From Flavobacterium potami (GTDB lineage: Bacteria > Bacteroidota > Bacteroidia > Flavobacteriales > Flavobacteriaceae), in assembly GCF_020026915.1 (NCBI RefSeq), contig NZ_JAINUY010000005.1, positions 310,001 to 374,000 of the forward strand: a DNA stretch of 64,000 nt, given 5' to 3'. Made by a program: the position numbers and the translations under genes. Every line of letters starts with the position of its first letter. Position 1 is the stretch's first letter. The notes under the pieces were generated by a model, which did not search any database, had not been told where the DNA came from, and saw nothing but the letters and a program-made list of their open reading frames with translations. Positions 1 to 64,000 of the stretch are shown one piece after another.

Positions 1-1146
1 GTTACTAATCACTGGGGAATTACACACTGGATGATGAAAGATATTCCAACGAAAACTTGGTTCAATCAATTCGAAAACTTTACACAAACACATCATAGAC
101 GTGAAGTAATTACAGATATTCACGCTTCAAAAATCGATCAGGAAGTTTGTGTTGACGGCTGGTTCGTACCTTCAATGCCGGATTTAAATTTAAGAAATCC
201 ACTTGTTGCAAAATACTTAACTCAAAACGCCATTTGGTGGATTGAATATGCCAATCTAGATGGTTTCCGTGTAGATACTTATAACTATTCAGATAAAACG
301 GCAATGGCAAATTGGGCAAAAGCGATTACAACTGAATATCCTAATTTCAATATTGTAGGTGAAATCTGGATGCACAATCAGGCGAATTTAGCTTTTTGGC
401 AAAAAGACAGTAAAGTGGGAGCTATTGAAAACTACAATTCAAACCTTCCATCTGTAATGGATTTTACGCTTCAAAGTCAGATCACTTCTGCTTTCAACGA
501 AAATGAACCAACTTGGGACAATGGATTGATTAAATTCTATAACAATTTTGCAATGGATTTTCTATATCCAAATACCAATAATATTTTGGTTTTCACCGAA
601 AATCACGACACCGATCGTATGAACGAAAAGTTCAAATACGATTTACCAAAATACAAACTGGCAATGACTTTACTAGCTACAGTTCGTGGAATTCCGCAAA
701 TCTATTACGGTTCAGAAATTGGAATGGGCGGTGATAAAGGCAAAGGCGGAGATGCCGATATTCGTCAGGATTTCCCAGGCGGATGGGCTGGCGACAAAAA
801 CAATGCTTTTACAAAAGAAGGAAGAACTGCGGAACAAGCTGCGTTTTTTGATTTCAGTTCAAAATTATTCACTTGGAGAAAAACAAACGAAGCCGTTCAT
901 TTCGGAAAAATGACGCATTATATTCCTGAAAACAATACTTATGTATATTTCAGATATACAGATGCTAAAACTGTTATGGTTGTTTTCAATAACAATGCAA
1001 AAGAACAAGTTGTAAAAACAAACCGTTTCAAAGAAAGCATCAAAAACTTCAAATCAGGAAAAGATGCTATCACAGGAAAAACATTCGATTTAGCTTCTGA
1101 AATCACACTAGAACCAAAATCAGCTCTGATTTTAGAATTGGAATAA
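1..1146 (+). CDS. GH13 alpha-amylase family enzyme (neopullulanase/cyclomaltodextrinase-like), 5' partial
   Basis: The reading frame is open from base 1, so the N-terminus lies outside the window; 381 codons are visible. The GH13 catalytic core can be seen: the nucleophile Asp in DGFRVDTYN (codon at about 274), the acid/base Glu in VGEIW (about 361) and the transition-state Asp in ENHDTDR (about 607). A small all-beta C-terminal domain follows. Enzymes of this type hydrolyse alpha-1,4 links of maltodextrin, pullulan or cyclodextrin, in Bacteroidetes usually in the periplasm. A second GH13 gene follows 102 bp downstream, which points to the end of a starch-utilisation (Sus-like) locus whose susCD genes would lie upstream. 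Exact substrate specificity cannot be read. Confidence 0.9.
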   Translation, partial: VTNHWGITHWMMKDIPTKTWFNQFENFTQTHHRREVITDIHASKIDQEVCVDGWFVPSMPDLNLRNPLVAKYLTQNAIWWIEYANLDGFRVDTYNYSDKTAMANWAKAITTEYPNFNIVGEIWMHNQANLAFWQKDSKVGAIENYNSNLPSVMDFTLQSQITSAFNENEPTWDNGLIKFYNNFAMDFLYPNTNNILVFTENHDTDRMNEKFKYDLPKYKLAMTLLATVRGIPQIYYGSEIGMGGDKGKGGDADIRQDFPGGWAGDKNNAFTKEGRTAEQAAFFDFSSKLFTWRKTNEAVHFGKMTHYIPENNTYVYFRYTDAKTVMVVFNNNAKEQVVKTNRFKESIKNFKSGKDAITGKTFDLASEITLEPKSALILELE

Positions 1147-1165
1147 AAATATTTTTAATTTTTTC

Positions 1166-1233
1166 CGCCACGAATTCACGAATTTTTATCCTCAAAGATT
1201 GTCAAAAAAATAATTCGTGAATTCGTGGCGGAA
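1166..1233. repeat. Inverted repeat between the two GH13 genes
   Basis: The arms TTTCCGCCACGAATTCACGA (from 1166) and TCGTGAATTCGTGGCGGAAA (to about 1234) are reverse complements around a loop of about 30 bp. It belongs to the 'cacgaattcacgaatt' class of dispersed palindromes that also occurs at 2959-3032, 3790-3935 and 24140-24285. It could fold as a hairpin in the transcript and set the ratio of the two amylase messages, but that is inference. Confidence 0.75.
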
Positions 1234-1248
1234 ATTTATAGATATGTT

Positions 1249-2916
1249 ATGAAAAAATACACTTTCCTTTTTTTATCTTTAGTATTCATAATTACGGGTT
1301 GTTCTGGCTCAAAATCAGTTACAATGAATAACAACAATACTTCGAAAACACCTTTCGTTTGGGAAGGAGCAAATGTTTATTTTTTACTTACAGACCGTTT
1401 TTACAACGGTGACAAATCAAACGATTTAAATTTCAACCGAACCAAAACGCCCGGAAAACTACGTGGATTTGAAGGCGGAGACATCATCGGAATCACAAAA
1501 AAAATTGAATCAGGATATTTTGAAAAATTAGGAATCAATGCCATTTGGCTTACGCCGATTGTAGAACAAATTCATGATGGCGTTGACGAAGGAACGGGGC
1601 TTAGTTATGGTTTTCACGGTTATTGGGCGAAAGATTGGACGGCTTTAGATCCTAACTTCGGAACAAAAGAAGATTTAGCCAATTTGGTAAAAATAGCACA
1701 CGAAAAAGGAATCAGAATAGTTCTGGATGGTGTAATTAATCATACAGGACCAGTAACTCCAGAAGATCCTGTTTGGCCTTCTGACTGGGTTCGAACTGGC
1801 GTTGTCTGCGATTACAAATCTTTCGAAAATACTACAATGTGTACTTTGGTTGAAAATCTTCCTGATGTAAAAACCGAAAGCACTCAAAATGTAGAATTGC
1901 CTCCTTTTTTAATAGAAAAATGGAAGAAAGAAGGCCGTTACGAAAAAGAAGTTGCTTCATTAGACGAATTCTTTAAAAGAACAGGTTATCCAAGAAGTCC
2001 GAAATATTACATTATAAAATGGTTGACCGATTATATTCTAGAATTCGGAATTGACGGTTACCGCGCCGACACTGTAAAACACACCGAAGAAGGCGTTTGG
2101 GCCGATTTCAAAAAAGAATGTGATTACGCTTTTGAAACTTGGAAAAAACACCATCCAATGCAGGTTTTAGATCAGAATCCGTTTTACACCATTGCAGAAG
2201 TTTACGGTTACGGAATTAGCGGTGGACAGGATTATGATTTTGGAGATCGAAAAGTCAATTATTTCCAAAATGGTTTCAACAGCATGATCAATTTTGAATT
2301 TAAATGGAATGCAGGTCAAAGCGATTATGAAACTTTATTCTCGAAATATTCGAATCATTTAAATAATGAATTAAAAGGATATTCTGTTCTTAATTATATG
2401 TCTTCGCACGACGACGGACAACCTTTTGATGCCAATCGTGTAAAAGGTTTCGAAGCAGGAACAAAACTCTTGCTTTCACCTGGAATGTCACAAGTTTATT
2501 ACGGAGACGAATCGAACCGATCTTTGGTTGTTGAAGGAACTCAAGGTGATGCAACCTTACGTTCGAACATGAATTGGGACGATATTCAAAACAATGATGA
2601 TACAAAATTCATGCTTTCACACTGGCAAAAATTAGGTCAGTTTAGAAGAAATCATCCTGCGGTTGGTGCGGGAGTTCATAAACAATTAAGCAGTAATCCA
2701 TATTTGTTTTCAAGAACCTATTCTAAAGGATCGTTTACAGACAAAGTATTAATCGGCTTAGATTTACCTGAAGGGCGTAAAGAACTTTCTGTATATTCTC
2801 TTTTCGAAAACGGAACTAAATTACGAGATGGTTTTTCTAATCAAGTAACAGAAGTTGTTGATGGAAAAGTGATTATTGACAGCGAATTTGGAATTGTTTT
2901 ATTAGAAAAAATTTAA
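1249..2916 (+). CDS. Alpha-amylase family lipoprotein (SusG-like, GH13)
   Basis: This 555-residue protein has a lipoprotein signal (lipobox IITGC, Cys18), so it is probably anchored at the outer membrane. I start it at the ATG at 1249, where the signal peptide begins; a GTG at 1225 would extend it into the upstream repeat. GH13 signatures are present: YFLLTDRFYNGD near residue 44, DGVINH near 160, nucleophile Asp274 in GYRADTVKH, acid Glu317 in AEVYGYG and Asp388 in SSHDDGQ. It is expected to cut starch or maltooligosaccharides at the surface or in the periplasm, acting with the upstream GH13 enzyme. The charged insert around residues 200-250 looks like a B-domain-type insertion. Confidence 0.9.
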   Translation: MKKYTFLFLSLVFIITGCSGSKSVTMNNNNTSKTPFVWEGANVYFLLTDRFYNGDKSNDLNFNRTKTPGKLRGFEGGDIIGITKKIESGYFEKLGINAIWLTPIVEQIHDGVDEGTGLSYGFHGYWAKDWTALDPNFGTKEDLANLVKIAHEKGIRIVLDGVINHTGPVTPEDPVWPSDWVRTGVVCDYKSFENTTMCTLVENLPDVKTESTQNVELPPFLIEKWKKEGRYEKEVASLDEFFKRTGYPRSPKYYIIKWLTDYILEFGIDGYRADTVKHTEEGVWADFKKECDYAFETWKKHHPMQVLDQNPFYTIAEVYGYGISGGQDYDFGDRKVNYFQNGFNSMINFEFKWNAGQSDYETLFSKYSNHLNNELKGYSVLNYMSSHDDGQPFDANRVKGFEAGTKLLLSPGMSQVYYGDESNRSLVVEGTQGDATLRSNMNWDDIQNNDDTKFMLSHWQKLGQFRRNHPAVGAGVHKQLSSNPYLFSRTYSKGSFTDKVLIGLDLPEGRKELSVYSLFENGTKLRDGFSNQVTEVVDGKVIIDSEFGIVLLEKI

Positions 2917-3096
2917 CCGCAAAGACGCAAAGGTTTACGCAAAGCGCGCGAAGGTTTTTTAGCCACAAATTGCACAAATTTTCACAAATTTAAAATGAGT
3001 AAAAAATTCGTGGAAATTCGTGGAATTCGTGGCTATATAATTTTTAATAAATTCCTTGTGACCTTTGCGTAAAACTTTGCGACCTTTGCGGTTAGA
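2914..3096. repeat. Nested palindromic repeats (two families)
   Basis: The outer arms are AACCGCAAAGACGCAAAGG (2915 on) and CCTTTGCGTAAAACTTTGCG...GCGGTTA (3061-3094). Inside them lie arms of a second family: AGCCACAAATTGCACAAATT (2960 on) and AATTCGTGGAATTCGTGGCT (to 3035). One palindrome therefore sits in the loop of another. No coding gene is supported here; the reading frames that cross it are shadows of the repeat. Confidence 0.8.
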
Positions 3097-3110
3097 AAAA
3101 AACGCAGAAA

Positions 3111-3788
3111 ATGCTAAAAATAGCTCATAGAGGTGCAAAAGCATACGAACCTGAAAATACACTTCAAGCTTTTCAAAAAGCCTTAGACTTACATTCAGAC
3201 GGAATCGAACTGGACGTTCATTTAAGTTCCGACGGACATATTATCGTAATTCATGACGAAACTATAGACAGAACAACTAACGGAAAAGGTTTGGTAAATA
3301 CTTTTTCATTATCTGAATTAAAATCTTTTCTGATTGATGAAAAATATCAAATTCCAACTCTAAATGAGGTTTTTGATTTGGTTGACAAAAAATGTCTGAT
3401 CAATATTGAATTAAAAGGTTTAGGAACTGCTCCTAATGTTGTCAGGTTAATTGAGCAATATGTTTCAGAAAAAAAATGGAATTACAATAATTTTATAATT
3501 TCAAGTTTCGATTGGAATATGCTTCAGGAAACTTCGAGTTTAAATCCAAATATCCCGATTGGTGTTTTAACAGAAGAAAATATCGATACTGCTTTGGCTT
3601 TCGCCGAATCGATAAAAGCAAAAGCAATTAACCCAGATTTTCAGTTATTGAATAAAGAAAACGTTCTGCAAATTCAGGAAAAAGGATTCTTGGTTTTCCC
3701 TTGGACAGTAAACTCTGAAGAAGACATTCAAAAAGTAAAAAGTTATAAAGTAAACGGAATTATCTCTGATAATCCAGACAAAATATAA
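3111..3788 (+). CDS. Glycerophosphodiester phosphodiesterase
   Basis: This 225-residue protein has the GDPD family layout. It opens with IAHRGAKAYEPENT (catalytic His-Arg and the metal-binding Glu-Asn) and continues with ELDVHLSSDGHIIVIHDE (metal-binding Glu/Asp and second His) and DRTTNGKG. The family hydrolyses deacylated phospholipids such as glycerophosphocholine to glycerol-3-phosphate and an alcohol. There is no signal peptide, so it probably acts in the cytoplasm, like UgpQ. The length fits the short bacterial UgpQ type. It is flanked on both sides by dispersed palindromes and has no obvious operon partner. Confidence 0.92.
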   Translation: MLKIAHRGAKAYEPENTLQAFQKALDLHSDGIELDVHLSSDGHIIVIHDETIDRTTNGKGLVNTFSLSELKSFLIDEKYQIPTLNEVFDLVDKKCLINIELKGLGTAPNVVRLIEQYVSEKKWNYNNFIISSFDWNMLQETSSLNPNIPIGVLTEENIDTALAFAESIKAKAINPDFQLLNKENVLQIQEKGFLVFPWTVNSEEDIQKVKSYKVNGIISDNPDKI

Positions 3789-3789
3789 G

Positions 3790-3937
3790 GTTTAAAAATA
3801 GCCACAGATTAAAAGTTTTTTTGCCACAAATTCCACAAATTTTCACAAATTAAATGCGAAAATCAATTTGTGAAAATTTGCGGAATTTGTGGTTAAATAA
3901 AAAAATTAGTGCCAATTAGTGTAATTCGTGGCAACCA
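3790..3937. repeat. Nested palindromic repeat upstream of the BaiN-like gene
   Basis: The inner arms GCCACAAATTCCACAAATTT (3823 on) and AAATTTGCGGAATTTGTGG (to about 3892) sit inside outer arms beginning AGCCACAGATTAAAAG (3800) and ending AGTGTAATTCGTGGCA (3934). This is the same class as at 2960 and 24140. It fills the entire gap between the GDPD gene and the flavoprotein gene. Confidence 0.75.
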
Positions 3938-3944
3938 AAAAAAT

Positions 3945-5153
3945 ATGATTAAAAATTTCGACATCATCATCGTTGGCGGAGGCGCTGCAGGTTTTTTTAC
4001 CGCAATTAATATTGCCGAGAAAAACCCAAAACTGAAAATCGCCATTTTAGAAAGAGGAAAAGAAGTGCTTTCTAAAGTCCGCGTTTCTGGTGGCGGACGA
4101 TGCAACGTTACACACGCTTGTTTTGAACCTAACGAATTAGTGAAATTTTATCCTCGTGGTGAAAAAGAACTTCGTGGGCCATTTCATCAGTTCTGTTCTG
4201 GAGATACAATTGAATGGTTTGAAAAACACGGTGTCGAATTAAAAATCGAAGAAGACGGAAGAATGTTTCCTGTTTCCAATTCGTCACAAACCATAATTGA
4301 CTGTTTTTTAAAAGCAACCGAAAAATTAGGAATTAAAGTTTTGACAGGACAAAGCGTTCAGTCGATTTTCAAAAAAGAAAATCATTGGAAAATTGATACG
4401 CAATCTGACAACTTTGCTACAGAAAAATTAGTAATGGCAACTGGAAGTAATCCTAAAATCTGGGAAATGCTTCAGGAACATGGTCACGCTGTTGTAAGCC
4501 CTGTCCCTTCTCTATTTACTTTCAACATCAAAGATCCTCGAATTAAAGAATTGCCTGGCGTTGCAGCACAAGTTACTGTAAATGTAAAAGATACTAAACT
4601 AGAATCTACAGGACCTTTGTTAATCACACATTGGGGAATGAGCGGACCAGCAATTTTAAAACTTTCGGCTTGGGGAGCGCGCATTTTACACGATAAAAAT
4701 TATCAGTTTACCATTTTTGTGAATTGGTTAAATGACGTTGATTTTGAAGATGCTGAAAAAATCCTAAAAGATTTAAAACAAGAACACGCTAAAAAAGCAG
4801 TTTCTAAAAAATCTCCTTTTGATTTTCCGAATCGTTTATGGGAAAGTTTGGTTTTGGCTTCGGGAATTGATGCGGAAACCAAATGGGCGGATTTGTCTAA
4901 AAACCAATTGCAAAACCTAACTTCACAATTAACAAAATCTGAATTTAAAGTCAACGGAAAAAGCACTTTTAAAGAAGAATTTGTAACCGCTGGCGGAATC
5001 GACTTAAAGGAAATCAACTTCAAAACAATGGAAAGCAAAATTCACGAAAACCTTTATTTTGCTGGTGAAATTGTCAATATCGATGCCATAACAGGAGGAT
5101 TTAATTTTCAGAATGCCTGGACAAGCGGGTTTATTCTGGCTCAAAATATTTAA
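3945..5153 (+). CDS. NAD(P)/FAD-dependent oxidoreductase, HI0933/BaiN (YhiN) family
   Basis: This 402-residue protein begins with a dinucleotide-binding fold, IIVGGGAAGFFTAINIAE, followed by the family signatures KVRVSGGGRCNVTH near residue 46 and GGFNFQNAWTSGFILAQ at the C-terminus, which closes the FAD site. TGGI/TAGGI-type motifs (FVTAGGIDLKEI) are also present. The ATG at 3945 places the Rossmann motif at the normal distance from the N-terminus; an earlier start at 3909 would lie in repeat DNA. Family members reduce bile acid or other enones in gut bacteria, but most have no known substrate. It is followed after 6 bp by a HAD phosphatase, so they are probably co-transcribed. Confidence 0.88.
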   Translation: MIKNFDIIIVGGGAAGFFTAINIAEKNPKLKIAILERGKEVLSKVRVSGGGRCNVTHACFEPNELVKFYPRGEKELRGPFHQFCSGDTIEWFEKHGVELKIEEDGRMFPVSNSSQTIIDCFLKATEKLGIKVLTGQSVQSIFKKENHWKIDTQSDNFATEKLVMATGSNPKIWEMLQEHGHAVVSPVPSLFTFNIKDPRIKELPGVAAQVTVNVKDTKLESTGPLLITHWGMSGPAILKLSAWGARILHDKNYQFTIFVNWLNDVDFEDAEKILKDLKQEHAKKAVSKKSPFDFPNRLWESLVLASGIDAETKWADLSKNQLQNLTSQLTKSEFKVNGKSTFKEEFVTAGGIDLKEINFKTMESKIHENLYFAGEIVNIDAITGGFNFQNAWTSGFILAQNI

Positions 5154-5159
5154 TAGAAA

Positions 5160-5807
5160 ATGAAATTTAAAGGAATTATTTTTGATTTAGACGGAACATT
5201 GGTCAATTCATTAGAAGACATTTCAGACGCAATGAATAAAGTGCTTCAAGGTCTAAATTTCCCAACTCATACTTACGAAACCTATCAATATTTTATTGGA
5301 AGCGGTTTGCGAAATCTAGTCAGCAAAGCACTTCCGGCAACCAACAATTCAGAAAATCAGATCGAAATTTGTTTTGAATGTATGATTAAAGAATATCGCG
5401 AAATCTGCACGTTGAAAACTAAACCTTACGACGGCATTGTAGAGTTGTTAGAAAACCTGACTTCACAAAACATCAAAATGGCGGTTTTCTCCAACAAAGC
5501 TGATGAATTGACCAAGAAAATAGCATCAGAAATTTTTCCAAATCATTTTGATCAAGCGGTTGGTTTAAGTACAGAAGCACTTAAAAAGCCAAATCCGTTT
5601 GAAGCTCTAGAGATTGGCAAAAAATGGAATTTAAAACCTGAAGAAATCCTTTTTGTGGGTGATTCTGATATTGACATGCAAACTGCCGTAAACGCAAATA
5701 TGTTTCCTGTTGGCGTTACTTGGGGTTATAGAACCGAAGAAGAATTGAAAAACAGCGGTGCGAAACTGGTTGTCAATACAGCTTCAGAATTAATTGAGAT
5801 TCTATAA
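5160..5807 (+). CDS. HAD family hydrolase, phosphoglycolate phosphatase-like
   Basis: The protein has 215 residues. HAD motif I is FDLDGTLVNS (residues 8-17), motif II is AVFSNKADE (about 102-110), the motif III lysine is in ALKKPNPF and motif IV is FVGDSDIDM. The helical cap between motifs I and II fits the Gph/phosphoglycolate phosphatase subfamily, which dephosphorylates 2-phosphoglycolate made during DNA repair. Substrate choice in this family cannot be read from sequence, so the gph label is avoided. It lies in a tight same-strand run: 6 bp after the flavoprotein gene and 2 bp before the Crp-like regulator gene. Confidence 0.85.
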   Translation: MKFKGIIFDLDGTLVNSLEDISDAMNKVLQGLNFPTHTYETYQYFIGSGLRNLVSKALPATNNSENQIEICFECMIKEYREICTLKTKPYDGIVELLENLTSQNIKMAVFSNKADELTKKIASEIFPNHFDQAVGLSTEALKKPNPFEALEIGKKWNLKPEEILFVGDSDIDMQTAVNANMFPVGVTWGYRTEEELKNSGAKLVVNTASELIEIL

Positions 5808-5809
5808 AA

Positions 5810-6382
5810 ATGCATCTTTCATTACAAAAACAAATCACAGCGATTGCCTCTTTTTCTGAAAATGAAATTGAGACAATCGCTTCTTGTTTTGAATATGAAA
5901 CTTTTAAGGCCAAAGAAGATCTTTCGGAAATGGGAAAAATCAGCAACACCATTTTTTTCATTCTTAATGGATTAGCGAGAGTTTATTATTTAAAAGATGG
6001 AAAAGAAATCACAACTTATTTAAGTTGCGACGAAGGTTTTATTGCCTCCTATTCCAGTTTCATCAATCAAACGCAATCTTTTGAGAATATTCAATGTATT
6101 GAAGATTGCGAAGTACTTTCAATTACTTTCGAAAAAATGCAGTTTCTGTATCACGAAATCCCAAATTGGGAACGCGTCGGAAGAATTTTAGCGGAACAGA
6201 ATTACCTTTGCATGGCAGACAGAGTTTTAAAATTGCAAATGATTCCTGCCAAAGAAAAATACCAGACTTTTTTAGCATCGGCTCCAGCCAAAATCATTCA
6301 GCGAACACCTTTAATTTACATCTCTTCTTTTCTCGGGATTACTCCAGAATCACTGAGCAGAATCCGTCAGGACATTTCTTAA
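5810..6382 (+). CDS. Crp/Fnr family transcriptional regulator
   Basis: This 190-residue protein has an N-terminal cyclic-nucleotide-binding-like beta roll (about residues 10-120, with FFILNGLARVYYLKDGKE) and a short C-terminal helix-turn-helix ending ISSFLGITPESLSRIRQDI. This is the common Bacteroidetes type of Crp-like regulator. The cysteines that mark FNR oxygen sensors are not arranged as in FNR. The gene starts 2 bp after the HAD phosphatase and ends 60 bp before an MBL hydrolase, so it may regulate its own small operon. The effector is unknown. Confidence 0.85.
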   Translation: MHLSLQKQITAIASFSENEIETIASCFEYETFKAKEDLSEMGKISNTIFFILNGLARVYYLKDGKEITTYLSCDEGFIASYSSFINQTQSFENIQCIEDCEVLSITFEKMQFLYHEIPNWERVGRILAEQNYLCMADRVLKLQMIPAKEKYQTFLASAPAKIIQRTPLIYISSFLGITPESLSRIRQDIS

Positions 6383-6442
6383 CATTTATCAAGTGGATTG
6401 AAAAACCGAATTCGAATCTTTGTCAAAATAAAATTTGAAAAG

Positions 6443-7117
6443 ATGAAGAATATCGCCAATGACGTTTACCAAATTCCCTTATTTCCTCGAAACGCCATTA
6501 ATTGTTATTTGATTGAAGATGTTTTAATTGATGCTGGAATTAGAACTTCTGCCAGTAAAATATTAAAAGCAATAAAAGACAAATCGGTTATCCAACACGC
6601 ATTAACACATGCTCACGCCGATCATCAGGGAAGCAGTAAAATAATCTGTGAAACTTTGAATATTCCGCTTTTATGCAGCGAACCTGAAAAAGAATTTGCT
6701 GAGAACGGAAATGTCATTACAGAATACCCAAATCCGAATCATATTATTTCGAAATTTCAGAAGAATTTCTGGGCAGGAAAAGGACATTTTGTTTCTGAAA
6801 TTTTAAAAGAAGGCGATCAAATCGGCGGATTTACGGTTATTGAAACTCCGGGACACTCCAGAGGTCATTTATCTTTTTTTAGAGAAAAAGATGGCGTTTT
6901 AATCGTTGGTGATGTTATGACGAATATGAATTTATTGACTACAAAAGTTGGTCTGCATGAACCTCCACATTTATTCACTTCCAATCAAGAAATGAATAGA
7001 AAATCGATTTTAAAATTGGCTTCATTACAACCGAAAATATTGTGTTTTGGTCATGGCCCTATTTTAGTTAACAATGGAGAATTAGAGAAATTCAAAAATT
7101 CTATTTCATTTAATTAA
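6443..7117 (+). CDS. MBL-fold metallo-hydrolase
   Basis: This 224-residue protein has the metallo-beta-lactamase signature THAHADHQGS (about residues 53-62), the later His in ETPGHSRGH (about 142-150), the bridging Asp in VGDVMTNMNL and the final His in CFGHGP near the C-terminus. This arrangement binds two metal ions. The ATG at 6443 is preferred over 6398 because the protein then opens with the beta strand NDVYQIPLF typical of the family. The substrate is unknown; relatives include glyoxalase II and thiol hydrolases. It follows the Crp-like regulator gene on the same strand. Confidence 0.85.
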   Translation: MKNIANDVYQIPLFPRNAINCYLIEDVLIDAGIRTSASKILKAIKDKSVIQHALTHAHADHQGSSKIICETLNIPLLCSEPEKEFAENGNVITEYPNPNHIISKFQKNFWAGKGHFVSEILKEGDQIGGFTVIETPGHSRGHLSFFREKDGVLIVGDVMTNMNLLTTKVGLHEPPHLFTSNQEMNRKSILKLASLQPKILCFGHGPILVNNGELEKFKNSISFN

Positions 7118-7190
7118 CAAGAATTTACAGATTCCGTAAGTTTTCGTTAAGACTATTCTAATAATTTTACTCTCAACTAATTAATCCTAT

Positions 7191-7910
7191 ATGAGAGTAA
7201 AATTACTTACCACAATTTCTATTTTCACTTATCAACTCAGCGTTTCTCAAACAGAAAAAGTGTTAAATGGAAAAGTTCTTTCTCAAAATATGCCCCTTAA
7301 TAAAGTGGAAGTAATTAATAAAACCGCTAAAACCAGCACACGAACAAATGAATTGGGAGAATTTTCAATTCTGGTTCGCCCAAAAGACAGTTTACTTTTT
7401 TTCTCTAAAGATTACTCTTTCAAACGACTAAAAATTTCTCAGGACAATATTGATCAAAATAATATTATGGTTAATATGATTTTGAAACCTGAGGAATTAG
7501 ATGAAATTGTAATTACCAAAATTTCATTTCCTAAAGTTAAAGTCGCCGACGAAAATTCTACAATAGTGCCACTGCCACCAATATCAAATTCTGGCGTTTA
7601 TTCTGGCGGTATTGCAAATGGAGCCGATTTACTGGCTATATTCAGTTTGTTTCGGAAAAAGGACAAAAAAGCTAAAGCAAAATTCAACGAATTAGATTTT
7701 AAAAAATTAGCCGAAGCTACAGTCCCTTTAGATTTTTTTACCAATGATTTAAAAATAATGCCAGAAGAAAAAGATTTGTTCTTGCAATTTTGTGATGCTG
7801 ATCCACAAGCTAAAACTCTTGTAGAACGCAAAAATTTACTTTACACCATGGACTTTTTAATTACCAAAAATAAAGAGTTTAAAAAATTAAATTCAGGAAT
7901 TAAAAACTAA
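7191..7910 (+). CDS. Secreted carboxypeptidase-regulatory-like domain protein, tandem copy 1
   Basis: This 239-residue protein has a short signal-like N-terminus (LLTTISIFTYQLSVSQ). A beta-sandwich of the carboxypeptidase D regulatory type follows at about residues 22-105 (KVLNGKVLSQNMPLNKVEVIN, then a TNELGEF turn), as found at the N-terminus of TonB-dependent receptors but here without plug or barrel. The C-terminal part is charged and ends in a conserved block (DLKIMPEEKDLFLQFCDADP). Two paralogues follow directly. Function is unknown; a periplasmic or surface binding role is possible. Confidence 0.75.
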   Translation: MRVKLLTTISIFTYQLSVSQTEKVLNGKVLSQNMPLNKVEVINKTAKTSTRTNELGEFSILVRPKDSLLFFSKDYSFKRLKISQDNIDQNNIMVNMILKPEELDEIVITKISFPKVKVADENSTIVPLPPISNSGVYSGGIANGADLLAIFSLFRKKDKKAKAKFNELDFKKLAEATVPLDFFTNDLKIMPEEKDLFLQFCDADPQAKTLVERKNLLYTMDFLITKNKEFKKLNSGIKN

Positions 7911-7920
7911 AAGCCATTAC

Positions 7921-8673
7921 ATGAAAGTAAAATTACTCACTATAATTTCATTTTTTACGTATCAACTTAGTATTTCTCAAACAGAAAAAATATTAAATGG
8001 AAAAGTTCTTTCGCAAAACATTCCGCTTGACAAGGTGGAAGTGATCAATAAAACGGCTAGAACGAGTACAACCACAAATGCATCGGGAGAATTTTCTATT
8101 GTCGTAAAAGCTCAAGACAGCATATTGTTTTTTGCAAAAGATTATTTATTTACAAGATTAAAAATTACAGCAAAAGAAATCGAAAACAATAATCTTATTG
8201 TAAAAATGATTCCGAAAGTAGAAGAATTAAATGAAGTGGTGATTTTAGACAAAAAAACTACCTCAATTTCACTCAGCAAAGAAGAAATAAAGGAAATCAA
8301 ACTAAATAGTCATAAATCAAAAGAAGGATTAAAAATTGAAAATTTTTACGAAGTGAAAGCTGATCCCTTGAGTATTGATTTTATTAAGATTGGCAAACTG
8401 ATTTATAATTTATTAAAAAAAGAGGAAGAAAAACCAAAAAAGGAAATTCCAAAAATTGATTTTAAGAAATTAGTCGCGAAGACCTGTACAGAAGATTTTT
8501 TTACCAATGATTTAAAATTAAATCTTGAAGAAAAAGAACTTTTCCTGCAATTCTGTGAAGCCGATCCAAAATCTAAAATACTTCTGGTAAATTTAAATAC
8601 TCTTGAAACTATAGATTTTATGCGTACTAAAAATGAAGAATTTAGAAAGCTGAAAACTGAAATTAAAAACTAA
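7921..8673 (+). CDS. Secreted carboxypeptidase-regulatory-like domain protein, tandem copy 2
   Basis: This 250-residue protein is a close paralogue of its neighbours. Its first 100 residues nearly match theirs (KVLSQNIPLDKVEVINKTAR). The middle is longer and lysine-rich (about residues 110-170), and it shares the C-terminal block beginning LEEKELFLQFCEADPKSK. It starts 10 bp after copy 1 and is probably in one transcript with it. The conserved ends and divergent centre suggest that the centre is where specificity differs between the copies, which is inference. No enzymatic motif was seen. Confidence 0.75.
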   Translation: MKVKLLTIISFFTYQLSISQTEKILNGKVLSQNIPLDKVEVINKTARTSTTTNASGEFSIVVKAQDSILFFAKDYLFTRLKITAKEIENNNLIVKMIPKVEELNEVVILDKKTTSISLSKEEIKEIKLNSHKSKEGLKIENFYEVKADPLSIDFIKIGKLIYNLLKKEEEKPKKEIPKIDFKKLVAKTCTEDFFTNDLKLNLEEKELFLQFCEADPKSKILLVNLNTLETIDFMRTKNEEFRKLKTEIKN

Positions 8674-8679
8674 ATTTTG

Positions 8680-9387
8680 ATGAAAATAAAACTACTTACT
8701 ATAATTTCTTTTTTTACCTATCAGATCAGTATTTCCCAAAACGAAAAATTACTTCAAGGAAAAGTTCTTTCGCAAAACATTCCGCTTAACAAAGTGGAAG
8801 TAATTAATAAAACGGCTAAGACCAGTACAACAACAAATGAATTGGGAGAATTTTCAATTTTGGCAAAAGCGCAGGACAGTCTGCTTTTTTTCTCCAAAGA
8901 TTACCTTTTCAAAAGATTAAAAATTTCTCAGGAAAACATGAATCAAAACAATATTATTGTGAATATGATTTTGAAACCTGAAGAATTGAATGAAGTTGTC
9001 GTAACGAATGTTGAGTTTGATAAAGTCAAGTTCGATGCAGATGCTGTTGCAGATGTATTAATCAGCAAAAATGCTAAAGATTTATTTTGGAATACAGGAG
9101 TTAATGATAATACAATTAGAGAAGGGCTTCGAGTTGCATTCCCTTTAAAAGGTAAACCGAAGAAAAAAATTGAACCTGAAGATGATCGTGTTAAGAAATT
9201 GATACTTGCTTATTGTCCGCCTGATTTTTTCATCAAAAATTTAAAACTAAAACCCGAAGAAAAGGAACTTTTCATAAAATTCTGTGATGCCGACCCAAAA
9301 TCTAAAACACTTTTAGTAAATCCAAATGTTCTGACTGTTATGGATTTTCTTTATTTAAAAAATGAAGAATTTAAGACGCTGAAGTAA
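8680..9387 (+). CDS. Secreted carboxypeptidase-regulatory-like domain protein, tandem copy 3
   Basis: This 235-residue protein is the third member of the tandem family. It has the same signal-like start (LLTIISFFTYQISISQ), the same regulatory-like beta domain and the same C-terminal block (KPEEKELFIKFCDADPKSK). The ATG at 8680 is preferred to a TTG one codon earlier. It starts 6 bp after copy 2. Its 3' end overlaps the 3' end of the convergent TPR gene by 17 bp. Confidence 0.75.
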   Translation: MKIKLLTIISFFTYQISISQNEKLLQGKVLSQNIPLNKVEVINKTAKTSTTTNELGEFSILAKAQDSLLFFSKDYLFKRLKISQENMNQNNIIVNMILKPEELNEVVVTNVEFDKVKFDADAVADVLISKNAKDLFWNTGVNDNTIREGLRVAFPLKGKPKKKIEPEDDRVKKLILAYCPPDFFIKNLKLKPEEKELFIKFCDADPKSKTLLVNPNVLTVMDFLYLKNEEFKTLK

Positions 9388-10351
9388 TTCTTTTTAATTT
9401 CTTCCATTTTAAAAAAAACACAATGAAAGCGATTAGTAAAATCATTATTATTCCCGAAAGGATAATAATTGTTGTTTCTATTTGAGAGATATAATTCGAA
9501 TATATATTCCCTTTGCTTTCTCTTAAAACTCGAAGTTGAGCCCCAAAACTCCAAGCTCTATCACGATAATGATCAACCTCGTGTTGTGCACTATTAATCA
9601 TTCTTTCGACAATCAAATCGTCATTGTAATCGTACTTTCTAGCAGTTCTGTAAGTCTCTAACGCGCTATTGTTTTTTCCCAACAATTCTGCAAGATTTCC
9701 AAGTTCAAAAAGCAAAATTGAAATAATTTTATCTTTTGGTTCTATAAATGACATTCTTTCATTTACCTGAAAATATACTGATTGAGCCAATTTATCAATC
9801 TCTTCTTTAGACAATTTTGTTTTCGGTTCACGTGCTGTTCCAAAATTTGTATTAATTAAAAAAGGACCAGAAACATTCTCTAAATTCTTAATTTTGGCTT
9901 CTAATATTTTCAGATGAAGCCATTCTGATCCTTCATGAGATTTAGGATTAATAGCAATTGATTTCTTAATCCATTCATAGGCCTTTTGGTTTTCGCCCAT
10001 TAATTCATAAAGTGTTCCTAAATTAGATGTTGTCGAATATCTATTGGGTTTAATTTTTTCAATATTTAGATATAATTTTAAAGCTTCATCATATTTTCCT
10101 AGAACAATCAAAAGATATCCCTTGTCTGATAAATAATCCAGATCTTTTGTTTTTTTATACAAACTATCAAGTTCAACAATCAATTCTGGAAAATCTCCCT
10201 TAAAAAAATTATGCCCTTGCGGATTAATTCCATCATAATCCTCATATGCATAAGCTCCATTTTTTAGAATTTTCGTTTCACCATTCAAGCAAGCAAACGC
10301 TTTAAATGAAATTAAAGCAAAAACAACTAGAAAAAACTTAAATCTATTCAT
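9371..10351 (-). CDS. TPR-repeat protein with C-terminal membrane anchor
   Basis: This 326-residue protein has an N-terminal signal peptide (FFLVVFALISFKAFA) followed by helical repeats, among them YLLIVLGKYDEALKLYLNIE and NLGTLYELMGENQKAYEWI (about residues 80-140), which are tetratricopeptide repeats. A single hydrophobic segment lies at about 292-313 (IIILSGIIMILLIAFIVFF) before a short basic tail, so most of the protein is probably periplasmic. TPR proteins act as scaffolds; no partner can be named. It converges on and overlaps the tandem family copy 3 by 17 bp. Confidence 0.75.
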   Translation of the reverse strand: MNRFKFFLVVFALISFKAFACLNGETKILKNGAYAYEDYDGINPQGHNFFKGDFPELIVELDSLYKKTKDLDYLSDKGYLLIVLGKYDEALKLYLNIEKIKPNRYSTTSNLGTLYELMGENQKAYEWIKKSIAINPKSHEGSEWLHLKILEAKIKNLENVSGPFLINTNFGTAREPKTKLSKEEIDKLAQSVYFQVNERMSFIEPKDKIISILLFELGNLAELLGKNNSALETYRTARKYDYNDDLIVERMINSAQHEVDHYRDRAWSFGAQLRVLRESKGNIYSNYISQIETTIIILSGIIMILLIAFIVFFLKWKKLKRITSAS

Positions 10352-10364
10352 AAAGTAAACGCAT

Positions 10365-10402
10365 CGATTAAACTTGAAACAAAGAAAACCTGAAACTTGA
10401 AA
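10365..10402. repeat. Short 'CTTGAAAC' repeat cluster
   Basis: Three copies of a C(T)TGAAAC unit lie between the TPR gene and the TspO gene. The same unit recurs at 19680-19720 (inside the GT2 gene), 20968-21008 (before ruvC) and 48699-48722. It is probably one arm of a dispersed repeat. Confidence 0.6.
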
Positions 10403-10879
10403 CTACTTATTCAACCACCAAATACTGGCGTTTAAAACAGTTGCAAATCCAACCCAAGCCAAATACGGAATTAATAAATAAGCTGAAATTTTATTGATTT
10501 TAATGAATTTCAAATAGGTTTCGTAAATCATCAACCACAACAGCACAATTTCGATTAAAGCCAACATCGGGTTTTTTAATCCGAAGAATAAATAAGACCA
10601 GATTGAGTTTAAAATCAATTGAATAATAAAAAACAAAAGTGCTTTTTTAACTTCTTCTGTATTTTCTTTTATTTTGTCCCAAACTAAAGCTGCCGCAATC
10701 GCCATTAAAATATAAAGCACTGTCCAAACGGGCATAAAAATCCAATTCGGCGGATTAAAAACTGGTTTTTCTAATGTCACATACCAAGTCTCAATACTTG
10801 GTCTTGTAACCAAACTTGCAGAGTATCCTACTGTTAAACAAATAATTATTGCTATAGGGATTTTTACGAACTTATTCAT
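10403..10879 (-). CDS. TspO/MBR family tryptophan-rich sensory protein
   Basis: This 158-residue, five-helix membrane protein has the TspO signature: aromatic residues around WYVTLEKPVFNPPNWIFMPV, then WTVLYILMAIAAALVWD, and a C-terminal NASIWWLN. TspO/MBR proteins bind porphyrins and related ligands in the membrane and are linked to stress and tetrapyrrole control. I start it at the ATG whose first base is 10879 on the minus strand, because the helix then begins at the usual distance; a longer start at 10900 is possible. Confidence 0.9.
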   Translation of the reverse strand: MNKFVKIPIAIIICLTVGYSASLVTRPSIETWYVTLEKPVFNPPNWIFMPVWTVLYILMAIAAALVWDKIKENTEEVKKALLFFIIQLILNSIWSYLFFGLKNPMLALIEIVLLWLMIYETYLKFIKINKISAYLLIPYLAWVGFATVLNASIWWLNK

Positions 10880-10923
10880 GTTGACAAATTTTGAATTCAA
10901 AAGTAATCAAAAGAAAAATTTAA

Positions 10924-10991
10924 ACCATATAAGTTATATAAGTTCATTTTAGCAAAGCCAACTTATAATTTCTTATATTACTTATATGGTG
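10924..10991. repeat. Palindromic repeat, 'accatataagttatataag' family, copy 1
   Basis: The arms ACCATATAAGTTATATAAGT and ACTTATATGGT frame a short centre. A second copy lies at 18766-18851 with the same arms. Both sit in gaps between genes. Confidence 0.7.
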
Positions 10992-11006
10992 AAAAAATTT
11001 AAAAGT

Positions 11007-11014
11007 TATCTTTG
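11007..11014 (+). promoter_or_regulatory. Putative -7 box of mvaD
   Basis: TATCTTTG matches the Bacteroidetes -7 consensus TAnnTTTG and ends 17 bp before the mvaD ATG. No TTG is seen at the right distance upstream, so it is only half a promoter match. Confidence 0.5.
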
Positions 11015-11031
11015 CCAAAATTTTATAATTC

Positions 11032-12138
11032 ATGTATTCAGCAGCTGATTTTATTCCAACTTCATATACTTCAACAATCGAAAACGGAAACTTTGAGTGG
11101 AGCGCTCCGAGTAATATTGCATTAGTGAAATATTGGGGGAAAAAAGACAACCAGATTCCGGCAAATCCATCTGTAAGTTTTACTTTGAATAATTGTAAAA
11201 CGATTACAAAATTAGGTTTTGAGAAAAGAACCACTTCGACTCCGCTCAGTGGGACAAATAGTTTTTCGTTTGATTTGCTTTTTGAAGGAAAACCAAAAGA
11301 AGACTTTAAACCAAAGATTCAGAAGTTTTTAGAAAGAGTTGAAGTTTATTTGCCGTTTTTGAAAGACTATCATTTTACAATTGATACTCAAAATACATTT
11401 CCACATAGTTCAGGAATTGCTTCTTCGGCTTCTGGAATGGCAGCTTTAGCAATGAATTTTATGAGTTTAGAAAGAAAACTGAATCCAGAAATGACGGATG
11501 CGTTTTTCTATCAAAAAGCTTCCTTTTTGGCTCGTTTAGGTTCTGGAAGTGCCTGTCGAAGTGTAAAAGGAAATGTTGTTGTTTGGGGAAATCAGACTAA
11601 TATTGAAGGAAGTACAGATTTATTTGGAGTTGAATTTCCTTATACAATTCACGAGAACTTCAAAAATTATCAAGATACCATTTTATTGGTTGATAAAGGC
11701 GAAAAACAAGTTTCAAGTACCGTTGGGCATGATTTGATGCACAATCATCCGTATGCAGAAAGACGTTTTGCGCAAGCACACGAAAATCTAGATAAATTAA
11801 TTGCCATTTTTGAAAACGGAAATCTAGATGAATTCATCAAAGTAGTAGAAAGCGAAGCATTGACTTTGCACGCCATGATGATGACTTCTATGCCCTATTT
11901 TATTTTGATGAAACCAAATACACTTCAGATCATAAATGCGATTTGGAAATTCAGAAATGAAACGCAGATTCCGGTTTGTTTTACACTTGATGCGGGAGCA
12001 AATGTTCACGTATTATATCCCGAAAACGTTGCAGAAAAAGTACTTCAATTTATTCAGGACGAATTAGTTGTATTTTGTCAGAATGGTCAGTACATTTGCG
12101 ACAAAATTGGAAGTGGTGCATTATTAATTGATAATTGA
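11032..12138 (+). CDS. mvaD: Diphosphomevalonate decarboxylase
   Basis: This 368-residue GHMP-superfamily enzyme converts mevalonate-5-diphosphate to isopentenyl diphosphate with ATP. The diagnostic N-terminal block ALVKYWGKKD (about residues 29-38) and NPSVSFTLN are present. The phosphate-binding loop is in FPHSSGIASSASGMAALA (about 123-140), and GSGSACRS is also seen (about 169-176). Neighbours include the mevalonate kinase gene and a UbiA prenyltransferase, as expected for a flavobacterial isoprenoid cluster. Residues about 68-76 (STPLSGTNS) are encoded by a dispersed repeat and look like an in-frame insertion. Confidence 0.95.
   Translation: MYSAADFIPTSYTSTIENGNFEWSAPSNIALVKYWGKKDNQIPANPSVSFTLNNCKTITKLGFEKRTTSTPLSGTNSFSFDLLFEGKPKEDFKPKIQKFLERVEVYLPFLKDYHFTIDTQNTFPHSSGIASSASGMAALAMNFMSLERKLNPEMTDAFFYQKASFLARLGSGSACRSVKGNVVVWGNQTNIEGSTDLFGVEFPYTIHENFKNYQDTILLVDKGEKQVSSTVGHDLMHNHPYAERRFAQAHENLDKLIAIFENGNLDEFIKVVESEALTLHAMMMTSMPYFILMKPNTLQIINAIWKFRNETQIPVCFTLDAGANVHVLYPENVAEKVLQFIQDELVVFCQNGQYICDKIGSGALLIDN
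11234..11258. repeat. Dispersed repeat fragment inside mvaD
   Basis: CTTCGACTCCGCTCAGTGGG is the reverse complement of the common Bacteroidetes intergenic motif CCACTGAGCGGAGTCGAAG. It lies in frame in mvaD. Two similar copies lie in the cyclase gene at 23718-23760. Confidence 0.65.
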
Positions 12139-12165
12139 CAATTGTTAATTAATAATTGATTAAAT
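12121..12165. repeat. AT-rich repeat, left side of the four-helix-bundle gene
   Basis: The sequence is built from AATTG and TTAATTA units (TTGATAATTGACAATTG...). It shares CAATTGTTAATTA with 12524-12540 on the other side of the small gene. Low complexity makes homology uncertain. Confidence 0.55.
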
Positions 12166-12167
12166 TT

Positions 12168-12518
12168 ATGGAGAGAAAAAACGTTATTAAAGAAAAATCC
12201 TTTGCTTTTGCAATTGAAGTGGTTAATCTTTATAAAGTTTTAGCCGAGAAAAAAGAATTTGTTCTATCTAGACAAATGCTCCGTTCAGGAACATCAATTG
12301 GAGCAAATATTAGAGAAGCTGAACATGCTCAAAGCAAAGCTGATTTTATTCATAAATTATCGATTTCATTAAAAGAAGCAAATGAAACTGAATATTGGTT
12401 AGATTTGCTGCACCAAACGAAATATCTGTCTGAGATAGACTTTCAAAATATTAAACCAAAAATAACAGAGTTATTACGATTATTAACAAGCATCGTAAAA
12501 ACCTCAAAGAATATATAA
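12168..12518 (+). CDS. Four helix bundle protein (S23 / 23S rRNA intervening-sequence family)
   Basis: This 116-residue all-helical protein has the family signature MLRSGTSIGANIREAEHA (about residues 37-54), followed by helices rich in Leu and Lys (KLSISLKEANETEYWLDLL). The family was first described from intervening sequences in 23S rRNA genes and is common as stand-alone genes in Bacteroidetes; its biochemical role is unknown. It lies between mvaD and the mevalonate kinase gene and is bracketed by AT-rich repeats, which suggests a later insertion. I use the ATG at 12168; a TTG at 12156 lies in the repeat. Confidence 0.88.
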   Translation: MERKNVIKEKSFAFAIEVVNLYKVLAEKKEFVLSRQMLRSGTSIGANIREAEHAQSKADFIHKLSISLKEANETEYWLDLLHQTKYLSEIDFQNIKPKITELLRLLTSIVKTSKNI

Positions 12519-12548
12519 TTATCAATTGTTAATTATCCATTTTCAATT
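12519..12548. repeat. AT-rich repeat, right side of the four-helix-bundle gene
   Basis: ATCAATTGTTAATTATCC and TTTTCAATT echo the sequence at 12121-12165. It fills the 30-bp gap before the mevalonate kinase gene. Confidence 0.5.
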
Positions 12549-13487
12549 ATGAAAGGACCTCTATTTTACTCAAAAATATTACTCTTTGGAGAATACGGAA
12601 TTATCCGCGACTCTAAAGGACTTTCTATTCCTTATAATTTTTACAACGGTGCATTGAAGAAGTCTGAAGAACCTTCGGATGAAGCAATTGCATCAAACAA
12701 AAGTTTAAGAAGTTTTGCTTCTTATCTTGAAGTCCTTCATACACAGCAGCCGGATTTGGTTACTTTTGATTTAGAGACTTTAAAAAATGATGTCGAATCT
12801 GGAATGTATTTCGATTCTAGTATTCCGCAAGGATATGGTGTTGGAAGCAGCGGTGCGCTTGTTGCAGCTATTTATGACAAATATGCTATCAATAAAATCA
12901 CGGTTTTAGAAAATCTAACTCGTGAAAAACTACTTCACTTAAAAAATGTTTTTTCTCAAATGGAAAGCTTTTTCCACGGAAAAAGTTCAGGTTTAGATCC
13001 GTTAAACAGTTATTTAAGTATTCCGATTTTAATTAATTCTAAAGATAATATTGAAGCAACTGGAATTCCAACCCAAAGTTTTGACGGAAAAGGCGCTGTT
13101 TTCTTATTAGACTCTGGAATTGTTGGAGAAACGGCTCCGATGGTTAATATTTTCATGGAAAATCTAAAAGACAAAGGTTTCCGTGCGATGCTTAAAAATC
13201 AGTTTGTAAAATATACAGATGCTTGTGTGGACAACTTTTTGCATGGCGATATGAAATCTTTATTCACCAATACCAAAAAGCTTTCTAAAGTTGTTTTAAA
13301 TCATTTTAAACCAATGATTCCAGAACAATTTCACGGAATCTGGCAGCACGGAATCGACACCAACGATTATTACCTAAAACTTTGTGGTTCTGGCGGAGGT
13401 GGTTATATTCTTGGTTTTACAGAAGATTTGGAACGTGCAAAAACTGCCTTAAAAGATTACAAATTAGAAGTCGTTTATCAATTTTAA
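12549..13487 (+). CDS. GHMP kinase, probable mevalonate kinase
   Basis: This 312-residue protein opens with YSKILLFGEYGII (substrate-binding strand of GHMP kinases). It carries the ATP loop PQGYGVGSSGALVAAIY (about residues 94-110), the catalytic region GKSSGLDPLNSYLSIP and the C-terminal glycine motif KLCGSGGGGYILGF. With mvaD next door, phosphorylation of mevalonate in the cytoplasm is the likely role; phosphomevalonate kinase is the alternative. The four-helix-bundle gene interrupts the pair. Confidence 0.85.
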   Translation: MKGPLFYSKILLFGEYGIIRDSKGLSIPYNFYNGALKKSEEPSDEAIASNKSLRSFASYLEVLHTQQPDLVTFDLETLKNDVESGMYFDSSIPQGYGVGSSGALVAAIYDKYAINKITVLENLTREKLLHLKNVFSQMESFFHGKSSGLDPLNSYLSIPILINSKDNIEATGIPTQSFDGKGAVFLLDSGIVGETAPMVNIFMENLKDKGFRAMLKNQFVKYTDACVDNFLHGDMKSLFTNTKKLSKVVLNHFKPMIPEQFHGIWQHGIDTNDYYLKLCGSGGGGYILGFTEDLERAKTALKDYKLEVVYQF

Positions 13488-13553
13488 TTCCCTTACAAGC
13501 CGAAGTTATTTGAGTCGATTTTCATAAGTTTTCATCCTAAAAAGTTATTTATT

Positions 13554-14144
13554 ATGAAAAGTATTTTAAGAATAATCAAAGCAACTTTTTTAGGCGGAAT
13601 TTTATTTCTTGCTCCTTTGGTCGTCTTGCTTGTTATTCTTGAAAAAGGATATGGCATCATCAAAAAAATTACATTACCACTTGTCACTAATCTTCCAAGG
13701 GTACATGTTTTAGGAATTGCGCTTCAGGAACTCATTGGAATAACCATTATAATTCTAATTTGTTTTGTAGCGGGTTTATTAGCAAGAACTAAAAAAGCTA
13801 AAGAGCTCATTCAGAAATTAGAAGATGGTATTTTAAGTTTTGTTCCTGGTTATTCATTTATGAAGAGCATGAATGAAAATATTATGGGAATTGAATCTAA
13901 AGAAAATTTAAAAGTAATCTTGGTTCCTACCGACGCTGGCTGGCAATTTGCTTTTTTGATCGAACAAATCGACGAAAACAATTTTACTGTTTTTGTTCCA
14001 GATGCACCAAATCCGTGGAGTGGCTCTGTGGTTTTTGTAGAAAAAAAAGACATCAAAGAAGTAGACATGACTCAAAAACAAGCCTTGGCCTGCATTAGAA
14101 AATTAGGTTTTGGGTCTAAAGAATTGTTAAAAAACAAACTCTAA
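13554..14144 (+). CDS. DUF502 family membrane protein
   Basis: This 196-residue protein has two hydrophobic segments near the N-terminus (about residues 10-30, TFLGGILFLAPLVVLLVIL, and 58-80, LIGITIIILICFVAGLLA) and a soluble C-terminal domain with VFVPDAPNPWSGSVVFV, a motif typical of DUF502 proteins. The function is not established. It lies in the isoprenoid cluster on the same strand, 66 bp after the mevalonate kinase gene. Confidence 0.85.
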   Translation: MKSILRIIKATFLGGILFLAPLVVLLVILEKGYGIIKKITLPLVTNLPRVHVLGIALQELIGITIIILICFVAGLLARTKKAKELIQKLEDGILSFVPGYSFMKSMNENIMGIESKENLKVILVPTDAGWQFAFLIEQIDENNFTVFVPDAPNPWSGSVVFVEKKDIKEVDMTQKQALACIRKLGFGSKELLKNKL

Positions 14145-14204
14145 ATTTTTAAAATCAAAAATATCTTTTAACTTCCCTAATCTAATCTTTTACAAATTCT
14201 ATTT

Positions 14205-15161
14205 ATGTTAAGCAGACAGCACAAACTTTTGATAATGAAAATCGTTAGTCTGTTTTCTGTGGTTAGAGGTTACAACATTCCTATTATTGTTTTAGCCCAA
14301 TATTTATCGGCAATCTTTATTTTGGCTCCAGAAATTAGGGCGCTGGATATTTTGCTTGATTTTTATTTATTTCTGATTGTTTTTGCTTCGGCTGTTACAA
14401 TTGCTTCAGGTTACATCATCAACAATTTTTACGATAGTCAGAAAGATTTAATTAATAGACCCAACAAATCGATGTTGGATCGTTTGGTGAGCCAGAAAAC
14501 CAAATTGACCGTATATTTCAGTTTGAATTTTTTGGCGGTTTTAATGGCATCTATCGTTTCTTGGCGCGCATTTTTATTCTTTTCTGCTTATATTTTTCTG
14601 ATTTGGTTTTATTCGCATAAAATTAAAAAGTATCCTATTATTGGAAATCTAATGTCGGCTTTGCTTGCGGTAACTCCGTTTTTTGCCATTTTGCTGTACT
14701 TCTATAATAAGATTTCGTTTGAAGACATTGAAAATCACATGAGTCATTTTGTTGTCATTTCTGCACATGCAGTATTTCTTTTTTTACTTCTGCTGATTCG
14801 AGAAATGATAAAGGATTTAGAGAATCTGAAAGGAGATTTGGTAAACAACTACAGAACAATTCCGGTAATCTACGGAGAAAAAATTTCGAAACAGATTATT
14901 ACAGCTTTGACTATTTTGACGATTGTTCCTGTTTATGTTTTAGTGAACATACATGACGTGGGTTATATGGACATTTATTTTTATGCTTCTTTTGGAGTTT
15001 TACTTTTTTTCCTGATTTTTTTATGGAAATCTGACTCGAAAGGACAATTTTTAAGACTTCATAATCTTTTGAAGTTCCTGATTGTTTCTGGCGTTTTCTG
15101 CATTGTTTTGATAAATCCGAGCGTATTGTGGCATGGGCGTGAATTGATTTCTAATTACTAA
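14205..15161 (+). CDS. UbiA family prenyltransferase (geranylgeranylglycerol-phosphate synthase-like)
   Basis: This membrane protein of up to 318 residues has eight or nine hydrophobic helices and the two Asp-rich UbiA motifs: NNFYDSQKDLINRPNKS (about residues 83-99) and a second set around EMIKDLENLKGD (about 200-211). It transfers a polyprenyl chain to an acceptor. In flavobacteria this member is usually annotated as geranylgeranylglycerol-phosphate geranylgeranyltransferase-like; the acceptor cannot be read. An internal ATG at 14235 is an equally good start. Linkage to the mevalonate genes supports an isoprenoid role. Confidence 0.85.
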   Translation: MLSRQHKLLIMKIVSLFSVVRGYNIPIIVLAQYLSAIFILAPEIRALDILLDFYLFLIVFASAVTIASGYIINNFYDSQKDLINRPNKSMLDRLVSQKTKLTVYFSLNFLAVLMASIVSWRAFLFFSAYIFLIWFYSHKIKKYPIIGNLMSALLAVTPFFAILLYFYNKISFEDIENHMSHFVVISAHAVFLFLLLLIREMIKDLENLKGDLVNNYRTIPVIYGEKISKQIITALTILTIVPVYVLVNIHDVGYMDIYFYASFGVLLFFLIFLWKSDSKGQFLRLHNLLKFLIVSGVFCIVLINPSVLWHGRELISNY

Positions 15162-15456
15162 GTTTTTTTATTCCGCAGAGATACACGAAAAATTCACAGA
15201 GATTCGCAAAGTTTTTTTTGTCTACTTTATAAATATTTGCGAACAGCTAAATTGTTTAAAAGAAGCCAATTGTTTGAATCTAGCCCCGGTTGAAGTGGAA
15301 ATCTTTTTATTTTTTTCTTTAAAAAATAAAAAATTGGGAACGAAAAACGGGAAACCATGTTAAAAAAAATGCCTGTTGTGATGCTTCTTATTCATCTAAA
15401 AATCAAAGCTATCAATCTAAGAACAATGAACTTAAGTTTTATTAGCAGGAAAAAAC
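15162..15456. other. Intergenic region with a partial repeat arm
   Basis: The 320-bp gap before the pseudouridine synthase gene starts with one arm of the 'cgcagagatacacg / gattcgcaaag' repeat class (15172-15212). The rest shows no open frame with a credible product and no fold I recognise. The promoter of the next gene lies at its end. Confidence 0.5.
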
Positions 15457-15464
15457 TATCTTTG
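15457..15464 (+). promoter_or_regulatory. Putative -7 box of the pseudouridine synthase gene
   Basis: TATCTTTG fits TAnnTTTG and ends 17 bp before the ATG at 15482. No clear -33 TTG is seen. Confidence 0.5.
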
Positions 15465-15481
15465 CACAAATTAATGATTTT

Positions 15482-16390
15482 ATGAACAACAAGGAAGGCA
15501 ATAATAAAAGAGGCGGATCAAGACCAAACAGCTCAAGATCAAACTCTAGCAAGCCAAAACCACCAATGGCAAAACGTGCTCAAGGGCCGAAAAAAGAAAA
15601 GCCGGAGGTTAAAGCGGCGAAGGAAGCTGCTGAACAAAAACTTAAGAAACAAAACCAGGCTCCGAAAAGACAAAAAGCTTCAGATGAAATTCGTCTGAAC
15701 AAGTACATCTCTAATTCTGGTGTTTGTTCTCGTCGTGATGCCGACATTTATATTCAGTCTGGAAACGTAAAAGTTAACGGAACTGTGGTTACCGAAATGG
15801 GGTATTTGGTAAAAATTAATGATGTTGTAAACTTTGACGGTGTTACTTTGACTCCAGAAAAGAAAGAATATATCTTGTTGAATAAACCTAAAAACTTCAC
15901 GACTGCATTTGACGAAGGTCAGGAATTTCGTAACGTTCTAGAACTTGTTCGTGGCGCTACAAATGCAAAAATTGCTGCAGTTGGAAGAATGGACAAAAAT
16001 ACAACCGGTTTATTGTTGTTTACAAACGATACCGATATGATTCGTAAATTTACTTTACCGAATCAGAAATCATCTAAAATTTATCAGGTTTCTTTAGATA
16101 AAAACTTGAAATTTGAGGATTTGGAAAAAATCAGCAAAGGTTTGGTTCTTGACGGGCACCGCGTTTCTGTTGAAGAAGTAAGTTATATTGACAATGAACC
16201 AAAAAGCGAGGTAGGCTTAAGATTGCGTACAGCAAATGTAAAAGTGGTACGCGCTATTTTTGAATCTTTAGAATATAATGTACTACGTATTGACCGTGTT
16301 TCTTTTGCTGGATTAACCAAAAAGAATCTTCCAAGAGGAAACTGGCGCTTTTTGACTGATCAAGAGGTTATAAATTTGAAAAACATCTAA
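15482..16390 (+). CDS. Pseudouridine synthase, RsuA/RluB/RluF family
   Basis: This 302-residue protein has three parts. A low-complexity N-terminus (residues 1-65) is rich in Asn, Ser, Lys and Pro. An S4 RNA-binding domain follows (about 68-130, IRLNKYISNSGVCSRRDAD). The catalytic domain contains AAVGRMDKNTTGLLLFTND, with the active-site Asp in the GRMDKNTTGLL motif. The family isomerises uridine in 16S or 23S rRNA. The basic tail is a usual flavobacterial feature. It is followed by a terminator. Confidence 0.92.
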   Translation: MNNKEGNNKRGGSRPNSSRSNSSKPKPPMAKRAQGPKKEKPEVKAAKEAAEQKLKKQNQAPKRQKASDEIRLNKYISNSGVCSRRDADIYIQSGNVKVNGTVVTEMGYLVKINDVVNFDGVTLTPEKKEYILLNKPKNFTTAFDEGQEFRNVLELVRGATNAKIAAVGRMDKNTTGLLLFTNDTDMIRKFTLPNQKSSKIYQVSLDKNLKFEDLEKISKGLVLDGHRVSVEEVSYIDNEPKSEVGLRLRTANVKVVRAIFESLEYNVLRIDRVSFAGLTKKNLPRGNWRFLTDQEVINLKNI

Positions 16391-16415
16391 TTAGATTCCG
16401 AATTAAAATCATACT

Positions 16416-16450
16416 AAATCCTGTTTTCTCTGAAAATGGGATTTTTTTTT
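16416..16450 (+). terminator. Rho-independent terminator
   Basis: AAATCC pairs with GGATTT, with an inner TTTTC/GAAAA stem, followed by a run of ten T. It lies 26 bp after the pseudouridine synthase stop codon. Confidence 0.7.
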
Positions 16451-16453
16451 ATT

Positions 16454-17062
16454 TTAGAAACTAAAAAAGTTATGTCCGAAAAGTGTAAATATGGATCTTC
16501 CGATAGATTGGTTTTTATCTTCTACTGTTTCGTAACATGAAAAACCAAGGATAATTTTGATTCCGGGTGGAATACTATTTAAGATATCTCTTTTTTGATC
16601 TTCTAAAAGAAGTTTTAAACTTTCTAATAACTGAAGATTACATCTTAAATAAGAGATTACAAGAAGTGCCGAAAAGTTAAGTATTTCTCTGGCCGTTTCG
16701 CTTTTGATTCCGACTTCGTTGGAAACCATTTCTGAAATTCTACCTTTTTTGTTTGAAAATAATTCTTTCAATAAATCATTTCCTTCTAAGCGATAACAAT
16801 CATCTACTGATAAAATTCTACCTGCATTAAAGTCGATTTCCTGATAAAAAGTAGAATCTTCTTCGACCATTGAAACGATGTGAGAGTAAAAATCTGATTC
16901 TTCTGCTTTGTTATAGAGACCCATTAAAATTGTACCTATCGAAACGTCAATTCCTTTTATTAAAAGTGCATCGTTCTCAAAATAAAACTTGTTTAACTTG
17001 GAGACAACATTTGAAGAAATAAAGCGTCTAAGTTCAATCTGTAGGTTGGGGGTCATACTCAT
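16454..17062 (-). CDS. DUF937-like hypothetical protein
   Basis: This 202-residue protein is mostly helical with no signal peptide or membrane segment. Its centre and C-terminus (GRISEMVSNEVGIKSETARE, then LNFSALLVISYL and EDQKRDILNSIPPGIKI) resemble DUF937/YidB-type proteins, in which a helical domain is followed by 'lxxqkxxixxaiPxGl'. The assignment is from memory of the family and moderately sure. It faces its upstream neighbour convergently. Confidence 0.6.
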   Translation of the reverse strand: MSMTPNLQIELRRFISSNVVSKLNKFYFENDALLIKGIDVSIGTILMGLYNKAEESDFYSHIVSMVEEDSTFYQEIDFNAGRILSVDDCYRLEGNDLLKELFSNKKGRISEMVSNEVGIKSETAREILNFSALLVISYLRCNLQLLESLKLLLEDQKRDILNSIPPGIKIILGFSCYETVEDKNQSIGRSIFTLFGHNFFSF

Positions 17063-17321
17063 AACTTAAAAAAATGATTATTTATACTCGTTTAAAATAA
17101 TCGATAAAGTGAGGCTTTTTATCGTTTATCGAGATAAAAATATAAAATATTTTAACATTTCCAAAAATTAAGTTAAAAATTTAGTCTCTTAATAACCAAG
17201 AGTTAACAAAAAATATCTGTGAGTGCCTGTAAACACAACCCTTTCATTATCAAATTAAAATTTAAAAAAAATAAAATATTTTCGCCAGAGGCAATAATTT
17301 GAAGCAAAAGTTGTTACATAA
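17063..17321. other. AT-rich intergenic region
   Basis: This 259-bp gap has no supported gene. It is very AT-rich and contains short hairpin-forming stretches such as GATAAAGTGAGGCTTTTTATC near 17103. It holds the upstream region of the minus-strand DUF937-like gene. Confidence 0.4.
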
Positions 17322-17822
17322 TTAAAATAAAATGTTTCGATATTCCCATACGATATTTAAAAAAATACCCAAATAAGCAATTGAAAACAGAAATTTGATA
17401 AAACTAGAGGCAAGAAATCCTAGTACAGATCCGGTAGCTGCCTTTAAAGCTCTTTTATGATTTTTTGAATCGTATAATAGTTCCCCGAAAAGAGCTCCAA
17501 CAAATGGTCCGATTATCATACCAAACGGAAGAGGAGATAAAATTCCGATTATCAATCCGATGTTTGTTCCCCAAACACCATAAGAACTTCCGCCGAATTT
17601 TTTTGTTCCCTGGGACGGAATTACATAATCCAAAATGGTAATTATAACCATTACAACAAAAGTGATTCCCAAAACCCAGTAATTGTTTTCTACGGCTTTT
17701 GTCAGGTACAGTAACAGCAGACCAACCCAGCAACTTGATAATCCAGGCAAAACGGGAAGAAAACTGCCAAAAACACCAACAATCATGCAGATAAAGCCTA
17801 ATAAGAGCAATAATAAATCCAT
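17322..17822 (-). CDS. DUF456 domain-containing membrane protein
   Basis: This 166-residue protein has about four hydrophobic segments with glycine-rich loops. LGFICMIVGVFGSFLPVLPG at the N-terminus and FGMIIGPFVGALFGELLYD near residue 106 are typical of DUF456. No enzymatic residues were seen; the family has no known function. It is divergent from the small secreted protein at 17865, and the 42-bp gap between them must carry both promoters. Confidence 0.85.
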   Translation of the reverse strand: MDLLLLLLGFICMIVGVFGSFLPVLPGLSSCWVGLLLLYLTKAVENNYWVLGITFVVMVIITILDYVIPSQGTKKFGGSSYGVWGTNIGLIIGILSPLPFGMIIGPFVGALFGELLYDSKNHKRALKAATGSVLGFLASSFIKFLFSIAYLGIFLNIVWEYRNILF

Positions 17823-17864
17823 ATATTTTTTGTAATTTTAATTTCGAACTAAGTCAATTTGTAC

Positions 17865-18245
17865 ATGCATAATCTTCTTAAAATAATTCTATCTGTCTTA
17901 CTCTTTGGCCTATTTACTAACGCAAATGCTCAGGTCAAAAAGATTTCTATCGATGACCGAATACTTCAGGACAGTATATATAAAAGTAATAAGAAAAAAG
18001 TTTTAAATCTTTCAATGAAAGAATTCGATGCTCTTTTCTTCGATTTTTTCAGCAAGAAAAACAATCCTGACATTCTGCTAACCAAAATCGAATTTTACAA
18101 TTATACCGTTCAAATTGCAACATTTTCAGACAGACTTGCTCATTTGTATCCTGAACAAAAAGAAGTTGCAGCTCAAAACAAAGAAAATTGGTTATCGGAA
18201 AGCTATGAAGATTATCTAGAATCCAAAGCTTCTCAAAAAAAATAA
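17865..18245 (+). CDS. Small secreted protein of unknown function
   Basis: This 126-residue protein has a signal peptide (LLKIILSVLLFGLFTNANAQ) and then a polar, helical, lysine-rich region (SKKNNPDILLTKIEFYNYTV). No domain was recognised. I use the ATG at 17865; a TTG six bases earlier is possible. The next gene, 34 bp downstream, encodes a small lipoprotein and may be its partner. Confidence 0.65.
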   Translation: MHNLLKIILSVLLFGLFTNANAQVKKISIDDRILQDSIYKSNKKKVLNLSMKEFDALFFDFFSKKNNPDILLTKIEFYNYTVQIATFSDRLAHLYPEQKEVAAQNKENWLSESYEDYLESKASQKK

Positions 18246-18279
18246 TTGTATTTTTGTTTATTCATTCAACATTAAAATC

Positions 18280-18759
18280 TTGAGGCAATTTTTCCCTTTT
18301 TTCATTTGTATTCTTTTCAACTCTTGTCAATATTTTGAGAAGCAGGTTCCGTCTGAAAAAGAATTACTTCAAAAGGAATTAAAATCGATAAACTGGAAAG
18401 AGGTAGACGAATATCCTTCTTTGCCCAATTGCGAGAAAATTGCAGACAGAAAACTGCGTCAGCAATGCTTTTTTGAGGTAATGTCTACTTTGATTGAAGA
18501 AAAACTAAACATCGACACTTTGTCTATCATGTATCCCGAATTAGACACAATTGAAGTAAAAGTGACCGTATTTCCAAATGCTACAATGAAATTTGAACCT
18601 CAGTTTCCAAAAGATTCTGTGGCATATGATACGATAAAAATTGATAGTATTCTTCATGCCCGTTTAATTGATTTTCCTAAAGTAAATCCAGCTATAAAAC
18701 GCGGTATTCCAGTTAAAACACAGTTTATTTTACCTGTAATTATTAAAGCTAAAGAATAA
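18280..18759 (+). CDS. Small lipoprotein, TTG start, possible TonB-C-like tail
   Basis: This 159-residue protein opens with a hydrophobic stretch and a lipobox (ILFNSC, Cys16), so a lipoprotein is likely. The start is TTG at 18280, because the only in-frame ATGs are far inside the protein, beyond the lipobox. The C-terminal 70 residues (VKVTVFPNATMKFEPQFPKD, then GIPVKTQFILPVIIK) recall the beta strands of a TonB C-terminal domain, but this is weak. Function unknown. Confidence 0.65.
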   Translation: MRQFFPFFICILFNSCQYFEKQVPSEKELLQKELKSINWKEVDEYPSLPNCEKIADRKLRQQCFFEVMSTLIEEKLNIDTLSIMYPELDTIEVKVTVFPNATMKFEPQFPKDSVAYDTIKIDSILHARLIDFPKVNPAIKRGIPVKTQFILPVIIKAKE

Positions 18760-18765
18760 TTTTTC

Positions 18766-18851
18766 ACCATGTAAGTGATATAAGGTCATGTAACCTTACC
18801 GCAAAGCAACGGTGACGTGCAACTTAAATTTCTTATATGACTTAAATGGTT
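18766..18851. repeat. Palindromic repeat, 'accatataagttatataag' family, copy 2
   Basis: The left arm ACCATGTAAGTGATATAAGG and the right arm CTTATATGACTTAAATGGT match copy 1 at 10924-10991. The centre carries ACCTTACCGCAAAGCAACGG, related to the 'ccgcaaag' family, so this copy may be nested. Confidence 0.65.
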
Positions 18852-18855
18852 TAAT

Positions 18856-19959
18856 TTATTTTGTAAAACGTCTGTCTTTCCATTCATAAGACCCGAACAA
18901 ACTATATAAAGCCACCGCCGAACTAAAAAATGGATACAGCAAGCTACTTAGTAAAAGACTTTTAATTCTCTTTCCGGTCAAAAATTGATTGGTTATGGAG
19001 AGCAAAACAAAATCGATTGCAAACTTAGAAAAAGCAAAAATCACAAAAATTGGATACGGCCAAATTCTGAAAAGAAGCAGAAAAAATCCAATTACAAAAC
19101 TCAGATTTCCGAAGAAAACAATCAGTCCAAGAAATTTTCCAAAATTGCTTTTATACGAACTAGTTTTTGCCGCCCAACGCACTCTTTGATGAAACAATGC
19201 TTTCCAATTTTCTGTTGGTTTTGTAGTTACAATCGCGTCTCTGGCCTTTAAATAATGAACTTTGTCTGGAGATTTTCCAATTGCTTTTTGAAGTAAAAAA
19301 ACATCATCTCCGCTGGCAATTTTGTCGTTTCCTTCAAAACCATTTAAGCTCTCAAACAATGATTTTGTGTAAGCAAAATTAGCTCCGTTGCACATAAAAC
19401 CTTTATTCAAACCAAAACTTCCAATCGTTGCGCCTTGCAGACTCGTTAAGTCTAATTGTTGAAAATGATCTAAAAATGAATTCTCGCATTGGTACGTTAC
19501 AGCGCCTGCGAGCATTGATACTTTGTTTTCTTGAATATAATTATCAAAAGTTAATAGCCAATTTTCTGGAACAATGCAATCGGCATCTGTAGTAATAACC
19601 CAATCGGTTTTTACTTGTTGCATTGCCGTAGTAATCGCGTCTTTTTTGGGAGATTTAGAAATACGAATATTGTCGATTTGCGAAACTTGAAACTTGAAAC
19701 CTGAAACTTTAAACTTTTCTTCTGAACTATCATCAACCAGAATTACTTCAAATAATTCGTTTGGATAATTTAAAGTTGAAAAACTCTCTAAAAGTATCGG
19801 CAGATTTTCTTTTTCATTCCGAAATGGAACTATAATCGTAAAGCTAGTTTTGGGTTCTAAATCCTGTTTTTGATATTTTTTTATTCTGAAAAAACCATAA
19901 ATAAGCAGCGTAATACTAACCATGTAAATAGCTAATATGAAGAATAATCCAGAAATCAT
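18856..19959 (-). CDS. Glycosyltransferase family 2, membrane-associated
   Basis: This 367-residue protein has an N-terminal membrane helix and then a GT-A fold: FTIIVPFRNEKENLPILLES, VILVDDSSEE and the metal-binding TTDADCIVP (about residues 137-145). GDDVFLLQKA and QRVRWAAKTSSY (the QxxRW region) follow, with C-terminal membrane helices. It should transfer a sugar from an NDP-sugar to a lipid or polymer at the membrane. Its start overlaps the stop of the flippase-like gene by 4 bp. Residues about 80-93 (FKVSGFKFQVSQ) are encoded by the CTTGAAAC repeat. Confidence 0.88.
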   Translation of the reverse strand: MISGLFFILAIYMVSITLLIYGFFRIKKYQKQDLEPKTSFTIIVPFRNEKENLPILLESFSTLNYPNELFEVILVDDSSEEKFKVSGFKFQVSQIDNIRISKSPKKDAITTAMQQVKTDWVITTDADCIVPENWLLTFDNYIQENKVSMLAGAVTYQCENSFLDHFQQLDLTSLQGATIGSFGLNKGFMCNGANFAYTKSLFESLNGFEGNDKIASGDDVFLLQKAIGKSPDKVHYLKARDAIVTTKPTENWKALFHQRVRWAAKTSSYKSNFGKFLGLIVFFGNLSFVIGFFLLLFRIWPYPIFVIFAFSKFAIDFVLLSITNQFLTGKRIKSLLLSSLLYPFFSSAVALYSLFGSYEWKDRRFTK

Positions 19960-20900
19960 TCTGAAGTCTTAGTTTTAAAATTCAATACAAAATAGCTTCC
20001 TAAAACTACTGGAAGAACAACGTTCAAAAACCACATTAAAGTGCTGATGAAAATAACAATCCATTCGTTTACGCCCAAAATTCCGAAGAAATAAATTGCT
20101 ACACTTCCTTTTACCGCGAAATCTAAAAACTGAAAAGTTGGCAATGAAGAGGCCAAAAAGTAAACCGATGTTATTGCTGCCATTAAAGTTAAATAAGGCA
20201 GATCGACATCAAAACCTAAAAATAAAAAATAGTATTGATGCGAAAAAACCAAATAACGGCAGATTCCTAAAAAGATATTTTTTTGATGAACGGATTTCGG
20301 AATTTCATTGATTTTATGAATCAGTTTTTCAATCGAATAGCCTTTTACTTTTATTTTTTTAATTGAAAACAAAAGAATGAGGATTAGCAAAAATCCACCA
20401 AAAAGAATCAAGACAGTTTTGGTTGTAATAACATTGAACTGAGCATTGAAATACAACAATCCGAAAATTCCAAAAATCACAGTAAGAATCATCTGAATTC
20501 CGTTGCATATTAAGTTTAAGAAAACGACTCTTTTGGCTTCAGATTTTGGATAGTACAATGCTTTTCCTGCGTACTCTCCCACTCCATTTGGAGTAAAAAT
20601 TCCGGCTGTTAATGCTGCTAAAACCTGCTTCGTAGCTTCGTAAACGGATATTTTATGAATGACTTGCGCCAAGTTCTGCCATTTCAAAATCTCAAAATAA
20701 CGGTTCAAAACACTCAAAAGCAGAATAAATCCAATTCCTAAAACCGACTGGTTTTTCTTGAACAAAACAATAAACTTCTGCCAGTCTAATTTGTCGTTGT
20801 TAGCCAGCTGATTGTAAATAAAATAAAATGCGCCGCCAACAATTAAAAGTTTGGCCAGAAGAACTAGGAATTGCTTAGCTTTGTGAGGAATTGAAATCAT
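19956..20900 (-). CDS. Lysylphosphatidylglycerol synthase TM-region / YbhN-like flippase family protein
   Basis: This 314-residue integral membrane protein has about eight hydrophobic helices. The block ILKWQNLAQVIH, then FTPNGVGEYAGKALYY (about residues 113-128), is characteristic of the UPF0104 family. Relatives are thought to move lipid-linked substrates across the membrane. It overlaps the downstream glycosyltransferase by 4 bp, so the two are translationally coupled and may act on the same lipid. I use the ATG at 20900; six more residues are possible. Confidence 0.8.
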   Translation of the reverse strand: MISIPHKAKQFLVLLAKLLIVGGAFYFIYNQLANNDKLDWQKFIVLFKKNQSVLGIGFILLLSVLNRYFEILKWQNLAQVIHKISVYEATKQVLAALTAGIFTPNGVGEYAGKALYYPKSEAKRVVFLNLICNGIQMILTVIFGIFGLLYFNAQFNVITTKTVLILFGGFLLILILLFSIKKIKVKGYSIEKLIHKINEIPKSVHQKNIFLGICRYLVFSHQYYFLFLGFDVDLPYLTLMAAITSVYFLASSLPTFQFLDFAVKGSVAIYFFGILGVNEWIVIFISTLMWFLNVVLPVVLGSYFVLNFKTKTSE

Positions 20901-20967
20901 GCCGCAAAAGTAACTCAATTTGGAAATGTGGCAATTAGAAAATGAGAAAATGAATCGTTTCGTTTTT

Positions 20968-21012
20968 CAAAAACTTGAAACTTGAAACAAAAAAACTTGA
21001 AACAAAAACTCT
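20968..21012. repeat. CTTGAAAC repeat cluster before ruvC
   Basis: Three CTTGAAAC units lie just before the ruvC start. A longer reading frame would translate them as KLETKKLETKT, which does not look like genuine RuvC sequence. Confidence 0.6.
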
Positions 21013-21013
21013 C

Positions 21014-21568
21014 TTGACACAAGAACGCATCATATTAGGTATTGACCCTGGAACCACAATTATGGGGTTCGGATTGATTAAAGTAATCAATAAAAAAATG
21101 GAATTTCTGCAGTTGAACGAATTGCAGCTTTCCAAATACGACAATCATTACCAAAAACTAAGAATCATTTTTGAAAGAACTATAGAACTTATTGAAACGC
21201 ATTGTCCTGATGAAATCGCGATTGAAGCGCCTTTCTTTGGCAAAAACGTTCAATCGATGCTAAAATTGGGACGCGCGCAAGGTGTTGCCATGGCAGCCGG
21301 ACTTTCAAGAGGCATTCCGATTACAGAATACGAACCTAAAAAAATTAAAATGGCAATTACCGGAAACGGAAATGCCAGCAAAGAACAAGTTGCTAAAATG
21401 CTCCAACAACTTTTAGGTTTGAAAGAATTACCAAAAAATCTCGATTCAACAGATGGTTTGGCGGCAGCGGTTTGTCACCACTTTAATTCTGGAAAAGTTA
21501 TCGCAGGAAAGAGTTATTCTGGCTGGGATGCTTTTGTAAAACAAAACGAGGATCGAGTGAAAAAATAA
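21014..21568 (+). CDS. ruvC: Crossover junction endodeoxyribonuclease RuvC
   Basis: This 184-residue protein is the Holliday-junction resolvase. RIILGIDPGTTIMGFG carries the first catalytic Asp, EIAIEAPFFGKNVQS the catalytic Glu, and NLDSTDGLAAAVCHH the C-terminal Asp pair. These four acidic residues bind the metal. I choose the TTG at 21014, which places the first catalytic Asp about 10 residues from the start as in other RuvC proteins; the ATG at 20975 would add 13 residues encoded by repeat DNA. ruvAB are not in the window. Confidence 0.95.
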   Translation: MTQERIILGIDPGTTIMGFGLIKVINKKMEFLQLNELQLSKYDNHYQKLRIIFERTIELIETHCPDEIAIEAPFFGKNVQSMLKLGRAQGVAMAAGLSRGIPITEYEPKKIKMAITGNGNASKEQVAKMLQQLLGLKELPKNLDSTDGLAAAVCHHFNSGKVIAGKSYSGWDAFVKQNEDRVKK

Positions 21569-21569
21569 T

Positions 21570-21656
21570 GTGTCAATGAGAAAATTTGATAATTAGATAA
21601 TTTTATTGACAACGAATAAATTATCTAATTGACACATTTTCTAATTATCTAATTAA
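21570..21656. repeat. Palindromic repeat between ruvC and hemW
   Basis: The left part TGTCAATGAGAAAATTTGAT and AATTAGATAATTTT, and the right part AAATTATCTAATTGACACAT and TTTCTAATTATCTAATT, are imperfect reverse complements. This is another dispersed AT-rich palindrome. Confidence 0.65.
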
Positions 21657-21658
21657 AA

Positions 21659-22789
21659 ATGTCGGGCATCTACATTCATATACCTTTTTGCAAGCAAGCT
21701 TGTCATTACTGCGACTTTCATTTTTCAACTTCGATGAAAAAGAAAGACGATATGGTTTTGGTTTTGGCTAAAGAAATTGGCATGCGAAAAAATGAGTTTT
21801 CTAATGAAATTGTAGAAACTATATATTTTGGTGGCGGAACACCTTCGGTTCTTAGTAATGAAGAAATTAACTTTCTGATTTCAGAAGTTTATAAGCATTA
21901 TAAAGTCATCGAAAATCCCGAGATTACTTTGGAAGCGAATCCAGATGATTTGTCTGCGGAGCGAATTTTAGAATTATCAAAAAGTCCGATAAACCGTTTG
22001 AGCATTGGAATTCAGTCTTTTTACGAAGACGATTTGAAAATGATGAATCGCGCTCATAATTCTGCGGAAGCCAAAAAATGTTTGGAAGAAGCAACTAAAT
22101 ATTTCGATAATATTTCGCTGGATTTGATTTACGGAATTCCAGGATTGAGCGATGAAATGTGGAGGCAGAATATTCAAACCGCTTTAGATTTCGGCATTCC
22201 GCATATTTCGAGTTACGCTTTGACGGTTGAACCGAAAACAGCTTTAAGCAAATTAATTCAAACTGGAAAAATTGCTGAACCTCAAGATGACGTGGCTTCC
22301 AATCATTTTATGATTTTGGTTGAAATGCTTCAAAAAAATGGTTTTATTCATTACGAATTATCGAATTTTGGGAAAGAGAATTATTTCTCCAAAAACAATT
22401 CGGCGTATTGGCTGGGCAAAAAATATATCGGAATCGGTCCTTCGGCACATAGTTATGATGGTGAAAAAAGAGGCTGGAATATTGCCAATAATTCGCTTTA
22501 TATAAAAGCAATTCAGAACGACGAACTTCCTATCGAAACTGAAACTCTAACAGTTTCTGATCGCTATAATGAATATATTATGACGGGATTACGAACGATT
22601 TGGGGCGTTTCTTTAGAAAGAATTGAAAAGGAATTTGGTTTGGAATATTTGAATTATCTTCAAAAACAATCTCAAAAATTCTTAAAAGACGATTTGCTTT
22701 CCATTGAAAACAATATTCTAAAACCAACTCCAAAAGGAAAATTTTTAACGGATGGAATTGCTTCAGATTTATTTTATCTGGAAAAATAG
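21659..22789 (+). CDS. hemW: Radical SAM family heme chaperone HemW
   Basis: This 376-residue protein carries the radical SAM cluster motif CKQACHYC (Cys11, Cys15, Cys18; CxxxCxxC), IYFGGGTPSVL (SAM-binding glycines), TLEANPDD and LSIGIQSF. The HemW C-terminal region SNFGKENYFSKNNSAYW is also present. HemW binds heme and delivers it to respiratory enzymes. It differs from true coproporphyrinogen dehydrogenase HemN by lacking the extra N-terminal region, so the HemW label is preferred. Confidence 0.92.
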   Translation: MSGIYIHIPFCKQACHYCDFHFSTSMKKKDDMVLVLAKEIGMRKNEFSNEIVETIYFGGGTPSVLSNEEINFLISEVYKHYKVIENPEITLEANPDDLSAERILELSKSPINRLSIGIQSFYEDDLKMMNRAHNSAEAKKCLEEATKYFDNISLDLIYGIPGLSDEMWRQNIQTALDFGIPHISSYALTVEPKTALSKLIQTGKIAEPQDDVASNHFMILVEMLQKNGFIHYELSNFGKENYFSKNNSAYWLGKKYIGIGPSAHSYDGEKRGWNIANNSLYIKAIQNDELPIETETLTVSDRYNEYIMTGLRTIWGVSLERIEKEFGLEYLNYLQKQSQKFLKDDLLSIENNILKPTPKGKFLTDGIASDLFYLEK

Positions 22790-22790
22790 C

Positions 22791-22828
22791 TTAACCGCAA
22801 GGTACGCTAGGAATTACGCAAAGGTCGC
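22791..22828 (+). repeat. Left inverted repeat (38 bp) of the GxxExxY unit
   Basis: TTAACCGCAAGGTACGCTAG and the following 18 bases are the reverse complement of 23298-23335 with one mismatch. The arm starts 2 bp after the hemW stop codon. Confidence 0.9.
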
Positions 22829-22907
22829 CATGTTTTTTCTGTAAGAATTAAGCTATTTTTATGTATAATCTTTTACATTTGAGTTTTAATATTTATTGAA
22901 ACTACTT

Positions 22908-23285
22908 ATGTCAGAAAATGATTTATCTCGAATTGTGTTTAATTCTGCTTTAAAAGTTCACCAAACTTTAGGTCCAGGTCTTTTAGAAAGTGCCTATGAA
23001 GAATGTTTGTATTATGAGCTGAAAAAATTAGATCTCAAAATAGAAAAGCAAAAAGCATTACCATTAATTTACGAAGAAGTAAAATTAGATGTAGGGTACA
23101 GATTAGATATTTTAATAGAAAATAAACTAATTTTGGAAATAAAGGCGGTCGATTGTCTAAATGAAGTTCATTTTGCTCAACTGTTGACTTACTTAAAACT
23201 AACAAATTGCAAACTAGGCTTATTAATTAACTTCAATGTTTCTTTATTAAAAAATGGAATAAAAAGAGTAGCAAACAATCTTTAA
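22908..23285 (+). CDS. GxxExxY protein (PD-(D/E)XK nuclease-like fold)
   Basis: This 125-residue protein has the name-giving motif GLLESAY (Gly24, Glu27, Tyr30). A nuclease-like core follows: YRLDILI (Asp67) and LEIKAVD (Glu77, Lys79), the D...ExK pattern of the PD-(D/E)XK superfamily. The family is widespread in Bacteroidetes and also occurs in rRNA intervening sequences; no activity is established. I use the ATG at 22908 rather than a TTG at 22896. The gene is bracketed by nearly perfect 38-bp inverted repeats, and no partner gene lies in the unit. Confidence 0.9.
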   Translation: MSENDLSRIVFNSALKVHQTLGPGLLESAYEECLYYELKKLDLKIEKQKALPLIYEEVKLDVGYRLDILIENKLILEIKAVDCLNEVHFAQLLTYLKLTNCKLGLLINFNVSLLKNGIKRVANNL

Positions 23286-23297
23286 TAAAACATCCTT

Positions 23298-23335
23298 GCG
23301 ACCTTTGCGTAATTCCTAGCGTGCCTTGCGGTTAA
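23298..23335 (-). repeat. Right inverted repeat (38 bp) of the GxxExxY unit
   Basis: This is the reverse complement of 22791-22828 at 37 of 38 positions. It ends 9 bp before the cyclase gene. Confidence 0.9.
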
Positions 23336-23344
23336 ACCAAACTT

Positions 23345-24136
23345 ATGAAAGCAAAAATCAACAACTTCGAAATAGACTTATCAAAACCCATTGATATATC
23401 GATTCCATTAACCAATACAGATGAAAACCCGATTGCTTGGTATATCGAGAAACCTTCAATTGAGCCCGTTGTTTTTGGCGATTGGATTGGGAAAGTTTCG
23501 GAAGGGAAATCGTCTACGAATTTTAATAATATTTTCTTCAATCCGCATGGGCATGGCACGCATACGGAATGTTTGGGACATATTACGAATGATTTTTATA
23601 GCATTAATCAATCGTTGAAACAGTTTTTCTTTACTGCAAAACTGATTACGGTTGAACCTGAAAAAATGGGAGAAGATTTTGTGATTACGAAAAAGTTGGT
23701 CGAAAATGCGTTGAGCGCTTCGACTTCGCTCAGTGTGACAGATGCTTCGACTCCGTTCAGCAAAACAGAAGCTTTAATTATTAGAACGCTTCCAAATCAG
23801 TTGGATAAAAAATCAAGAAAATATTCGAATACGAATCCGCCTTATTTGGCTGAAGACGCCGCAATTTTCATCCGCGAAAGCGAAATTCAACATTTATTGA
23901 TTGATTTACCAAGCGTGGATAAAGAACATGATGAAGGAAAATTGTTGGCTCACAAAGCGTTTTGGAATGTAAAAAACACGATAAATCTCAACTCTGATGC
24001 GAGATTAAATGCAACCATTACAGAAATGATTTATGTTTCAGACGAGATCGAAGACGGAAATTATATTCTAAATCTTCAAATCGCTTCTTTCGAAAATGAC
24101 GCAAGTCCGAGCAAACCGATTTTATATAAAATTTAA
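23345..24136 (+). CDS. Cyclase family protein (kynurenine formamidase-like)
   Basis: This 263-residue protein contains the metal-binding signature NPHGHGTHTECLGHI (about residues 69-83), the form of HxGTHxDxPxH found in bacterial cyclase and formamidase proteins. LLIDLPSVDKEHDEGKLLAHKAFW (positions about 182-205) is the second conserved block. The family hydrolyses amide substrates such as N-formylkynurenine, but the substrate here is unknown. Residues about 125-139 (STSLSVTDASTPFS) are encoded by two copies of a dispersed repeat. It follows the GxxExxY unit directly. Confidence 0.8.
   Translation: MKAKINNFEIDLSKPIDISIPLTNTDENPIAWYIEKPSIEPVVFGDWIGKVSEGKSSTNFNNIFFNPHGHGTHTECLGHITNDFYSINQSLKQFFFTAKLITVEPEKMGEDFVITKKLVENALSASTSLSVTDASTPFSKTEALIIRTLPNQLDKKSRKYSNTNPPYLAEDAAIFIRESEIQHLLIDLPSVDKEHDEGKLLAHKAFWNVKNTINLNSDARLNATITEMIYVSDEIEDGNYILNLQIASFENDASPSKPILYKI
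23718..23760. repeat. Two dispersed repeat fragments inside the cyclase gene
   Basis: CTTCGACTTCGCTCAGTGTG (23718) and CTTCGACTCCGTTCAG (23745) match the fragment in mvaD at 11234. They keep the frame. Confidence 0.65.
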
Positions 24137-24139
24137 AAA

Positions 24140-24285
24140 GTTAGCCACAAATTACACAAATTTGCGCGAATTTCTTTTTTATTTTGCTACAGATTAAAGA
24201 ATTAAAAAGGATTTAATCCGTGAGAATCCTTTAATCTTTGGCAAAAAATAATTAGTGTAAATTCGTGTAATTTGCGGCAAAAAAA
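24140..24285. repeat. Nested palindromic repeat before the GNAT gene
   Basis: The outer arms AGCCACAAATTACACAAATT (24145 on) and AATTCGTGTAATTTGCGGC (to 24279) enclose inner arms CTACAGATTAAAGAATTAAA and AATCCTTTAATCTTTGG. The structure is the same kind as at 2914 and 3790. Confidence 0.7.
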
Positions 24286-24292
24286 AACAACT

Positions 24293-24694
24293 ATGATTAC
24301 CGTTTCTACAGATAAAACAAAACTCGACGTTCCGTTTATTCAGAACTTTTTAAAGGATATCTATTGGGCTGCGGGCCGAACAATGGAAGAAGTGCAGCGT
24401 ACAATTGATGCTTCGGTTTGTTTTGGAATTTATCTGGATGGAAAACAAGTTGGTTTTGCTCGAGTGATAACTGATTATGTGGTTTTCGCATATTTAATGG
24501 ATGTTTTTATTACAGAAGAACATCGTGGAAAGGGATTTTCGTCTATTTTAATCGAAGCGATGATGAACGAACCGCAATTGCAAGAAGTCAAAATCTGGCG
24601 ATTGGCAACTACAGACGCTCACTTTTTATACGAGAAATTCGGATTTACAAAACTCAATCATCCTGAAAAGATGATGGAAAAAATAGTCAAATGA
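24293..24694 (+). CDS. GNAT family N-acetyltransferase
   Basis: This 133-residue protein has a GNAT core: CFGIYLDGKQVGFARVITD, VFAYLMDVFITEEHRGKGFS (acetyl-CoA-binding R/Q-x-x-G-x-G/A loop in HRGKGFS) and FLYEKFGFTKL near the end. It should transfer an acetyl group from acetyl-CoA to an unknown amine. The ATG at 24293 is preferred to an upstream start in repeat DNA. Its stop overlaps the start of the DUF4260 gene (ATGA), so the two are translationally coupled. Confidence 0.88.
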   Translation: MITVSTDKTKLDVPFIQNFLKDIYWAAGRTMEEVQRTIDASVCFGIYLDGKQVGFARVITDYVVFAYLMDVFITEEHRGKGFSSILIEAMMNEPQLQEVKIWRLATTDAHFLYEKFGFTKLNHPEKMMEKIVK

Positions 24695-25041
24695 AAACAG
24701 TTTTAAAACTCGAAGAAGTTGCTTTGTTTATTCTTGGCATCTTTTTATTCAACCGTTTAAGTTATGAATGGTGGTGGTTTTTGGCTTTAATTTTAGCTCC
24801 CGATTTATCAATGATTGGTTATGCTTTTGGAAACAAAACTGGAGCATTGTTTTATAATATCTTTCATCACAAAGGAATTGCACTTTTAACTTATGCTGTT
24901 GGATGTTATTTAAGTATTGAAATGGTGCAGTTAACGGGAATTATTTTATTTTCACATTCTGCAATGGATCGTATTTTTGGATATGGTTTGAAATATGAAA
25001 AAGGTTTTAAATACACACATTTAGGTGAAATTGGTAAATAA
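24691..25041 (+). CDS. DUF4260 domain-containing membrane protein
   Basis: This 116-residue protein has three or four hydrophobic segments. The features YEWWWFLALILAPDLSMIGY and FSHSAMDRIFGYGLKY are typical of DUF4260. No enzymatic role is known. It lies between the GNAT and MmcQ/YjbR genes in a tight run with 4-bp overlap and 6-bp spacing. Confidence 0.85.
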   Translation: MKTVLKLEEVALFILGIFLFNRLSYEWWWFLALILAPDLSMIGYAFGNKTGALFYNIFHHKGIALLTYAVGCYLSIEMVQLTGIILFSHSAMDRIFGYGLKYEKGFKYTHLGEIGK

Positions 25042-25047
25042 ACAATT

Positions 25048-25407
25048 ATGAATTTAGAAACGTTTTACGAATATTGTCTTTCAAAAAAAGGAGTCAGCGA
25101 GCATTTTCCTTTTGATGAAGATACTTTGGTTTTTAAAGTTGGAGGGAAAATGTTTGCTTTGTCTTCGCTCTCTCAATGGGAAAAAAATGAGCAGTCGGTG
25201 AATTTAAAATGCGATCCAGAACGCGCACAGGAACTTCGAGCAGAATATGACGAAATTCAACCAGGTTTTCATATGAGCAAAGTGCACTGGAATACCATTG
25301 CCTTAAATGGAAATTTACCCGATAAACTCGTAAAAGAACTCATAGATCACTCGTACGAATTGGTTTTCAAAAGTTTGACAAAGAAAATTCAGAATGAAAT
25401 AACTTAA
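25048..25407 (+). CDS. MmcQ/YjbR family DNA-binding protein
   Basis: This 119-residue protein begins FYEYCLSKKGVSEHFPFDED and contains VFKVGGKMFALSSL, NLKCDPERAQELRAEYDEIQ and FHMSKVHWNTIAL, which together define the MmcQ/YjbR family (CyaY-like fold). Members were described as DNA-binding from structure; a biological role is not firm. It is the third gene of a probable three-gene operon. Confidence 0.88.
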   Translation: MNLETFYEYCLSKKGVSEHFPFDEDTLVFKVGGKMFALSSLSQWEKNEQSVNLKCDPERAQELRAEYDEIQPGFHMSKVHWNTIALNGNLPDKLVKELIDHSYELVFKSLTKKIQNEIT

Positions 25408-25439
25408 TTAGAAAATTAGGCATTACATTTGTAGCGTCT

Positions 25440-25487
25440 GTAAAAAACTCAGCAACTTAGAAGCTCAGTAACTTAGCAACTTAAAAA
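25440..25487. repeat. 'GCAACTTAGAAGCTCAGTAAC' type repeat
   Basis: Short tandem-like units (CAACTTAG, AAGCTCAG, TAACTTAG) lie before the PH-domain gene. Similar units occur at 26305-26335. Confidence 0.5.
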
Positions 25488-25488
25488 A

Positions 25489-26190
25489 ATGAAAGAACAA
25501 TTTAAAAAATTTCTGAACGAAGAACAGGATCCAAAAGCGATTGAAAAAATCACTTCGAAACTTACAGATTTATTAATGAAAGGCGAAGAAGTTGGATACA
25601 TCGCAGTACAAAAAAAACCTGCTATTACTGTTTTTCCAGATAGTATTGTATTAACAAACAAACGTATCATTATTTGCAAGCCTAAGAATTTAGGTCTTTC
25701 TATGGACTTCACAGATTATACTTGGGATGATATTGCAAGTACTTTTGTAAAAGAAAACATTTTAGGCTCTGAATTTTCATTTGGAACAAAAACAGATTTA
25801 GCAGTTTCTATCGATTATATTCCAAAAATTCAGGCTAGAAAAATTTATACTTACGCTAAAGAGCAATTGGATTTATTGAAAAATCCAGTTTCGACAGCAG
25901 CTCCAATTCAAGAAATTGTAGAAGAAGCAGAACCTGAAATCGAAGACGAAATCGAAGAAGTAGAAACAGAAGAAGTAACAAGCTTTGCTGAAATTTTACC
26001 AGCTGCACCTGCTGTTACAGAAACTTACGAACCGCTTCCGACTCAGCCAGCTGGAGAACGTAAATTAAGTGATTTATCTAAAGAAGAACTTTTTGATAAA
26101 TTACAGAACTACAAAAAACTTCTTGACAATGGTTTGATTATGCAAGGAGAATATGATGCTTATAAAAAAGAGATTTTGAGCTACATGTAA
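25489..26190 (+). CDS. PH-domain (bPH) protein with C-terminal SHOCT-like domain
   Basis: This 233-residue protein has a bacterial PH-like domain at about residues 30-125 (TVFPDSIVLTNKRIIICKPK, FTDYTWDDIASTFVKENIL). A long acidic linker follows (about 140-180, rich in Glu and Val). The C-terminal helical hairpin (LSKEELFDKLQNYKKLLDNG and GEYDAYKKEIL) resembles a SHOCT oligomerisation motif. It has no membrane segment. The function is unknown; PH/SHOCT proteins are thought to bind other proteins or membranes. Confidence 0.8.
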   Translation: MKEQFKKFLNEEQDPKAIEKITSKLTDLLMKGEEVGYIAVQKKPAITVFPDSIVLTNKRIIICKPKNLGLSMDFTDYTWDDIASTFVKENILGSEFSFGTKTDLAVSIDYIPKIQARKIYTYAKEQLDLLKNPVSTAAPIQEIVEEAEPEIEDEIEEVETEEVTSFAEILPAAPAVTETYEPLPTQPAGERKLSDLSKEELFDKLQNYKKLLDNGLIMQGEYDAYKKEILSYM

Positions 26191-26243
26191 TTTTTTAAAG
26201 TACAAAGTTCAGAGTACAAAGTTTTATATACTTTGTCTAAAAT

Positions 26244-26283
26244 AATAAAGCCAGAAATAGAGTTTCTATTTCTGGCTTTTTCT
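26244..26283. terminator. Bidirectional rho-independent terminator
   Basis: A 14-bp perfect stem AAAGCCAGAAATAG / CTATTTCTGGCTTT (26247-26260 and 26266-26279), loop AGTTT, has T runs on the right and A runs on the left. It lies between the convergent PH-domain and DUF4407 genes and can serve both. Fragments of the 'GTACAAAGTTC' repeat flank it. Confidence 0.85.
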
Positions 26284-26328
26284 TTTAAGTCTTTGAACTT
26301 TGTACTTAGAAACTTAGCAACTTTGAAC

Positions 26329-27429
26329 TTACAAAGTCGCTTTCTGTTTCTCTACAAATTTATGCGATTGCAGTTCCAGCAGTTCTTTTGCGTTTTTACG
26401 CTGCAAGTCAAATAATCCTTTATCTTCTGAGATATCGGCATAAACTCGATCGTGCATTTCTGCGCTGGTTTTAACCAATAAATCGCGTTGGTATTTATTT
26501 TGTGCCAAAGTAGCTTTCATTGCGGTTTCGGCTTCTTCTTGTTTGAAATCGAATTCTCCTTTTGGTGCTAATAATTTGGCAATAATTGGAGAAGTTTCAA
26601 TTGCTAAAAACAATAGCATGATGAAAAATGATGGCAACCAAGGTAGTTTGTTCAACGCATTGATACGCGCCATTAATCCGTCGAAACCTTCAATGATGGG
26701 TTGTGTCTGCGAAACTTTCTTATCTAAATCGGCTTGCAGTTGTTTTCCCGCTTTTTCCTTTTCGGCTATTTTAGCTTCGTTTGTTGTTTTTAAAGTTTCA
26801 AATTCTTTAAGCGCGGCATCGTGTTTTTCTCGCTTTTCTTTATAAACTGGCCCTTTTCCTAATTTCTTAGTTCCAGCCGTTCCTTCGGCTTCAGTAATAT
26901 AAGTAGAATATAAAGCGTTTACTTCTTTCTCTTTCTTTACAATATCTGCTTTCAGCGCTGCAATTTCGGCTTTATTCTTATCTAAATCCGTTTTGAAATA
27001 AGTTCCAATTTGTTTTTTATTGGCTAATTCCATTTCGTTTTTCTCCTTTAACAAAACAGTATTGATTTCTTTTTCGAAAATTTTAATCTCCAGAGGCTTA
27101 GAAATTACAATCGCAATGATAATTGCCAATGCAATACGAGGAGTTGCTTGAAGAAATTCGTCTAGAAAACGATCTCTTTTTTTAATCGTAGAAACGATAA
27201 ATCGGTCTAGATTAAAAATTAATAAACTCCATACAAATCCAAAAATCAAAGCGGGATAAATAGAATCGAAAACGGTAAAAAGCGCATACGCACTAGCCAA
27301 AAAGGCCATAACTGCTGTAAAAAATACGGTAGCTCCAATACCAACATATTTGGTTTGTTCGCCTTCTGAGCAGTCTTTCAGGATGTCACGGTCGACTCCT
27401 GAACATAGGATAAAAAATTGTTTTAACAT
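26329..27429 (-). CDS. DUF4407 domain-containing membrane protein
   Basis: This 366-residue protein has an N-terminal pair of transmembrane helices (about residues 33-75), a third near 100, a long charged coiled coil (about 125-245, Lys/Glu/Ala-rich) and a last helix near 270 (WLPSFFIMLLFLAIETSPII). FNLDRFIVSTIKKRD and ETSPIIAKL are typical of DUF4407. Function unknown; the coiled coil suggests assembly at the membrane. Confidence 0.85.
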   Translation of the reverse strand: MLKQFFILCSGVDRDILKDCSEGEQTKYVGIGATVFFTAVMAFLASAYALFTVFDSIYPALIFGFVWSLLIFNLDRFIVSTIKKRDRFLDEFLQATPRIALAIIIAIVISKPLEIKIFEKEINTVLLKEKNEMELANKKQIGTYFKTDLDKNKAEIAALKADIVKKEKEVNALYSTYITEAEGTAGTKKLGKGPVYKEKREKHDAALKEFETLKTTNEAKIAEKEKAGKQLQADLDKKVSQTQPIIEGFDGLMARINALNKLPWLPSFFIMLLFLAIETSPIIAKLLAPKGEFDFKQEEAETAMKATLAQNKYQRDLLVKTSAEMHDRVYADISEDKGLFDLQRKNAKELLELQSHKFVEKQKATL

Positions 27430-27667
27430 GATTGATGATTTTTGATTGTGATTGATAAGGCAAATTTAACGCCAATTTTTCAATTACAATCAAATTATTT
27501 TCTTCTTTTCTGTTGTGAATCAATTATTTGATGGTATTGATGTTATTTAAAGATTAATAAAACACAACAAAAACCGACCAATCATAACATTATGTTAATT
27601 TTTTTTCAAGGCTTTAGTAATACAGGGGTTTTAGTTTCGCAACCGAAAATAAAACTAAACACACACA
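27430..27667. other. Intergenic region upstream of the TonB receptor
   Basis: This AT-rich 238-bp gap separates divergent genes. TTTTAGTTTCG near 27630 is a near match to the -7 box. No repeat or small gene was recognised, and no phosphate-regulation box could be identified by eye. Confidence 0.4.
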
Positions 27668-30478
27668 ATGAAAAAATTTTATCTATTAACAGCATTCTTT
27701 TTATTCGCCTTTACAGGTTTTGCTCAGAAGGCTATTATATCTGGAAAGATATTAGATGCTGATGACAAACTTCCTCTACCTGGAGCTATGGTTCAAATTG
27801 TAGGAGAAAAAAAATACACCGTTTCTGATTATAACGGTCGTTTCGAATTATTAAACATCAACGAAGGAACTTACAAAGTTGAAGTAAAATACATCGGATA
27901 TACTACTTTATCTCAAGAAATAAAAGTAGAGCAAGGAAGAAACAACGTGATTGATTTTGCTCTTAAAGCTTCTGAAAATGAACTGAAAGAAGTTATTGTT
28001 GGAGACATCTTAAAAGGTCAGGCAAAAGCGCTGAACCAACAGAAAAACAACAAAAATATCGGAAACGTAATTTCTTCAGATCAAATGGGACGTTTCCCAG
28101 ATGCTAACGTTGGAGACGCTTTAAAACGTGTTCCTGGTATCACGATGCAGAATGACCAAGGTGAGGCTCGTAACATTATTATTAGAGGTTTGGCTCCATC
28201 TTTGAACTCTGTAACTTTAAATGGCGACAGAATTCCATCTGCTGAGGGAGACAACAGAAACGTACAAATGGACTTAATTCCATCTGATATGATTTCTACA
28301 ATCGAAGTAAACAAAACGCTTACACCAGATATGGATGCTGATGCGATTGGAGGTTCTGTAAACTTAATTACAAGAGCAACTCCAAACGGAGAAAGAATTT
28401 CTGCAACTCTTGCTGGAGGTTATTTACCAATTCGTGACCACGCTTCTTACACTGCTGGTTTCGTTTACGGTAATCGTTTTATCGACAATAAATTAGGAGT
28501 TGTAGTGAGTGGATCTTACAACAATGTGGATTACGGTTCTGACAACATCGAAAACGAATGGGTAAGAGATGAATTTGGAAATGATTATTTACAAGCTGCG
28601 GAAATTAGAAAGTACGATGTACAACGTATCCGTCGTAGTGGATCTATTGCTTTAGATTATAAATTCAATGAAAACAATACTATTTTCGCTAACGCTATCT
28701 ACAACTGGAGAGATGATAGAGAAAATCGTTTCAGAACTACTTATGATGATATCGAAGCTATTTACGATGGTGAAACTATCACAGGATTTGAAGGTCGTGT
28801 AAAACGTCAGACAAAAGGTGGTTTAGACAACAGCAGAAATAAAAACAGAAGATTAGAAGATCAAAGAGTTCAAAACTACTCACTTCGTGGAGAGCACTTA
28901 ATCAACTCTACTTTAGATTTAGACTGGTCTGCAAACTATGCAAAAGCTAGAGAATACCGTCCAGGTGAACGTTACATCGAATACCGCCAAAAAGGTTTAG
29001 AGATGTTCCAGGATTTATCTAATCCTAGATTTCCTTTAATGACTACTGTTGGCGAATCTACAGACGAATTTGCATTTGATTCTGTAACAGAAAACACAGA
29101 CGAAACTAGCGAAAGCGAATTCGGTGCAAAAGTAAACATCCGTTTCCCATTCTCTGTAATTGCAGGTGAAAAAGGAAGATTAAGAACAGGTCTTAGACTT
29201 CGTTTAAAAGAGAAAGAAAGAAACAATATGTTCTATTCTTACACTCCATTAAATGATAATATGGAATTATTATCTCAAGTTCCTACATCTTATTATGATG
29301 GAAAAGATTTTAACCCAGGAAGCCAATATGTACCAGGAACTTTTGCTTCTGCAAATTATTTAGGAGGTTTAGACTTAAACAACGCTACTTTATTTGAAAA
29401 AGAAACTGATCCAGCTGAATACTTAGCTGTTAACTATAACGCTAAAGAAAGAATTTCTGCTGCTTACATCAGATGGGATCAGGATTTTAATGATAAACTT
29501 TCGATGGTAATGGGTGTACGTGTTGAAAATACGCATATTGATTACACAGGAAACCGTGTATTGGACGAGGAAGAATTAGAAAGCAAAATCAACAATACAA
29601 ACTCATACACAAATGTATTGCCAAGTATTTCATTCCAATACAACGCAACTAAAGATTTAATTTTAAGAGCTGCTGCTACAACGGCTTTAGCTAGACCAAA
29701 CTACTATGCACTTGCTCCTTATGTAAACAATATTGCTGCAGATAAAGAAATTACAGCTGGAAATCCAGGTCTTAAAGCTACATACGCTTACAACTATGAT
29801 TTCATGGCAGAAAACTATTTCAAATCTGTTGGTTTAATTTCTGGAGGTGTTTTCTACAAAAGATTAAATGATTTCATTTACAACTACAGCGACAATCAAT
29901 ATACTGATGCGAAATTTGCTGCAGATTTCCCAAATCAGTCAAACCCGATTCCAGCTGGAGAAAACTGGTCTTTCTTACAATCAAGAAACGGAGACAATGT
30001 TAATGTTTACGGATTTGAAGTTGCTTTACAACGTCAATTAGATTTCTTACCTGGTAAATTCTTGAAAGGTTTTGGTATCTACTTAAACTATACGTACACA
30101 AAATCTAAAGCAAGCGGAATTGCTGATGAGGATGGAAACGAAAGAAAAAACATTAGCCTTCCAGGTACTGCGCCACACATGTTTAATGGATCTTTATCTT
30201 GGGAAAACAAACGTTTCTCTGCAAGAATCTCTACCAACTTTACATCTGATTACTTAGATGAATTAGGTTCTGAGTCTTATAAAGACAGTTTCTACGACAA
30301 GCAATTTTTCTTAGATGCAAATGCTTCTTATAAAATTACACCAAAATTGCGTCTTTTTGCTGAAGCTAATAACATAACAAACCAACCGTTACGTTACTAC
30401 CAAGGAATTGAGGCTCACACAAAACAAGCTGAATATTACCAAGGTCGTTACAATTTAGGATTGAAATTAGACTTGTAA
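27668..30478 (+). CDS. TonB-dependent receptor, probably phytate/organophosphate related
   Basis: This 936-residue protein has a signal peptide (FLFAFTGFAQ, cut near residue 19) and a carboxypeptidase-regulatory-like domain (about 22-105). The plug domain (about 125-235) includes VGDALKRVPGITMQND, RNIIIRGLAPSLNSVTLNG and the ADAIGGSVNLITR end. A 22-strand-type barrel ends in YNLGLKLDL. It imports a substrate through the outer membrane using TonB. There is no susD gene next to it. The phytase gene follows 75 bp downstream on the same strand, so inositol phosphate or a phytate-bound metal is the likely ligand, by context only. Confidence 0.88.
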   Translation: MKKFYLLTAFFLFAFTGFAQKAIISGKILDADDKLPLPGAMVQIVGEKKYTVSDYNGRFELLNINEGTYKVEVKYIGYTTLSQEIKVEQGRNNVIDFALKASENELKEVIVGDILKGQAKALNQQKNNKNIGNVISSDQMGRFPDANVGDALKRVPGITMQNDQGEARNIIIRGLAPSLNSVTLNGDRIPSAEGDNRNVQMDLIPSDMISTIEVNKTLTPDMDADAIGGSVNLITRATPNGERISATLAGGYLPIRDHASYTAGFVYGNRFIDNKLGVVVSGSYNNVDYGSDNIENEWVRDEFGNDYLQAAEIRKYDVQRIRRSGSIALDYKFNENNTIFANAIYNWRDDRENRFRTTYDDIEAIYDGETITGFEGRVKRQTKGGLDNSRNKNRRLEDQRVQNYSLRGEHLINSTLDLDWSANYAKAREYRPGERYIEYRQKGLEMFQDLSNPRFPLMTTVGESTDEFAFDSVTENTDETSESEFGAKVNIRFPFSVIAGEKGRLRTGLRLRLKEKERNNMFYSYTPLNDNMELLSQVPTSYYDGKDFNPGSQYVPGTFASANYLGGLDLNNATLFEKETDPAEYLAVNYNAKERISAAYIRWDQDFNDKLSMVMGVRVENTHIDYTGNRVLDEEELESKINNTNSYTNVLPSISFQYNATKDLILRAAATTALARPNYYALAPYVNNIAADKEITAGNPGLKATYAYNYDFMAENYFKSVGLISGGVFYKRLNDFIYNYSDNQYTDAKFAADFPNQSNPIPAGENWSFLQSRNGDNVNVYGFEVALQRQLDFLPGKFLKGFGIYLNYTYTKSKASGIADEDGNERKNISLPGTAPHMFNGSLSWENKRFSARISTNFTSDYLDELGSESYKDSFYDKQFFLDANASYKITPKLRLFAEANNITNQPLRYYQGIEAHTKQAEYYQGRYNLGLKLDL

Positions 30479-30553
30479 TCTGCACTTTTTTAAAATTCTT
30501 AAATTAGACAGAGTTTATCGCTCTGTCTAATTGCATTAAAATATATCACACAA

Positions 30554-31612
30554 ATGAAAAATAAATCTTTAGTTGCTTTTTTACTTTTAAGCATTTCATT
30601 TACAGCTTGTAAAGACGATAAATTAGCGCCAATTCAGCCAAATGCTGTAAAACCAACAGCAGTTACAGAAGCTTTGCCTCACGATACAGACGATCCTTCA
30701 ATCTGGATCAATCCGACAGATGCTACAAAAAGTATTATTGTTGGAACAGATAAAGACACAGACGGAGGTTTGTATGCTTTTGATTTGAATGGAAAAATCC
30801 TTAAAAAATCAATTACTTTAAAACGTCCAAATAACGTTGATATCGCTTACGGATTGATTATTGACGGAAAAAAAGTAGACGTTGCTGTAACTACAGAACG
30901 TGAAGAAAACAAAATCAGAATTTTCAGTTTACCTGATTTAGAACCAATCGATAATGGTGGAATTCCTGTTTTTGAAGGAGAAGCACAACGCGATCCAATG
31001 GGAATTGCTTTATACACACGACCAAGCGATGGAAAGATTTTTGCTATTGTTGGAAGAAAAACAGGTCCATCTGGAAGTTATTTATGGCAGTATGAACTTT
31101 CTGGTTCAGGTAAAAATGCTACAGCAAAAGTAGTTCGTAAATTCGGAGCATACAGCGGTAAAAAAGAAATCGAAGCTATTGCTGTTGACAACGAATTAGG
31201 AACAGTTTTATATTGTGATGAGCAATTCGGAATCAGAAAATACAAAGCAGATCCAGCTTTAAACGACAATAAAGAATTGGCTCTTTTTGGACAAAAAGAT
31301 TTCAAAGCAGATAATGAAGGAATCGCAATTTACAAGAAAACAGATTCTACAGGATATATTTTAGTATCAAACCAACAAGCAAACACTTTCATGGTTTATC
31401 CAAGAGAGGGTGCAAAAGGAAATCCGAACAATTATCCTTTGTTGGCTGAAATTCCAACTTCTACAGTAGAATGTGATGGTGCTGACGTGACAAGTCTAAA
31501 CTTAGGCGGAGCATACAAAAACGGACTTTTTGTAGCCATGAGCAACGGAATGACGTTTCACTACTATGCTTGGGATTTAATGCAAAAACGCATCGACGAA
31601 GCGAAAAAATAG
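30554..31612 (+). CDS. Beta-propeller phytase, lipoprotein
   Basis: This 352-residue lipoprotein (lipobox SFTAC, Cys19) starts with TEALPHDTDDPSIWINP (about residues 40-56). It contains GTDKDTDGGLYAFDLNGK, PNNVDIAYGL, GRKTGPSGSYLWQYEL and EIEAIAVDNELGTVLYCDEQFG, all conserved in the calcium-dependent 3-phytase family. The enzyme releases phosphate from inositol hexakisphosphate outside the cytoplasm. Pairing with the upstream TonB receptor suggests a phosphate-scavenging unit: phytase at the surface and import of the lower inositol phosphates. Confidence 0.92.
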   Translation: MKNKSLVAFLLLSISFTACKDDKLAPIQPNAVKPTAVTEALPHDTDDPSIWINPTDATKSIIVGTDKDTDGGLYAFDLNGKILKKSITLKRPNNVDIAYGLIIDGKKVDVAVTTEREENKIRIFSLPDLEPIDNGGIPVFEGEAQRDPMGIALYTRPSDGKIFAIVGRKTGPSGSYLWQYELSGSGKNATAKVVRKFGAYSGKKEIEAIAVDNELGTVLYCDEQFGIRKYKADPALNDNKELALFGQKDFKADNEGIAIYKKTDSTGYILVSNQQANTFMVYPREGAKGNPNNYPLLAEIPTSTVECDGADVTSLNLGGAYKNGLFVAMSNGMTFHYYAWDLMQKRIDEAKK

Positions 31613-31695
31613 TTTATTTTTTTTGAGGTTTTTCAGTCGCAGTTTTTCAGTGTTCTATTTATTTTTTTTATTTTTTTACTGCGATTGGAAACCAA

Positions 31696-31730
31696 ACAAA
31701 AAAGCTGTTCATCTCTGAACAGCTTTTTTT
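31696..31730. terminator. Bidirectional rho-independent terminator
   Basis: AAAGCTGTTCA and TGAACAGCTTT form an 11-bp stem with loop TCTC, flanked by A and T runs. It sits between the convergent phytase and pckA genes. Confidence 0.85.
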
Positions 31731-31751
31731 ATTTGAATTAATAAATTCCTT

Positions 31752-33356
31752 TTATTCTGTAATCGGTGCTCCTGCTAAGATTTCAGCATTTGCAAACTCT
31801 TCAAATTTCGCAAAATTAGCTTTGAATTTTCCAGCCAATTCTAACGCTTTTTTATCGTATAAATCCTTGTCTTCCCAAGTATTTCTAGGATTTAAAATTT
31901 CCTCTGGAACATTTGGACAAGATTGTGGTTTTGCAATTCCAAATACTGCGTGATTATCGTAAGCTACATTATCCAATTCTCCTTTTAAAGCAGCTGTAAT
32001 CATTGCACGAGTATATTTCAGTTTCATACGGCTTCCAATTCCGTAAGGTCCACCAGTCCATCCTGTGTTGATTAACCAAACTTTTACTCCCGCATCTTTC
32101 ATTTTTTTGCTCAACATCTCAGCATAACGCGTTGGGTGCAAAGGCATAAATGGTGCTCCAAAACAAGCAGAGAAATTAGGCTGTGGCTCAGTAACACCAG
32201 CTTCTGTTCCTGCAACTTTTGCTGTATATCCAGAAATAAAATGGTAAGCCGCTTGACCTGGAGTTAGTTTTGAGATTGGAGGCAAAATTCCGAAAGAATC
32301 AGCCGTTAAGAAAAATATATTTTTAGGATTATGTCCAACCAAACCTGGCTGTACATTGTCAATATGTGTTATTGGGTAACTTACACGAGTATTTTGAGTG
32401 ATCGAAACATCATCATAATCTACTTCGTTTGTTCCGGCTTTGAAAACCACATTTTCTAAAAGCGCTCCTTTTTTGATTGCTCTAAAAATGTCTGGTTCGT
32501 TTTCTTCAGTTAAGTTGATCACTTTTGCGTAACATCCACCTTCAAAGTTGAAAACAGTATTTTCGTTTGTCCATCCGTGCTCATCGTCTCCGATTAATTT
32601 ACGTTCTGGATCTGCTGATAAAGTTGTTTTTCCTGTTCCTGACAAACCAAAAAAGATTGCAGTATCACCGTCTTCTCCAACATTTGCACTACAGTGCATT
32701 GGAAGTGTATTTTTGAAAACCGGCAGAATAAAATTCAAAGCAGAAAAAATTCCCTTTTTCATTTCTCCTGTGTAGCCAGTTCCGCCAATTAAAGCAATTT
32801 TTCTAGTAAAATTTAAAATAGCAAAATTAGACTGACGTGTTCCGTCTACTGCAGGATCCGCCATAAAACTTGGAGCACAAACTACTGTCCATTCAGGAGT
32901 AAAATTAGCCAATTCCGACTCTTCTGGACGTAAGAACATATTATAACAGAACAAATTTGACCATGCTGTTTCTGTTACAACACGTACATTCAATCTATAA
33001 TTTGCATCTGAACATACATAAGAATCACGAACAAAAACTTCTTTGTCTGATAAAAATGCTGTTACCTTATTATAAAGCTTATCAAAAGCCTGAGGTTCAA
33101 ACGGGATATTTACATTTCCCCACCAAACTTGATCTTTGGTTACATCGTCTTTTACGATAAAACGGTCTTGAGGAGAACGACCTGTAAATTCACCTGTGTT
33201 AATTGCCAACGCTCCGGTAGAATTCTCAACACCTTGTCCTGACTGCAACGTAATCGCATGTAATTCATCTGCAGATAGTTGATAACGAAATTTTGCATTT
33301 TCAATTCCTAATTCTTTTAACGAAATCGATTGCGCGAAAACTGTGTTAGTGTCCAT
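31752..33356 (-). CDS. pckA: Phosphoenolpyruvate carboxykinase (ATP)
   Basis: The protein has 534 residues, the usual length of ATP-dependent PEPCK. It contains NTGEFTGRSPQDRFIV near residue 50, the kinase-1a P-loop GLSGTGKTTLSADP (about 238-251), the adjacent kinase-2 region LIGDDEHGW and INTGWTGGPYG near 430. It makes phosphoenolpyruvate from oxaloacetate at the entry of gluconeogenesis. It stands alone between the phytase and DUF423 genes. A weak minus-strand -7 box (TAATTTTG, 33392-33399) precedes it. Confidence 0.97.
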   Translation of the reverse strand: MDTNTVFAQSISLKELGIENAKFRYQLSADELHAITLQSGQGVENSTGALAINTGEFTGRSPQDRFIVKDDVTKDQVWWGNVNIPFEPQAFDKLYNKVTAFLSDKEVFVRDSYVCSDANYRLNVRVVTETAWSNLFCYNMFLRPEESELANFTPEWTVVCAPSFMADPAVDGTRQSNFAILNFTRKIALIGGTGYTGEMKKGIFSALNFILPVFKNTLPMHCSANVGEDGDTAIFFGLSGTGKTTLSADPERKLIGDDEHGWTNENTVFNFEGGCYAKVINLTEENEPDIFRAIKKGALLENVVFKAGTNEVDYDDVSITQNTRVSYPITHIDNVQPGLVGHNPKNIFFLTADSFGILPPISKLTPGQAAYHFISGYTAKVAGTEAGVTEPQPNFSACFGAPFMPLHPTRYAEMLSKKMKDAGVKVWLINTGWTGGPYGIGSRMKLKYTRAMITAALKGELDNVAYDNHAVFGIAKPQSCPNVPEEILNPRNTWEDKDLYDKKALELAGKFKANFAKFEEFANAEILAGAPITE

Positions 33357-33657
33357 AAATTTTTAAGTTGTGTGTGGTTTTTTATTTAAAGCAAAATTAC
33401 AGATTAATTTTTATATGATTCAAAATACTTAAATTTCACTCTTATTTATATCAAAAAAGTAAAATTTCACTTTAAAAAAAACAAAAAGAAAAAAATAACC
33501 GCTCCTAATTTACTTATTTACAACTTTATACAGGGATTTGTTATATTATTTTCTTTTAACAACAGAAAACAGAAAAAAATCACACAAATAAAGCTATATG
33601 TTATTTATGTGACAAAATTAAAGATTAATTCTTAGACAGAATTTTTTTTTCGGGATT
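33357..33657. other. AT-rich intergenic region upstream of pckA
   Basis: This 301-bp gap holds no supported gene. It contains the minus-strand TAATTTTG box at 33392-33399 with a CAA (TTG on the minus strand) 21 bp further, a poor-spacing promoter candidate for pckA. The rest is A/T tracts. Confidence 0.4.
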
Positions 33658-34044
33658 TTATGATTTTCGCTTCAAAATCGTAAAGAATAATAGCGCCCAA
33701 CCTATAATTAATAGAAAACCACCGATTGGAGTTGCGAATACGATAATTTTAGAATAAAACAAAGTATAGTCTTTTGTAGCCACCAAATAAATCGAACCAC
33801 TAAAAAGAACAACACCAGCAACTACAAAATTATAAATTGTATTTAGTGTCTTTTCGGCAAAATCTTTTTGGGTAGATAAAAACAAAAGAAAAAGAGCATG
33901 ATACATTTGGTAACGAACCCCAACTTCAAAAGTATTTAATTGGTCAACGGATAGATATTTTTTTAGTAAATGAGCCCCGAAAGCACCCAAAATAATAGCC
34001 AACATACCAATAAAAGCCCCAGTAAGAATAAGTTTTCTTTTCAT
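33658..34044 (-). CDS. DUF423 domain-containing membrane protein
   Basis: This 128-residue protein has four hydrophobic segments. GAFIGMLAIILGAFGAHLLK at the N-terminus, then TFEVGVRYQMYHALFLL and GSIYLVATKDYTLFY in the centre, are the DUF423 (YgdD) pattern. The family is found in the inner membrane and has no known role. I start at the ATG at 34044; a start at 34083 would add 13 polar residues before the first helix. Confidence 0.88.
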   Translation of the reverse strand: MKRKLILTGAFIGMLAIILGAFGAHLLKKYLSVDQLNTFEVGVRYQMYHALFLLFLSTQKDFAEKTLNTIYNFVVAGVVLFSGSIYLVATKDYTLFYSKIIVFATPIGGFLLIIGWALLFFTILKRKS

Positions 34045-34173
34045 GATTGATCTCTTTTGAAATTTGATACAAAAATACTTCAAAGCATCCGAAAAACCGC
34101 TTTAGTTCCTACTTTATTTAGAACAAAATAAAATTATTTTTTTTCTTCTCTTTTTCATTTTATATAATTAAAA

Positions 34174-34204
34174 TTGTTACATTTATAACATTTAAATATA
34201 TTTG
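34174..34204 (+). promoter_or_regulatory. Promoter of the saccharopine dehydrogenase gene
   Basis: TTG at 34174-34176 and TATATTTG at 34197-34204 are 20 bp apart and 17 bp before the ATG, matching the Bacteroidetes sigma pattern. Confidence 0.65.
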
Positions 34205-34221
34205 TGTTAAATATTTAAAAC

Positions 34222-35586
34222 ATGAGAAACGTTTTAATAATTGGAGCAGGAAGATCTGCATCGTCTTTGATTCGATATTTATTATCTAAATCTAATGAAG
34301 AGAACCTACATATTACTGTAGCCGACCTTTCTTTGTCTTTAGCGGAGGCTAAAACACAAAATCATCCTAATGCAACTCCTCTTGCTCTGAATATTTTTGA
34401 TACTGATGAAAGAAGGAATGCTATTGAAAATGCTTCGATTGTGATTTCTATGCTTCCGGCGCATCTGCATATCGAAATTGCAAAAGATTGTATTGAATTT
34501 AAAAAGCATCTTGTAACGGCTTCTTATATAAGTGATGCTATGCAGGCCCTTGATTCAGATGCAAAACAAAACAACCTCATCTTCATGAACGAAATTGGTC
34601 TTGATCCAGGAATCGACCATATGAGTGCCATGAAAGTTATCGACGAAATCAGAGACAAAGGCGGAAAAATGCTTTTGTTCGAATCTTTCTGCGGCGGACT
34701 TGTAGCACCGGAATCTGACAATAATCTCTGGAATTACAAATTTACCTGGGCGCCAAGAAACGTTGTTCTGGCAGGACAAGGCGGCGCTGCCAAATTTATT
34801 CAGGAAGGTACTTATAAATATATTCCGTACAGTGCTTTATTCCGTAGAACCGAATTTTTGGAGGTTGAAGGCTATGGAAAATTTGAAGCGTATTCCAATC
34901 GTGATTCGCTGAAATATCGTTCTATTTACGGTTTAGATGATATTTTGACTTTATATAGAGGAACAATTCGAAGAGTGGGTTATTCTCGGGCGTGGAATAT
35001 GTTTGTACAACTCGGAATGACAGATGACAGTTATACTATTGAAGGCTCAGAAAACATGAGTTATCGTCAGTTTATCAATTCTTTTCTGCCGTATCACCCA
35101 ACAGATTCTGTCGAAATTAAAACACGTCTGATCTTAAAAATCGATCAGGACGATATTATGTGGGATAAACTTTTAGAACTGGATTTATTCAACCCAAATA
35201 AAAAAGTAAATCTTCCAAATGCTACTCCGGCTCAAATCTTAGAAAAAATCTTGACCGATAGCTGGGCTTTAGAGCCAGATGACAAAGATATGATTGTGAT
35301 GTATCACAAATTTGGTTATGAGGTAAATGGCGAAAAGAAACAAATCGACTCTAAAATGGTTTGCATTGGAGACGATCAAACCTATACGGCAATGGCAAAA
35401 ACGGTTGGACTTCCGGTTGCAATTGCTACATTATTGATTTTAAACGGAAAAATCACCACTCCAGGCGTTCAGCTTCCAATCAAAAAAGAAGTGTATGAGC
35501 CTATTTTAAAAGAATTAGAAGAATACGGCGTCATTTTTAACGAACAAAAGGTACCGTATTTTGGATATAATCCAGATTTATTCTAG
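34222..35586 (+). CDS. Saccharopine dehydrogenase family protein
   Basis: This 454-residue protein has an N-terminal NAD(P)-binding fold (VLIIGAGRSASSLIRYLL). ASIVISMLPAHLHIEIAKDC and VTASYISDAMQALDSDA follow, then the substrate motif FMNEIGLDPGIDHMSAMKVI near residue 120, and a saccharopine dehydrogenase C-terminal domain (FCGGLVAPESDNNLWNYKF). It fits the saccharopine reductase/LYS9 group, which links aminoadipate semialdehyde and glutamate in lysine metabolism. Lysine degradation is the more likely direction in flavobacteria, but this is inference. Confidence 0.9.
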   Translation: MRNVLIIGAGRSASSLIRYLLSKSNEENLHITVADLSLSLAEAKTQNHPNATPLALNIFDTDERRNAIENASIVISMLPAHLHIEIAKDCIEFKKHLVTASYISDAMQALDSDAKQNNLIFMNEIGLDPGIDHMSAMKVIDEIRDKGGKMLLFESFCGGLVAPESDNNLWNYKFTWAPRNVVLAGQGGAAKFIQEGTYKYIPYSALFRRTEFLEVEGYGKFEAYSNRDSLKYRSIYGLDDILTLYRGTIRRVGYSRAWNMFVQLGMTDDSYTIEGSENMSYRQFINSFLPYHPTDSVEIKTRLILKIDQDDIMWDKLLELDLFNPNKKVNLPNATPAQILEKILTDSWALEPDDKDMIVMYHKFGYEVNGEKKQIDSKMVCIGDDQTYTAMAKTVGLPVAIATLLILNGKITTPGVQLPIKKEVYEPILKELEEYGVIFNEQKVPYFGYNPDLF

Positions 35587-35641
35587 TCTGGATTCTGCAT
35601 GTTTATTTTTAGAATTTTTTATTTAATTAGTTTTTTTTAAT

Positions 35642-35676
35642 TTTATCCGCTTCCCATCAGAAGCGGATTTTTTTTA
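35642..35676. terminator. Rho-independent terminator
   Basis: ATCCGCTTC / GAAGCGGAT (35645-35653 and 35660-35668) with loop CCATCA and a run of T. It serves the saccharopine dehydrogenase gene and perhaps the convergent M56 gene. Confidence 0.85.
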
Positions 35677-35706
35677 TAAAGAAAGATTTAGATAAAATTT
35701 TATTTT

Positions 35707-37458
35707 TTAATTGCCAAAAATGGTTGGTTCAAAAATAATTTTCGGAAATGAAGAATTTATTACCTTGTTTTTTTCTGGAGTTTCCTCACTTTGAATTGTT
35801 ATGGGCAAGCTGTATAAAACGCGAACTGGTTTTCCATCTTGAGTACCCGGATTCCATTTTGGAGAAAGTTTTAAAACACGAATTGCCTCATCGCCTAGTC
35901 CAAATCCTAAATCTTTTACCACTTTAAATTCTGAAAGCGATCCGTCTTTTTCAACCATAAATTCCAGATATAGTTTCCCTTCAATTTTACCAGCTTCAGC
36001 TGGCACTTTAAAATTTCTTCCAATAAATTTGTAAAACTCCAATGTTCCTTCTGGATATTCGGGTTTAGACGTAACTCTTTGCAAAACATTTGTTTCCTCA
36101 AGAGGATGTCCCTCCTTAACCACACGTTCATTTACAAATTTATCCTCTTTACTTATAGGGCGAAAATCAAGCTTTATAGCGATAGGTTGCCAATCTGCTT
36201 TTCCATAATTTTTTTCAGGTGAAAATTTTGGACTTGACTTTAATATCTTAAGAATTTCAGCTTCTGTTTTAGTACCTTTTCCATTGATAATTTTTACATC
36301 ATCAAGGCTTCCGTCTTTTTCAAAATTAAATGTTACACTAAGGATTTCATCACTTTTATTAACTCCTGCAGGACTTTTATAGTTGCTTAAAATGTAATTC
36401 GCTAATTGCGAGGTTGTATTTTGAAAAGCCGGAATATTAATATTCATTCCTGATAGGTTATAAGCAGCACTCATCATAATTTCAGGCCTTTTTGTCGGTG
36501 CACTTTCGGTTCTGTCCGCAGTTACCTTCCAACCCGAAGCACTCCCATTTTCTGCCGTTTGACTGTTTGCATACAATTCGTCAGACGCAATTGTTTGTCC
36601 GACACTTTCTACGCTCATAAAAAAAGTAAAACCACAAAGTAAAGGCAAAAGCATAATTTTAGAAAGCAAGATCTTTGTTTTAGAAACCGTTTTTGTCATC
36701 ATAATAAATCTTTTTTTAGTTACTGAATAATTTAAATTACTAGTCAATCCGGAAGTCGAATTTACAGTGGCATGCGTAAGTAATAAATTTTGGTAAAAAG
36801 GGACATTACTAAATGAGGTCACGACTTTTTCATCAGCAAGGAATTCATGATTGAGCTGAATAGCTTTCTTATAGAAAATCAAAATAGGATTAAACCAAAA
36901 GATCGTTTTTAATGCCTCTATCAGCAATACATCCAAAGTATGTTTTTGTGCAACATGAATTAATTCATGAGTATATAATTCCTCTTCTATTTTTCGGTTT
37001 TGGTAAGCTGTTTTATTCAAAAAAATATAGTTTAAAAAAGTATGTGGAGGAATTTCTTCATTTACTAAAACCAAATCTGCGCTTTTATATGACACAATTG
37101 TATTTGATTTTATTATAGTTATGATCCTCAAAATATTTCGGATATAGCGAAATAACAAAAGCAACATAATTAAAACATAAATAGACCAAAGCAGAATCAA
37201 TTTATAATTGTACTGCGTTGCAGCTACTTGATTTGAAACAGGGATAGCCTGTACTAAATATCCGTATGTTTGCTGAACAGAAACAGTTGTTTCGCTTGGA
37301 ATCTCAATTGTTATAAATGGCAAAACAAAAGAAAAAACAAGACCAAACAATAAGTAAAACCTATTGAACTGATGCATTTTTTGTTTTTCTAAAACCAAAT
37401 GGTAAAAGACCAAAAGCACCAGAAGGCTCAAAGACGATTTATATAGAAAGTCTATCAT
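35707..37458 (-). CDS. M56/BlaR1-type membrane metallopeptidase with TonB-C-like domains
   Basis: This 583-residue protein has an N-terminal membrane region (about residues 1-110) and the zinc peptidase motif HELIH (164-168) with a third ligand in NHEFLADE (203-210). A further membrane helix lies near 270. Two C-terminal TonB-C-like domains (about 340-430 and 465-560, the second with YLEFMVEKDGSLSEF) follow. In the BlaR1/BlaI scheme the sensor cleaves the repressor after a cell-wall signal; here the sensor part is replaced by TonB-like domains. Its 5' end overlaps the BlaI gene by 4 bp. Confidence 0.88.
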   Translation of the reverse strand: MIDFLYKSSLSLLVLLVFYHLVLEKQKMHQFNRFYLLFGLVFSFVLPFITIEIPSETTVSVQQTYGYLVQAIPVSNQVAATQYNYKLILLWSIYVLIMLLLLFRYIRNILRIITIIKSNTIVSYKSADLVLVNEEIPPHTFLNYIFLNKTAYQNRKIEEELYTHELIHVAQKHTLDVLLIEALKTIFWFNPILIFYKKAIQLNHEFLADEKVVTSFSNVPFYQNLLLTHATVNSTSGLTSNLNYSVTKKRFIMMTKTVSKTKILLSKIMLLPLLCGFTFFMSVESVGQTIASDELYANSQTAENGSASGWKVTADRTESAPTKRPEIMMSAAYNLSGMNINIPAFQNTTSQLANYILSNYKSPAGVNKSDEILSVTFNFEKDGSLDDVKIINGKGTKTEAEILKILKSSPKFSPEKNYGKADWQPIAIKLDFRPISKEDKFVNERVVKEGHPLEETNVLQRVTSKPEYPEGTLEFYKFIGRNFKVPAEAGKIEGKLYLEFMVEKDGSLSEFKVVKDLGFGLGDEAIRVLKLSPKWNPGTQDGKPVRVLYSLPITIQSEETPEKNKVINSSFPKIIFEPTIFGN

Positions 37459-37829
37459 TTTTTCTTTTTTTGAATTTCTGAATCTATTATTTTCTTAAGA
37501 TCTTCCAATTCCGAAGCTGACAAATTGGTTTCGGTCGTAAAAAACGAAGCAAATTGTGAAGCCGAATTATTGAAGAAATTGCTAATGAGTCCTTTTACGT
37601 GTTTAGAAAAATAATCCGTCTTTTTCACTAAAGGATAATATTCTCTCGAATTTCCGAATTCGTTGTACGCCACAAATTTCTTGTCGATCATTCGTTTTAA
37701 TAAAGTAGCGACTGTTGTTGTTGCAGGTTTTGGTTCGGGATATGCTTCAAGTAAATCTTTCATAAAAGCTTTTTCAAGCTTCCATAAATGTTCCATTAAT
37801 TGTTCTTCTGAGTTTGATAGTTGTGTCAT
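37455..37829 (-). CDS. BlaI/MecI/CopY family transcriptional repressor
   Basis: This 124-residue protein is a winged-helix repressor. The N-terminal helix is SNSEEQLMEHLWKLEKAFM, and the recognition helix region is TTTVATLLKRMIDKKFVAYN. The dimerisation C-terminus is SQFASFFTTETNLSASELED. Its stop overlaps the start of the M56 peptidase gene by 4 bp, the standard repressor-sensor pair. It probably represses its own operon until cleaved. Confidence 0.93.
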   Translation of the reverse strand: MTQLSNSEEQLMEHLWKLEKAFMKDLLEAYPEPKPATTTVATLLKRMIDKKFVAYNEFGNSREYYPLVKKTDYFSKHVKGLISNFFNNSASQFASFFTTETNLSASELEDLKKIIDSEIQKKKK

Positions 37830-37835
37830 TTTTTT

Positions 37836-37905
37836 TAGGTTCTGAGGTTCTGAGATACTAAGGTCCTAAGGTTTTTATCAAACATTCTTTGATTAAAAAT
37901 CTTAG
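37836..37905. repeat. 'AGGTTCTGAGGTTCTGAG' type repeat
   Basis: Two AGGTTCTG units and a related CTAAGGTCCTAAGG, followed by a partly complementary TTAGAATCT, lie between the MORN-type lipoprotein gene and blaI-like gene. It is probably another dispersed repeat. Confidence 0.5.
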
Positions 37906-37932
37906 AATCTATTTATTTTTTAAATCTGTGTG

Positions 37933-38355
37933 TTATTTTATTTTTTGTTCTGAAATCAAATTCCCTTTTTCATAATTTTTGATTGCAGTCAGCTTTCCTT
38001 TATCCGAATAGAATTTCCATTTTCCGAAATAAAACCAATGCGTTTCAATCGAATCAGACTCCATTCTTGTTTTTCCTTTTGATTCTAATTTTCCGTTTTC
38101 GTAATAACTTTTTACAATACAGATTCCGTTTTTATACTTTTCTGTTTTATAAATTTTACCATTCAGATAGGTTTTCCATTTCTTAACCGGTTGATCTTTT
38201 TTGTAATATTCATAAGATTTAGAATTTATTCCATCTTCAGAATAAGTTTCTACCCATGCGCCTTCTTTTTTCTTATCAATTTTCTGATTTATGGGTCTGC
38301 TTTTACAACCAAAAAGTGCTAATACACAAAATAATAACAAGAATTCTTTTTTCAT
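37933..38355 (-). CDS. MORN-repeat-like lipoprotein
   Basis: This 140-residue protein has a lipoprotein signal (VLALFGCKS) and short aromatic-glycine repeats such as YYENGKLESKGK and YLNGKIYKTEKYKNG, the toxin-like MORN repeat type common in Bacteroidetes. No catalytic site was seen. It is on the same strand as the BlaI/M56 pair, about 100 bp upstream of neither in overlap, so it is likely a separate unit. The start is taken at the ATG at 38355. Confidence 0.75.
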   Translation of the reverse strand: MKKEFLLLFCVLALFGCKSRPINQKIDKKKEGAWVETYSEDGINSKSYEYYKKDQPVKKWKTYLNGKIYKTEKYKNGICIVKSYYENGKLESKGKTRMESDSIETHWFYFGKWKFYSDKGKLTAIKNYEKGNLISEQKIK

Positions 38356-38439
38356 ATTACACAATCAATTCTACAATTATAGATTCAACTCTACAAATGT
38401 AGAAATAAAATTCAATAATGAAAGAAAAAAGAGATTTTT

Positions 38440-38632
38440 TTCTCAACGCCGTTTTTTAATTGTGAATTGTAAATGGTTAATTGTGAAATAGTAGATAGGA
38501 GAATTAAAGACAAAAAGACTTACTCCAACTTTAACTGAGGATTAAAATTATTCCGAAGAAAACGGCTTTAGCCAAACCTTTGTCCCTCTGTTACTTTGTC
38601 CCTTTGTCCCTTTATTACTTTGTCACTCAAGA
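38440..38632. repeat. Intergenic repeats before the GT61 gene
   Basis: TTGTGAATTGTAAATGG (38460) belongs to the AATTG class, and TTTGTCCCTCTGTTACTTTG (38580 on) contains repeated TTTGTCCCT units. No gene is supported in the 271-bp gap at 38356-38626; the repeat runs into the last codons of the GT61 gene. Confidence 0.5.
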
Positions 38633-39724
38633 AGGAATCAACTCCAAAGTTCTTTTCACTTCTTCAAAATCGATGTAGAAATTTTCTTCTTTCTGAATTC
38701 CGACCACAAAACTGTAATGAATTCCTTCCATGTCTGTTGTATTTTTGATAACAGCGCTAAAACGAGTTGGAGGCTGGAAAATCAAAACGGAAGCATTGGG
38801 TTCGAGCATCATCAAACCATGAAACAAATGACTGCCCTCTATTCCGGCCAGAATTTTTGCGCCGGCACAAGCAGCCAATATTTCTGAAGCAGAGTTTTGA
38901 GTCACGTCTACAATTTTAAATCCGTATTGATCACGCAATTTTTCTGCGATTTCAATTTCGTTTAGCATGACGCGGGATATTCCTGAATTTCTGCGTAAAA
39001 TAAAAACTCCAGGATGTGGATTTGACGGAAAACGAGTCAATAATTTATTTCTGTTTGCAGCAAACCGAAGGTGTTTGTTTTCGTTATTTCCCCAATTGTC
39101 ATCGAAGAAAATAGCATTTTTAAGATAAGCGGAATTGGTCCGAAACGGATTCATTCCTAAAAACGATTCGTATTCCGGCATATGCGAATACGGAATAATA
39201 TTGGAAGTTACAGGAGTTCCTTCTGCCGCAGCCAAAGTATAATTGGCACAATCGTCGGTCAGCCAAAGTCCAAAATATTGATTTCCCTCTGAAGTGCTGT
39301 AAAGTGCCGCATTATCAATTTCCGCATCCATTACAACACGCGGAAAATAATTCATTTTTTTGGAAATCTGAAAAGTCGGATGAAGTCTAAAATTATGAAG
39401 ACCTTTGTAAATAAATCCGTTAATCATCCAGATATTTTTGAGCTGATAGGCACGAGTTTCTGCGTGTTGAATCATAAAACCTCCGTGCATTTCCTTAACC
39501 GGATCATTTGTGTAAGCTGTTCCCGTAATGCGCTCCAACTGCCCTTCGAGAAAAAAGGCTTTGGGCGAAATAGTGGTATTTCCGGGAGCAATCTGCCATG
39601 ATTTTATGGCAAGACTTTCTAAAATTTCTCCCTCTCGAAACATCGAGTGTGATTTTTTTAATCCTTTGAGGTATTTGGTGTATCCGATAGGCGAAAATCG
39701 AATCTTTTTTTCAACTAAGTCCAT
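38627..39724 (-). CDS. Glycosyltransferase family 61 protein
   Basis: This 365-residue protein has no signal peptide. Its C-terminal half (VILRRNSGISRVMLNEIEI-type segment near 240-265, ILAGIEGSHLFHGLMMLEP near 311-329, then FQPPTRFS) matches the DUF563/GT61 family of sugar transferases. GNNENKHLRFAANRNKLL and ALYSTSEGNQYFGLWLTDDC are conserved blocks in the centre. The acceptor is unknown; it may build a surface polysaccharide. No other glycan genes lie next to it. Confidence 0.8.
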   Translation of the reverse strand: MDLVEKKIRFSPIGYTKYLKGLKKSHSMFREGEILESLAIKSWQIAPGNTTISPKAFFLEGQLERITGTAYTNDPVKEMHGGFMIQHAETRAYQLKNIWMINGFIYKGLHNFRLHPTFQISKKMNYFPRVVMDAEIDNAALYSTSEGNQYFGLWLTDDCANYTLAAAEGTPVTSNIIPYSHMPEYESFLGMNPFRTNSAYLKNAIFFDDNWGNNENKHLRFAANRNKLLTRFPSNPHPGVFILRRNSGISRVMLNEIEIAEKLRDQYGFKIVDVTQNSASEILAACAGAKILAGIEGSHLFHGLMMLEPNASVLIFQPPTRFSAVIKNTTDMEGIHYSFVVGIQKEENFYIDFEEVKRTLELIPS

Positions 39725-39910
39725 TTATTCAACATTAAAATCAACATTAAAATAACATTAGAAAATTTTAAAAACCAGAAATATTATTAATATCAAAAGG
39801 GGCTTAGTGATAAAAAAACCAAATTTAAGTTAATTTACCTAACAAAATACAAAGTCAACATTAAAAAATTTTAAATATTTAAATGAAAAAAATCCAAAAA
39901 TTGAGCAAAA
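39725..39910. other. AT-rich upstream region of the GT61 gene
   Basis: The sequence is A/T-rich with several AACATTAAAA units at 39730-39770 and 39860. No open frame with a plausible product was seen. Confidence 0.4.
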
Positions 39911-39914
39911 AAAT

Positions 39915-40287
39915 TAACCGCAAAGAACGCAAGGTTTTTTATCAATGATTGTCTACATAAAACGCAAAGTTCGCAAAGCTATGTGATAAGCTTTGCGAAC
40001 TTTAATAAATCTTGCTTAAAAAAATCTTGGCGTACTTTGCGTAAATCTTACTGTTCTTTGCGGTTAAAAAAATTAAACACAAAGAACGCAAGGTTTTTTT
40101 CCTAACATTATCTACATAAAACACAAAGTTCGCAAAGCCTTGCACTAAAGCTTTGCGAACTTTTATAAATCTTGCTTAAAAAAATCTTAGCGAACTTTGC
40201 GTAAATTCTTTGCGTCCTTTGCGGTTAAAAAACTTTGCGTAAATTCTTTGCGCCCTTTGCGGTTAAAAAACTTTGCGGTTAAAAACT
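39915..40287. repeat. Tandem array of 'ccgcaaag / ctttgcgg' palindromic repeats
   Basis: Copy 1 (about 39915-40070) and copy 2 (about 40073-40230) are two similar units of about 155 bp. Each starts with a CAAAGAACGCAAGG arm, has an inner hairpin AAAGTTCGCAAAGC / GCTTTGCGAACTTT, and ends TTTGCGGTTAAAA. Two shorter 3' ends follow (40231-40269, 40270-40286). The array lies just 3' of the dipeptidase gene and runs into its last codons. Confidence 0.85.
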
Positions 40288-41674
40288 ACTTAGAAAGCTC
40301 CACAAAATACTTATAAAACAACGGAATAGTCTCAATACCTTTCAAGTAATTAAAGATTCCGAAATGCTCGTTTGGAGAGTGAATAGCATCGCTATCCAAT
40401 CCGAAGCCCATTAAGATCGTTTTGCTTTTTAATTCTTTTTCGAATAAAGCCACAATCGGAATACTTCCTCCTGAACGAACTGGAATGGCAGGAACTCCAA
40501 AAGTTTCCGTATACGCTTTGTTAGCCGCCTGATATCCGATGCTGTCAATTGGCGTTACATAACCTTGACCACCGTGGTGCGGCGTAACTTTTACCGTAAC
40601 TCCAGCTGGAGCAATGCTTGTAAAATGTTTCGTAAAAAGCTCCGTAATCTCTTCCCACTCTTGATTAGGAACCAAACGCATCGAGATTTTAGCAAAAGCT
40701 TTGCTCGCAATAACCGTTTTAGCACCTTCTCCAGTGTAACCACCCCAGATTCCATTTACATCTAATGTTGGACGGATAGAGTTTCTTTCGTTGGTTACAT
40801 ATCCTTTTTCACCGTAAACATCAGCAATGTTTAGAGCGTTTTTATATTTTTCTAAGCTGAAAGGCGCTTTTGCCATTTCTGCTCTTTCCTCTGTAGATAA
40901 TTCCTGAACTTTATCGTAGAATCCTGGAATGGTAATATGATTGTTTTCGTCGTGAAGAGAAGCAATCATTTTGGCCAAAATATTAATTGGGTTTGCCACT
41001 GCTCCACCGTATAAACCTGAATGCAAATCGCGGTTTGGACCTGTAACTTCCACCTCAACATAACTCAAACCTCTTAAACCAGTTGTGATTGATGGTTGTT
41101 GGTTCGAAATCATTCCCGTATCAGAAATAAGGATTACATCATTTTTCAGTTTTTCCTGATTGCGTTCTACGAACCAAGCCAAACTTGCAGAACCTACTTC
41201 TTCTTCACCTTCGATCATGAATTTTACGTTACACGGAAGCTCATTATTCTGAACCATATATTCCAGCGCTTTTACGTGCATGTACATCTGACCTTTGTCA
41301 TCACACGCTCCACGTGCAAAAATGGCTCCGTCAGGGTGAATATCTGTTGTTTTAATAACCGGTTCAAATGGTGGTGAAGTCCATAATTCTAATGGATCTG
41401 GCGGTTGAACATCGTAGTGTCCGTAAACTAAAACCGTTGGAAGATTGGGATCTATTATTTTTTCTCCGTAGATAATTGGGTAACCCGGAGTGTCGCAAGT
41501 TTCGACAAAATCGCAGCCTGCTTTTGATAAACTTTCTTTTACAGCCTCTGCTGTGTCAATAACATCTTGGGAATATGCAGTGTCGGCAGAAACCGACGGA
41601 ATTTTTAATAATTCGATCAATTCATTGATAAACCGATCTTTATGTTGTTGAACGTAGGACTTAATATTTTCCAT
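40286..41674 (-). CDS. M20 family dipeptidase
   Basis: This 462-residue protein has VLVYGHYDVQPPDPLELW (zinc His and Asp, about residues 81-98), ARGACDDKGQMYMHVKALE (bridging Asp), IEGEEEVGS (catalytic Glu) and RDLHSGLYGG. SGGSIPIVALFEKEL lies near the end. This matches the cytosolic non-specific dipeptidase/M20 subfamily, which frees amino acids from dipeptides with two metal ions. No signal peptide is present. Confidence 0.92.
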   Translation of the reverse strand: MENIKSYVQQHKDRFINELIELLKIPSVSADTAYSQDVIDTAEAVKESLSKAGCDFVETCDTPGYPIIYGEKIIDPNLPTVLVYGHYDVQPPDPLELWTSPPFEPVIKTTDIHPDGAIFARGACDDKGQMYMHVKALEYMVQNNELPCNVKFMIEGEEEVGSASLAWFVERNQEKLKNDVILISDTGMISNQQPSITTGLRGLSYVEVEVTGPNRDLHSGLYGGAVANPINILAKMIASLHDENNHITIPGFYDKVQELSTEERAEMAKAPFSLEKYKNALNIADVYGEKGYVTNERNSIRPTLDVNGIWGGYTGEGAKTVIASKAFAKISMRLVPNQEWEEITELFTKHFTSIAPAGVTVKVTPHHGGQGYVTPIDSIGYQAANKAYTETFGVPAIPVRSGGSIPIVALFEKELKSKTILMGFGLDSDAIHSPNEHFGIFNYLKGIETIPLFYKYFVELSK

Positions 41675-41741
41675 TTAAATAATTTTTATAGAAAACCAAA
41701 TGTACAAAAAAGAGAATTAAAAAAAATTTTCAAAAAATGCT

Positions 41742-41770
41742 TTGATTATTCAAAAGTATGCCTATCTTTG
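41742..41770 (+). promoter_or_regulatory. Promoter of tRNA-Leu
   Basis: TTG at 41742-41744 and TATCTTTG at 41763-41770 are 18 bp apart. The -7 box ends 13 bp before the tRNA. This is a textbook Bacteroidetes promoter. Confidence 0.75.
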
Positions 41771-41783
41771 CACCCACAATTCC

Positions 41784-41868
41784 GCGGATATGGTGAAATT
41801 GGTAGACATGCCAGACTTAGGATCTGGTGCCGCAAGGCGTGTAGGTTCGAGTCCTATTATCCGCACCA
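41784..41868 (+). tRNA. tRNA-Leu (anticodon TAG)
   Basis: The 85-nt gene has acceptor stem GCGGATA / TATCCGC and anticodon stem CCAGA / TCTGG around the loop CTTAGGA (TAG). It has a long variable arm (TGCCGCAAGGCGT) as in class II tRNAs, a T-arm with GGTTCGAGTCC, and an encoded CCA end. Confidence 0.96.
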
Positions 41869-41910
41869 AAAAAAGCTTCTGAATATTTTTTCAGAAGCTT
41901 TTTTGTTTTG
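41869..41910 (+). terminator. Terminator after tRNA-Leu
   Basis: AAAAGCTTCTGAA pairs with TTCAGAAGCTTTT around loop TATTTT, followed by T-rich sequence. Confidence 0.85.
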
Positions 41911-42116
41911 ATGCTTTTGTTCTTAAAGTTGTTGATAAATATTTTACTTCAGTACTGCATCAGTCTTTTCAATGTCTATTTTTGAATATAAACTTTAAGA
42001 GTTTTTTTATTTTACAGTTATTCAAGCAATTAAAGACCTTTTTATCCACCACTACAACTTTCCTGTAAAATAATTGAAATAATACTAACATATTATAACA
42101 ATATAAAACGTTGCTT

Positions 42117-43091
42117 ATGGAAATCGAAGAGGGAAATTTAACAGAGGTTCATTATCATTTTTTTTCTTTAAAATTCACGCCTCTTAAATCTGTGGAAAAT
42201 CTGTATAATAGTAATGACATAATGCGTAATGTTATAACATATATTTCTAATCAGCTTCATCAAGAGAAAAAAGGACATTTAATTGACAGACATGAGTTAA
42301 AACAATATAGTAGAAGAGAGTTATTCATTAACAGAGCTGTTTTTTTACCTATAGAAAAGCGCATAAGATGCTCTATTGCTCTTTTACGAAATGGAAGAGA
42401 GCCCTTTTTGAAACCAAAAGAACAATTCAAATTAATTCCAATATCTGAACAAACATTAGGAAGTATTGCAGAAGAAACTCATTTTTTTATTGATTACAGT
42501 AAAAAACATGCTGTAATTTGCTGTGAATACAATCATTTTGGACCAAGAATGTCAGATATTGAATATTATTTTCGAAATGTTGCACAAAAAGTCCTGAAAC
42601 AAAGTAGAGCAACAGAAGTCAATACTTATTTAGAAGCACCTATCGATGAAACATTAGCAAAACTTAAAAATGTTTTAAACATAGAAATTAAACTTCAACC
42701 AAAGAATTTACATCAATTAGACCCTGATTTACAAAATAAATATTTTAGCGGAATGAACAATATTGGTCAAATTTTAAAACCAAAGTTTATACGTTTAGAA
42801 GCCTATTATCAAAGTCCAGGAAAAGGAATCACAAGCAGAGAACTAAATGTTCCTGCGAATAAAATGATTACAGAAATGTTAAATCGCTTTAGAGGTAGAT
42901 CTTTTAATATAGATGCTTTTGACGCCTTTCTGGTTAAGTATGAAGATAAGGACGGAAATGAAGAAGTATTTAATTTGCTTTCTGGAAAAAAAGAAATAGT
43001 TTTAAACGTGGACATGAAAAAAATTACCCGATCAAAAGATTGGTATGCACTAATACAAGAAGAATTTAATAACTTTATAGAAGTAGCATGA
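42117..43091 (+). CDS. Unrecognised soluble protein, first gene of a two-gene module
   Basis: This 324-residue protein has no signal peptide, membrane segment or nucleotide-binding motif that I recognise. It has alternating beta and helical stretches. The segment RRELFINRAVFLPIEKRIRC near residue 68 and KHAVICCEYNHFGPRMSDIE near 140 look like conserved core strands. The C-terminus (about 230-324) looks like a separate domain. Its last bases overlap the start of the membrane-protein gene (ATGA), so the two are translationally coupled. Position beside tRNA-Leu and the absence of known relatives suggest an accessory, possibly anti-phage, gene; no function is claimed. The start is the ATG at 42117. 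Confidence 0.7.
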   Translation: MEIEEGNLTEVHYHFFSLKFTPLKSVENLYNSNDIMRNVITYISNQLHQEKKGHLIDRHELKQYSRRELFINRAVFLPIEKRIRCSIALLRNGREPFLKPKEQFKLIPISEQTLGSIAEETHFFIDYSKKHAVICCEYNHFGPRMSDIEYYFRNVAQKVLKQSRATEVNTYLEAPIDETLAKLKNVLNIEIKLQPKNLHQLDPDLQNKYFSGMNNIGQILKPKFIRLEAYYQSPGKGITSRELNVPANKMITEMLNRFRGRSFNIDAFDAFLVKYEDKDGNEEVFNLLSGKKEIVLNVDMKKITRSKDWYALIQEEFNNFIEVA

Positions 43092-43603
43092 TTTTAGATA
43101 AGTACTTTCAAAGACCTATTTTTTGGGACTATTTTCTTTGTTACGTGTTTTGTTCTTTGTCAATTTATCTTGTTTATAAAGAAAAGATTCAACTTCCTAC
43201 TGATAACGATACAATAGCAATTACTTCTGATATTACTAATATTAGTTTAACGCTATCAGGATTTATTCTAACTTTATTAACTGTTCTAATCACTTTTAAA
43301 AGCGGATCAAATATTAAAAAAATTGAATCAGATAGTGATGACACTGTTTTTAATCTTTTTTTTGCTAGTGGTTATTATTTTGAAACAGTTAAGCACTTAA
43401 AAAACTGTATAAAATCGTTGATATTTATAGCTGTAATTGGATTTATGATAAAGCTTTTCTTGCCTTTAGAATACAAATCAAAGGCATTCTTTTTTAATGT
43501 ACCAGGATTATGTATAATTATTTTGACAATATCAAGATGTGTTTTAATCTTAAATAAAGTTTTAGAACTACAGCAACAAGAACACAACAACAACAATTCA
43601 TAG
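43088..43603 (+). CDS. Four-TM membrane protein, second gene of the two-gene module
   Basis: This 171-residue protein has four hydrophobic segments, at about residues 12-30, 48-68 (SLTLSGFILTLLTVLITFKS), 106-126 and 134-155. The first loop is acidic, and a soluble stretch of about 35 residues joins TM2 and TM3. The C-terminal tail is Gln/Asn-rich and short. Translation is coupled to the preceding gene by a 4-bp overlap. Size and topology are like those of small membrane effectors in two-gene defence systems (for example KwaA in Kiwa), but no homology is claimed. Confidence 0.75.
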   Translation: MILDKYFQRPIFWDYFLCYVFCSLSIYLVYKEKIQLPTDNDTIAITSDITNISLTLSGFILTLLTVLITFKSGSNIKKIESDSDDTVFNLFFASGYYFETVKHLKNCIKSLIFIAVIGFMIKLFLPLEYKSKAFFFNVPGLCIIILTISRCVLILNKVLELQQQEHNNNNS

Positions 43604-43801
43604 ATTAAAAAAATCTTTATCAAAGCTTGAAAATAAAAATAAATCCATCTTGACGAAAGAAGACAATTTGTACACATGAAAAAAATTGCGGAAATCAATC
43701 TGGAATCTTTTGTTGGCTTTACTTTTAGTTTCCCCTCTCACCAAAACAAAACAAGGCGAAAAAATCTAGCATTCTCACCTTGCTTAATTCTAAACAAACC
43801 T

Positions 43802-44371
43802 TCAACCAATATCCTTTAAAAAACGCACCAGCTCCATTTCTTTTTTTATCATTTTGAACATCATAAATCCGAAAAACAGTAAAAAACCATAGCCGCTTGC
43901 AATAATGTAAACATAAAATCCATTAGAGAAGTTTTCTTTAAAAACAGGCAGCAAAAGAGTAAAACCTCCAATGTATGTCAGATAAATCAGGGGCGTAAAG
44001 ATGTAATGGATTTTTTTTCTCCATTGGTAAAATCGCTGTGCCAATTTGCTGTATTCAATCAATGAAACATCTGTTTGTAATGCTTTTAGTTTTTCTTTGC
44101 TGACCCATTCTAATCCTATACGAACGGCAAGCATTATAATCATAATACTTAATCCTAAACTAAATAGAGTGTGTTTGTAGGCACTTGCCCAAATGTAATA
44201 AAGCACTAATAGTACCACTGTCAGGCTTAATATTACTCTTGTCCAAAAATGATTTTGTCTTATTTTTTTGGTATGTGCTTCTGCTTTTTTTATAATATCC
44301 GCAGCATCTGGTTTTATGCCAGAATCTGTTTGCTGACTCCAAATGGATTGTAATTCTTCAAATGTTTTCAT
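43802..44371 (-). CDS. Membrane protein, putative anti-sigma factor of the ECF operon
   Basis: This 189-residue protein has a short cytoplasmic N-terminus (MKTFEELQSIWSQQTDSG) and about four hydrophobic segments (about residues 42-62, 68-88, 121-140 and 149-172). It has no zinc-binding HxxxC anti-sigma motif. Its start overlaps the end of the sigma factor gene by 14 bp, the usual position of an anti-sigma factor, and this position is the main reason for the call. Confidence 0.6.
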   Translation of the reverse strand: MKTFEELQSIWSQQTDSGIKPDAADIIKKAEAHTKKIRQNHFWTRVILSLTVVLLVLYYIWASAYKHTLFSLGLSIMIIMLAVRIGLEWVSKEKLKALQTDVSLIEYSKLAQRFYQWRKKIHYIFTPLIYLTYIGGFTLLLPVFKENFSNGFYVYIIASGYGFLLFFGFMMFKMIKKEMELVRFLKDIG

Positions 44372-44852
44372 TTTGCACGCATTGAGTTAAACTTTTTTTA
44401 ATTCGGTGAATTCTAACCCGAAGTGCTTCTTCGGTTATTCCAATTACCTCTGCTATTTCCTGATACTCTGCCCCATCCAGCGTCATTAGGATGATCATTT
44501 TGTTGGTTTCTTCCAATTTTTGGATGCATTGATACATCTGTTGCAGTTGTTCTTCTATTTCATCCGAGTAGGTTTCTGCAACAACCTGAGGCTGATTATC
44601 GGTTCTGATTTCCTTTTTAGAAGAAGATTTTCGCAAATAAAGCAAACAAGTATTGACAGTAATTCTGTAAATCCATGTACTAATACTGGATTCATTCCTG
44701 AAAGTGTCTAATTTCTCCCAGATCTTAATAAAAACTTCCTGCGTTGCATCTGAAGCCAATGCGATATCTCCACAAAAATAACCTTTGCACAAACGAAACA
44801 CTCTGGAATAATGGCTGTTGTATATGTTGTTAAACTGCTCTTCAGTACCCAC
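44358..44852 (-). CDS. RNA polymerase sigma factor, ECF subfamily
   Basis: This 164-residue protein has sigma region 2 (about residues 10-75, ASDATQEVFIKIWEKLDTF and STWIYRITVNTCLLYLRK) and region 4 (about 105-155, ILMTLDGAEYQEIAEVIGI and TEEALRVRIHRIKKSL). It directs RNA polymerase to a small regulon, probably including its own operon. It starts one base before the hydrolase stop codon on the same strand and overlaps the membrane protein gene at its 3' end. Confidence 0.93.
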   Translation of the reverse strand: MGTEEQFNNIYNSHYSRVFRLCKGYFCGDIALASDATQEVFIKIWEKLDTFRNESSISTWIYRITVNTCLLYLRKSSSKKEIRTDNQPQVVAETYSDEIEEQLQQMYQCIQKLEETNKMIILMTLDGAEYQEIAEVIGITEEALRVRIHRIKKSLTQCVQNENI

Positions 44853-44853
44853 T

Positions 44854-45690
44854 TTATTTTATTTCTGATTTTACTTTTTCTATAAACCACTCTGGTTGAT
44901 CGTACATTACAAAATGTGCCGATTTTTCTGCGTAATAAATTTTAGCCGATGGTAAATTCTCATATTGACTTTTATAGGTCTTTTGCACCGTTTCGATATC
45001 TGGATTTGTCGCTGCGAGAATCACTACCGGAATTTTAATTTTTGCAATATCTTTTCGCAAATCTAAGTTAAGCATATCGATGTAACCATAAACATACGTT
45101 TTTCTATCGGCCATTTTCATCCATTCGACAATTGTTTTTTGTTTTTCTTTATTGAAACACATATACGAAACCGACTGAGCATTCATGGCATTAAAAGCAT
45201 TTGTATCCATAGCAAGCATCATTTTGCTTTGCGGATTGTCGTACGGAATAACGTCTCCTTTGTAATTAGGAATCATCAATACAGCACTCGCTGGCAAGGC
45301 ATCAACAAGGATCACTTTTTTAAACAAATCGACTTCTGTAGAAGCCAGCCATAAACTTAAAGTACCGCCTAAACTATGTCCTATCAATGTTGGTTTTTTT
45401 AATTTTTTAGCTTTTACATAAGAAATAATTTCACTTTTTATTGTCGCCAACCAAGGTCCTTCAATTGGAGGTACATTTCCGAATCCTGCGAAGGTAAAAA
45501 TATGGCATTCGTTCGTTTTAGAGATTTCAGCTACGGTTTCGTTCCACACTTCTCCTGTACATCCAAAGCCAGGAAATAATAAAACGGGAGCGCCTTTTCC
45601 TTTCACCTCTACTTTAAAAGAAGTTTGAGAAAAAACAGATTTTGAGATAAGAATTGTAAATACGATAACCAGAATTAATTTTGTTTTCAT
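44854..45690 (-). CDS. Alpha/beta hydrolase, secreted
   Basis: This 278-residue protein has a signal peptide (LVIVFTILISKSVFSQ). An alpha/beta-hydrolase fold follows: PVLLFPGFGCTGEVWNETV with the oxyanion region, the nucleophile elbow PTLIGHSLGGTLSLWLA (Ser in GHSLGG, about residue 106) and the C-terminal His in KSAHFVMYDQPEWF. The Asp is probably in ILAATNPDIETV. The substrate is unknown. It is the first gene of the sigma-factor operon, so it may be a target or a signal-processing part of that regulon. Confidence 0.85.
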   Translation of the reverse strand: MKTKLILVIVFTILISKSVFSQTSFKVEVKGKGAPVLLFPGFGCTGEVWNETVAEISKTNECHIFTFAGFGNVPPIEGPWLATIKSEIISYVKAKKLKKPTLIGHSLGGTLSLWLASTEVDLFKKVILVDALPASAVLMIPNYKGDVIPYDNPQSKMMLAMDTNAFNAMNAQSVSYMCFNKEKQKTIVEWMKMADRKTYVYGYIDMLNLDLRKDIAKIKIPVVILAATNPDIETVQKTYKSQYENLPSAKIYYAEKSAHFVMYDQPEWFIEKVKSEIK

Positions 45691-45995
45691 GATGTTTTTT
45701 ATTTAAAATTTACCTTTTGATACAGCACTGTATTATTTGTTACATCAAAAAACCATTTTTTTTTATAAAAAACTCTTATTGCCTAATTTCATTGGCTTTA
45801 CACGTAATAAAATTTATTCTTTTTCGGATTACATAAGCAGAAAAACTACAGCTATTTTCATTTTTAAGGAATGAAAAATGACAAACTGAGCGTAAAATTA
45901 GATTTAAGTCATTTTCTTTAAAACTGTAAAAAATTCCAGCTAAAGTGAAAAGCAATTCATTTCTTTGTTAGATTTGATTATAAATAAATCTCCAT
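45691..45995. other. Intergenic region between divergent genes
   Basis: This 305-bp gap contains no supported gene or repeat. TAGATTTG at 45969-45976 fits the -7 box for the gene at 45996, without a clear TTG partner. A promoter for the hydrolase/sigma operon must also lie here. Confidence 0.4.
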
Positions 45996-46418
45996 ATGCA
46001 AGTATCAAAACCTAAAATAATTCAATTATCGCTTTTGGCTTTATCGAGCATAATTATTCTAACTAGTTTTATAAACTTCAAAGGCTTTCATGCAAAATTC
46101 TACAATAAAACTGGAGAAAATCTCGATTCTTTGATGATTGCAGGAACATTAATTGGTAATTTAAAAAGTAATGAATCAACAAAAAGCATTGTTTTTAAAG
46201 AATTTGAATTTGACGGTTCAATACCGTATGAAAAAATTAGCGCTAATTCGAATACCAAAAAATTAGACATGCTTCATTGGAGTTGGTGTGGTACGGAAAG
46301 AAATACAAAATCAAGAGGTTCTTATAGCTTTGATATCAAAAAGGCTCTGGATAACAATGGAAATACTTGTTTGTATTTGGTAGAACATAACAAAAAGATA
46401 TTCTGGGAAGAGAAATAA
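45996..46418 (+). CDS. Hypothetical protein with N-terminal membrane anchor
   Basis: This 140-residue protein has one hydrophobic segment near the N-terminus (about residues 10-27, LSLLALSSIIILTSFINF), and the rest is polar. It contains two Cys (in WSWCGTE and NTCLYLV) which could form a disulfide. The C-terminal half looks like a small beta sandwich. No family was recognised. Confidence 0.6.
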   Translation: MQVSKPKIIQLSLLALSSIIILTSFINFKGFHAKFYNKTGENLDSLMIAGTLIGNLKSNESTKSIVFKEFEFDGSIPYEKISANSNTKKLDMLHWSWCGTERNTKSRGSYSFDIKKALDNNGNTCLYLVEHNKKIFWEEK

Positions 46419-46466
46419 ATCTAAAACAAAAAATCCACAGCTAAAGCAGGAGGCAATTCGTCTAGT

Positions 46467-46573
46467 TCTGTCATTCTGAGGAACGAAGAATCACACGCGG
46501 GATTCGACACAAATTGGAAACTTAGCGTTGCGTAGTTTCTAGTGAGATTTCTCCTTCCGTCGAAATGACAAAC
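46467..46573 (+). repeat. 'GTCATTC(T/C)GAGGAACG' repeat, copy 1
   Basis: An element of about 107 bp: left part CTGTCATTCTGAGGAACGAA then AATCACACGCGGGATTCGAC; right part TTCTCCTTCCGTCGAAATGA then CAAAC. The ends are roughly complementary. Copies lie at 47535 and 48531 and a fragment at 54826. Confidence 0.85.
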
Positions 46574-46722
46574 TTTAAGTCTAAAACTAGGATTAGAAAT
46601 AATTCAGAAATTTCTTTAATTCTTTTGTGGTTTAATCTCAAAATATTCTTATTTTTAAAATACCAAAAACCCTAATCTCCCTATTTTATTCATTTTTAAC
46701 ACTCTAAAATCATTTAGAAAAC

Positions 46723-47514
46723 ATGAAAAAATATAGATTATTAGTCCTTCTTATAGGAATCATTGCCATTTTTTATTTCGCAAGAGCGGTTCGAAGCTTT
46801 ACCGTTAAACAGGAAACCCGAACGATACAATCGGAACATTTTGTTGTTTCTTATAGCGGAATTTATAAAAGCGAGGCTGAAAAAGTCAGCAAACATCTGG
46901 AAGACAATTATGCTGCAATTAGAGAAAATCTAAAAGATGGAAAACACGATGTGATAAAGGTTTTTGTTTACGGTTCGCGATACAAATTTAATGAAGCTAC
47001 TGGTTTAGAAGAAAAGACAAAAGGAACGAGCCGTGGCCCAAACGAATTTCATTTTATCTATACCAATTGGTTTAATTCGCTTTTTCCAGACGATCCGCTA
47101 AAAACGGCTTTACACGAATTTACGCATTGTATTCAGCTCAATATATTAATCGACAAAGCCAAAGAAACTATTATTACCCAAGACAGACGCACTTTTGATA
47201 AGGAATTCGACAAAAAGTTTAAAGCAGAATATCAACGCTGGCTATGGGAATCGATCAGTATTTTTGAAGCGAAAGAAGTTAATACGTTGAGCGTAAAATA
47301 TGCCAAAAGCAAAAATCTGACTTTAGAAGAACTCAACAAAAGCAATCAAATCTATAATATTGGCTACACGATTATAGAATACATGACGCAAAAATGGGGA
47401 AAAGATATTCTACCCAGATTAATCGCTTCTTTTGGCAACATCGAAAAAACATTGAACGTATCGAATGAAGAATTTGAGAAAGGTTGGATGGCTTTTTTAG
47501 AGGAGAAGTATTAG
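46723..47514 (+). CDS. Putative zinc metallopeptidase (HExxH), membrane-anchored
   Basis: This 263-residue protein has an N-terminal hydrophobic segment (LLVLLIGIIAIFYFARA), then SEHFVVSYSGIYKSEAEKVS and the zinc motif HEFTH (131-135) in TALHEFTHCIQLN. A possible third ligand Glu lies in RWLWESISIFEAKEV (about 180-194). The arrangement resembles the MA-clan 'peptidase_MA-like' family, in which a helical repeat follows. It is predicted to be exported, possibly anchored. The substrate is unknown. Confidence 0.75.
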   Translation: MKKYRLLVLLIGIIAIFYFARAVRSFTVKQETRTIQSEHFVVSYSGIYKSEAEKVSKHLEDNYAAIRENLKDGKHDVIKVFVYGSRYKFNEATGLEEKTKGTSRGPNEFHFIYTNWFNSLFPDDPLKTALHEFTHCIQLNILIDKAKETIITQDRRTFDKEFDKKFKAEYQRWLWESISIFEAKEVNTLSVKYAKSKNLTLEELNKSNQIYNIGYTIIEYMTQKWGKDILPRLIASFGNIEKTLNVSNEEFEKGWMAFLEEKY

Positions 47515-47534
47515 TTTTCAATTTTAAACATCTA

Positions 47535-47641
47535 GTCTGTCATTCCGAGGAACGAGGAATCACACGCGGGATTCGATACAGATTGGAAATTCACTTTGCG
47601 GAATTTCTAGTGTGATTCTTCGTTTCCTCAGAATGACAAAC
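47535..47641 (+). repeat. 'GTCATTC(T/C)GAGGAACG' repeat, copy 2
   Basis: This copy has the same order and length as copy 1: CTGTCATTCCGAGGAACGAG then AATCACACGCGGGATTCGAT, and TCTAGTGTGATTCTTCGTTT then CTCAGAATGACAAAC. It is followed by a terminator hairpin. Confidence 0.85.
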
Positions 47642-47651
47642 TTTTGCGCAT

Positions 47652-47692
47652 AAAAAAACCTTTGTCAAAGTTTAAAACTTTGACAAAGGTCT
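47652..47692 (-). terminator. Rho-independent terminator of the HAD gene
   Basis: ACCTTTGTCAAAGTTT and AAACTTTGACAAAGGT form a 16-bp hairpin, and on the minus strand it runs into a T run. It lies just after the 3' end of the HAD gene. Confidence 0.8.
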
Positions 47693-47714
47693 CGTATCAA
47701 TTGGAATTTGGATT

Positions 47715-48380
47715 TTATTTATTGGAATTTAATAATAAAATTATTTTATCCACATTCACTTCGCTATAATCATTGATATAAAAATCACACGGTGGCAATT
47801 CTTCTTTTGTATGCGTACTCAAAACACCAACGACTTTCATTCCGGCATTTAATCCTGCTGTAACGCCCGAAAAAGAATCTTCGAAAACTACACAGTCAGA
47901 CGGAGAAACTCCAACTCTTTCTGCCGATTTTAAATATACTTCAGGATTTGGTTTATGAAACGTAACGTCTTCGCTTGACATCATCGAATCCATTTTTTGA
48001 TCGAGTTTCAGGAAATTAGCAATCAAATCTAAATTGGCACGCGGCGCCGATGTTGCAACAGCTGTTTTAAATCCGCGGGATTTTAGTTCTTCTAAAAATT
48101 GCATATAATGCGGAATCGTTTCGACTTTGTCTTTGTAAATCTCACGGAACATTCCTTCTTTTTCATCTTCGAGTTTCGTCAATTCTTCTCCTTGAATCGG
48201 ACGCTTGAAGAAATGCGTCATGATATAACTATTGTGTTTTCCGTACATATGTTCTTCAAATTCTTCATTGGTGTACGGAATTTTATATTTATTGAAAAAC
48301 TTTTCAAAAGCGACTACATGATGCGGATTGGTGTGGCAAATCACGCCGTCCATATCAAAAATTACACATTGCTGGCTCAT
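47715..48380 (-). CDS. HAD family hydrolase, beta-phosphoglucomutase-like
   Basis: This 221-residue protein has HAD motif I VIFDMDGVICH (residues 6-16), motif II TAVATSAPRANL (about 107-118), the motif III Lys in VTFHKPNPEVYL and motif IV VVFEDSFSGVTAGLNAGMK. Asp-Met-Asp-Gly and the helical cap place it in the beta-phosphoglucomutase/phosphatase group. It may be a sugar-phosphate phosphatase or mutase; the choice cannot be made here. The ATG at 48380 gives the usual short N-terminus before motif I. Confidence 0.85.
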   Translation of the reverse strand: MSQQCVIFDMDGVICHTNPHHVVAFEKFFNKYKIPYTNEEFEEHMYGKHNSYIMTHFFKRPIQGEELTKLEDEKEGMFREIYKDKVETIPHYMQFLEELKSRGFKTAVATSAPRANLDLIANFLKLDQKMDSMMSSEDVTFHKPNPEVYLKSAERVGVSPSDCVVFEDSFSGVTAGLNAGMKVVGVLSTHTKEELPPCDFYINDYSEVNVDKIILLLNSNK

Positions 48381-48419
48381 AATTTTATTTTGTTTTTTAA
48401 ACGGGTGCAAGATAAGGCA

Positions 48420-48722
48420 ATAAAGCGGTTATTACGCAGAGATTCGCAAAGGTTTTTCGCGGAGATACGCTGAGTTTTTTAGTCTCGCAAAGTCGCTAAG
48501 CTTTTATTTTAAGACTATACTAACCGCACAGTTTGTCATTTCGACGAAGGAGAAATCACATTAGAAATTCCGCAAAGAGAATCGCCAATCTGCGTCGAAT
48601 CCCGCGTGTGATTTCTCCTTCGTCGAAATGACAAACATGCGATAAAAAACTTTGCGCCTCTGCGACTTTGCGAGACTAAAAGACAAAGATTAGCAAAAAC
48701 TTGAAACATTAAACTTGAAACA
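48420..48722. repeat. Nested repeats upstream of the HAD gene, with copy 3 of the GTCATT family
   Basis: The outer arm TACGCAGAGATTCGCAAAGG (48433 on) and TTTTAGTCTCGCAAAGTCGC (48478 on) pair with TGCGACTTTGCGAGACTAAA (48660-48680). Copy 3 of the 107-bp family (48531-48636), inverted relative to copies 1 and 2, sits in the loop. A CTTGAAAC cluster (48699-48722) follows. The gap has no gene. Confidence 0.8.
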
Positions 48723-48725
48723 AAA

Positions 48726-50309
48726 TTATCCAATCCAAATTTTACTTTTGACCAAAGTCATCGTTTGTCTCAAATGCTGATTGCATGCAATTAGAATAAT
48801 CAAAACTACCAAACCGTAACCTACAATCGTATAAATTTCCATATCGGCCAATAAAGTTGATTGTTTAGAAATTGTACCGAAAAGCTTTTTCATTGCTAGA
48901 ACATTCGCATTATCTGCAGAATATCCTTTAGCAATAAAACTTTGTGTTGTTGAAGCAATTGTATTTTGTGCTTCTGGATTTTCGCCAGTTACGAATTGAC
49001 TTAGTTTCAAGAAGTGTTTTTTGTTTAAGAAAACCATGGCGTTCTGCATGATACAAAAACCAATTGTGCTTCCCCAGAAACGTCCAGAAACCCCAACAAT
49101 TCCAGAAGAAACCGCCATATTTGCCGGAACCGATGATGTGGTAAACAAGATGAGCGGAACAAATAAAAACCCCACACCGATTCCTTGCAAAATATAGGGA
49201 ACAATAATATCGCTCAATGCAATATCTGGCACAAAAAGAAACGTAAACCAGAAATGGAAAATGGCAATGAGCGTAAATCCTATCATGAAAATGATTTTAG
49301 TCGAAACAGATTTCATCAGAAAAAAAGCGGCTAAAATAAGTCCGATTACGTTTCCTAATCCGTTTATGTATTGTACGCCCGCAACGCGTGAAGGATCCCA
49401 ATTCCAAATGGAAAACATCGCCGAATGACAAAGACTCAACGTTGCTCTGCTGATATAGAAAAGGAAAAACAATAAAAATCCGATTCGCAGATTGGCGTAT
49501 TTTATGACTTCAAAATCAAAGCTTGGTCTTTTTACCAAACGTTCTTTAAAGATGAACAGTCCGCCTGTGATGAGCGAAATCATCAGCATTAAAACCATTT
49601 CTGAAGACTGAAACCAATATTTTTTCTCAGCATACACAAAAAAGTAGGCACCGCAAAGAATCGAAATTAAAACCAAAAAATAACTCATCCAGTCGATTTG
49701 ATACAACGGAATCTTCTTTGTAATTCGGTGCCCTCTGAAAGTAACTAAGATTAAAAAGACGTTTAAAACCTGCAGTCCGCCCGAAACATACAACATGTAT
49801 TTCCAGTCGTAATGATCGAGAAACCACACGGCGATATTCATAATAAACGGTGTAGACAACAACAGCGAACCGTAGTAAAATGAAAACCCGATAATTATGG
49901 CATTTTTTGTATTGAATTGCTCAATAAGCAATTGCCTGATCGTGATTACAGGAAGCGCCATCAGAATTCCTTCGGCAACTCTCATTAATAAAAAAACCGA
50001 AAAATTGGTTATATAAGCCGATGTAACAATCGTTATTCCGATAAGGGAATAAACTGCCATCAAATAATTTTTTGCAGGGAAAAAACTCGAAAATCGACCT
50101 TCGATCAAAATGGTTGCCAGCAGAGTTCCGTACGTTACGCACATTGCATACTGCAAATCTTCGGGCTCAATGTCCAGAAAACTCGCCGCATACGTTACGT
50201 TTGACGTGTAAACTCCCAATAAAATCATGGAATGCAGCAAACAAACGAACAAAATAATAATGATCGCCCATTTTGGAACCCATGATTTAAATATACTTTT
50301 ATCTTCCAT
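48726..50309 (-). CDS. MFS transporter, DHA2 (EmrB) type
   Basis: This 527-residue protein has about 14 hydrophobic segments. Loops rich in basic residues on the predicted inner side (KERLVKRPSFDF), a possible motif C region near FLLMRVAEGILMALPV, and a central pair of extra helices fit the DHA2 drug:H+ antiporter family. It starts right after the EmrA-like gene (2 bp upstream on the same strand). The N-terminus was set at the ATG at 50309. With the HlyD and TolC genes it forms a tripartite exporter across both membranes. Confidence 0.88.
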   Translation of the reverse strand: MEDKSIFKSWVPKWAIIIILFVCLLHSMILLGVYTSNVTYAASFLDIEPEDLQYAMCVTYGTLLATILIEGRFSSFFPAKNYLMAVYSLIGITIVTSAYITNFSVFLLMRVAEGILMALPVITIRQLLIEQFNTKNAIIIGFSFYYGSLLLSTPFIMNIAVWFLDHYDWKYMLYVSGGLQVLNVFLILVTFRGHRITKKIPLYQIDWMSYFLVLISILCGAYFFVYAEKKYWFQSSEMVLMLMISLITGGLFIFKERLVKRPSFDFEVIKYANLRIGFLLFFLFYISRATLSLCHSAMFSIWNWDPSRVAGVQYINGLGNVIGLILAAFFLMKSVSTKIIFMIGFTLIAIFHFWFTFLFVPDIALSDIIVPYILQGIGVGFLFVPLILFTTSSVPANMAVSSGIVGVSGRFWGSTIGFCIMQNAMVFLNKKHFLKLSQFVTGENPEAQNTIASTTQSFIAKGYSADNANVLAMKKLFGTISKQSTLLADMEIYTIVGYGLVVLIILIACNQHLRQTMTLVKSKIWIG

Positions 50310-50310
50310 T

Positions 50311-51363
50311 TTATTTGTGCGCAGCAACAACCGTAATGTTCATTCCTGCTCTTAAAAAATCGGTTTGTTTGTCTTGTTCTTTTAACTGAATTCTAACTGG
50401 AATTCTTTGTTCAATTTTCACGAAGTTTCCTGTTGCATTATCTGGAGGAAGCAGCGAAAATCTCGCACCGCTCGCAGGCGATAACGAAGCTATTGTTCCC
50501 ACAAAAGTTTTATCATTTATAGCATCAGCTTTTATTTCAACTTCCTGTCCAACGGTTAAATATTGCAATTGCGTTTCTTTAAAGTTGGCTGTAATCCATT
50601 TTTCTTTACTTACGATAGAAAGCAAAGACTGACCTTCTTTCACCATTTGTCCTGGCTGTAAAGTTCTTTTTCCAACCCAGCCGTCATAAGGCGCTGTGAT
50701 TACCGTGTACGAAAGAAACAATGCTGCATTATCTGCAACAGCTTGTTTCGAAGCAATATTGGTTTGTGTTGTCGGAACATTCGCTTCAGCAACAGAAGTA
50801 CTTAAAGAAGCCGAATGAATTCTGTTTTTCATTTCTGAAAAATGTGCCTGAGCCGATTCATAATCTGCCTTAACTTTTTCTAATTGCTGAGAAGTTGCAG
50901 CTTCTTCGCTTACTAAAGCTTTATATCTTTCGTATTCTAATTTGGTTTTCCAAAGATTCGCTTTAGCCGCTTCCAATTGCGCCTCGTTAATTGCCGTTGC
51001 ACTTGCTGTATTAATTGCATTTTTCTGCGCCACAACATTGTTTTGCTCTGCGTTTTGAACATCGGCCAAAGCCACATTCAATTTCGATTTATATTCTCTG
51101 TTATCAATCACGACCAAAGTATCGCCTTTGTGCACAAATTGGTTTTCGTCAAAACGAACTTCCTGCACATAACCCGTAATTCTCGACATAATTGGCGTAA
51201 CGTATTGTTCTACCTGAGCGTCATTGGTTTCTTCGTGATTTCGGTTGAACACATAAAACCAAATTCCCAAAATAACCCCGCTTACAACCAGCGTACACGC
51301 AATAATTGTTATTAGTATATGAAACGTCTTATTTCTTTTAGTTTCATTTTTTATCTTAACCAT
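50311..51363 (-). CDS. HlyD family secretion protein (EmrA-like periplasmic adaptor)
   Basis: This 350-residue protein has an N-terminal transmembrane helix (about residues 15-35). A biotinyl/lipoyl half (YVQEVRFDENQFVHKGDTLV) and a coiled coil (about 95-195) follow. The second lipoyl half (SYTVITAPYDGWVGKRTLQP) and a C-terminal barrel (VGQEVEIKADAI) complete it. It connects the MFS pump to the TolC channel. The order TolC, EmrA, EmrB is typical of a Bacteroidetes efflux operon. Confidence 0.92.
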   Translation of the reverse strand: MVKIKNETKRNKTFHILITIIACTLVVSGVILGIWFYVFNRNHEETNDAQVEQYVTPIMSRITGYVQEVRFDENQFVHKGDTLVVIDNREYKSKLNVALADVQNAEQNNVVAQKNAINTASATAINEAQLEAAKANLWKTKLEYERYKALVSEEAATSQQLEKVKADYESAQAHFSEMKNRIHSASLSTSVAEANVPTTQTNIASKQAVADNAALFLSYTVITAPYDGWVGKRTLQPGQMVKEGQSLLSIVSKEKWITANFKETQLQYLTVGQEVEIKADAINDKTFVGTIASLSPASGARFSLLPPDNATGNFVKIEQRIPVRIQLKEQDKQTDFLRAGMNITVVAAHK

Positions 51364-51466
51364 AAACTATATATCTTTTTTCTATTCTCTATTTTCTATT
51401 TTCTTATTCCAAATCTTGCTTCTTGCTTCTTTCCTCTAAGGCTTTAGCCTACTCTTTCAACATCAT

Positions 51467-52822
51467 CTAACTTTCAGGCATAATCCCCGCCGTGTGCATC
51501 ATTTCGTAATGTTTTAAAACAGCATCCAAATGCGTAGCAATTTTGTTGTATTTCGCCTGAAGCAAAGCATTATCAGCGTCGACCATTTCTGTGATTAAAA
51601 CCAATTGGTTTAAGTATTTCAGTTTTACGATTCGATAGTTTTCTTCGGCTAAATCCAAAGCTTTATCAACCACAACAAACTTCTCAAGGATTTCCTGATA
51701 CTGTGTATGCTCTTTGTACAACTGATCTTGAATTTCATCTTTCAAAATTTCAGTCTGCATCTTCTGTGCATCGATTTTAGTATTTGCTTTTGCCACTTTC
51801 GTTTTGTTTTTATACAAAGCCGAAAGATCAAAACGCGCCTCGATACCCACCTGACCTAAAGTGTACAAATACGGATTTGGCGGAAAGAATTTGTAGTTTG
51901 GATAATAAAAACCATAATTCCCAAAGAAATCTACAGTTGGCAGATAATTTCCTTTTACCAATTTCAATTCGGTTTTACTGATATCTAATTCCTGACTTGC
52001 CATTCGCATTTCTTCATTCTGCATGGCTTTACTCAGATAAAAATCATACGGATCTACGCCGTTCATTTCGTCCAAACTTGTAGTCGTGTCGATTGCAATT
52101 TCTTCGCTTTCCGGAATCTGAATCAACGTCTTCAGATCGTGAAGTGCGATTTTAATGTTTTTGGAGTTTGTTAACGCATTCAATTCACGATCTGAGAGTT
52201 GTAATTCGGCACGAATGACCTCGTTTTTGGTTATCGTTCCGTGTTTTTGAAGCGATTGCACTTCTTTTAATCGGTTCTGCTCTTCTTTGATGTTTTCTTC
52301 AAATATCTTTTGAAGCTCCATCATTTTGTAAATCGCCAGATAATTGGCCACAACTTGCAGCTCAATATCATTTTCTGTTTTTTCCGATTTTATTTTTGCA
52401 ATTTCGTTTTCCTGATTCGCAATTTTAATCGCGTTGTTAATCTTGTTTCCAACGTAAATTGGCATTTTAAAAGTTGAATTTACCTCGTAGATTTCAGGAA
52501 TTGCTTTCGTAACTTCTTTTCCGTTAAGAAAACCATCTCCTTTAAATTCTGTAATGTTGGTAATTCTAGAGTACATTCCATTAAGTTGTACATCTGGTAA
52601 TCTAAGTTCTTTTCTTTCTTTGATGTTTTGCTCAGCGAGCGTAATCTCCAGTTGAGATTTAAGGACTTTTTTGTTGTTTCCCTTCGCCAGTTTCATTGCT
52701 TCTTGTAAAGAAACCGTATGAACTTCCTGAGCTTGTAAACTATTGAATACTAACACCATTAGTAAAACCAATAAGCTTCTGGGAAAACAATCTTCTTTAG
52801 AGTTTGTTTTTGTAAGGAACAT
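51467..52822 (-). CDS. TolC family outer-membrane efflux protein
   Basis: This 451-residue protein has a signal peptide (LLVLLMVLVFNSLQAQ) and two repeated halves with long helices, as in TolC: VSLQEAMKLAKGNNKKVLKS at the start, then LQVVANYLAIYKMMELQKI, and DISKTELKLVKGNYLPTVDF and EENYRIVKLKYLNQLVLITE in the second half. It forms the outer-membrane exit duct for the pump encoded just downstream. The substrate is unknown. It is the first gene of the operon. Confidence 0.92.
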   Translation of the reverse strand: MFLTKTNSKEDCFPRSLLVLLMVLVFNSLQAQEVHTVSLQEAMKLAKGNNKKVLKSQLEITLAEQNIKERKELRLPDVQLNGMYSRITNITEFKGDGFLNGKEVTKAIPEIYEVNSTFKMPIYVGNKINNAIKIANQENEIAKIKSEKTENDIELQVVANYLAIYKMMELQKIFEENIKEEQNRLKEVQSLQKHGTITKNEVIRAELQLSDRELNALTNSKNIKIALHDLKTLIQIPESEEIAIDTTTSLDEMNGVDPYDFYLSKAMQNEEMRMASQELDISKTELKLVKGNYLPTVDFFGNYGFYYPNYKFFPPNPYLYTLGQVGIEARFDLSALYKNKTKVAKANTKIDAQKMQTEILKDEIQDQLYKEHTQYQEILEKFVVVDKALDLAEENYRIVKLKYLNQLVLITEMVDADNALLQAKYNKIATHLDAVLKHYEMMHTAGIMPES

Positions 52823-52983
52823 GAATATTTAAAAATTTATGCTGCAAAGTTCCTTCATTTTTTCCTTGGCGGATGATTCTAAAAAGTCAATAACATATTC
52901 ATTTCAGACAAATGTTAAAATTGCATTTTTCGAAAACGTTGTATTAAAGCATTAAAAAACAAACAGTTGTAAATTGTAATTAT
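52823..52983. other. Upstream region of the efflux operon
   Basis: This is the region that should hold the promoter of tolC-emrAB. TGCAAAGTTCC at 52841-52851 is a weak minus-strand -7 match. No AraC-type direct repeats were recognised by eye. Confidence 0.35.
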
Positions 52984-53389
52984 TTCACGCAGATTTATTT
53001 AGATTTTAGCAGATGGGCGCAGATTTTTTTTCTCTCGCAGATTTGGCAGATTAAGCAGATAATTTTTTTAAAAAAATCTACTTAATCAGCTTAAATTAAA
53101 AACAGATCTGTATGATATGTTTTTTGAAGTTTCACGCAGATTTAGACAGATTTTAGCAGATGAGCGCAGATTTATTTATTTTACTCTCGCAGATTCCGCA
53201 GATTGAGCAGATAAAATTTAAAAAAAATCTGCCAAATCAGCTTAAATCTAAACAAATCTGCGTGAAACAATCATTCAGCAAATTTCAAAAATCCCCAAAA
53301 TCTGCGGAATCTGCGAGAGCTATTTTTTAGCATAGAATAAAAGAAAATCTGCCAAATCAGCTTAAATCACTTTAAATCTGCGTGAAATA
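52984..53389. repeat. 'CACGCAGATTT ... AAATCTGCGTGAA' palindromic repeat, two units
   Basis: The units begin at 52984 and 53132 (TTCACGCAGATTTA...) and end with AAATCTGCGTGAAA at about 53273 and 53388. Within each unit, GCAGATT and CTCTCGCAGATT arms pair with AATCTGCC and ATCTGCGAGAG. The copies are nested or in tandem. No gene lies here. Confidence 0.8.
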
Positions 53390-53394
53390 AAACT

Positions 53395-54219
53395 CTATTT
53401 ACCGCGCTCCAAAATTTCCTCTCCGTTTAAGTAATCAGAAGGTCTTTGGCCCAAAATCTTGAAAAAAGTATTGCTGAAAGTAGGAACACTATTGTAACCA
53501 ACTTCTAGAGCTACCTCTTTAACAGAAAGCTTTCTTTCAAGCAAAAGTTCGATCGCTTTGAGGATTCTTCTAATGGTATAATATTGAATGAAAGACATTT
53601 TAAGATCTTTTTGAAATAAGCGATACAAAGAGCGTTCGCTAAAGCCAAATTCATGCGCAACATCTGCAAACAGAATGGTTTCTCCAAGATTATTTTCAAT
53701 ATGTCTTAGGATTTTTCCTAGTCGTTTATCTTTGGGCTGAGGTAATTCTAAAGGCAAATTATTGGTGCATATTTGAGGAAGAATCGCTTTAATGGCTTTT
53801 GCAATAACAAAATTTGGACTTCCTTTTTTCAAATCACCATTCCACTGATTGGTAAACATCATCATTTGAAGCAGTAAATTGTTCACCGGATAAATGCCTT
53901 CGCTTTTGTAGAACTCCTCTTCATCCTTTTCTACTGGAAAATAGAGATTTCGCATCATCACATGTTCCGATTTCGGTTCGATGCTGTGCTCCAATCCGGC
54001 AGGAATCCAGATAAAATGTCTTGCAGGCAAAAAGTATGATTTCGTTTCAGTAGTCACAAAAACTACATCGCCTTCTGCGTAGAGCATTTGCGCTTTGTTG
54101 TGTTTGTGTGTTGGAACAAGCAATTCTCCCATTATATCATGATGACAGTAAATGCTTTTTTTATCGGCATCTACTTTAGTGAGATAATATTTGTCTACTT
54201 TGAATGTTCCTTGTTCCAT
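53395..54219 (-). CDS. AraC family transcriptional regulator
   Basis: This 274-residue protein has an N-terminal cupin-like sensor domain (about residues 10-150, GELLVPTHKHNKAQMLYAEG and FIWIPAGLEHSIEP) and a C-terminal double helix-turn-helix (HEFGFSERSLYRLFQKDLKM and VALEVGYNSVPTFSNTFFKI). It lies upstream of the efflux operon on the same strand with a 570-bp repeat region between, so it may control it. The ATG at 54219 is used. Confidence 0.9.
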   Translation of the reverse strand: MEQGTFKVDKYYLTKVDADKKSIYCHHDIMGELLVPTHKHNKAQMLYAEGDVVFVTTETKSYFLPARHFIWIPAGLEHSIEPKSEHVMMRNLYFPVEKDEEEFYKSEGIYPVNNLLLQMMMFTNQWNGDLKKGSPNFVIAKAIKAILPQICTNNLPLELPQPKDKRLGKILRHIENNLGETILFADVAHEFGFSERSLYRLFQKDLKMSFIQYYTIRRILKAIELLLERKLSVKEVALEVGYNSVPTFSNTFFKILGQRPSDYLNGEEILERGK

Positions 54220-54241
54220 AATATAAAGATAGGAGAAATTT

Positions 54242-54395
54242 AACCGCAAAGCACGCAAGGTTTTTTTCCTAGTATTGCGCTTACAAACACAAAGTTCGCA
54301 AAGCTATACTAATAAACCTTTGCGAACTTTTGTAAATCTTAAAAAAAAATCTTTGCGAACTTTGCGTAAATCTTAGCGCACTTTGCGGTTAAACT
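54242..54395. repeat. 'ccgcaaag / ctttgcgg' palindromic repeat
   Basis: The outer arms TTAACCGCAAAGCACGCAAG and TTAGCGCACTTTGCGGTTAA enclose an inner hairpin CACAAAGTTCGCAAAGC / CTTTGCGAACTTT. It is the same family as the array at 39915 and as the arms at 22791 and 23298. Confidence 0.85.
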
Positions 54396-54413
54396 ACTAC
54401 CACAAAGTTTATA

Positions 54414-54446
54414 CAAAAAAAAAGCTTCTCATTAAGAGAAGCTTTT
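54414..54446 (-). terminator. Terminator of tRNA-Asp copy 1
   Basis: AAAGCTTCTC / GAGAAGCTTT around loop ATTAA, with a T run in the minus-strand direction. Confidence 0.85.
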
Positions 54447-54458
54447 TACAAACTTAGG

Positions 54459-54532
54459 CGGTCTGGACGGGACTCGAACCCGCGACCCCATGCGTGACAG
54501 GCATGTATTCTAACCAACTGAACTACCAAACC
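54459..54532 (-). tRNA. tRNA-Asp (anticodon GTC), copy 1
   Basis: On the minus strand the acceptor stem is GGTTTGG / CCAGACC with discriminator G. The anticodon loop is CTGTCAC and the T-arm contains GGTTCGAGTCCC. No CCA is encoded. The gene is identical to copy 2. Confidence 0.95.
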
Positions 54533-54549
54533 CTGCGTTATTGTGGGTG

Positions 54550-54579
54550 CAAAAATACAACAGAATTTCGTTTCTGCAA
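54550..54579 (-). promoter_or_regulatory. Promoter of tRNA-Asp copy 1
   Basis: On the minus strand, TTG (54579-54577) and TATTTTTG (54557-54550) are separated by 19 bp. Confidence 0.75.
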
Positions 54580-54675
54580 GCGTTTTTATAAATAAAATTT
54601 TGAGATTTTTTTAATTGATTAAATTCCAATATTTTAAAAATTAAAGATTCAATTAAAAAGAAGGAAATTTCCTTT

Positions 54676-54955
54676 ATTTAACCGCTAAGAGCGCAAAGTT
54701 AAAAGCGCAAAGTCCGCAAAGTTTTTTAAAATATAGCTTTGCGGACTTTGCATTCTTCAAAATATCTTAGTGAACTTTGCGTATTCTTTGCGCTCTTTGC
54801 GGTAAAATCTTTACGGAACTACATGTGTGATTTCTCCTTTCAGTCGAAATGACAAACTGTATGTAATTTGGAATTCATTAAAAAAAAATCCGCAAAGCTT
54901 TAAAAAAACTTTGCGGACTTTGCGTAAATCTTAGCGTTCTTTGCGGTTAAATAAT
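54676..54955. repeat. 'ccgcaaag' repeats and a GTCATT fragment between the tRNA-Asp genes
   Basis: The arms AACCGCTAAGAGCGCAAAG (54679) and CTTTGCGCTCTTTGCGGT (to 54806), and an inner CGCAAAGTTTTTTAAAATAT / CTTTGCGGACTTTGC set, form one unit. A fragment of the GTCATT family (54826-54857) and a second partial 'gcaaagc/gcggtta' unit (54890-54948) follow. Confidence 0.75.
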
Positions 54956-54980
54956 TTTAGAAAACCAAATAGTCTTAAAT

Positions 54981-55013
54981 CAAAAAAGCCATCCACAAAA
55001 GTGGAAAGCTTTT
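54981..55013 (-). terminator. Terminator-like hairpin between the tRNA-Asp genes
   Basis: AAAAGC pairs with GCTTTT and CCAC with GTGG, with an internal loop, and on the minus strand the hairpin runs into T residues. No gene that would use it is recognised. Confidence 0.5.
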
Positions 55014-55097
55014 CATTGGTCTAACTACTAAACCAGCTACGAGTTACAAAGTCGTAGCAAAACAACACAACTAATCTTAGATACCGTTTTTGGGCAA

Positions 55098-55126
55098 AAA
55101 AGCCTTTCCATAAAGGAAAGGCTTCT
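55098..55126 (-). terminator. Terminator of tRNA-Asp copy 2
   Basis: AGCCTTTCC / GGAAAGGCT around loop ATAAA, with a T run in the minus-strand direction. Confidence 0.85.
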
Positions 55127-55136
55127 CCCAATATTG

Positions 55137-55210
55137 CGGTCTGGACGGGACTCGAACCCGCGACCCCATGCGTGACAGGCATGTATTCTAACCAACTGAA
55201 CTACCAAACC
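55137..55210 (-). tRNA. tRNA-Asp (anticodon GTC), copy 2
   Basis: The same 74-nt sequence as copy 1, 680 bp away. Acceptor stem, GTC anticodon loop and T-arm are complete. No encoded CCA. Confidence 0.95.
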
Positions 55211-55228
55211 TCTGCGTTATTGCGGTTG

Positions 55229-55258
55229 CAAAGATATAACAGAATTTCATATCTGCAA
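55229..55258 (-). promoter_or_regulatory. Promoter of tRNA-Asp copy 2
   Basis: On the minus strand, TTG (55258-55256) and TATCTTTG (55236-55229) are 19 bp apart, like copy 1. Confidence 0.78.
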
Positions 55259-55296
55259 GCCTTTTTATAAAAAAAATTAAAAATTTATTTAAAACA

Positions 55297-56223
55297 TTAT
55301 CCAAAGTTTTGTTTTTCAACCAAATATGTGGTTAATATTTTTTCAAAATTATCGCCAACATTTACCGGAACGTACTTAATTTGGTTCTTTGCACAGGTTA
55401 AAGCCAGGTTTTTAAAATACGCTTCTACCCTTTTTTCGTATTCTGCTTTTACATTGTCCGCAAAAATGGAAACCTCTTCTCCTGATTCTAAGTCGATGAA
55501 TTTTCGTGGTGCATTATCAAAATCAAACTTCATTTCGGTTTGATTGTCAACCACATGAAACAAAACTACTTTATGTTTATTGTGTTTTAAATGTTGCAAA
55601 GCGTTGAATAATTTCTCGTCATCTTGCGTTTGAAACATATCGGTAAACAAAATAATCATCGAACGGCGGTGCATTTTCTCTGCAATTTGATGCAGATAGG
55701 TAATTGTATCCGTTGTTTTTTTGACTTTTGGTTGTTCTAATAATTGTTCCAGTTTATTCAAAAGCATTCTGTGATGGCGATCACTTCCTTTTTCTGGAGC
55801 GTAATATTCGTAACTATCAGAGAAAACGCTTAAACCAACGGCATCACGCTGTTTCTTTAGAATATTCATTAAAACTGCCGAAGCCAAAACCGCAAAACCA
55901 ATCTTCTTTTCATAAAAAGGCTGATTCGATTTCAGTTCAGGATAATGCATCGACGACGAATTATCTACAATTAAATGACAGCGTAAATTGGTTTCTTCTT
56001 CAAAACGTTTCGTGTACAAACGATCGGTTTTGGCGAATAATTTCCAATCGATATGTTTCGTGCTTTCGCCTGCGTTATAGACTTTATGCTCTGCAAATTC
56101 GGCTGAAAATCCATGAAACGGACTCTTGTGCATTCCAGATATAAAACCTTCCACAACCTGATTCGCCAGCATTTCAAGATGCTGAAAACTCGAGACTTTC
56201 TCTATTTCCGATTCAATTTTCAT
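55297..56223 (-). CDS. DUF58 domain-containing protein
   Basis: This 308-residue protein contains EFAEHKVYNAGESTKHIDWK and FEEETNLRCHLIVDNSSSMH (about residues 75-95, a degenerate von Willebrand A-type metal site DxSxS). SMIILFTDMFQTQDDEKLF and KHKVVLFHVVDNQTE are also seen. It has no membrane segment. The family is linked to MoxR AAA ATPases, but no moxR gene is nearby. Its 5' end overlaps the M1 peptidase stop by 4 bp. Confidence 0.9.
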   Translation of the reverse strand: MKIESEIEKVSSFQHLEMLANQVVEGFISGMHKSPFHGFSAEFAEHKVYNAGESTKHIDWKLFAKTDRLYTKRFEEETNLRCHLIVDNSSSMHYPELKSNQPFYEKKIGFAVLASAVLMNILKKQRDAVGLSVFSDSYEYYAPEKGSDRHHRMLLNKLEQLLEQPKVKKTTDTITYLHQIAEKMHRRSMIILFTDMFQTQDDEKLFNALQHLKHNKHKVVLFHVVDNQTEMKFDFDNAPRKFIDLESGEEVSIFADNVKAEYEKRVEAYFKNLALTCAKNQIKYVPVNVGDNFEKILTTYLVEKQNFG

Positions 56224-58796
56224 TCGGTTTCTTTTTTAATATTTTGTGCTTTATAAAGCAAATCTGTCGCCATGAATAACTTGCGCTTCAAGATCGGACT
56301 AAAATTAGGGTTTTCTTTTAAGAATCGCTGTAATTCATCAAAAGCATATTTCGACGAATACTTTCCAACCGTATTGTCCAACCAATCTTTCGGAAAGAAA
56401 ATATCTCCCGTGCGCTGGATCTCGTCTACCAAATCTAGTGAAAATCTAATGTATTTTTGCGCATTTTCCTGACGAAGCGGATGATTTACATTGGCTAATC
56501 CAACCGAAACCCAAGATTCTTTCTCGCGATTCGAATCATCTTTCAAAGACTCTATAAAAGCATTTCGAACTGATTCCTCTTTTGATAAGGACGGAAGCAA
56601 AAACTCAAATCGTTTTTGTTTGTCTGGATTTGATATGGAAGTTCTTGTTTTCTCCAAAATATCATCGGCTTTCGGGTGTTTGAAAATCGCCAGATTCATT
56701 GCCATATTGGTGTAATCGTCTTCGTTTAATTTCAAGCCTGTAATCGAGATTTCTCTATTCCAAACCTTATACAAACTCGCTTTTCCAGAATCTGAATACG
56801 CCACTGAACTAAATAAACCAAATAAAGTCTTTTTAATATTAGAAGATAAATTAGCTTGCAAACGCTCGTACAAAATACCCACAAGCTGTTTTTGAACTTT
56901 ATTCTGCTGTTTTTCAGTGAAGAATCTCCAGTAAATCGTATTTAGATTATTAGAAACAATTCGCAAAACCAATTCGTTTTCTTCTGATTGAATTCCCTTT
57001 AAAAAACAATCAAAGGCTTGATTTGGAGCAACATTTCCAATCAAAGTGTTTTCATAAAGGTTACTGTATGCAGAAGCTCTTGCGACCTCATCTTTCAAGC
57101 TTTCAATAGTATTTAAATTATTCCCGTCAAGCGGAAAAACACCATATCCAAAACCATTATAATTGTAAATAATAGCGAGTGGTTTTTCAAGTCCGATAGC
57201 CTCTTTTAAAATTAAATTTTTATCTGTAATATTTGCCGTCAGTACTTTTATATCATTAGTATAAATAAAACCAACTTGAAAAATCTGAGGCCAAACATTA
57301 TCTGATTTATCTTCCGCTTTTTGAAAAATCTCAAACTTTTTGATTTTGTTTTGAGCGTCGTATTCAATATCATCTGAAAAAATCGCTCTACCCGATTTGT
57401 TTACCCAAACCTCACTCCATTTCTTCATATCTAAAGAAGTTTCGGCATCTAGCAATTCTACCAAATTATTCCAATCGGCATTATCATTAGCATATTTCTG
57501 AATGTATTTTTGGATTCCTTTCTGGAAAGGTTCTTTTCCCATTGAAGCTTCTAACTGACGCATCATAATGGGTGCTTTGTTGTAAATCATAGCACCATAA
57601 AGCGAACCGGCATCTTTCAAATTTGCCAAATGCTGTCTTATCGGATGTGTTCCTAAAGATCGATCTTCCGCGTAAGCGCTAGGATAATGTGCCGTAAAAA
57701 ACTGTAAATTATGATTGACTTTCGGGAAAATCGGATTCATGATTTTGTCTGCCATAAAATTGGCAAAAACCTCTTTCATCCAAACATCGTCAAACCATTT
57801 CATCGTAACCAAATCGCCAAACCACATGTGTGAAGTTTCGTGCGCAATTAATTTTGCTCGGTTTAATTTTTCGCTATCCGTTGCGCTGTTGTCCAAAAAC
57901 AAAGTGGATTCTCTATATTGAATCGCGCCAACATGTTCCATTCCGCCATATTGAAAAACGGGAATCGAAGCGAAATCCAACTTCTGAAAAGGAAATTTAT
58001 AATTGGTATATTTTTCTAAAAAATCTAAAGATTGCTGATGCAAATTGAAAATCGTATCGACACTTGCTTTTATTTTATCAGCACTATTTTCACGATACAG
58101 CATCGTCATCTCCATATTTCCCGGCTTTTGTTTTACGCTGTTGAATTTTCCCGCTACAAACGAAAACAAATACGTACTCATTTTGTCTGATTCTCCAAAA
58201 GTGTACGCTGTAAAATTCCCTTTTTCAACTTTCTCTTTCACATCGGCTCCAGCCAAAACCTTCCAATCTTTTGGCACTGAAAGGCTTAATTTGTAAGTCG
58301 CTTTTATATCGGGTTGATCGAAACAAGGAAACAAAGTACTTGCACGATCTGGAACCAACAAAGTGTATAAAAAATCGTCGTTTCTGTTCAAAGACAAATT
58401 TCCTGCAATGAAAGAAATGGAAATGGTGTTTTTTCCTGAAATCAAACTTCCAACAGGAATTATGATATGTCCTTTTTCATGAACAATAGTAATCTTTTTT
58501 CCGTTTGCCGAAACTTCTTTTATGTTTTGAGATTTCTCTTTAAAATCTAAATATAACGGCTGACTCAAATCAGAAAGAGCCAAATTTAAAACTAAGTGAG
58601 AATTAATATCTTCAATTTTCTGATTTGGAATATCAAAATTCAAGACGTATTGAACATTAGCAATCTGATGCTTTCTAAACTGAGACAATTGCTCTGAAAC
58701 ACCATTTTCTAAAACAAGATTTTGTTTTGTTTTTGATTGCGAAAGTCCAATGGTAATTACCAAAAAGAAAGCAAGAAAGGAGTAGAAAATTTTCAT
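56220..58796 (-). CDS. M1 family aminopeptidase
   Basis: This 858-residue protein has a signal peptide (FYSFLAFFLVITIGLSQ). The M1 motifs are present: GGMEHVGAI at 284-292 (the family's GxMEN with Asn replaced by His) and the zinc site HETSH (319-323) with the third ligand in MKEVFANFMAD (Glu342). It should cleave N-terminal residues from peptides in the periplasm or outside the cell. It lies upstream of the DUF58 gene with a 4-bp overlap. Confidence 0.92.
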   Translation of the reverse strand: MKIFYSFLAFFLVITIGLSQSKTKQNLVLENGVSEQLSQFRKHQIANVQYVLNFDIPNQKIEDINSHLVLNLALSDLSQPLYLDFKEKSQNIKEVSANGKKITIVHEKGHIIIPVGSLISGKNTISISFIAGNLSLNRNDDFLYTLLVPDRASTLFPCFDQPDIKATYKLSLSVPKDWKVLAGADVKEKVEKGNFTAYTFGESDKMSTYLFSFVAGKFNSVKQKPGNMEMTMLYRENSADKIKASVDTIFNLHQQSLDFLEKYTNYKFPFQKLDFASIPVFQYGGMEHVGAIQYRESTLFLDNSATDSEKLNRAKLIAHETSHMWFGDLVTMKWFDDVWMKEVFANFMADKIMNPIFPKVNHNLQFFTAHYPSAYAEDRSLGTHPIRQHLANLKDAGSLYGAMIYNKAPIMMRQLEASMGKEPFQKGIQKYIQKYANDNADWNNLVELLDAETSLDMKKWSEVWVNKSGRAIFSDDIEYDAQNKIKKFEIFQKAEDKSDNVWPQIFQVGFIYTNDIKVLTANITDKNLILKEAIGLEKPLAIIYNYNGFGYGVFPLDGNNLNTIESLKDEVARASAYSNLYENTLIGNVAPNQAFDCFLKGIQSEENELVLRIVSNNLNTIYWRFFTEKQQNKVQKQLVGILYERLQANLSSNIKKTLFGLFSSVAYSDSGKASLYKVWNREISITGLKLNEDDYTNMAMNLAIFKHPKADDILEKTRTSISNPDKQKRFEFLLPSLSKEESVRNAFIESLKDDSNREKESWVSVGLANVNHPLRQENAQKYIRFSLDLVDEIQRTGDIFFPKDWLDNTVGKYSSKYAFDELQRFLKENPNFSPILKRKLFMATDLLYKAQNIKKETE

Positions 58797-58812
58797 TTTT
58801 AAGGAATATAAG

Positions 58813-58831
58813 ATTTGCTAAAATAGCAAAT
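58813..58831. promoter_or_regulatory. Perfect palindrome ATTTGCTA-AAA-TAGCAAAT
   Basis: Two 8-bp arms with a 3-bp centre lie 17 bp from the M1 peptidase start and 27 bp from the first zinc-locus palindrome. It could be an operator or a leftover of a repeat. The half-site orientation is opposite to that of the two palindromes at 58858. Confidence 0.5.
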
Positions 58832-58857
58832 ACGCTGATTTTTTACAAACAATTACC

Positions 58858-58909
58858 GCAACAACGTTGCATTTAAAAATAAGATTTCTATATTTGCAAC
58901 ACTATTGCA
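58858..58909 (+). promoter_or_regulatory. Promoter with two palindromic operator candidates (GCAA-N5-TTGC)
   Basis: The promoter is TTG (58867-58869) and TATATTTG (58889-58896), 19 bp apart. Two palindromes overlap it: GCAACAACGTTGC (58858-58870), covering the -33 box, and TGCAACACTATTGCA (58895-58909), touching the end of the -7 box. Both have the form GCAA-N5-TTGC and their centres are 38 bp apart. A Zur-type repressor is a sensible guess because of the genes downstream, but the site consensus was not checked. Confidence 0.65.
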
Positions 58910-58920
58910 TTAATTCTCGA

Positions 58921-59274
58921 ATGAAAAAGAAACTTAGAATTATAAATCTACTAATGCCACTGATCGTATTGTTCGCAATACTTTTTCCGGTTGTGCATTC
59001 GTATGAGCATATTCTAGATACGCATTCGCAGAAAGAAAAACTAGAATTTTCGGTTTCAGAAAAACCACAATTCAAAACCAAACTGCATTCGTTTCATAAA
59101 TGTTCGATTTGCGATTTTAAGTTTAGCGCAGTTGGCACATTAGAGTTTACTGCTTTTCAATTTTATAAAAATAGTGCAGTTGTAAAACATCTTAATTTTT
59201 ACAACGAACAGCATTTTGCATTTTTTAAAGGGTCTTTATTCTCACTTCGAGCCCCTCCTGTTTTTACACTTTAA
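58921..59274 (+). CDS. Small exported protein with CxxC and His, first gene of the zinc locus
   Basis: This 117-residue protein has a hydrophobic N-terminus (about residues 6-25, IINLLMPLIVLFAILFPVVH). The segment KLHSFHKCSICDFKFSA (about 55-71) has two His and a CxxC pair, a likely metal site. The C-terminus ends RAPPVFTL. No family name is given. It lies directly downstream of the paired palindromes and upstream of the metal-uptake genes; possibly a metal-sensing or delivery protein, which is inference. Confidence 0.65.
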   Translation: MKKKLRIINLLMPLIVLFAILFPVVHSYEHILDTHSQKEKLEFSVSEKPQFKTKLHSFHKCSICDFKFSAVGTLEFTAFQFYKNSAVVKHLNFYNEQHFAFFKGSLFSLRAPPVFTL

Positions 59275-59692
59275 TTTTTTGTGCGCTGATTGCTTGACAA
59301 TTGGGGTATTGATTCGTTTTTGATAGTTTTAAATCCTAAACATTTCATTGTAATCTCATTCATTTTCAGGAGTTAATGCGTTGTATTGACGATACATTTT
59401 TGCATTGAAATTTAAAATTTCTTTGTCGAAATATTGCTTTTACTGCACAAAAAATCCCTTTTCAAATTTTATCGATTACGGCATTTAAACTAAGACTTAA
59501 TTGAGGTTTTTAGTTTGTGATGTGCTGTTTTTAATCAGTCAGAAGATGGTTTCACCCCGCTGGGGCTCTTTTCTGAACGGTAAATCTATATCTATAAATA
59601 TCTTGTCCCTCTGGGACTTGAATATTGGAATCATAACACCTTTTTGTAACCCAAATACTCTTTATAAAATGATCAAAATCAAATCAGAAAAA
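59275..59692. other. Intergenic region with short palindromes
   Basis: In this 418-bp gap, CCCCGCTGGGG (59555-59565) and GTCCCTCTGGGAC (59605-59617) are GC-rich mini palindromes of the common Bacteroidetes 'ccccgctgggg' kind. A reading frame from 59501 would translate through them but does not look like protein. Otherwise AT-rich. Confidence 0.5.
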
Positions 59693-60613
59693 ATGAAAAC
59701 AACAAAACTCATTTTGGCTTCGGTTTTTGCTGCAATTGCTTTTACAGGTTGTAGCAACGACGATTCCGAACAAACACAAGCCATTCCTGCGATTGACAAA
59801 ATCGAATTGGGGCTTGGAAACAACGAAACCGCCACTATTGGCGAAGATTTCCATTTCAATGCGGAAGTTACTGCTGCAGACAAAATCAAAAATGTACAAG
59901 TGAAAATTGTACAAAAAAGCACGGAAACCTATTCAAAAGCCTGGTCTCACGAAATTACTTGGACGCAATATGCAGATGCCAAAAACGCAACGGTTCACAA
60001 ACATTTTGACATTCCAGAAGATGCTGTTGAAGGTAAATATGATTTCATCATTATCATCAACGATCAAAACGGAAGCAAACTGGAAGTAACGAAAACCATC
60101 ACGATTTACAAACTAGAAAATATTCCTGTAAATCCTGTGGCTTCTGTGTTTACCCTTTTTATAAATGATTCTTTTATGTATCGAAAAGGCAAATTTTCTG
60201 ATGCCAATGCGAAGTACAAAAACAACGACATTTTCAGTTCGCAAGTAACACTTGAAGGCATAAAAGGCGACGGAATTATGTATTTGCTTTTAATCAATAA
60301 AAACGCCAAACACAATCCAGAAAGCGTTGATCAAATTGATTTCAAAAAAGTAATCGTTTATGACGTCATCGAACATAAAAATGTAGCCGATGCAAGTCAG
60401 TTTTCTAATGTTCCATGGGATGGCGTAAAGTTTACAAGAGAAAAACCAAACCTGATAATTGGCGCTGCTAAAGACAACAATGCTCCTGTTCAACAAGATT
60501 TAATAGCTAATAAATCTTGGACAACCGGCGATTATACTTTCTTGGTTTTGTATAAAAACACGACTTACAATATCAATTTTTCTCAATCAATTGATCTTCC
60601 ATTTGCACTTTAA
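59693..60613 (+). CDS. DUF4625-like lipoprotein
   Basis: This 306-residue lipoprotein (lipobox IAFTGCS) has an Asp-rich stretch and then an immunoglobulin-like beta domain (about residues 35-140, HFNAEVTAADKIKNVQVKIV and EGKYDFIIIINDQNG), followed by a longer beta region. It resembles the DUF4625 family seen next to TonB-dependent receptors. The start is the ATG at 59693, where the signal peptide begins. It may bind the ligand outside the outer membrane or in the periplasm. Confidence 0.75.
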   Translation: MKTTKLILASVFAAIAFTGCSNDDSEQTQAIPAIDKIELGLGNNETATIGEDFHFNAEVTAADKIKNVQVKIVQKSTETYSKAWSHEITWTQYADAKNATVHKHFDIPEDAVEGKYDFIIIINDQNGSKLEVTKTITIYKLENIPVNPVASVFTLFINDSFMYRKGKFSDANAKYKNNDIFSSQVTLEGIKGDGIMYLLLINKNAKHNPESVDQIDFKKVIVYDVIEHKNVADASQFSNVPWDGVKFTREKPNLIIGAAKDNNAPVQQDLIANKSWTTGDYTFLVLYKNTTYNINFSQSIDLPFAL

Positions 60614-60628
60614 TTCCAATCAAAAAAA

Positions 60629-61099
60629 ATGAAAAAGATATCCTTTTTATTAGGCGTTTTTGCTTTGGCTTTTATTTCTTCTTGTTCTAGCGATAATGCA
60701 GAAATCGATACTGAATATCCTGTAATTGATATAACTGGATCAGATGCTTTTCCAATTCAATGCAGTACAATTGAACGTGGAAAAACCTTCACTTTCAAAG
60801 CTACTTTTAATGATAATGTCGAATTGGGTTCTTATAGTTTGGACATTCATCACAATTTCGATCATCATACACATAGCACGGAAGTCACAACTTGTGAAAC
60901 CGAAGCGGTGAAAAAACCTGTAAATCCAATGCTTTTCATCAACAATTACACTATTCCAAATGGCGTGAAAACTTATGAAGCAACAGCGCAAATTACCATT
61001 CCTGCTGATGTTGATCCTGGCGATTATCATTTTATGATCAGACTAACGGACAAAGAAGGCTGGCAAACGCTGAAAGGTTTAAGTATTAAAATTTTATAA
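60629..61099 (+). CDS. DUF4625 domain-containing lipoprotein, His-rich
   Basis: This 156-residue lipoprotein (lipobox FISSCSS, Cys19) has one DUF4625-type beta domain with LDIHHNFDHHTHSTEV (about residues 70-85). The cluster of five His is a likely metal-binding site. Two Cys (in QCSTIE and TTCETE) may bind metal or form a disulfide. It starts 15 bp after the previous gene and ends 10 bp before the receptor gene, so they are one operon. Confidence 0.82.
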   Translation: MKKISFLLGVFALAFISSCSSDNAEIDTEYPVIDITGSDAFPIQCSTIERGKTFTFKATFNDNVELGSYSLDIHHNFDHHTHSTEVTTCETEAVKKPVNPMLFINNYTIPNGVKTYEATAQITIPADVDPGDYHFMIRLTDKEGWQTLKGLSIKIL

Positions 61100-61109
61100 T
61101 CAGAATTTA

Positions 61110-63317
61110 ATGAAGAATGCCCAATTCCTTTATTGGAAACATTGTTTTTTACTCGCTTGTTTATTGATTTCATCTGAAGTTGTTTCTCAAAATAAGCCTT
61201 CAGAAAAAAAGCCTGAAATTAAAGAACTCAACGAAGTTATTGTCAACGGAAATGCAGCTGAAAAACGCAAAAAAGAAGAATCACTAAATGTTGAAACTGC
61301 AAACAGCAGTTTTATTCAGCGTAATCTTGGCGGGAGTTTGATGCAGTCTTTAAAGAAATTGCCTGGCGTTAAAACCATTTCCATTGGTTCTGGAGGTTCA
61401 AAACCGCTGATTCGAGGTTTGAGTTTTAATCAGGTAATTGTGGTTGAAAACGGTTTGAAACACGAAGGCCAGCAATGGGGCGCCGATCACGGTCTGGAAA
61501 TCGATCAATATGCCGTAAACCGAGTAGAAATCATAAAAGGACCTTCTTCATTTATTTACGGATCTGATGCTGTAGGTGGTGCGGTAAATATTAAACCGCT
61601 TCCTCTTCCTTCCAGAAATTCTTTTGGCGGAAGTGTTGACCTTACAGGAAAAAGCAATAATGCGCTATTTGGAAGTTCTGTCAATTTATATGGGAGAAAT
61701 GAAAACTGGTTTTTCGATTCTCGAGTAACGACAATGGATTACGGCGATTATCGTGTTCCGACCGATGTGGTTCAAGTCTATAGTTATACGGTTCCGTTGT
61801 ATAAAAATCATTTGCGAAATACAGCTGGACGCGAACTCGATTTTCATTTCAGCACGGGTTATTCTGGAGAAAAATTAAAGTCGGTTTTTTATTTCAGTAA
61901 TGTTCACACCAAAAGCGGCTTTTTTGCGAATGCGCACGGACTCGAACCTAGAAATGTCGATATCGAATTGCATGATAAATCGAGCCGAGATATTTTGATG
62001 CCGTATCAGCAAGTCAATCATTTAAAAGTGAGCAATACGACTTCTTTTCAACTAGGAAATCATTCTTTTGAAACGCAGATTGGTTTTCAGAAAAACTTTA
62101 GGAGAGAATGGAGCCATTACGTCAATCACGGTTATATGCCTCCAATTTATCCAGATAATATGTATGCGCCAAAAGATTTGGAACGCCAATACGATAAAGA
62201 TGTTTGGTCGTTTTCGGCTAAAGATGAATTTACTGTTAATCGCCATCAAATTACAATTGGAACTAATGTCGTGGCACAAGAAAATGCCATTGGCGGATGG
62301 AGTTTTTTGATTCCAGCTTTCACACAATTGAATGCAGGTTTGTTTGCTTATGACAAAGTTGAACTTAATGAAAAATGGTTTCTTCACGGTGCCGTTCGTT
62401 ACGATTATGGTACAATCAAAATGAAATCGTATTACGACTGGTTTGAAAGTCCAGTTTCAGAAAACAATCAGACGCAATTGGAATATTTACAGCGTTCTGA
62501 CGATTTGACCAAAACATTCAACAGTTTTACTTGGTCGGCTGGGGTAAATTATAATCCTGGAAATTTGACTTTGAAAGCCAATTTAGGTTCAAGTTTTAGA
62601 ATGCCAATTGCTAAAGAATTGGCTTCAAACGGTGTCAATTATCATTATTTCAGATTCGAAAAAGGAAATCCAAATCTCGATGCAGAACGTTCGTATCAAT
62701 TGGATTTGGGAATGGAATGGCAACAGCAAAACTGGTCTTTTCAGCTGACACCATTTGTGAATTATTTTCCGAATTTCATTTATTTAAATCCAACTTCAGC
62801 GCATGATATTTATTATGGAGCCGGAAATCAAGTTTTTCAATATGAGCAGAGTAAAGTATTCCGTTATGGTGCAGAATTCCAGACACGTTATTATTTCCTA
62901 AAATCTTTAAGTGCAGAAATCGCGGCAGAATATCTTTATTCCGAACAAAAATCGGGAAGCAAAAAGGGTTATACACTTCCGTTTTCGCCACCTCCTTCTG
63001 TTTTGTTCGGATTGAATTACGAGCCTCAAACAGGCTTTTTAAAAGATTCTTATTTCTCTTTCGATTATCGCCTTACAGCCGCACAAAACCATATTGTTCC
63101 GCCTGAGAAAAAAACAGCCGAAAGTCATGTTTTTAACGTGGCTTTGGGAACCAAAATAAAAACGGGAAAAGAGACTATCAGCGTCAATGTTCAAATCCAA
63201 AACTTATTCAATACAAGATATTTAAATCACACAAGCTTTTACCGACTTATCGAACTTCCTGAAGCGGGAAGAAACATTATTGTTTCTATGAAAATTCCGT
63301 TTTCGTTTTCGCGATAA
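61110..63317 (+). CDS. TonB-dependent receptor, putative zinc receptor (ZnuD-like)
   Basis: This 735-residue protein has a signal peptide (ACLLISSEVVSQ), a plug domain (about residues 50-165, GGSLMQSLKKLPGVKTISIG, SGGSKPLIRGLSFNQVIVVE, IIKGPSSFIYGSDAVGGAVN) and a barrel ending in NIIVSMKIPFSFSR. There is no carboxypeptidase-like N-terminal domain. The small size, with the His-rich lipoprotein upstream and the His/Asp-rich lipoprotein downstream, suggests a metal such as zinc as substrate. It imports across the outer membrane with energy from TonB. Confidence 0.85.
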   Translation: MKNAQFLYWKHCFLLACLLISSEVVSQNKPSEKKPEIKELNEVIVNGNAAEKRKKEESLNVETANSSFIQRNLGGSLMQSLKKLPGVKTISIGSGGSKPLIRGLSFNQVIVVENGLKHEGQQWGADHGLEIDQYAVNRVEIIKGPSSFIYGSDAVGGAVNIKPLPLPSRNSFGGSVDLTGKSNNALFGSSVNLYGRNENWFFDSRVTTMDYGDYRVPTDVVQVYSYTVPLYKNHLRNTAGRELDFHFSTGYSGEKLKSVFYFSNVHTKSGFFANAHGLEPRNVDIELHDKSSRDILMPYQQVNHLKVSNTTSFQLGNHSFETQIGFQKNFRREWSHYVNHGYMPPIYPDNMYAPKDLERQYDKDVWSFSAKDEFTVNRHQITIGTNVVAQENAIGGWSFLIPAFTQLNAGLFAYDKVELNEKWFLHGAVRYDYGTIKMKSYYDWFESPVSENNQTQLEYLQRSDDLTKTFNSFTWSAGVNYNPGNLTLKANLGSSFRMPIAKELASNGVNYHYFRFEKGNPNLDAERSYQLDLGMEWQQQNWSFQLTPFVNYFPNFIYLNPTSAHDIYYGAGNQVFQYEQSKVFRYGAEFQTRYYFLKSLSAEIAAEYLYSEQKSGSKKGYTLPFSPPPSVLFGLNYEPQTGFLKDSYFSFDYRLTAAQNHIVPPEKKTAESHVFNVALGTKIKTGKETISVNVQIQNLFNTRYLNHTSFYRLIELPEAGRNIIVSMKIPFSFSR

Positions 63318-63367
63318 GCATACCATTCAAAACTCAATTATTTACAAATTTTAAACCCTTTATTACA

Positions 63368-64000
63368 ATGAAAAACAAGTTTTACAAACTCCTATTTTTA
63401 TCTGTTTTATCGCTTTTTGCGGTTTCGTGCAGCAACGACGATGACAATCACGATGACCACGATCACGATCATGAATCTGAAGAACATACATTCGTTAGAG
63501 TTTTACTTTCTGACGAAAAAACAGCTGAGTTAACGCTTTTTGATCCGCATGAAGATAAAATCAGTTCTTTTACTGCCAAGTTTGCTAAATCGTCTTTGTA
63601 CACCACAGAATCTGGGCGTTATGCCGGAATTGTTCACAGAGACAATAATTTCGTAGAAACTTTCGACAGCGGACTAGAATTACACGGAGACCACATCGAT
63701 GTTGATGATGTTGCCAAATTTGGAGTTTTAGCGACAAGCGCATTAAAACCAACGCATTTTAAAAGTAAAATTGGAGAAATTCTAACTTTTAATGACGGAG
63801 ACGGAACACTTTCTGTTGGTAAAGAAGCAGATGTTCAAAAAGCTGGCGCAACGTTCAAAACAATCAACGCAGCTTTATTGGCGCATCATGGTGCAATGGC
63901 TACTTTTACAAACGGAACTTACGCCATTACCGAAAAAGACAATTCGGTTACCGGAACGCTTCCTGAGAAAGTAAAAATCATTGACAATACAGGAAAAACA
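63368..64000 (+). CDS. His/Asp-rich lipoprotein, AztD-like zinc chaperone, 3' partial
   Basis: The frame is open from 63368 to the window end: 211 codons. The protein has a lipoprotein signal (SLFAVSCSN) and then a metal-binding stretch DDDDNHDDHDHDHDHESEEH with alternating His and Asp (about residues 23-42). The rest (VLLSDEKTAELTLFDP, TTESGRYAGIVHRDNNFVET, GDHIDVDDVAKFG, ILTFNDGDGTLSV) is a beta-propeller type sequence resembling AztD, a periplasmic zinc chaperone. It should bind zinc and pass it on. The end of the gene lies outside the window. Confidence 0.78.
   Translation, partial: MKNKFYKLLFLSVLSLFAVSCSNDDDNHDDHDHDHESEEHTFVRVLLSDEKTAELTLFDPHEDKISSFTAKFAKSSLYTTESGRYAGIVHRDNNFVETFDSGLELHGDHIDVDDVAKFGVLATSALKPTHFKSKIGEILTFNDGDGTLSVGKEADVQKAGATFKTINAALLAHHGAMATFTNGTYAITEKDNSVTGTLPEKVKIIDNTGKT

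Follow-up and report, generated by a model that had tools for sequence, protein, structure and literature searches.

A candidate Zur-type double operator in the promoter of a putative zinc-scavenging operon of Flavobacterium potami

Described zinc-responsive systems and the present locus

Repression by Zur is already known, most of the work on its control coming from Proteobacteria, Firmicutes, Actinobacteria and Cyanobacteria. The review PMC6103462 describes promoters with a pair of Zur boxes, one at -35 and one at -10: that of znuA in S. coelicolor and that of yciC in B. subtilis. According to PMC5007448 the 7-1-7 repeat is the minimal Fur-type site, and B. subtilis Zur controls both a folate enzyme and a COG0523 gene; for COG0523 genes, a position downstream of a Zur site is the classical one (PMC2770081). 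Caulobacter crescentus Zur represses the TonB-dependent receptors znuK, znuL and znuM and the ABC-2 system znuGHI, an ATPase with two permeases, from operators that overlap the -10 region (PMC4176598). Fur-family and CobW genes occur near AztD genes (PMC6689063), and R. anatipestifer ZntR is a MerR-type protein (PMC11960050). No report of a Zur box from Flavobacteria or Bacteroidota, or of the TGCAACA-N-TGTTGCA operator and regulon described here for Flavobacteriaceae, was found in searches of an open-access library; words in Bacteroid- or Flavobacter- are absent from two Zur reviews (one of them PMC6103462).

The locus considered here lies in a window of 64,000 nucleotides of the F. potami genome (contig NZ_JAINUY010000005.1, positions 310,001 to 374,000), where two palindromes in one promoter very probably form the double operator of a Zur-type repressor controlling a zinc-scavenging operon. 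As in the B. subtilis and S. coelicolor promoters, there are two boxes, one for each core element, but the DNA sequence and the promoter type are different, and the spacing here is tied to the -33/-7 geometry of Bacteroidota. A paralogous operon on contig C37, with an ABC ATPase, a TonB receptor and two ABC-2/DUF3526 permeases, resembles C. crescentus znuGHI/znuK by description only, and the operator is of the TGCAAC type here and of the GTTAT type there. The window operon also has an AztD-like protein, with Fur-family and CobW genes nearby in relatives, as described for AztD/AztABCD (PMC6689063). It aligns with positions 6-353 of the 356 of the AztD model (NCBIfam NF038015) but at 83.7 bits is below the cut-off of 400; unlike AztABCD, the F. 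potami genome encodes no binding protein of the ZnuA/AztC family (PF01297), which is present in 11 of 14 control genomes. The TonB-dependent receptor, like Neisseria ZnuD, is similar to the ZnuD model (NCBIfam NF038289, E 4.6e-35), but its 121 bits are far under the cut-off of 950 and other receptor models score higher.

The operator and its candidate regulator would define a zinc-starvation regulon for Flavobacteriaceae that is concrete and can be searched for. They would also connect metal supply with uncharacterised families (DUF4625, g1, the MerC-domain proteins, and ABC-2/DUF3526 with a TonB receptor), and would put natural, putatively zinc-controlled promoters on offer for Bacteroidota genetics.

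The promoter, its paired sites and the genes behind them

The promoter contains two copies of a 15-bp inverted repeat, their starts 38 bp apart (Table 1). Read in the window, GCAACAACGTTGC at 58858-58870 and TGCAACACTATTGCA in the second copy confirm both the palindrome pair of the initial annotation and its overlap with the promoter boxes, operator 1 containing GTTG and operator 2 sharing its first two bases with the end of the -7 box. GTTG-N19-TATATTTG fits the Bacteroidota -33/-7 promoter consensus, and by this consensus the pair overlaps the core promoter, as expected of a Zur operator at uptake genes. The format GCAA-N5-TTGC, under which the palindromes had been described, is present in both repeats but understates the unit. 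In full it is the 7-1-7 inverted repeat TGCAACA-N-TGTTGCA (consensus of 30 regulator loci, 29 of them with sites, and of 15 diverse promoters), which has the format of a Fur-family operator.

Table 1. Features of the window promoter and operon, the candidate regulator and the paralogous operon (window positions unless a contig or locus is named)
Feature	Coordinates	Strand	Remarks
Operator 1, CGCAACAACGTTGCA	58857..58871	none	7-1-7 inverted repeat over the -33 box; same position conserved
Operator 2, TGCAACACTATTGCA	58895..58909	none	covers the last two -7 box bases and the presumed transcription start
-33 box, GTTG	58866..58869	+	within operator 1
-7 box, TATATTTG	58889..58896	+	19 bp from the -33 box
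g1, 117 aa	58921..59274	+	N-terminal hydrophobic segment, His residues, CxxC (HKCSIC)
DUF4625 lipoprotein, 306 aa	59693..60613	+	86.3 bits, cut-off 27
DUF4625 lipoprotein, 156 aa	60629..61099	+	His-rich stretch; 146.3 bits
TonB-dependent receptor, 735 aa	61110..63317	+	ZnuD model 121.4 bits; hemin-receptor model 138 bits
AztD-like His/Asp-rich lipoprotein, 406 aa	63368..64000	+	extends past the window to C70:374588; 83.7 bits, E 1e-23
Candidate regulator, 130 aa	C59:176245-176634		Fur-family
Paralogous operon (locus L286, G000:C37:806000-819500)	6676-13096 of L286	-	g1 paralogue, ABC ATPase, TonB receptor, two ABC-2/DUF3526 permeases under one operator

This layout suggests steric repression. 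With zinc plentiful, a Zur-type dimer would cover the -33 box and a second one the -7 box together with the start site, and RNA polymerase, finding both occupied, could not bind; when zinc falls the repressor would leave the promoter and the operon would be expressed. Its products (g1, the two DUF4625 lipoproteins, the TonB-dependent receptor and the AztD-like metallochaperone) would then carry zinc through the outer membrane. Two further targets of repression by this regulator would be its own divergent promoter and the paralogous operon on C37, where a single site with the same promoter placement, TATATTTGCAACACTGTTGCG, precedes the g1 paralogue; in a genome without ZnuA that operon could be an inner-membrane route for zinc.

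The gene calls agree with the CxxC/His protein, His-rich lipoprotein, ZnuD-like receptor and His/Asp-rich chaperone described earlier, and add a second DUF4625 protein absent from that list. In a Pfam profile search g1 matched no family above its cut-off. From the -7 box to beyond the AztD-like gene the + strand contains no further TANNTTTG, and a search of 58780-63400 gave no terminator-like site on that strand; both results are compatible with one transcript, but because of the 418-bp gap downstream of g1, a single transcript across the cluster is not assured. Further upstream in the window, two tRNA-Asp genes (gtc) lie on the - strand at 54457-54532 and 55136-55210, about 0.6 kb apart.

Distribution and conservation of the sites

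GCAA-N5-TTGC alone was rejected as a means of finding the regulon, being too common: it occurs at 103 places in the F. potami genome against 67 for the reversed pattern, only a mild enrichment, and three times in the window against 1.87 expected, which is no commoner than chance (at least three in 25 of 100 shuffles). The 15-mer with up to three mismatches occurs twice as often as its control (298 vs. 147), and with up to one mismatch five times against none; the pair pattern GCAAN5TTGC-N22..26-GCAAN5TTGC is found once, at the window promoter. Among the 27 places within two mismatches of the 15-mer, four lie in three promoter regions: the window pair, the single site C37:819091 and C59:176206. 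The genome scan proposed in the initial annotation came out in its favour: promoter-placed copies precede the paralogous operon and also a Fur-family gene. The remaining places are two between genes (C26:706184 and C48:497444), 20 inside ORFs, and one, C59:157710 (TGCAACATTGTTACA), which coincides in part with the stop codon of a penicillin-binding-protein-like gene and was set aside as probably not regulatory; its letters recur in three related genomes (G006, G042 and G088).

Perfect matches to TANNTTTGCAACNNNNTTGC number two in this genome, at the window promoter and at the C37 paralogue. With up to two mismatches the promoter-coupled TANNTTTGCAACNNNNTTGC scan is near background (43/47 vs. 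30/40), and only the two perfect matches and two of the eight with one mismatch were used; weaker members of the regulon may have been overlooked. The exact 15-mer, found in eight of the 101 Flavobacterium genomes (control 0), was not accepted as a sole marker of the regulon, since at least two of its places are inside ORFs (L177, L178); at L176, in a genome that lacks a close regulator, it stands before a gene whose product is His-rich.

The pair pattern is present in 30 of the 101 genomes of the genus and its reversed control in none (0/101), while a stricter pair pattern is found in 15 of 199 genomes of a family-wide draw, again with a control of 0. The receptor is at least 70% identical at 30 of the 43 named loci that have a relative of it, and the promoter is reached in 29 of these. 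The exact pair at 38 bp is kept at 25 of these 29 complete loci; L107 has the pair with one mismatch and L118 a degenerate pair, while L103 and L105 retain operator 1 alone. The alignment of upstream regions that had been suggested as a check likewise favours the reading within the genus, since close orthologues keep the pair. Against a wider claim, it is absent from all 13 more distant receptor loci (0/13; Pedobacter, Sphingobacterium, Paenimyroides and relatives, Paludibacter and others), and among ten receptor loci of the genus at 33-57% identity (L162-L171) only one has even a single site before its first gene (g1). Two genomes, G064 and G065, have pairs of the same layout at related loci with no metal genes recognizable by eye; these were treated as apparently due to chance rather than regulatory, and kept in the counts.

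Outside the genus (L240, L242, L243, L251 and L255) the pair tends to GCAACT-N-AGTTGC rather than GCAACA-N-TGTTGC. The regulator homologues at the same loci have KTTVYR vs. RVTIYR, differing before YR, a possible change of specificity.

The candidate regulator, the metal and the competing readings

The F. potami genome has three FUR-family genes. One, on C37, is Fur-like, a second is next to an efflux cluster on C48, and the third, on C59, encodes a 130-aa protein that is the most likely binder of the pair. It has the fold and sequence of the Fur family, with 27.4 bits against PF01475 (FUR; cut-off 23.1), and H56, C70, H82, H84, C87, C90, C95, C122 and C125 are invariant in an alignment of 27 sequences. 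The NCBIfam models are less decisive, with PerR at 37.1, Fur at 33.2 and Zur at 27.6 bits, all far below their cut-offs; that of the Zur equivalog, NF008646, a model of the E. coli type, is 167. In a PDB profile search a Bacillus Fur came first, followed in rows 2-5 by S. coelicolor Zur (two entries), E. coli Zur and M. tuberculosis FurB/Zur. Its predicted structure (pLDDT 84.3, pTM 0.72) gave three Zur structures as the top rows of VIA-align (3mwm, Z 13.1; 4mtd, 12.9; 7vo0, 12.6), close to a tie with the best Fur row at Z 12.0, and in Foldseek a cyanobacterial Zur first and a Fur second. Residue C70 falls, in alignments with the Zur proteins of E. coli and S. coelicolor (4mtd and 3mwm), on a Cys that is a zinc ligand there. 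C95 replaces an acidic residue in the alignment with 4ets, but not in that with 4mtd, and the sensor site of the C59 protein may thus differ from known ones.

A counterpart of the regulator with at least 50% identity occurs in 29 of the 101 genomes of the genus. Upstream of the C59-type gene a site pair (each site within three mismatches, 36-40 bp apart) is found in 29 of 30 loci; L076, with a regulator 61% identical, has no site upstream. The pair is present in 26 of these 29 genomes vs. 4 of the 72 others (Fisher 9e-17, uncorrected for relatedness and with regulator-bearing genomes tending to be larger). The four others are G016, where a 42% identical regulator is adjacent, G085, with a COG0523 gene, and G064 and G065, mentioned above. 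Single sites with up to one mismatch number 101 against 4 in the control in the 29 regulator genomes, and there is an excess, 50 against 9, also in the 72 genomes without a regulator at that identity. The regulator gene is present in every one of the 15 genomes whose receptor is at least 74% identical, and outside the genus a regulator homologue lies within the 3-kb stretch at 12 of 15 pair loci.

In F. potami itself the C59 site lies between the regulator gene and a MerC-domain gene, with a weaker second site 36 bp away at the -7 box on the MerC side; the divergent genes are of the MerC-domain, thioredoxin-reductase-like, TonB-receptor and thioredoxin-like types (L038, G000:C59:160000-179000, at 9964-19001). 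In G051 and G025 the pair stands between the regulator and a divergent counterpart of the window operon, with g1 37-44%, a TonB receptor 23-24% and an AztD-like protein 68-71% identical, together with a lipoprotein; in G005, which is arranged alike, the pair is weaker and its sites are 40 bp apart.

As for the metal, CobW_C (COG0523) genes number eight in the 101 genomes of the genus, and seven of these, or their operons, are downstream of the pair: five (G004, G052, G079, G083 and G097) in an operon divergent from the regulator, one (G085) directly after the pair, and one (G025) after the AztD-like gene of a pair-led operon. The eighth, in G056, has no pair. That of G083 encodes a protein scoring 553 bits with the model of the zinc GTPase ZigA (cut-off 600), and FolE is adjacent. 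There is no CobW_C gene in the F. potami genome, and the COG0523 evidence comes from its relatives. The genes preceded by sites across the genomes include those for AztD-like and COG0523 proteins, FolE and the TonB receptor, and it is from these companions, and from the ABC-2/TonB operon like Caulobacter znuGHI, that we infer zinc to be the metal sensed. The Zur-like repressor of the initial annotation is, at the level of sequence, well supported by the close-relative conservation, the regulator loci and the COG0523 genes; we infer likewise binding by the C59 protein, its repressing effect and a single transcript for the operon.

Several observations could be read in another way. Downstream of the C59 gene are genes, named by eye, for a 622-aa NRAMP-like transporter and a DtxR-like regulator, G051 has a second site pair between its NRAMP-like gene and an oxidoreductase gene, and the best NCBIfam match of the C59 protein, far below cut-off as it is, is a manganese-dependent PerR model. 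It is nevertheless unlikely that the C59 protein reads the double operator but senses manganese or some other metal in the manner of Mur or Nur, given that the pair-governed genes across genomes are of zinc type (COG0523/ZigA-like GTPases, FolE and AztD-like proteins), that the promoter strand of the second G051 pair faces the oxidoreductase and not the NRAMP-like gene, and that C70 matches the Cys of the E. coli and S. coelicolor Zur proteins. We consider it very unlikely that the sites are read instead by the small Fur-family protein of C48 (C48:277153-277530) or by a regulator of another family. The C48 protein does have the same CxxC/CxxC frame with an extra Cys, and a score with the E. 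coli-type Zur model a little above that of C59 (33.1 bits vs. 27.6), but its gene, which adjoins a CzcC/CzcB-like efflux cluster, has no site within two mismatches in its region, while the pair physically tracks the C59 gene in nearly every locus.

Least probable, and highly so, is that the palindromes are a by-product of the promoter (GTTGC around -33 and TTTGCAA after -7), with no regulator involved. Half of each repeat does overlap a promoter element, and in close relatives the whole promoter is highly conserved, the spacer (0.97) as much as the sites (0.91 and 0.95). Against this, 15 diverse promoters, picked for having both sites, keep the outer half-sites that lie outside the promoter boxes, with 1.3 bits in the site columns vs. 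0.8-0.9 in the flanks and 1.06 in the first spacer bases; the pair moreover occurs at a few classes of genes and not at promoters generally.

Beyond the Zur-type double operator itself, it is conceivable, though we advance it tentatively and with some doubt, that Flavobacteriaceae have a distinct branch of Zur. Its sensor would be richer in Cys, with the invariant C95 at the position of the Fur acidic ligand; its double operator, TGCAACA-N-TGTTGCA, would be built into the promoter, both the -33 and the -7 elements lying in operator half-sites; and its regulon would replace ZnuABC, the importer absent here, with TonB receptors, AztD-like proteins, DUF4625 lipoproteins, g1 and the ABC-2/DUF3526 system.

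Among 20 other Fur-family loci, at 27-41% identity, six have a site with up to three mismatches close upstream (L212, L214, L216, L217, L218 and L221) and the other 14 have none. A different repeat, TGCAATAGNATTGCA, is seen in three loci of the genus, L220 (2353), L223 (2396) and L226 (2422), at the end of a second Fur-family gene and before the next gene, and is possibly an operator of that paralogue.
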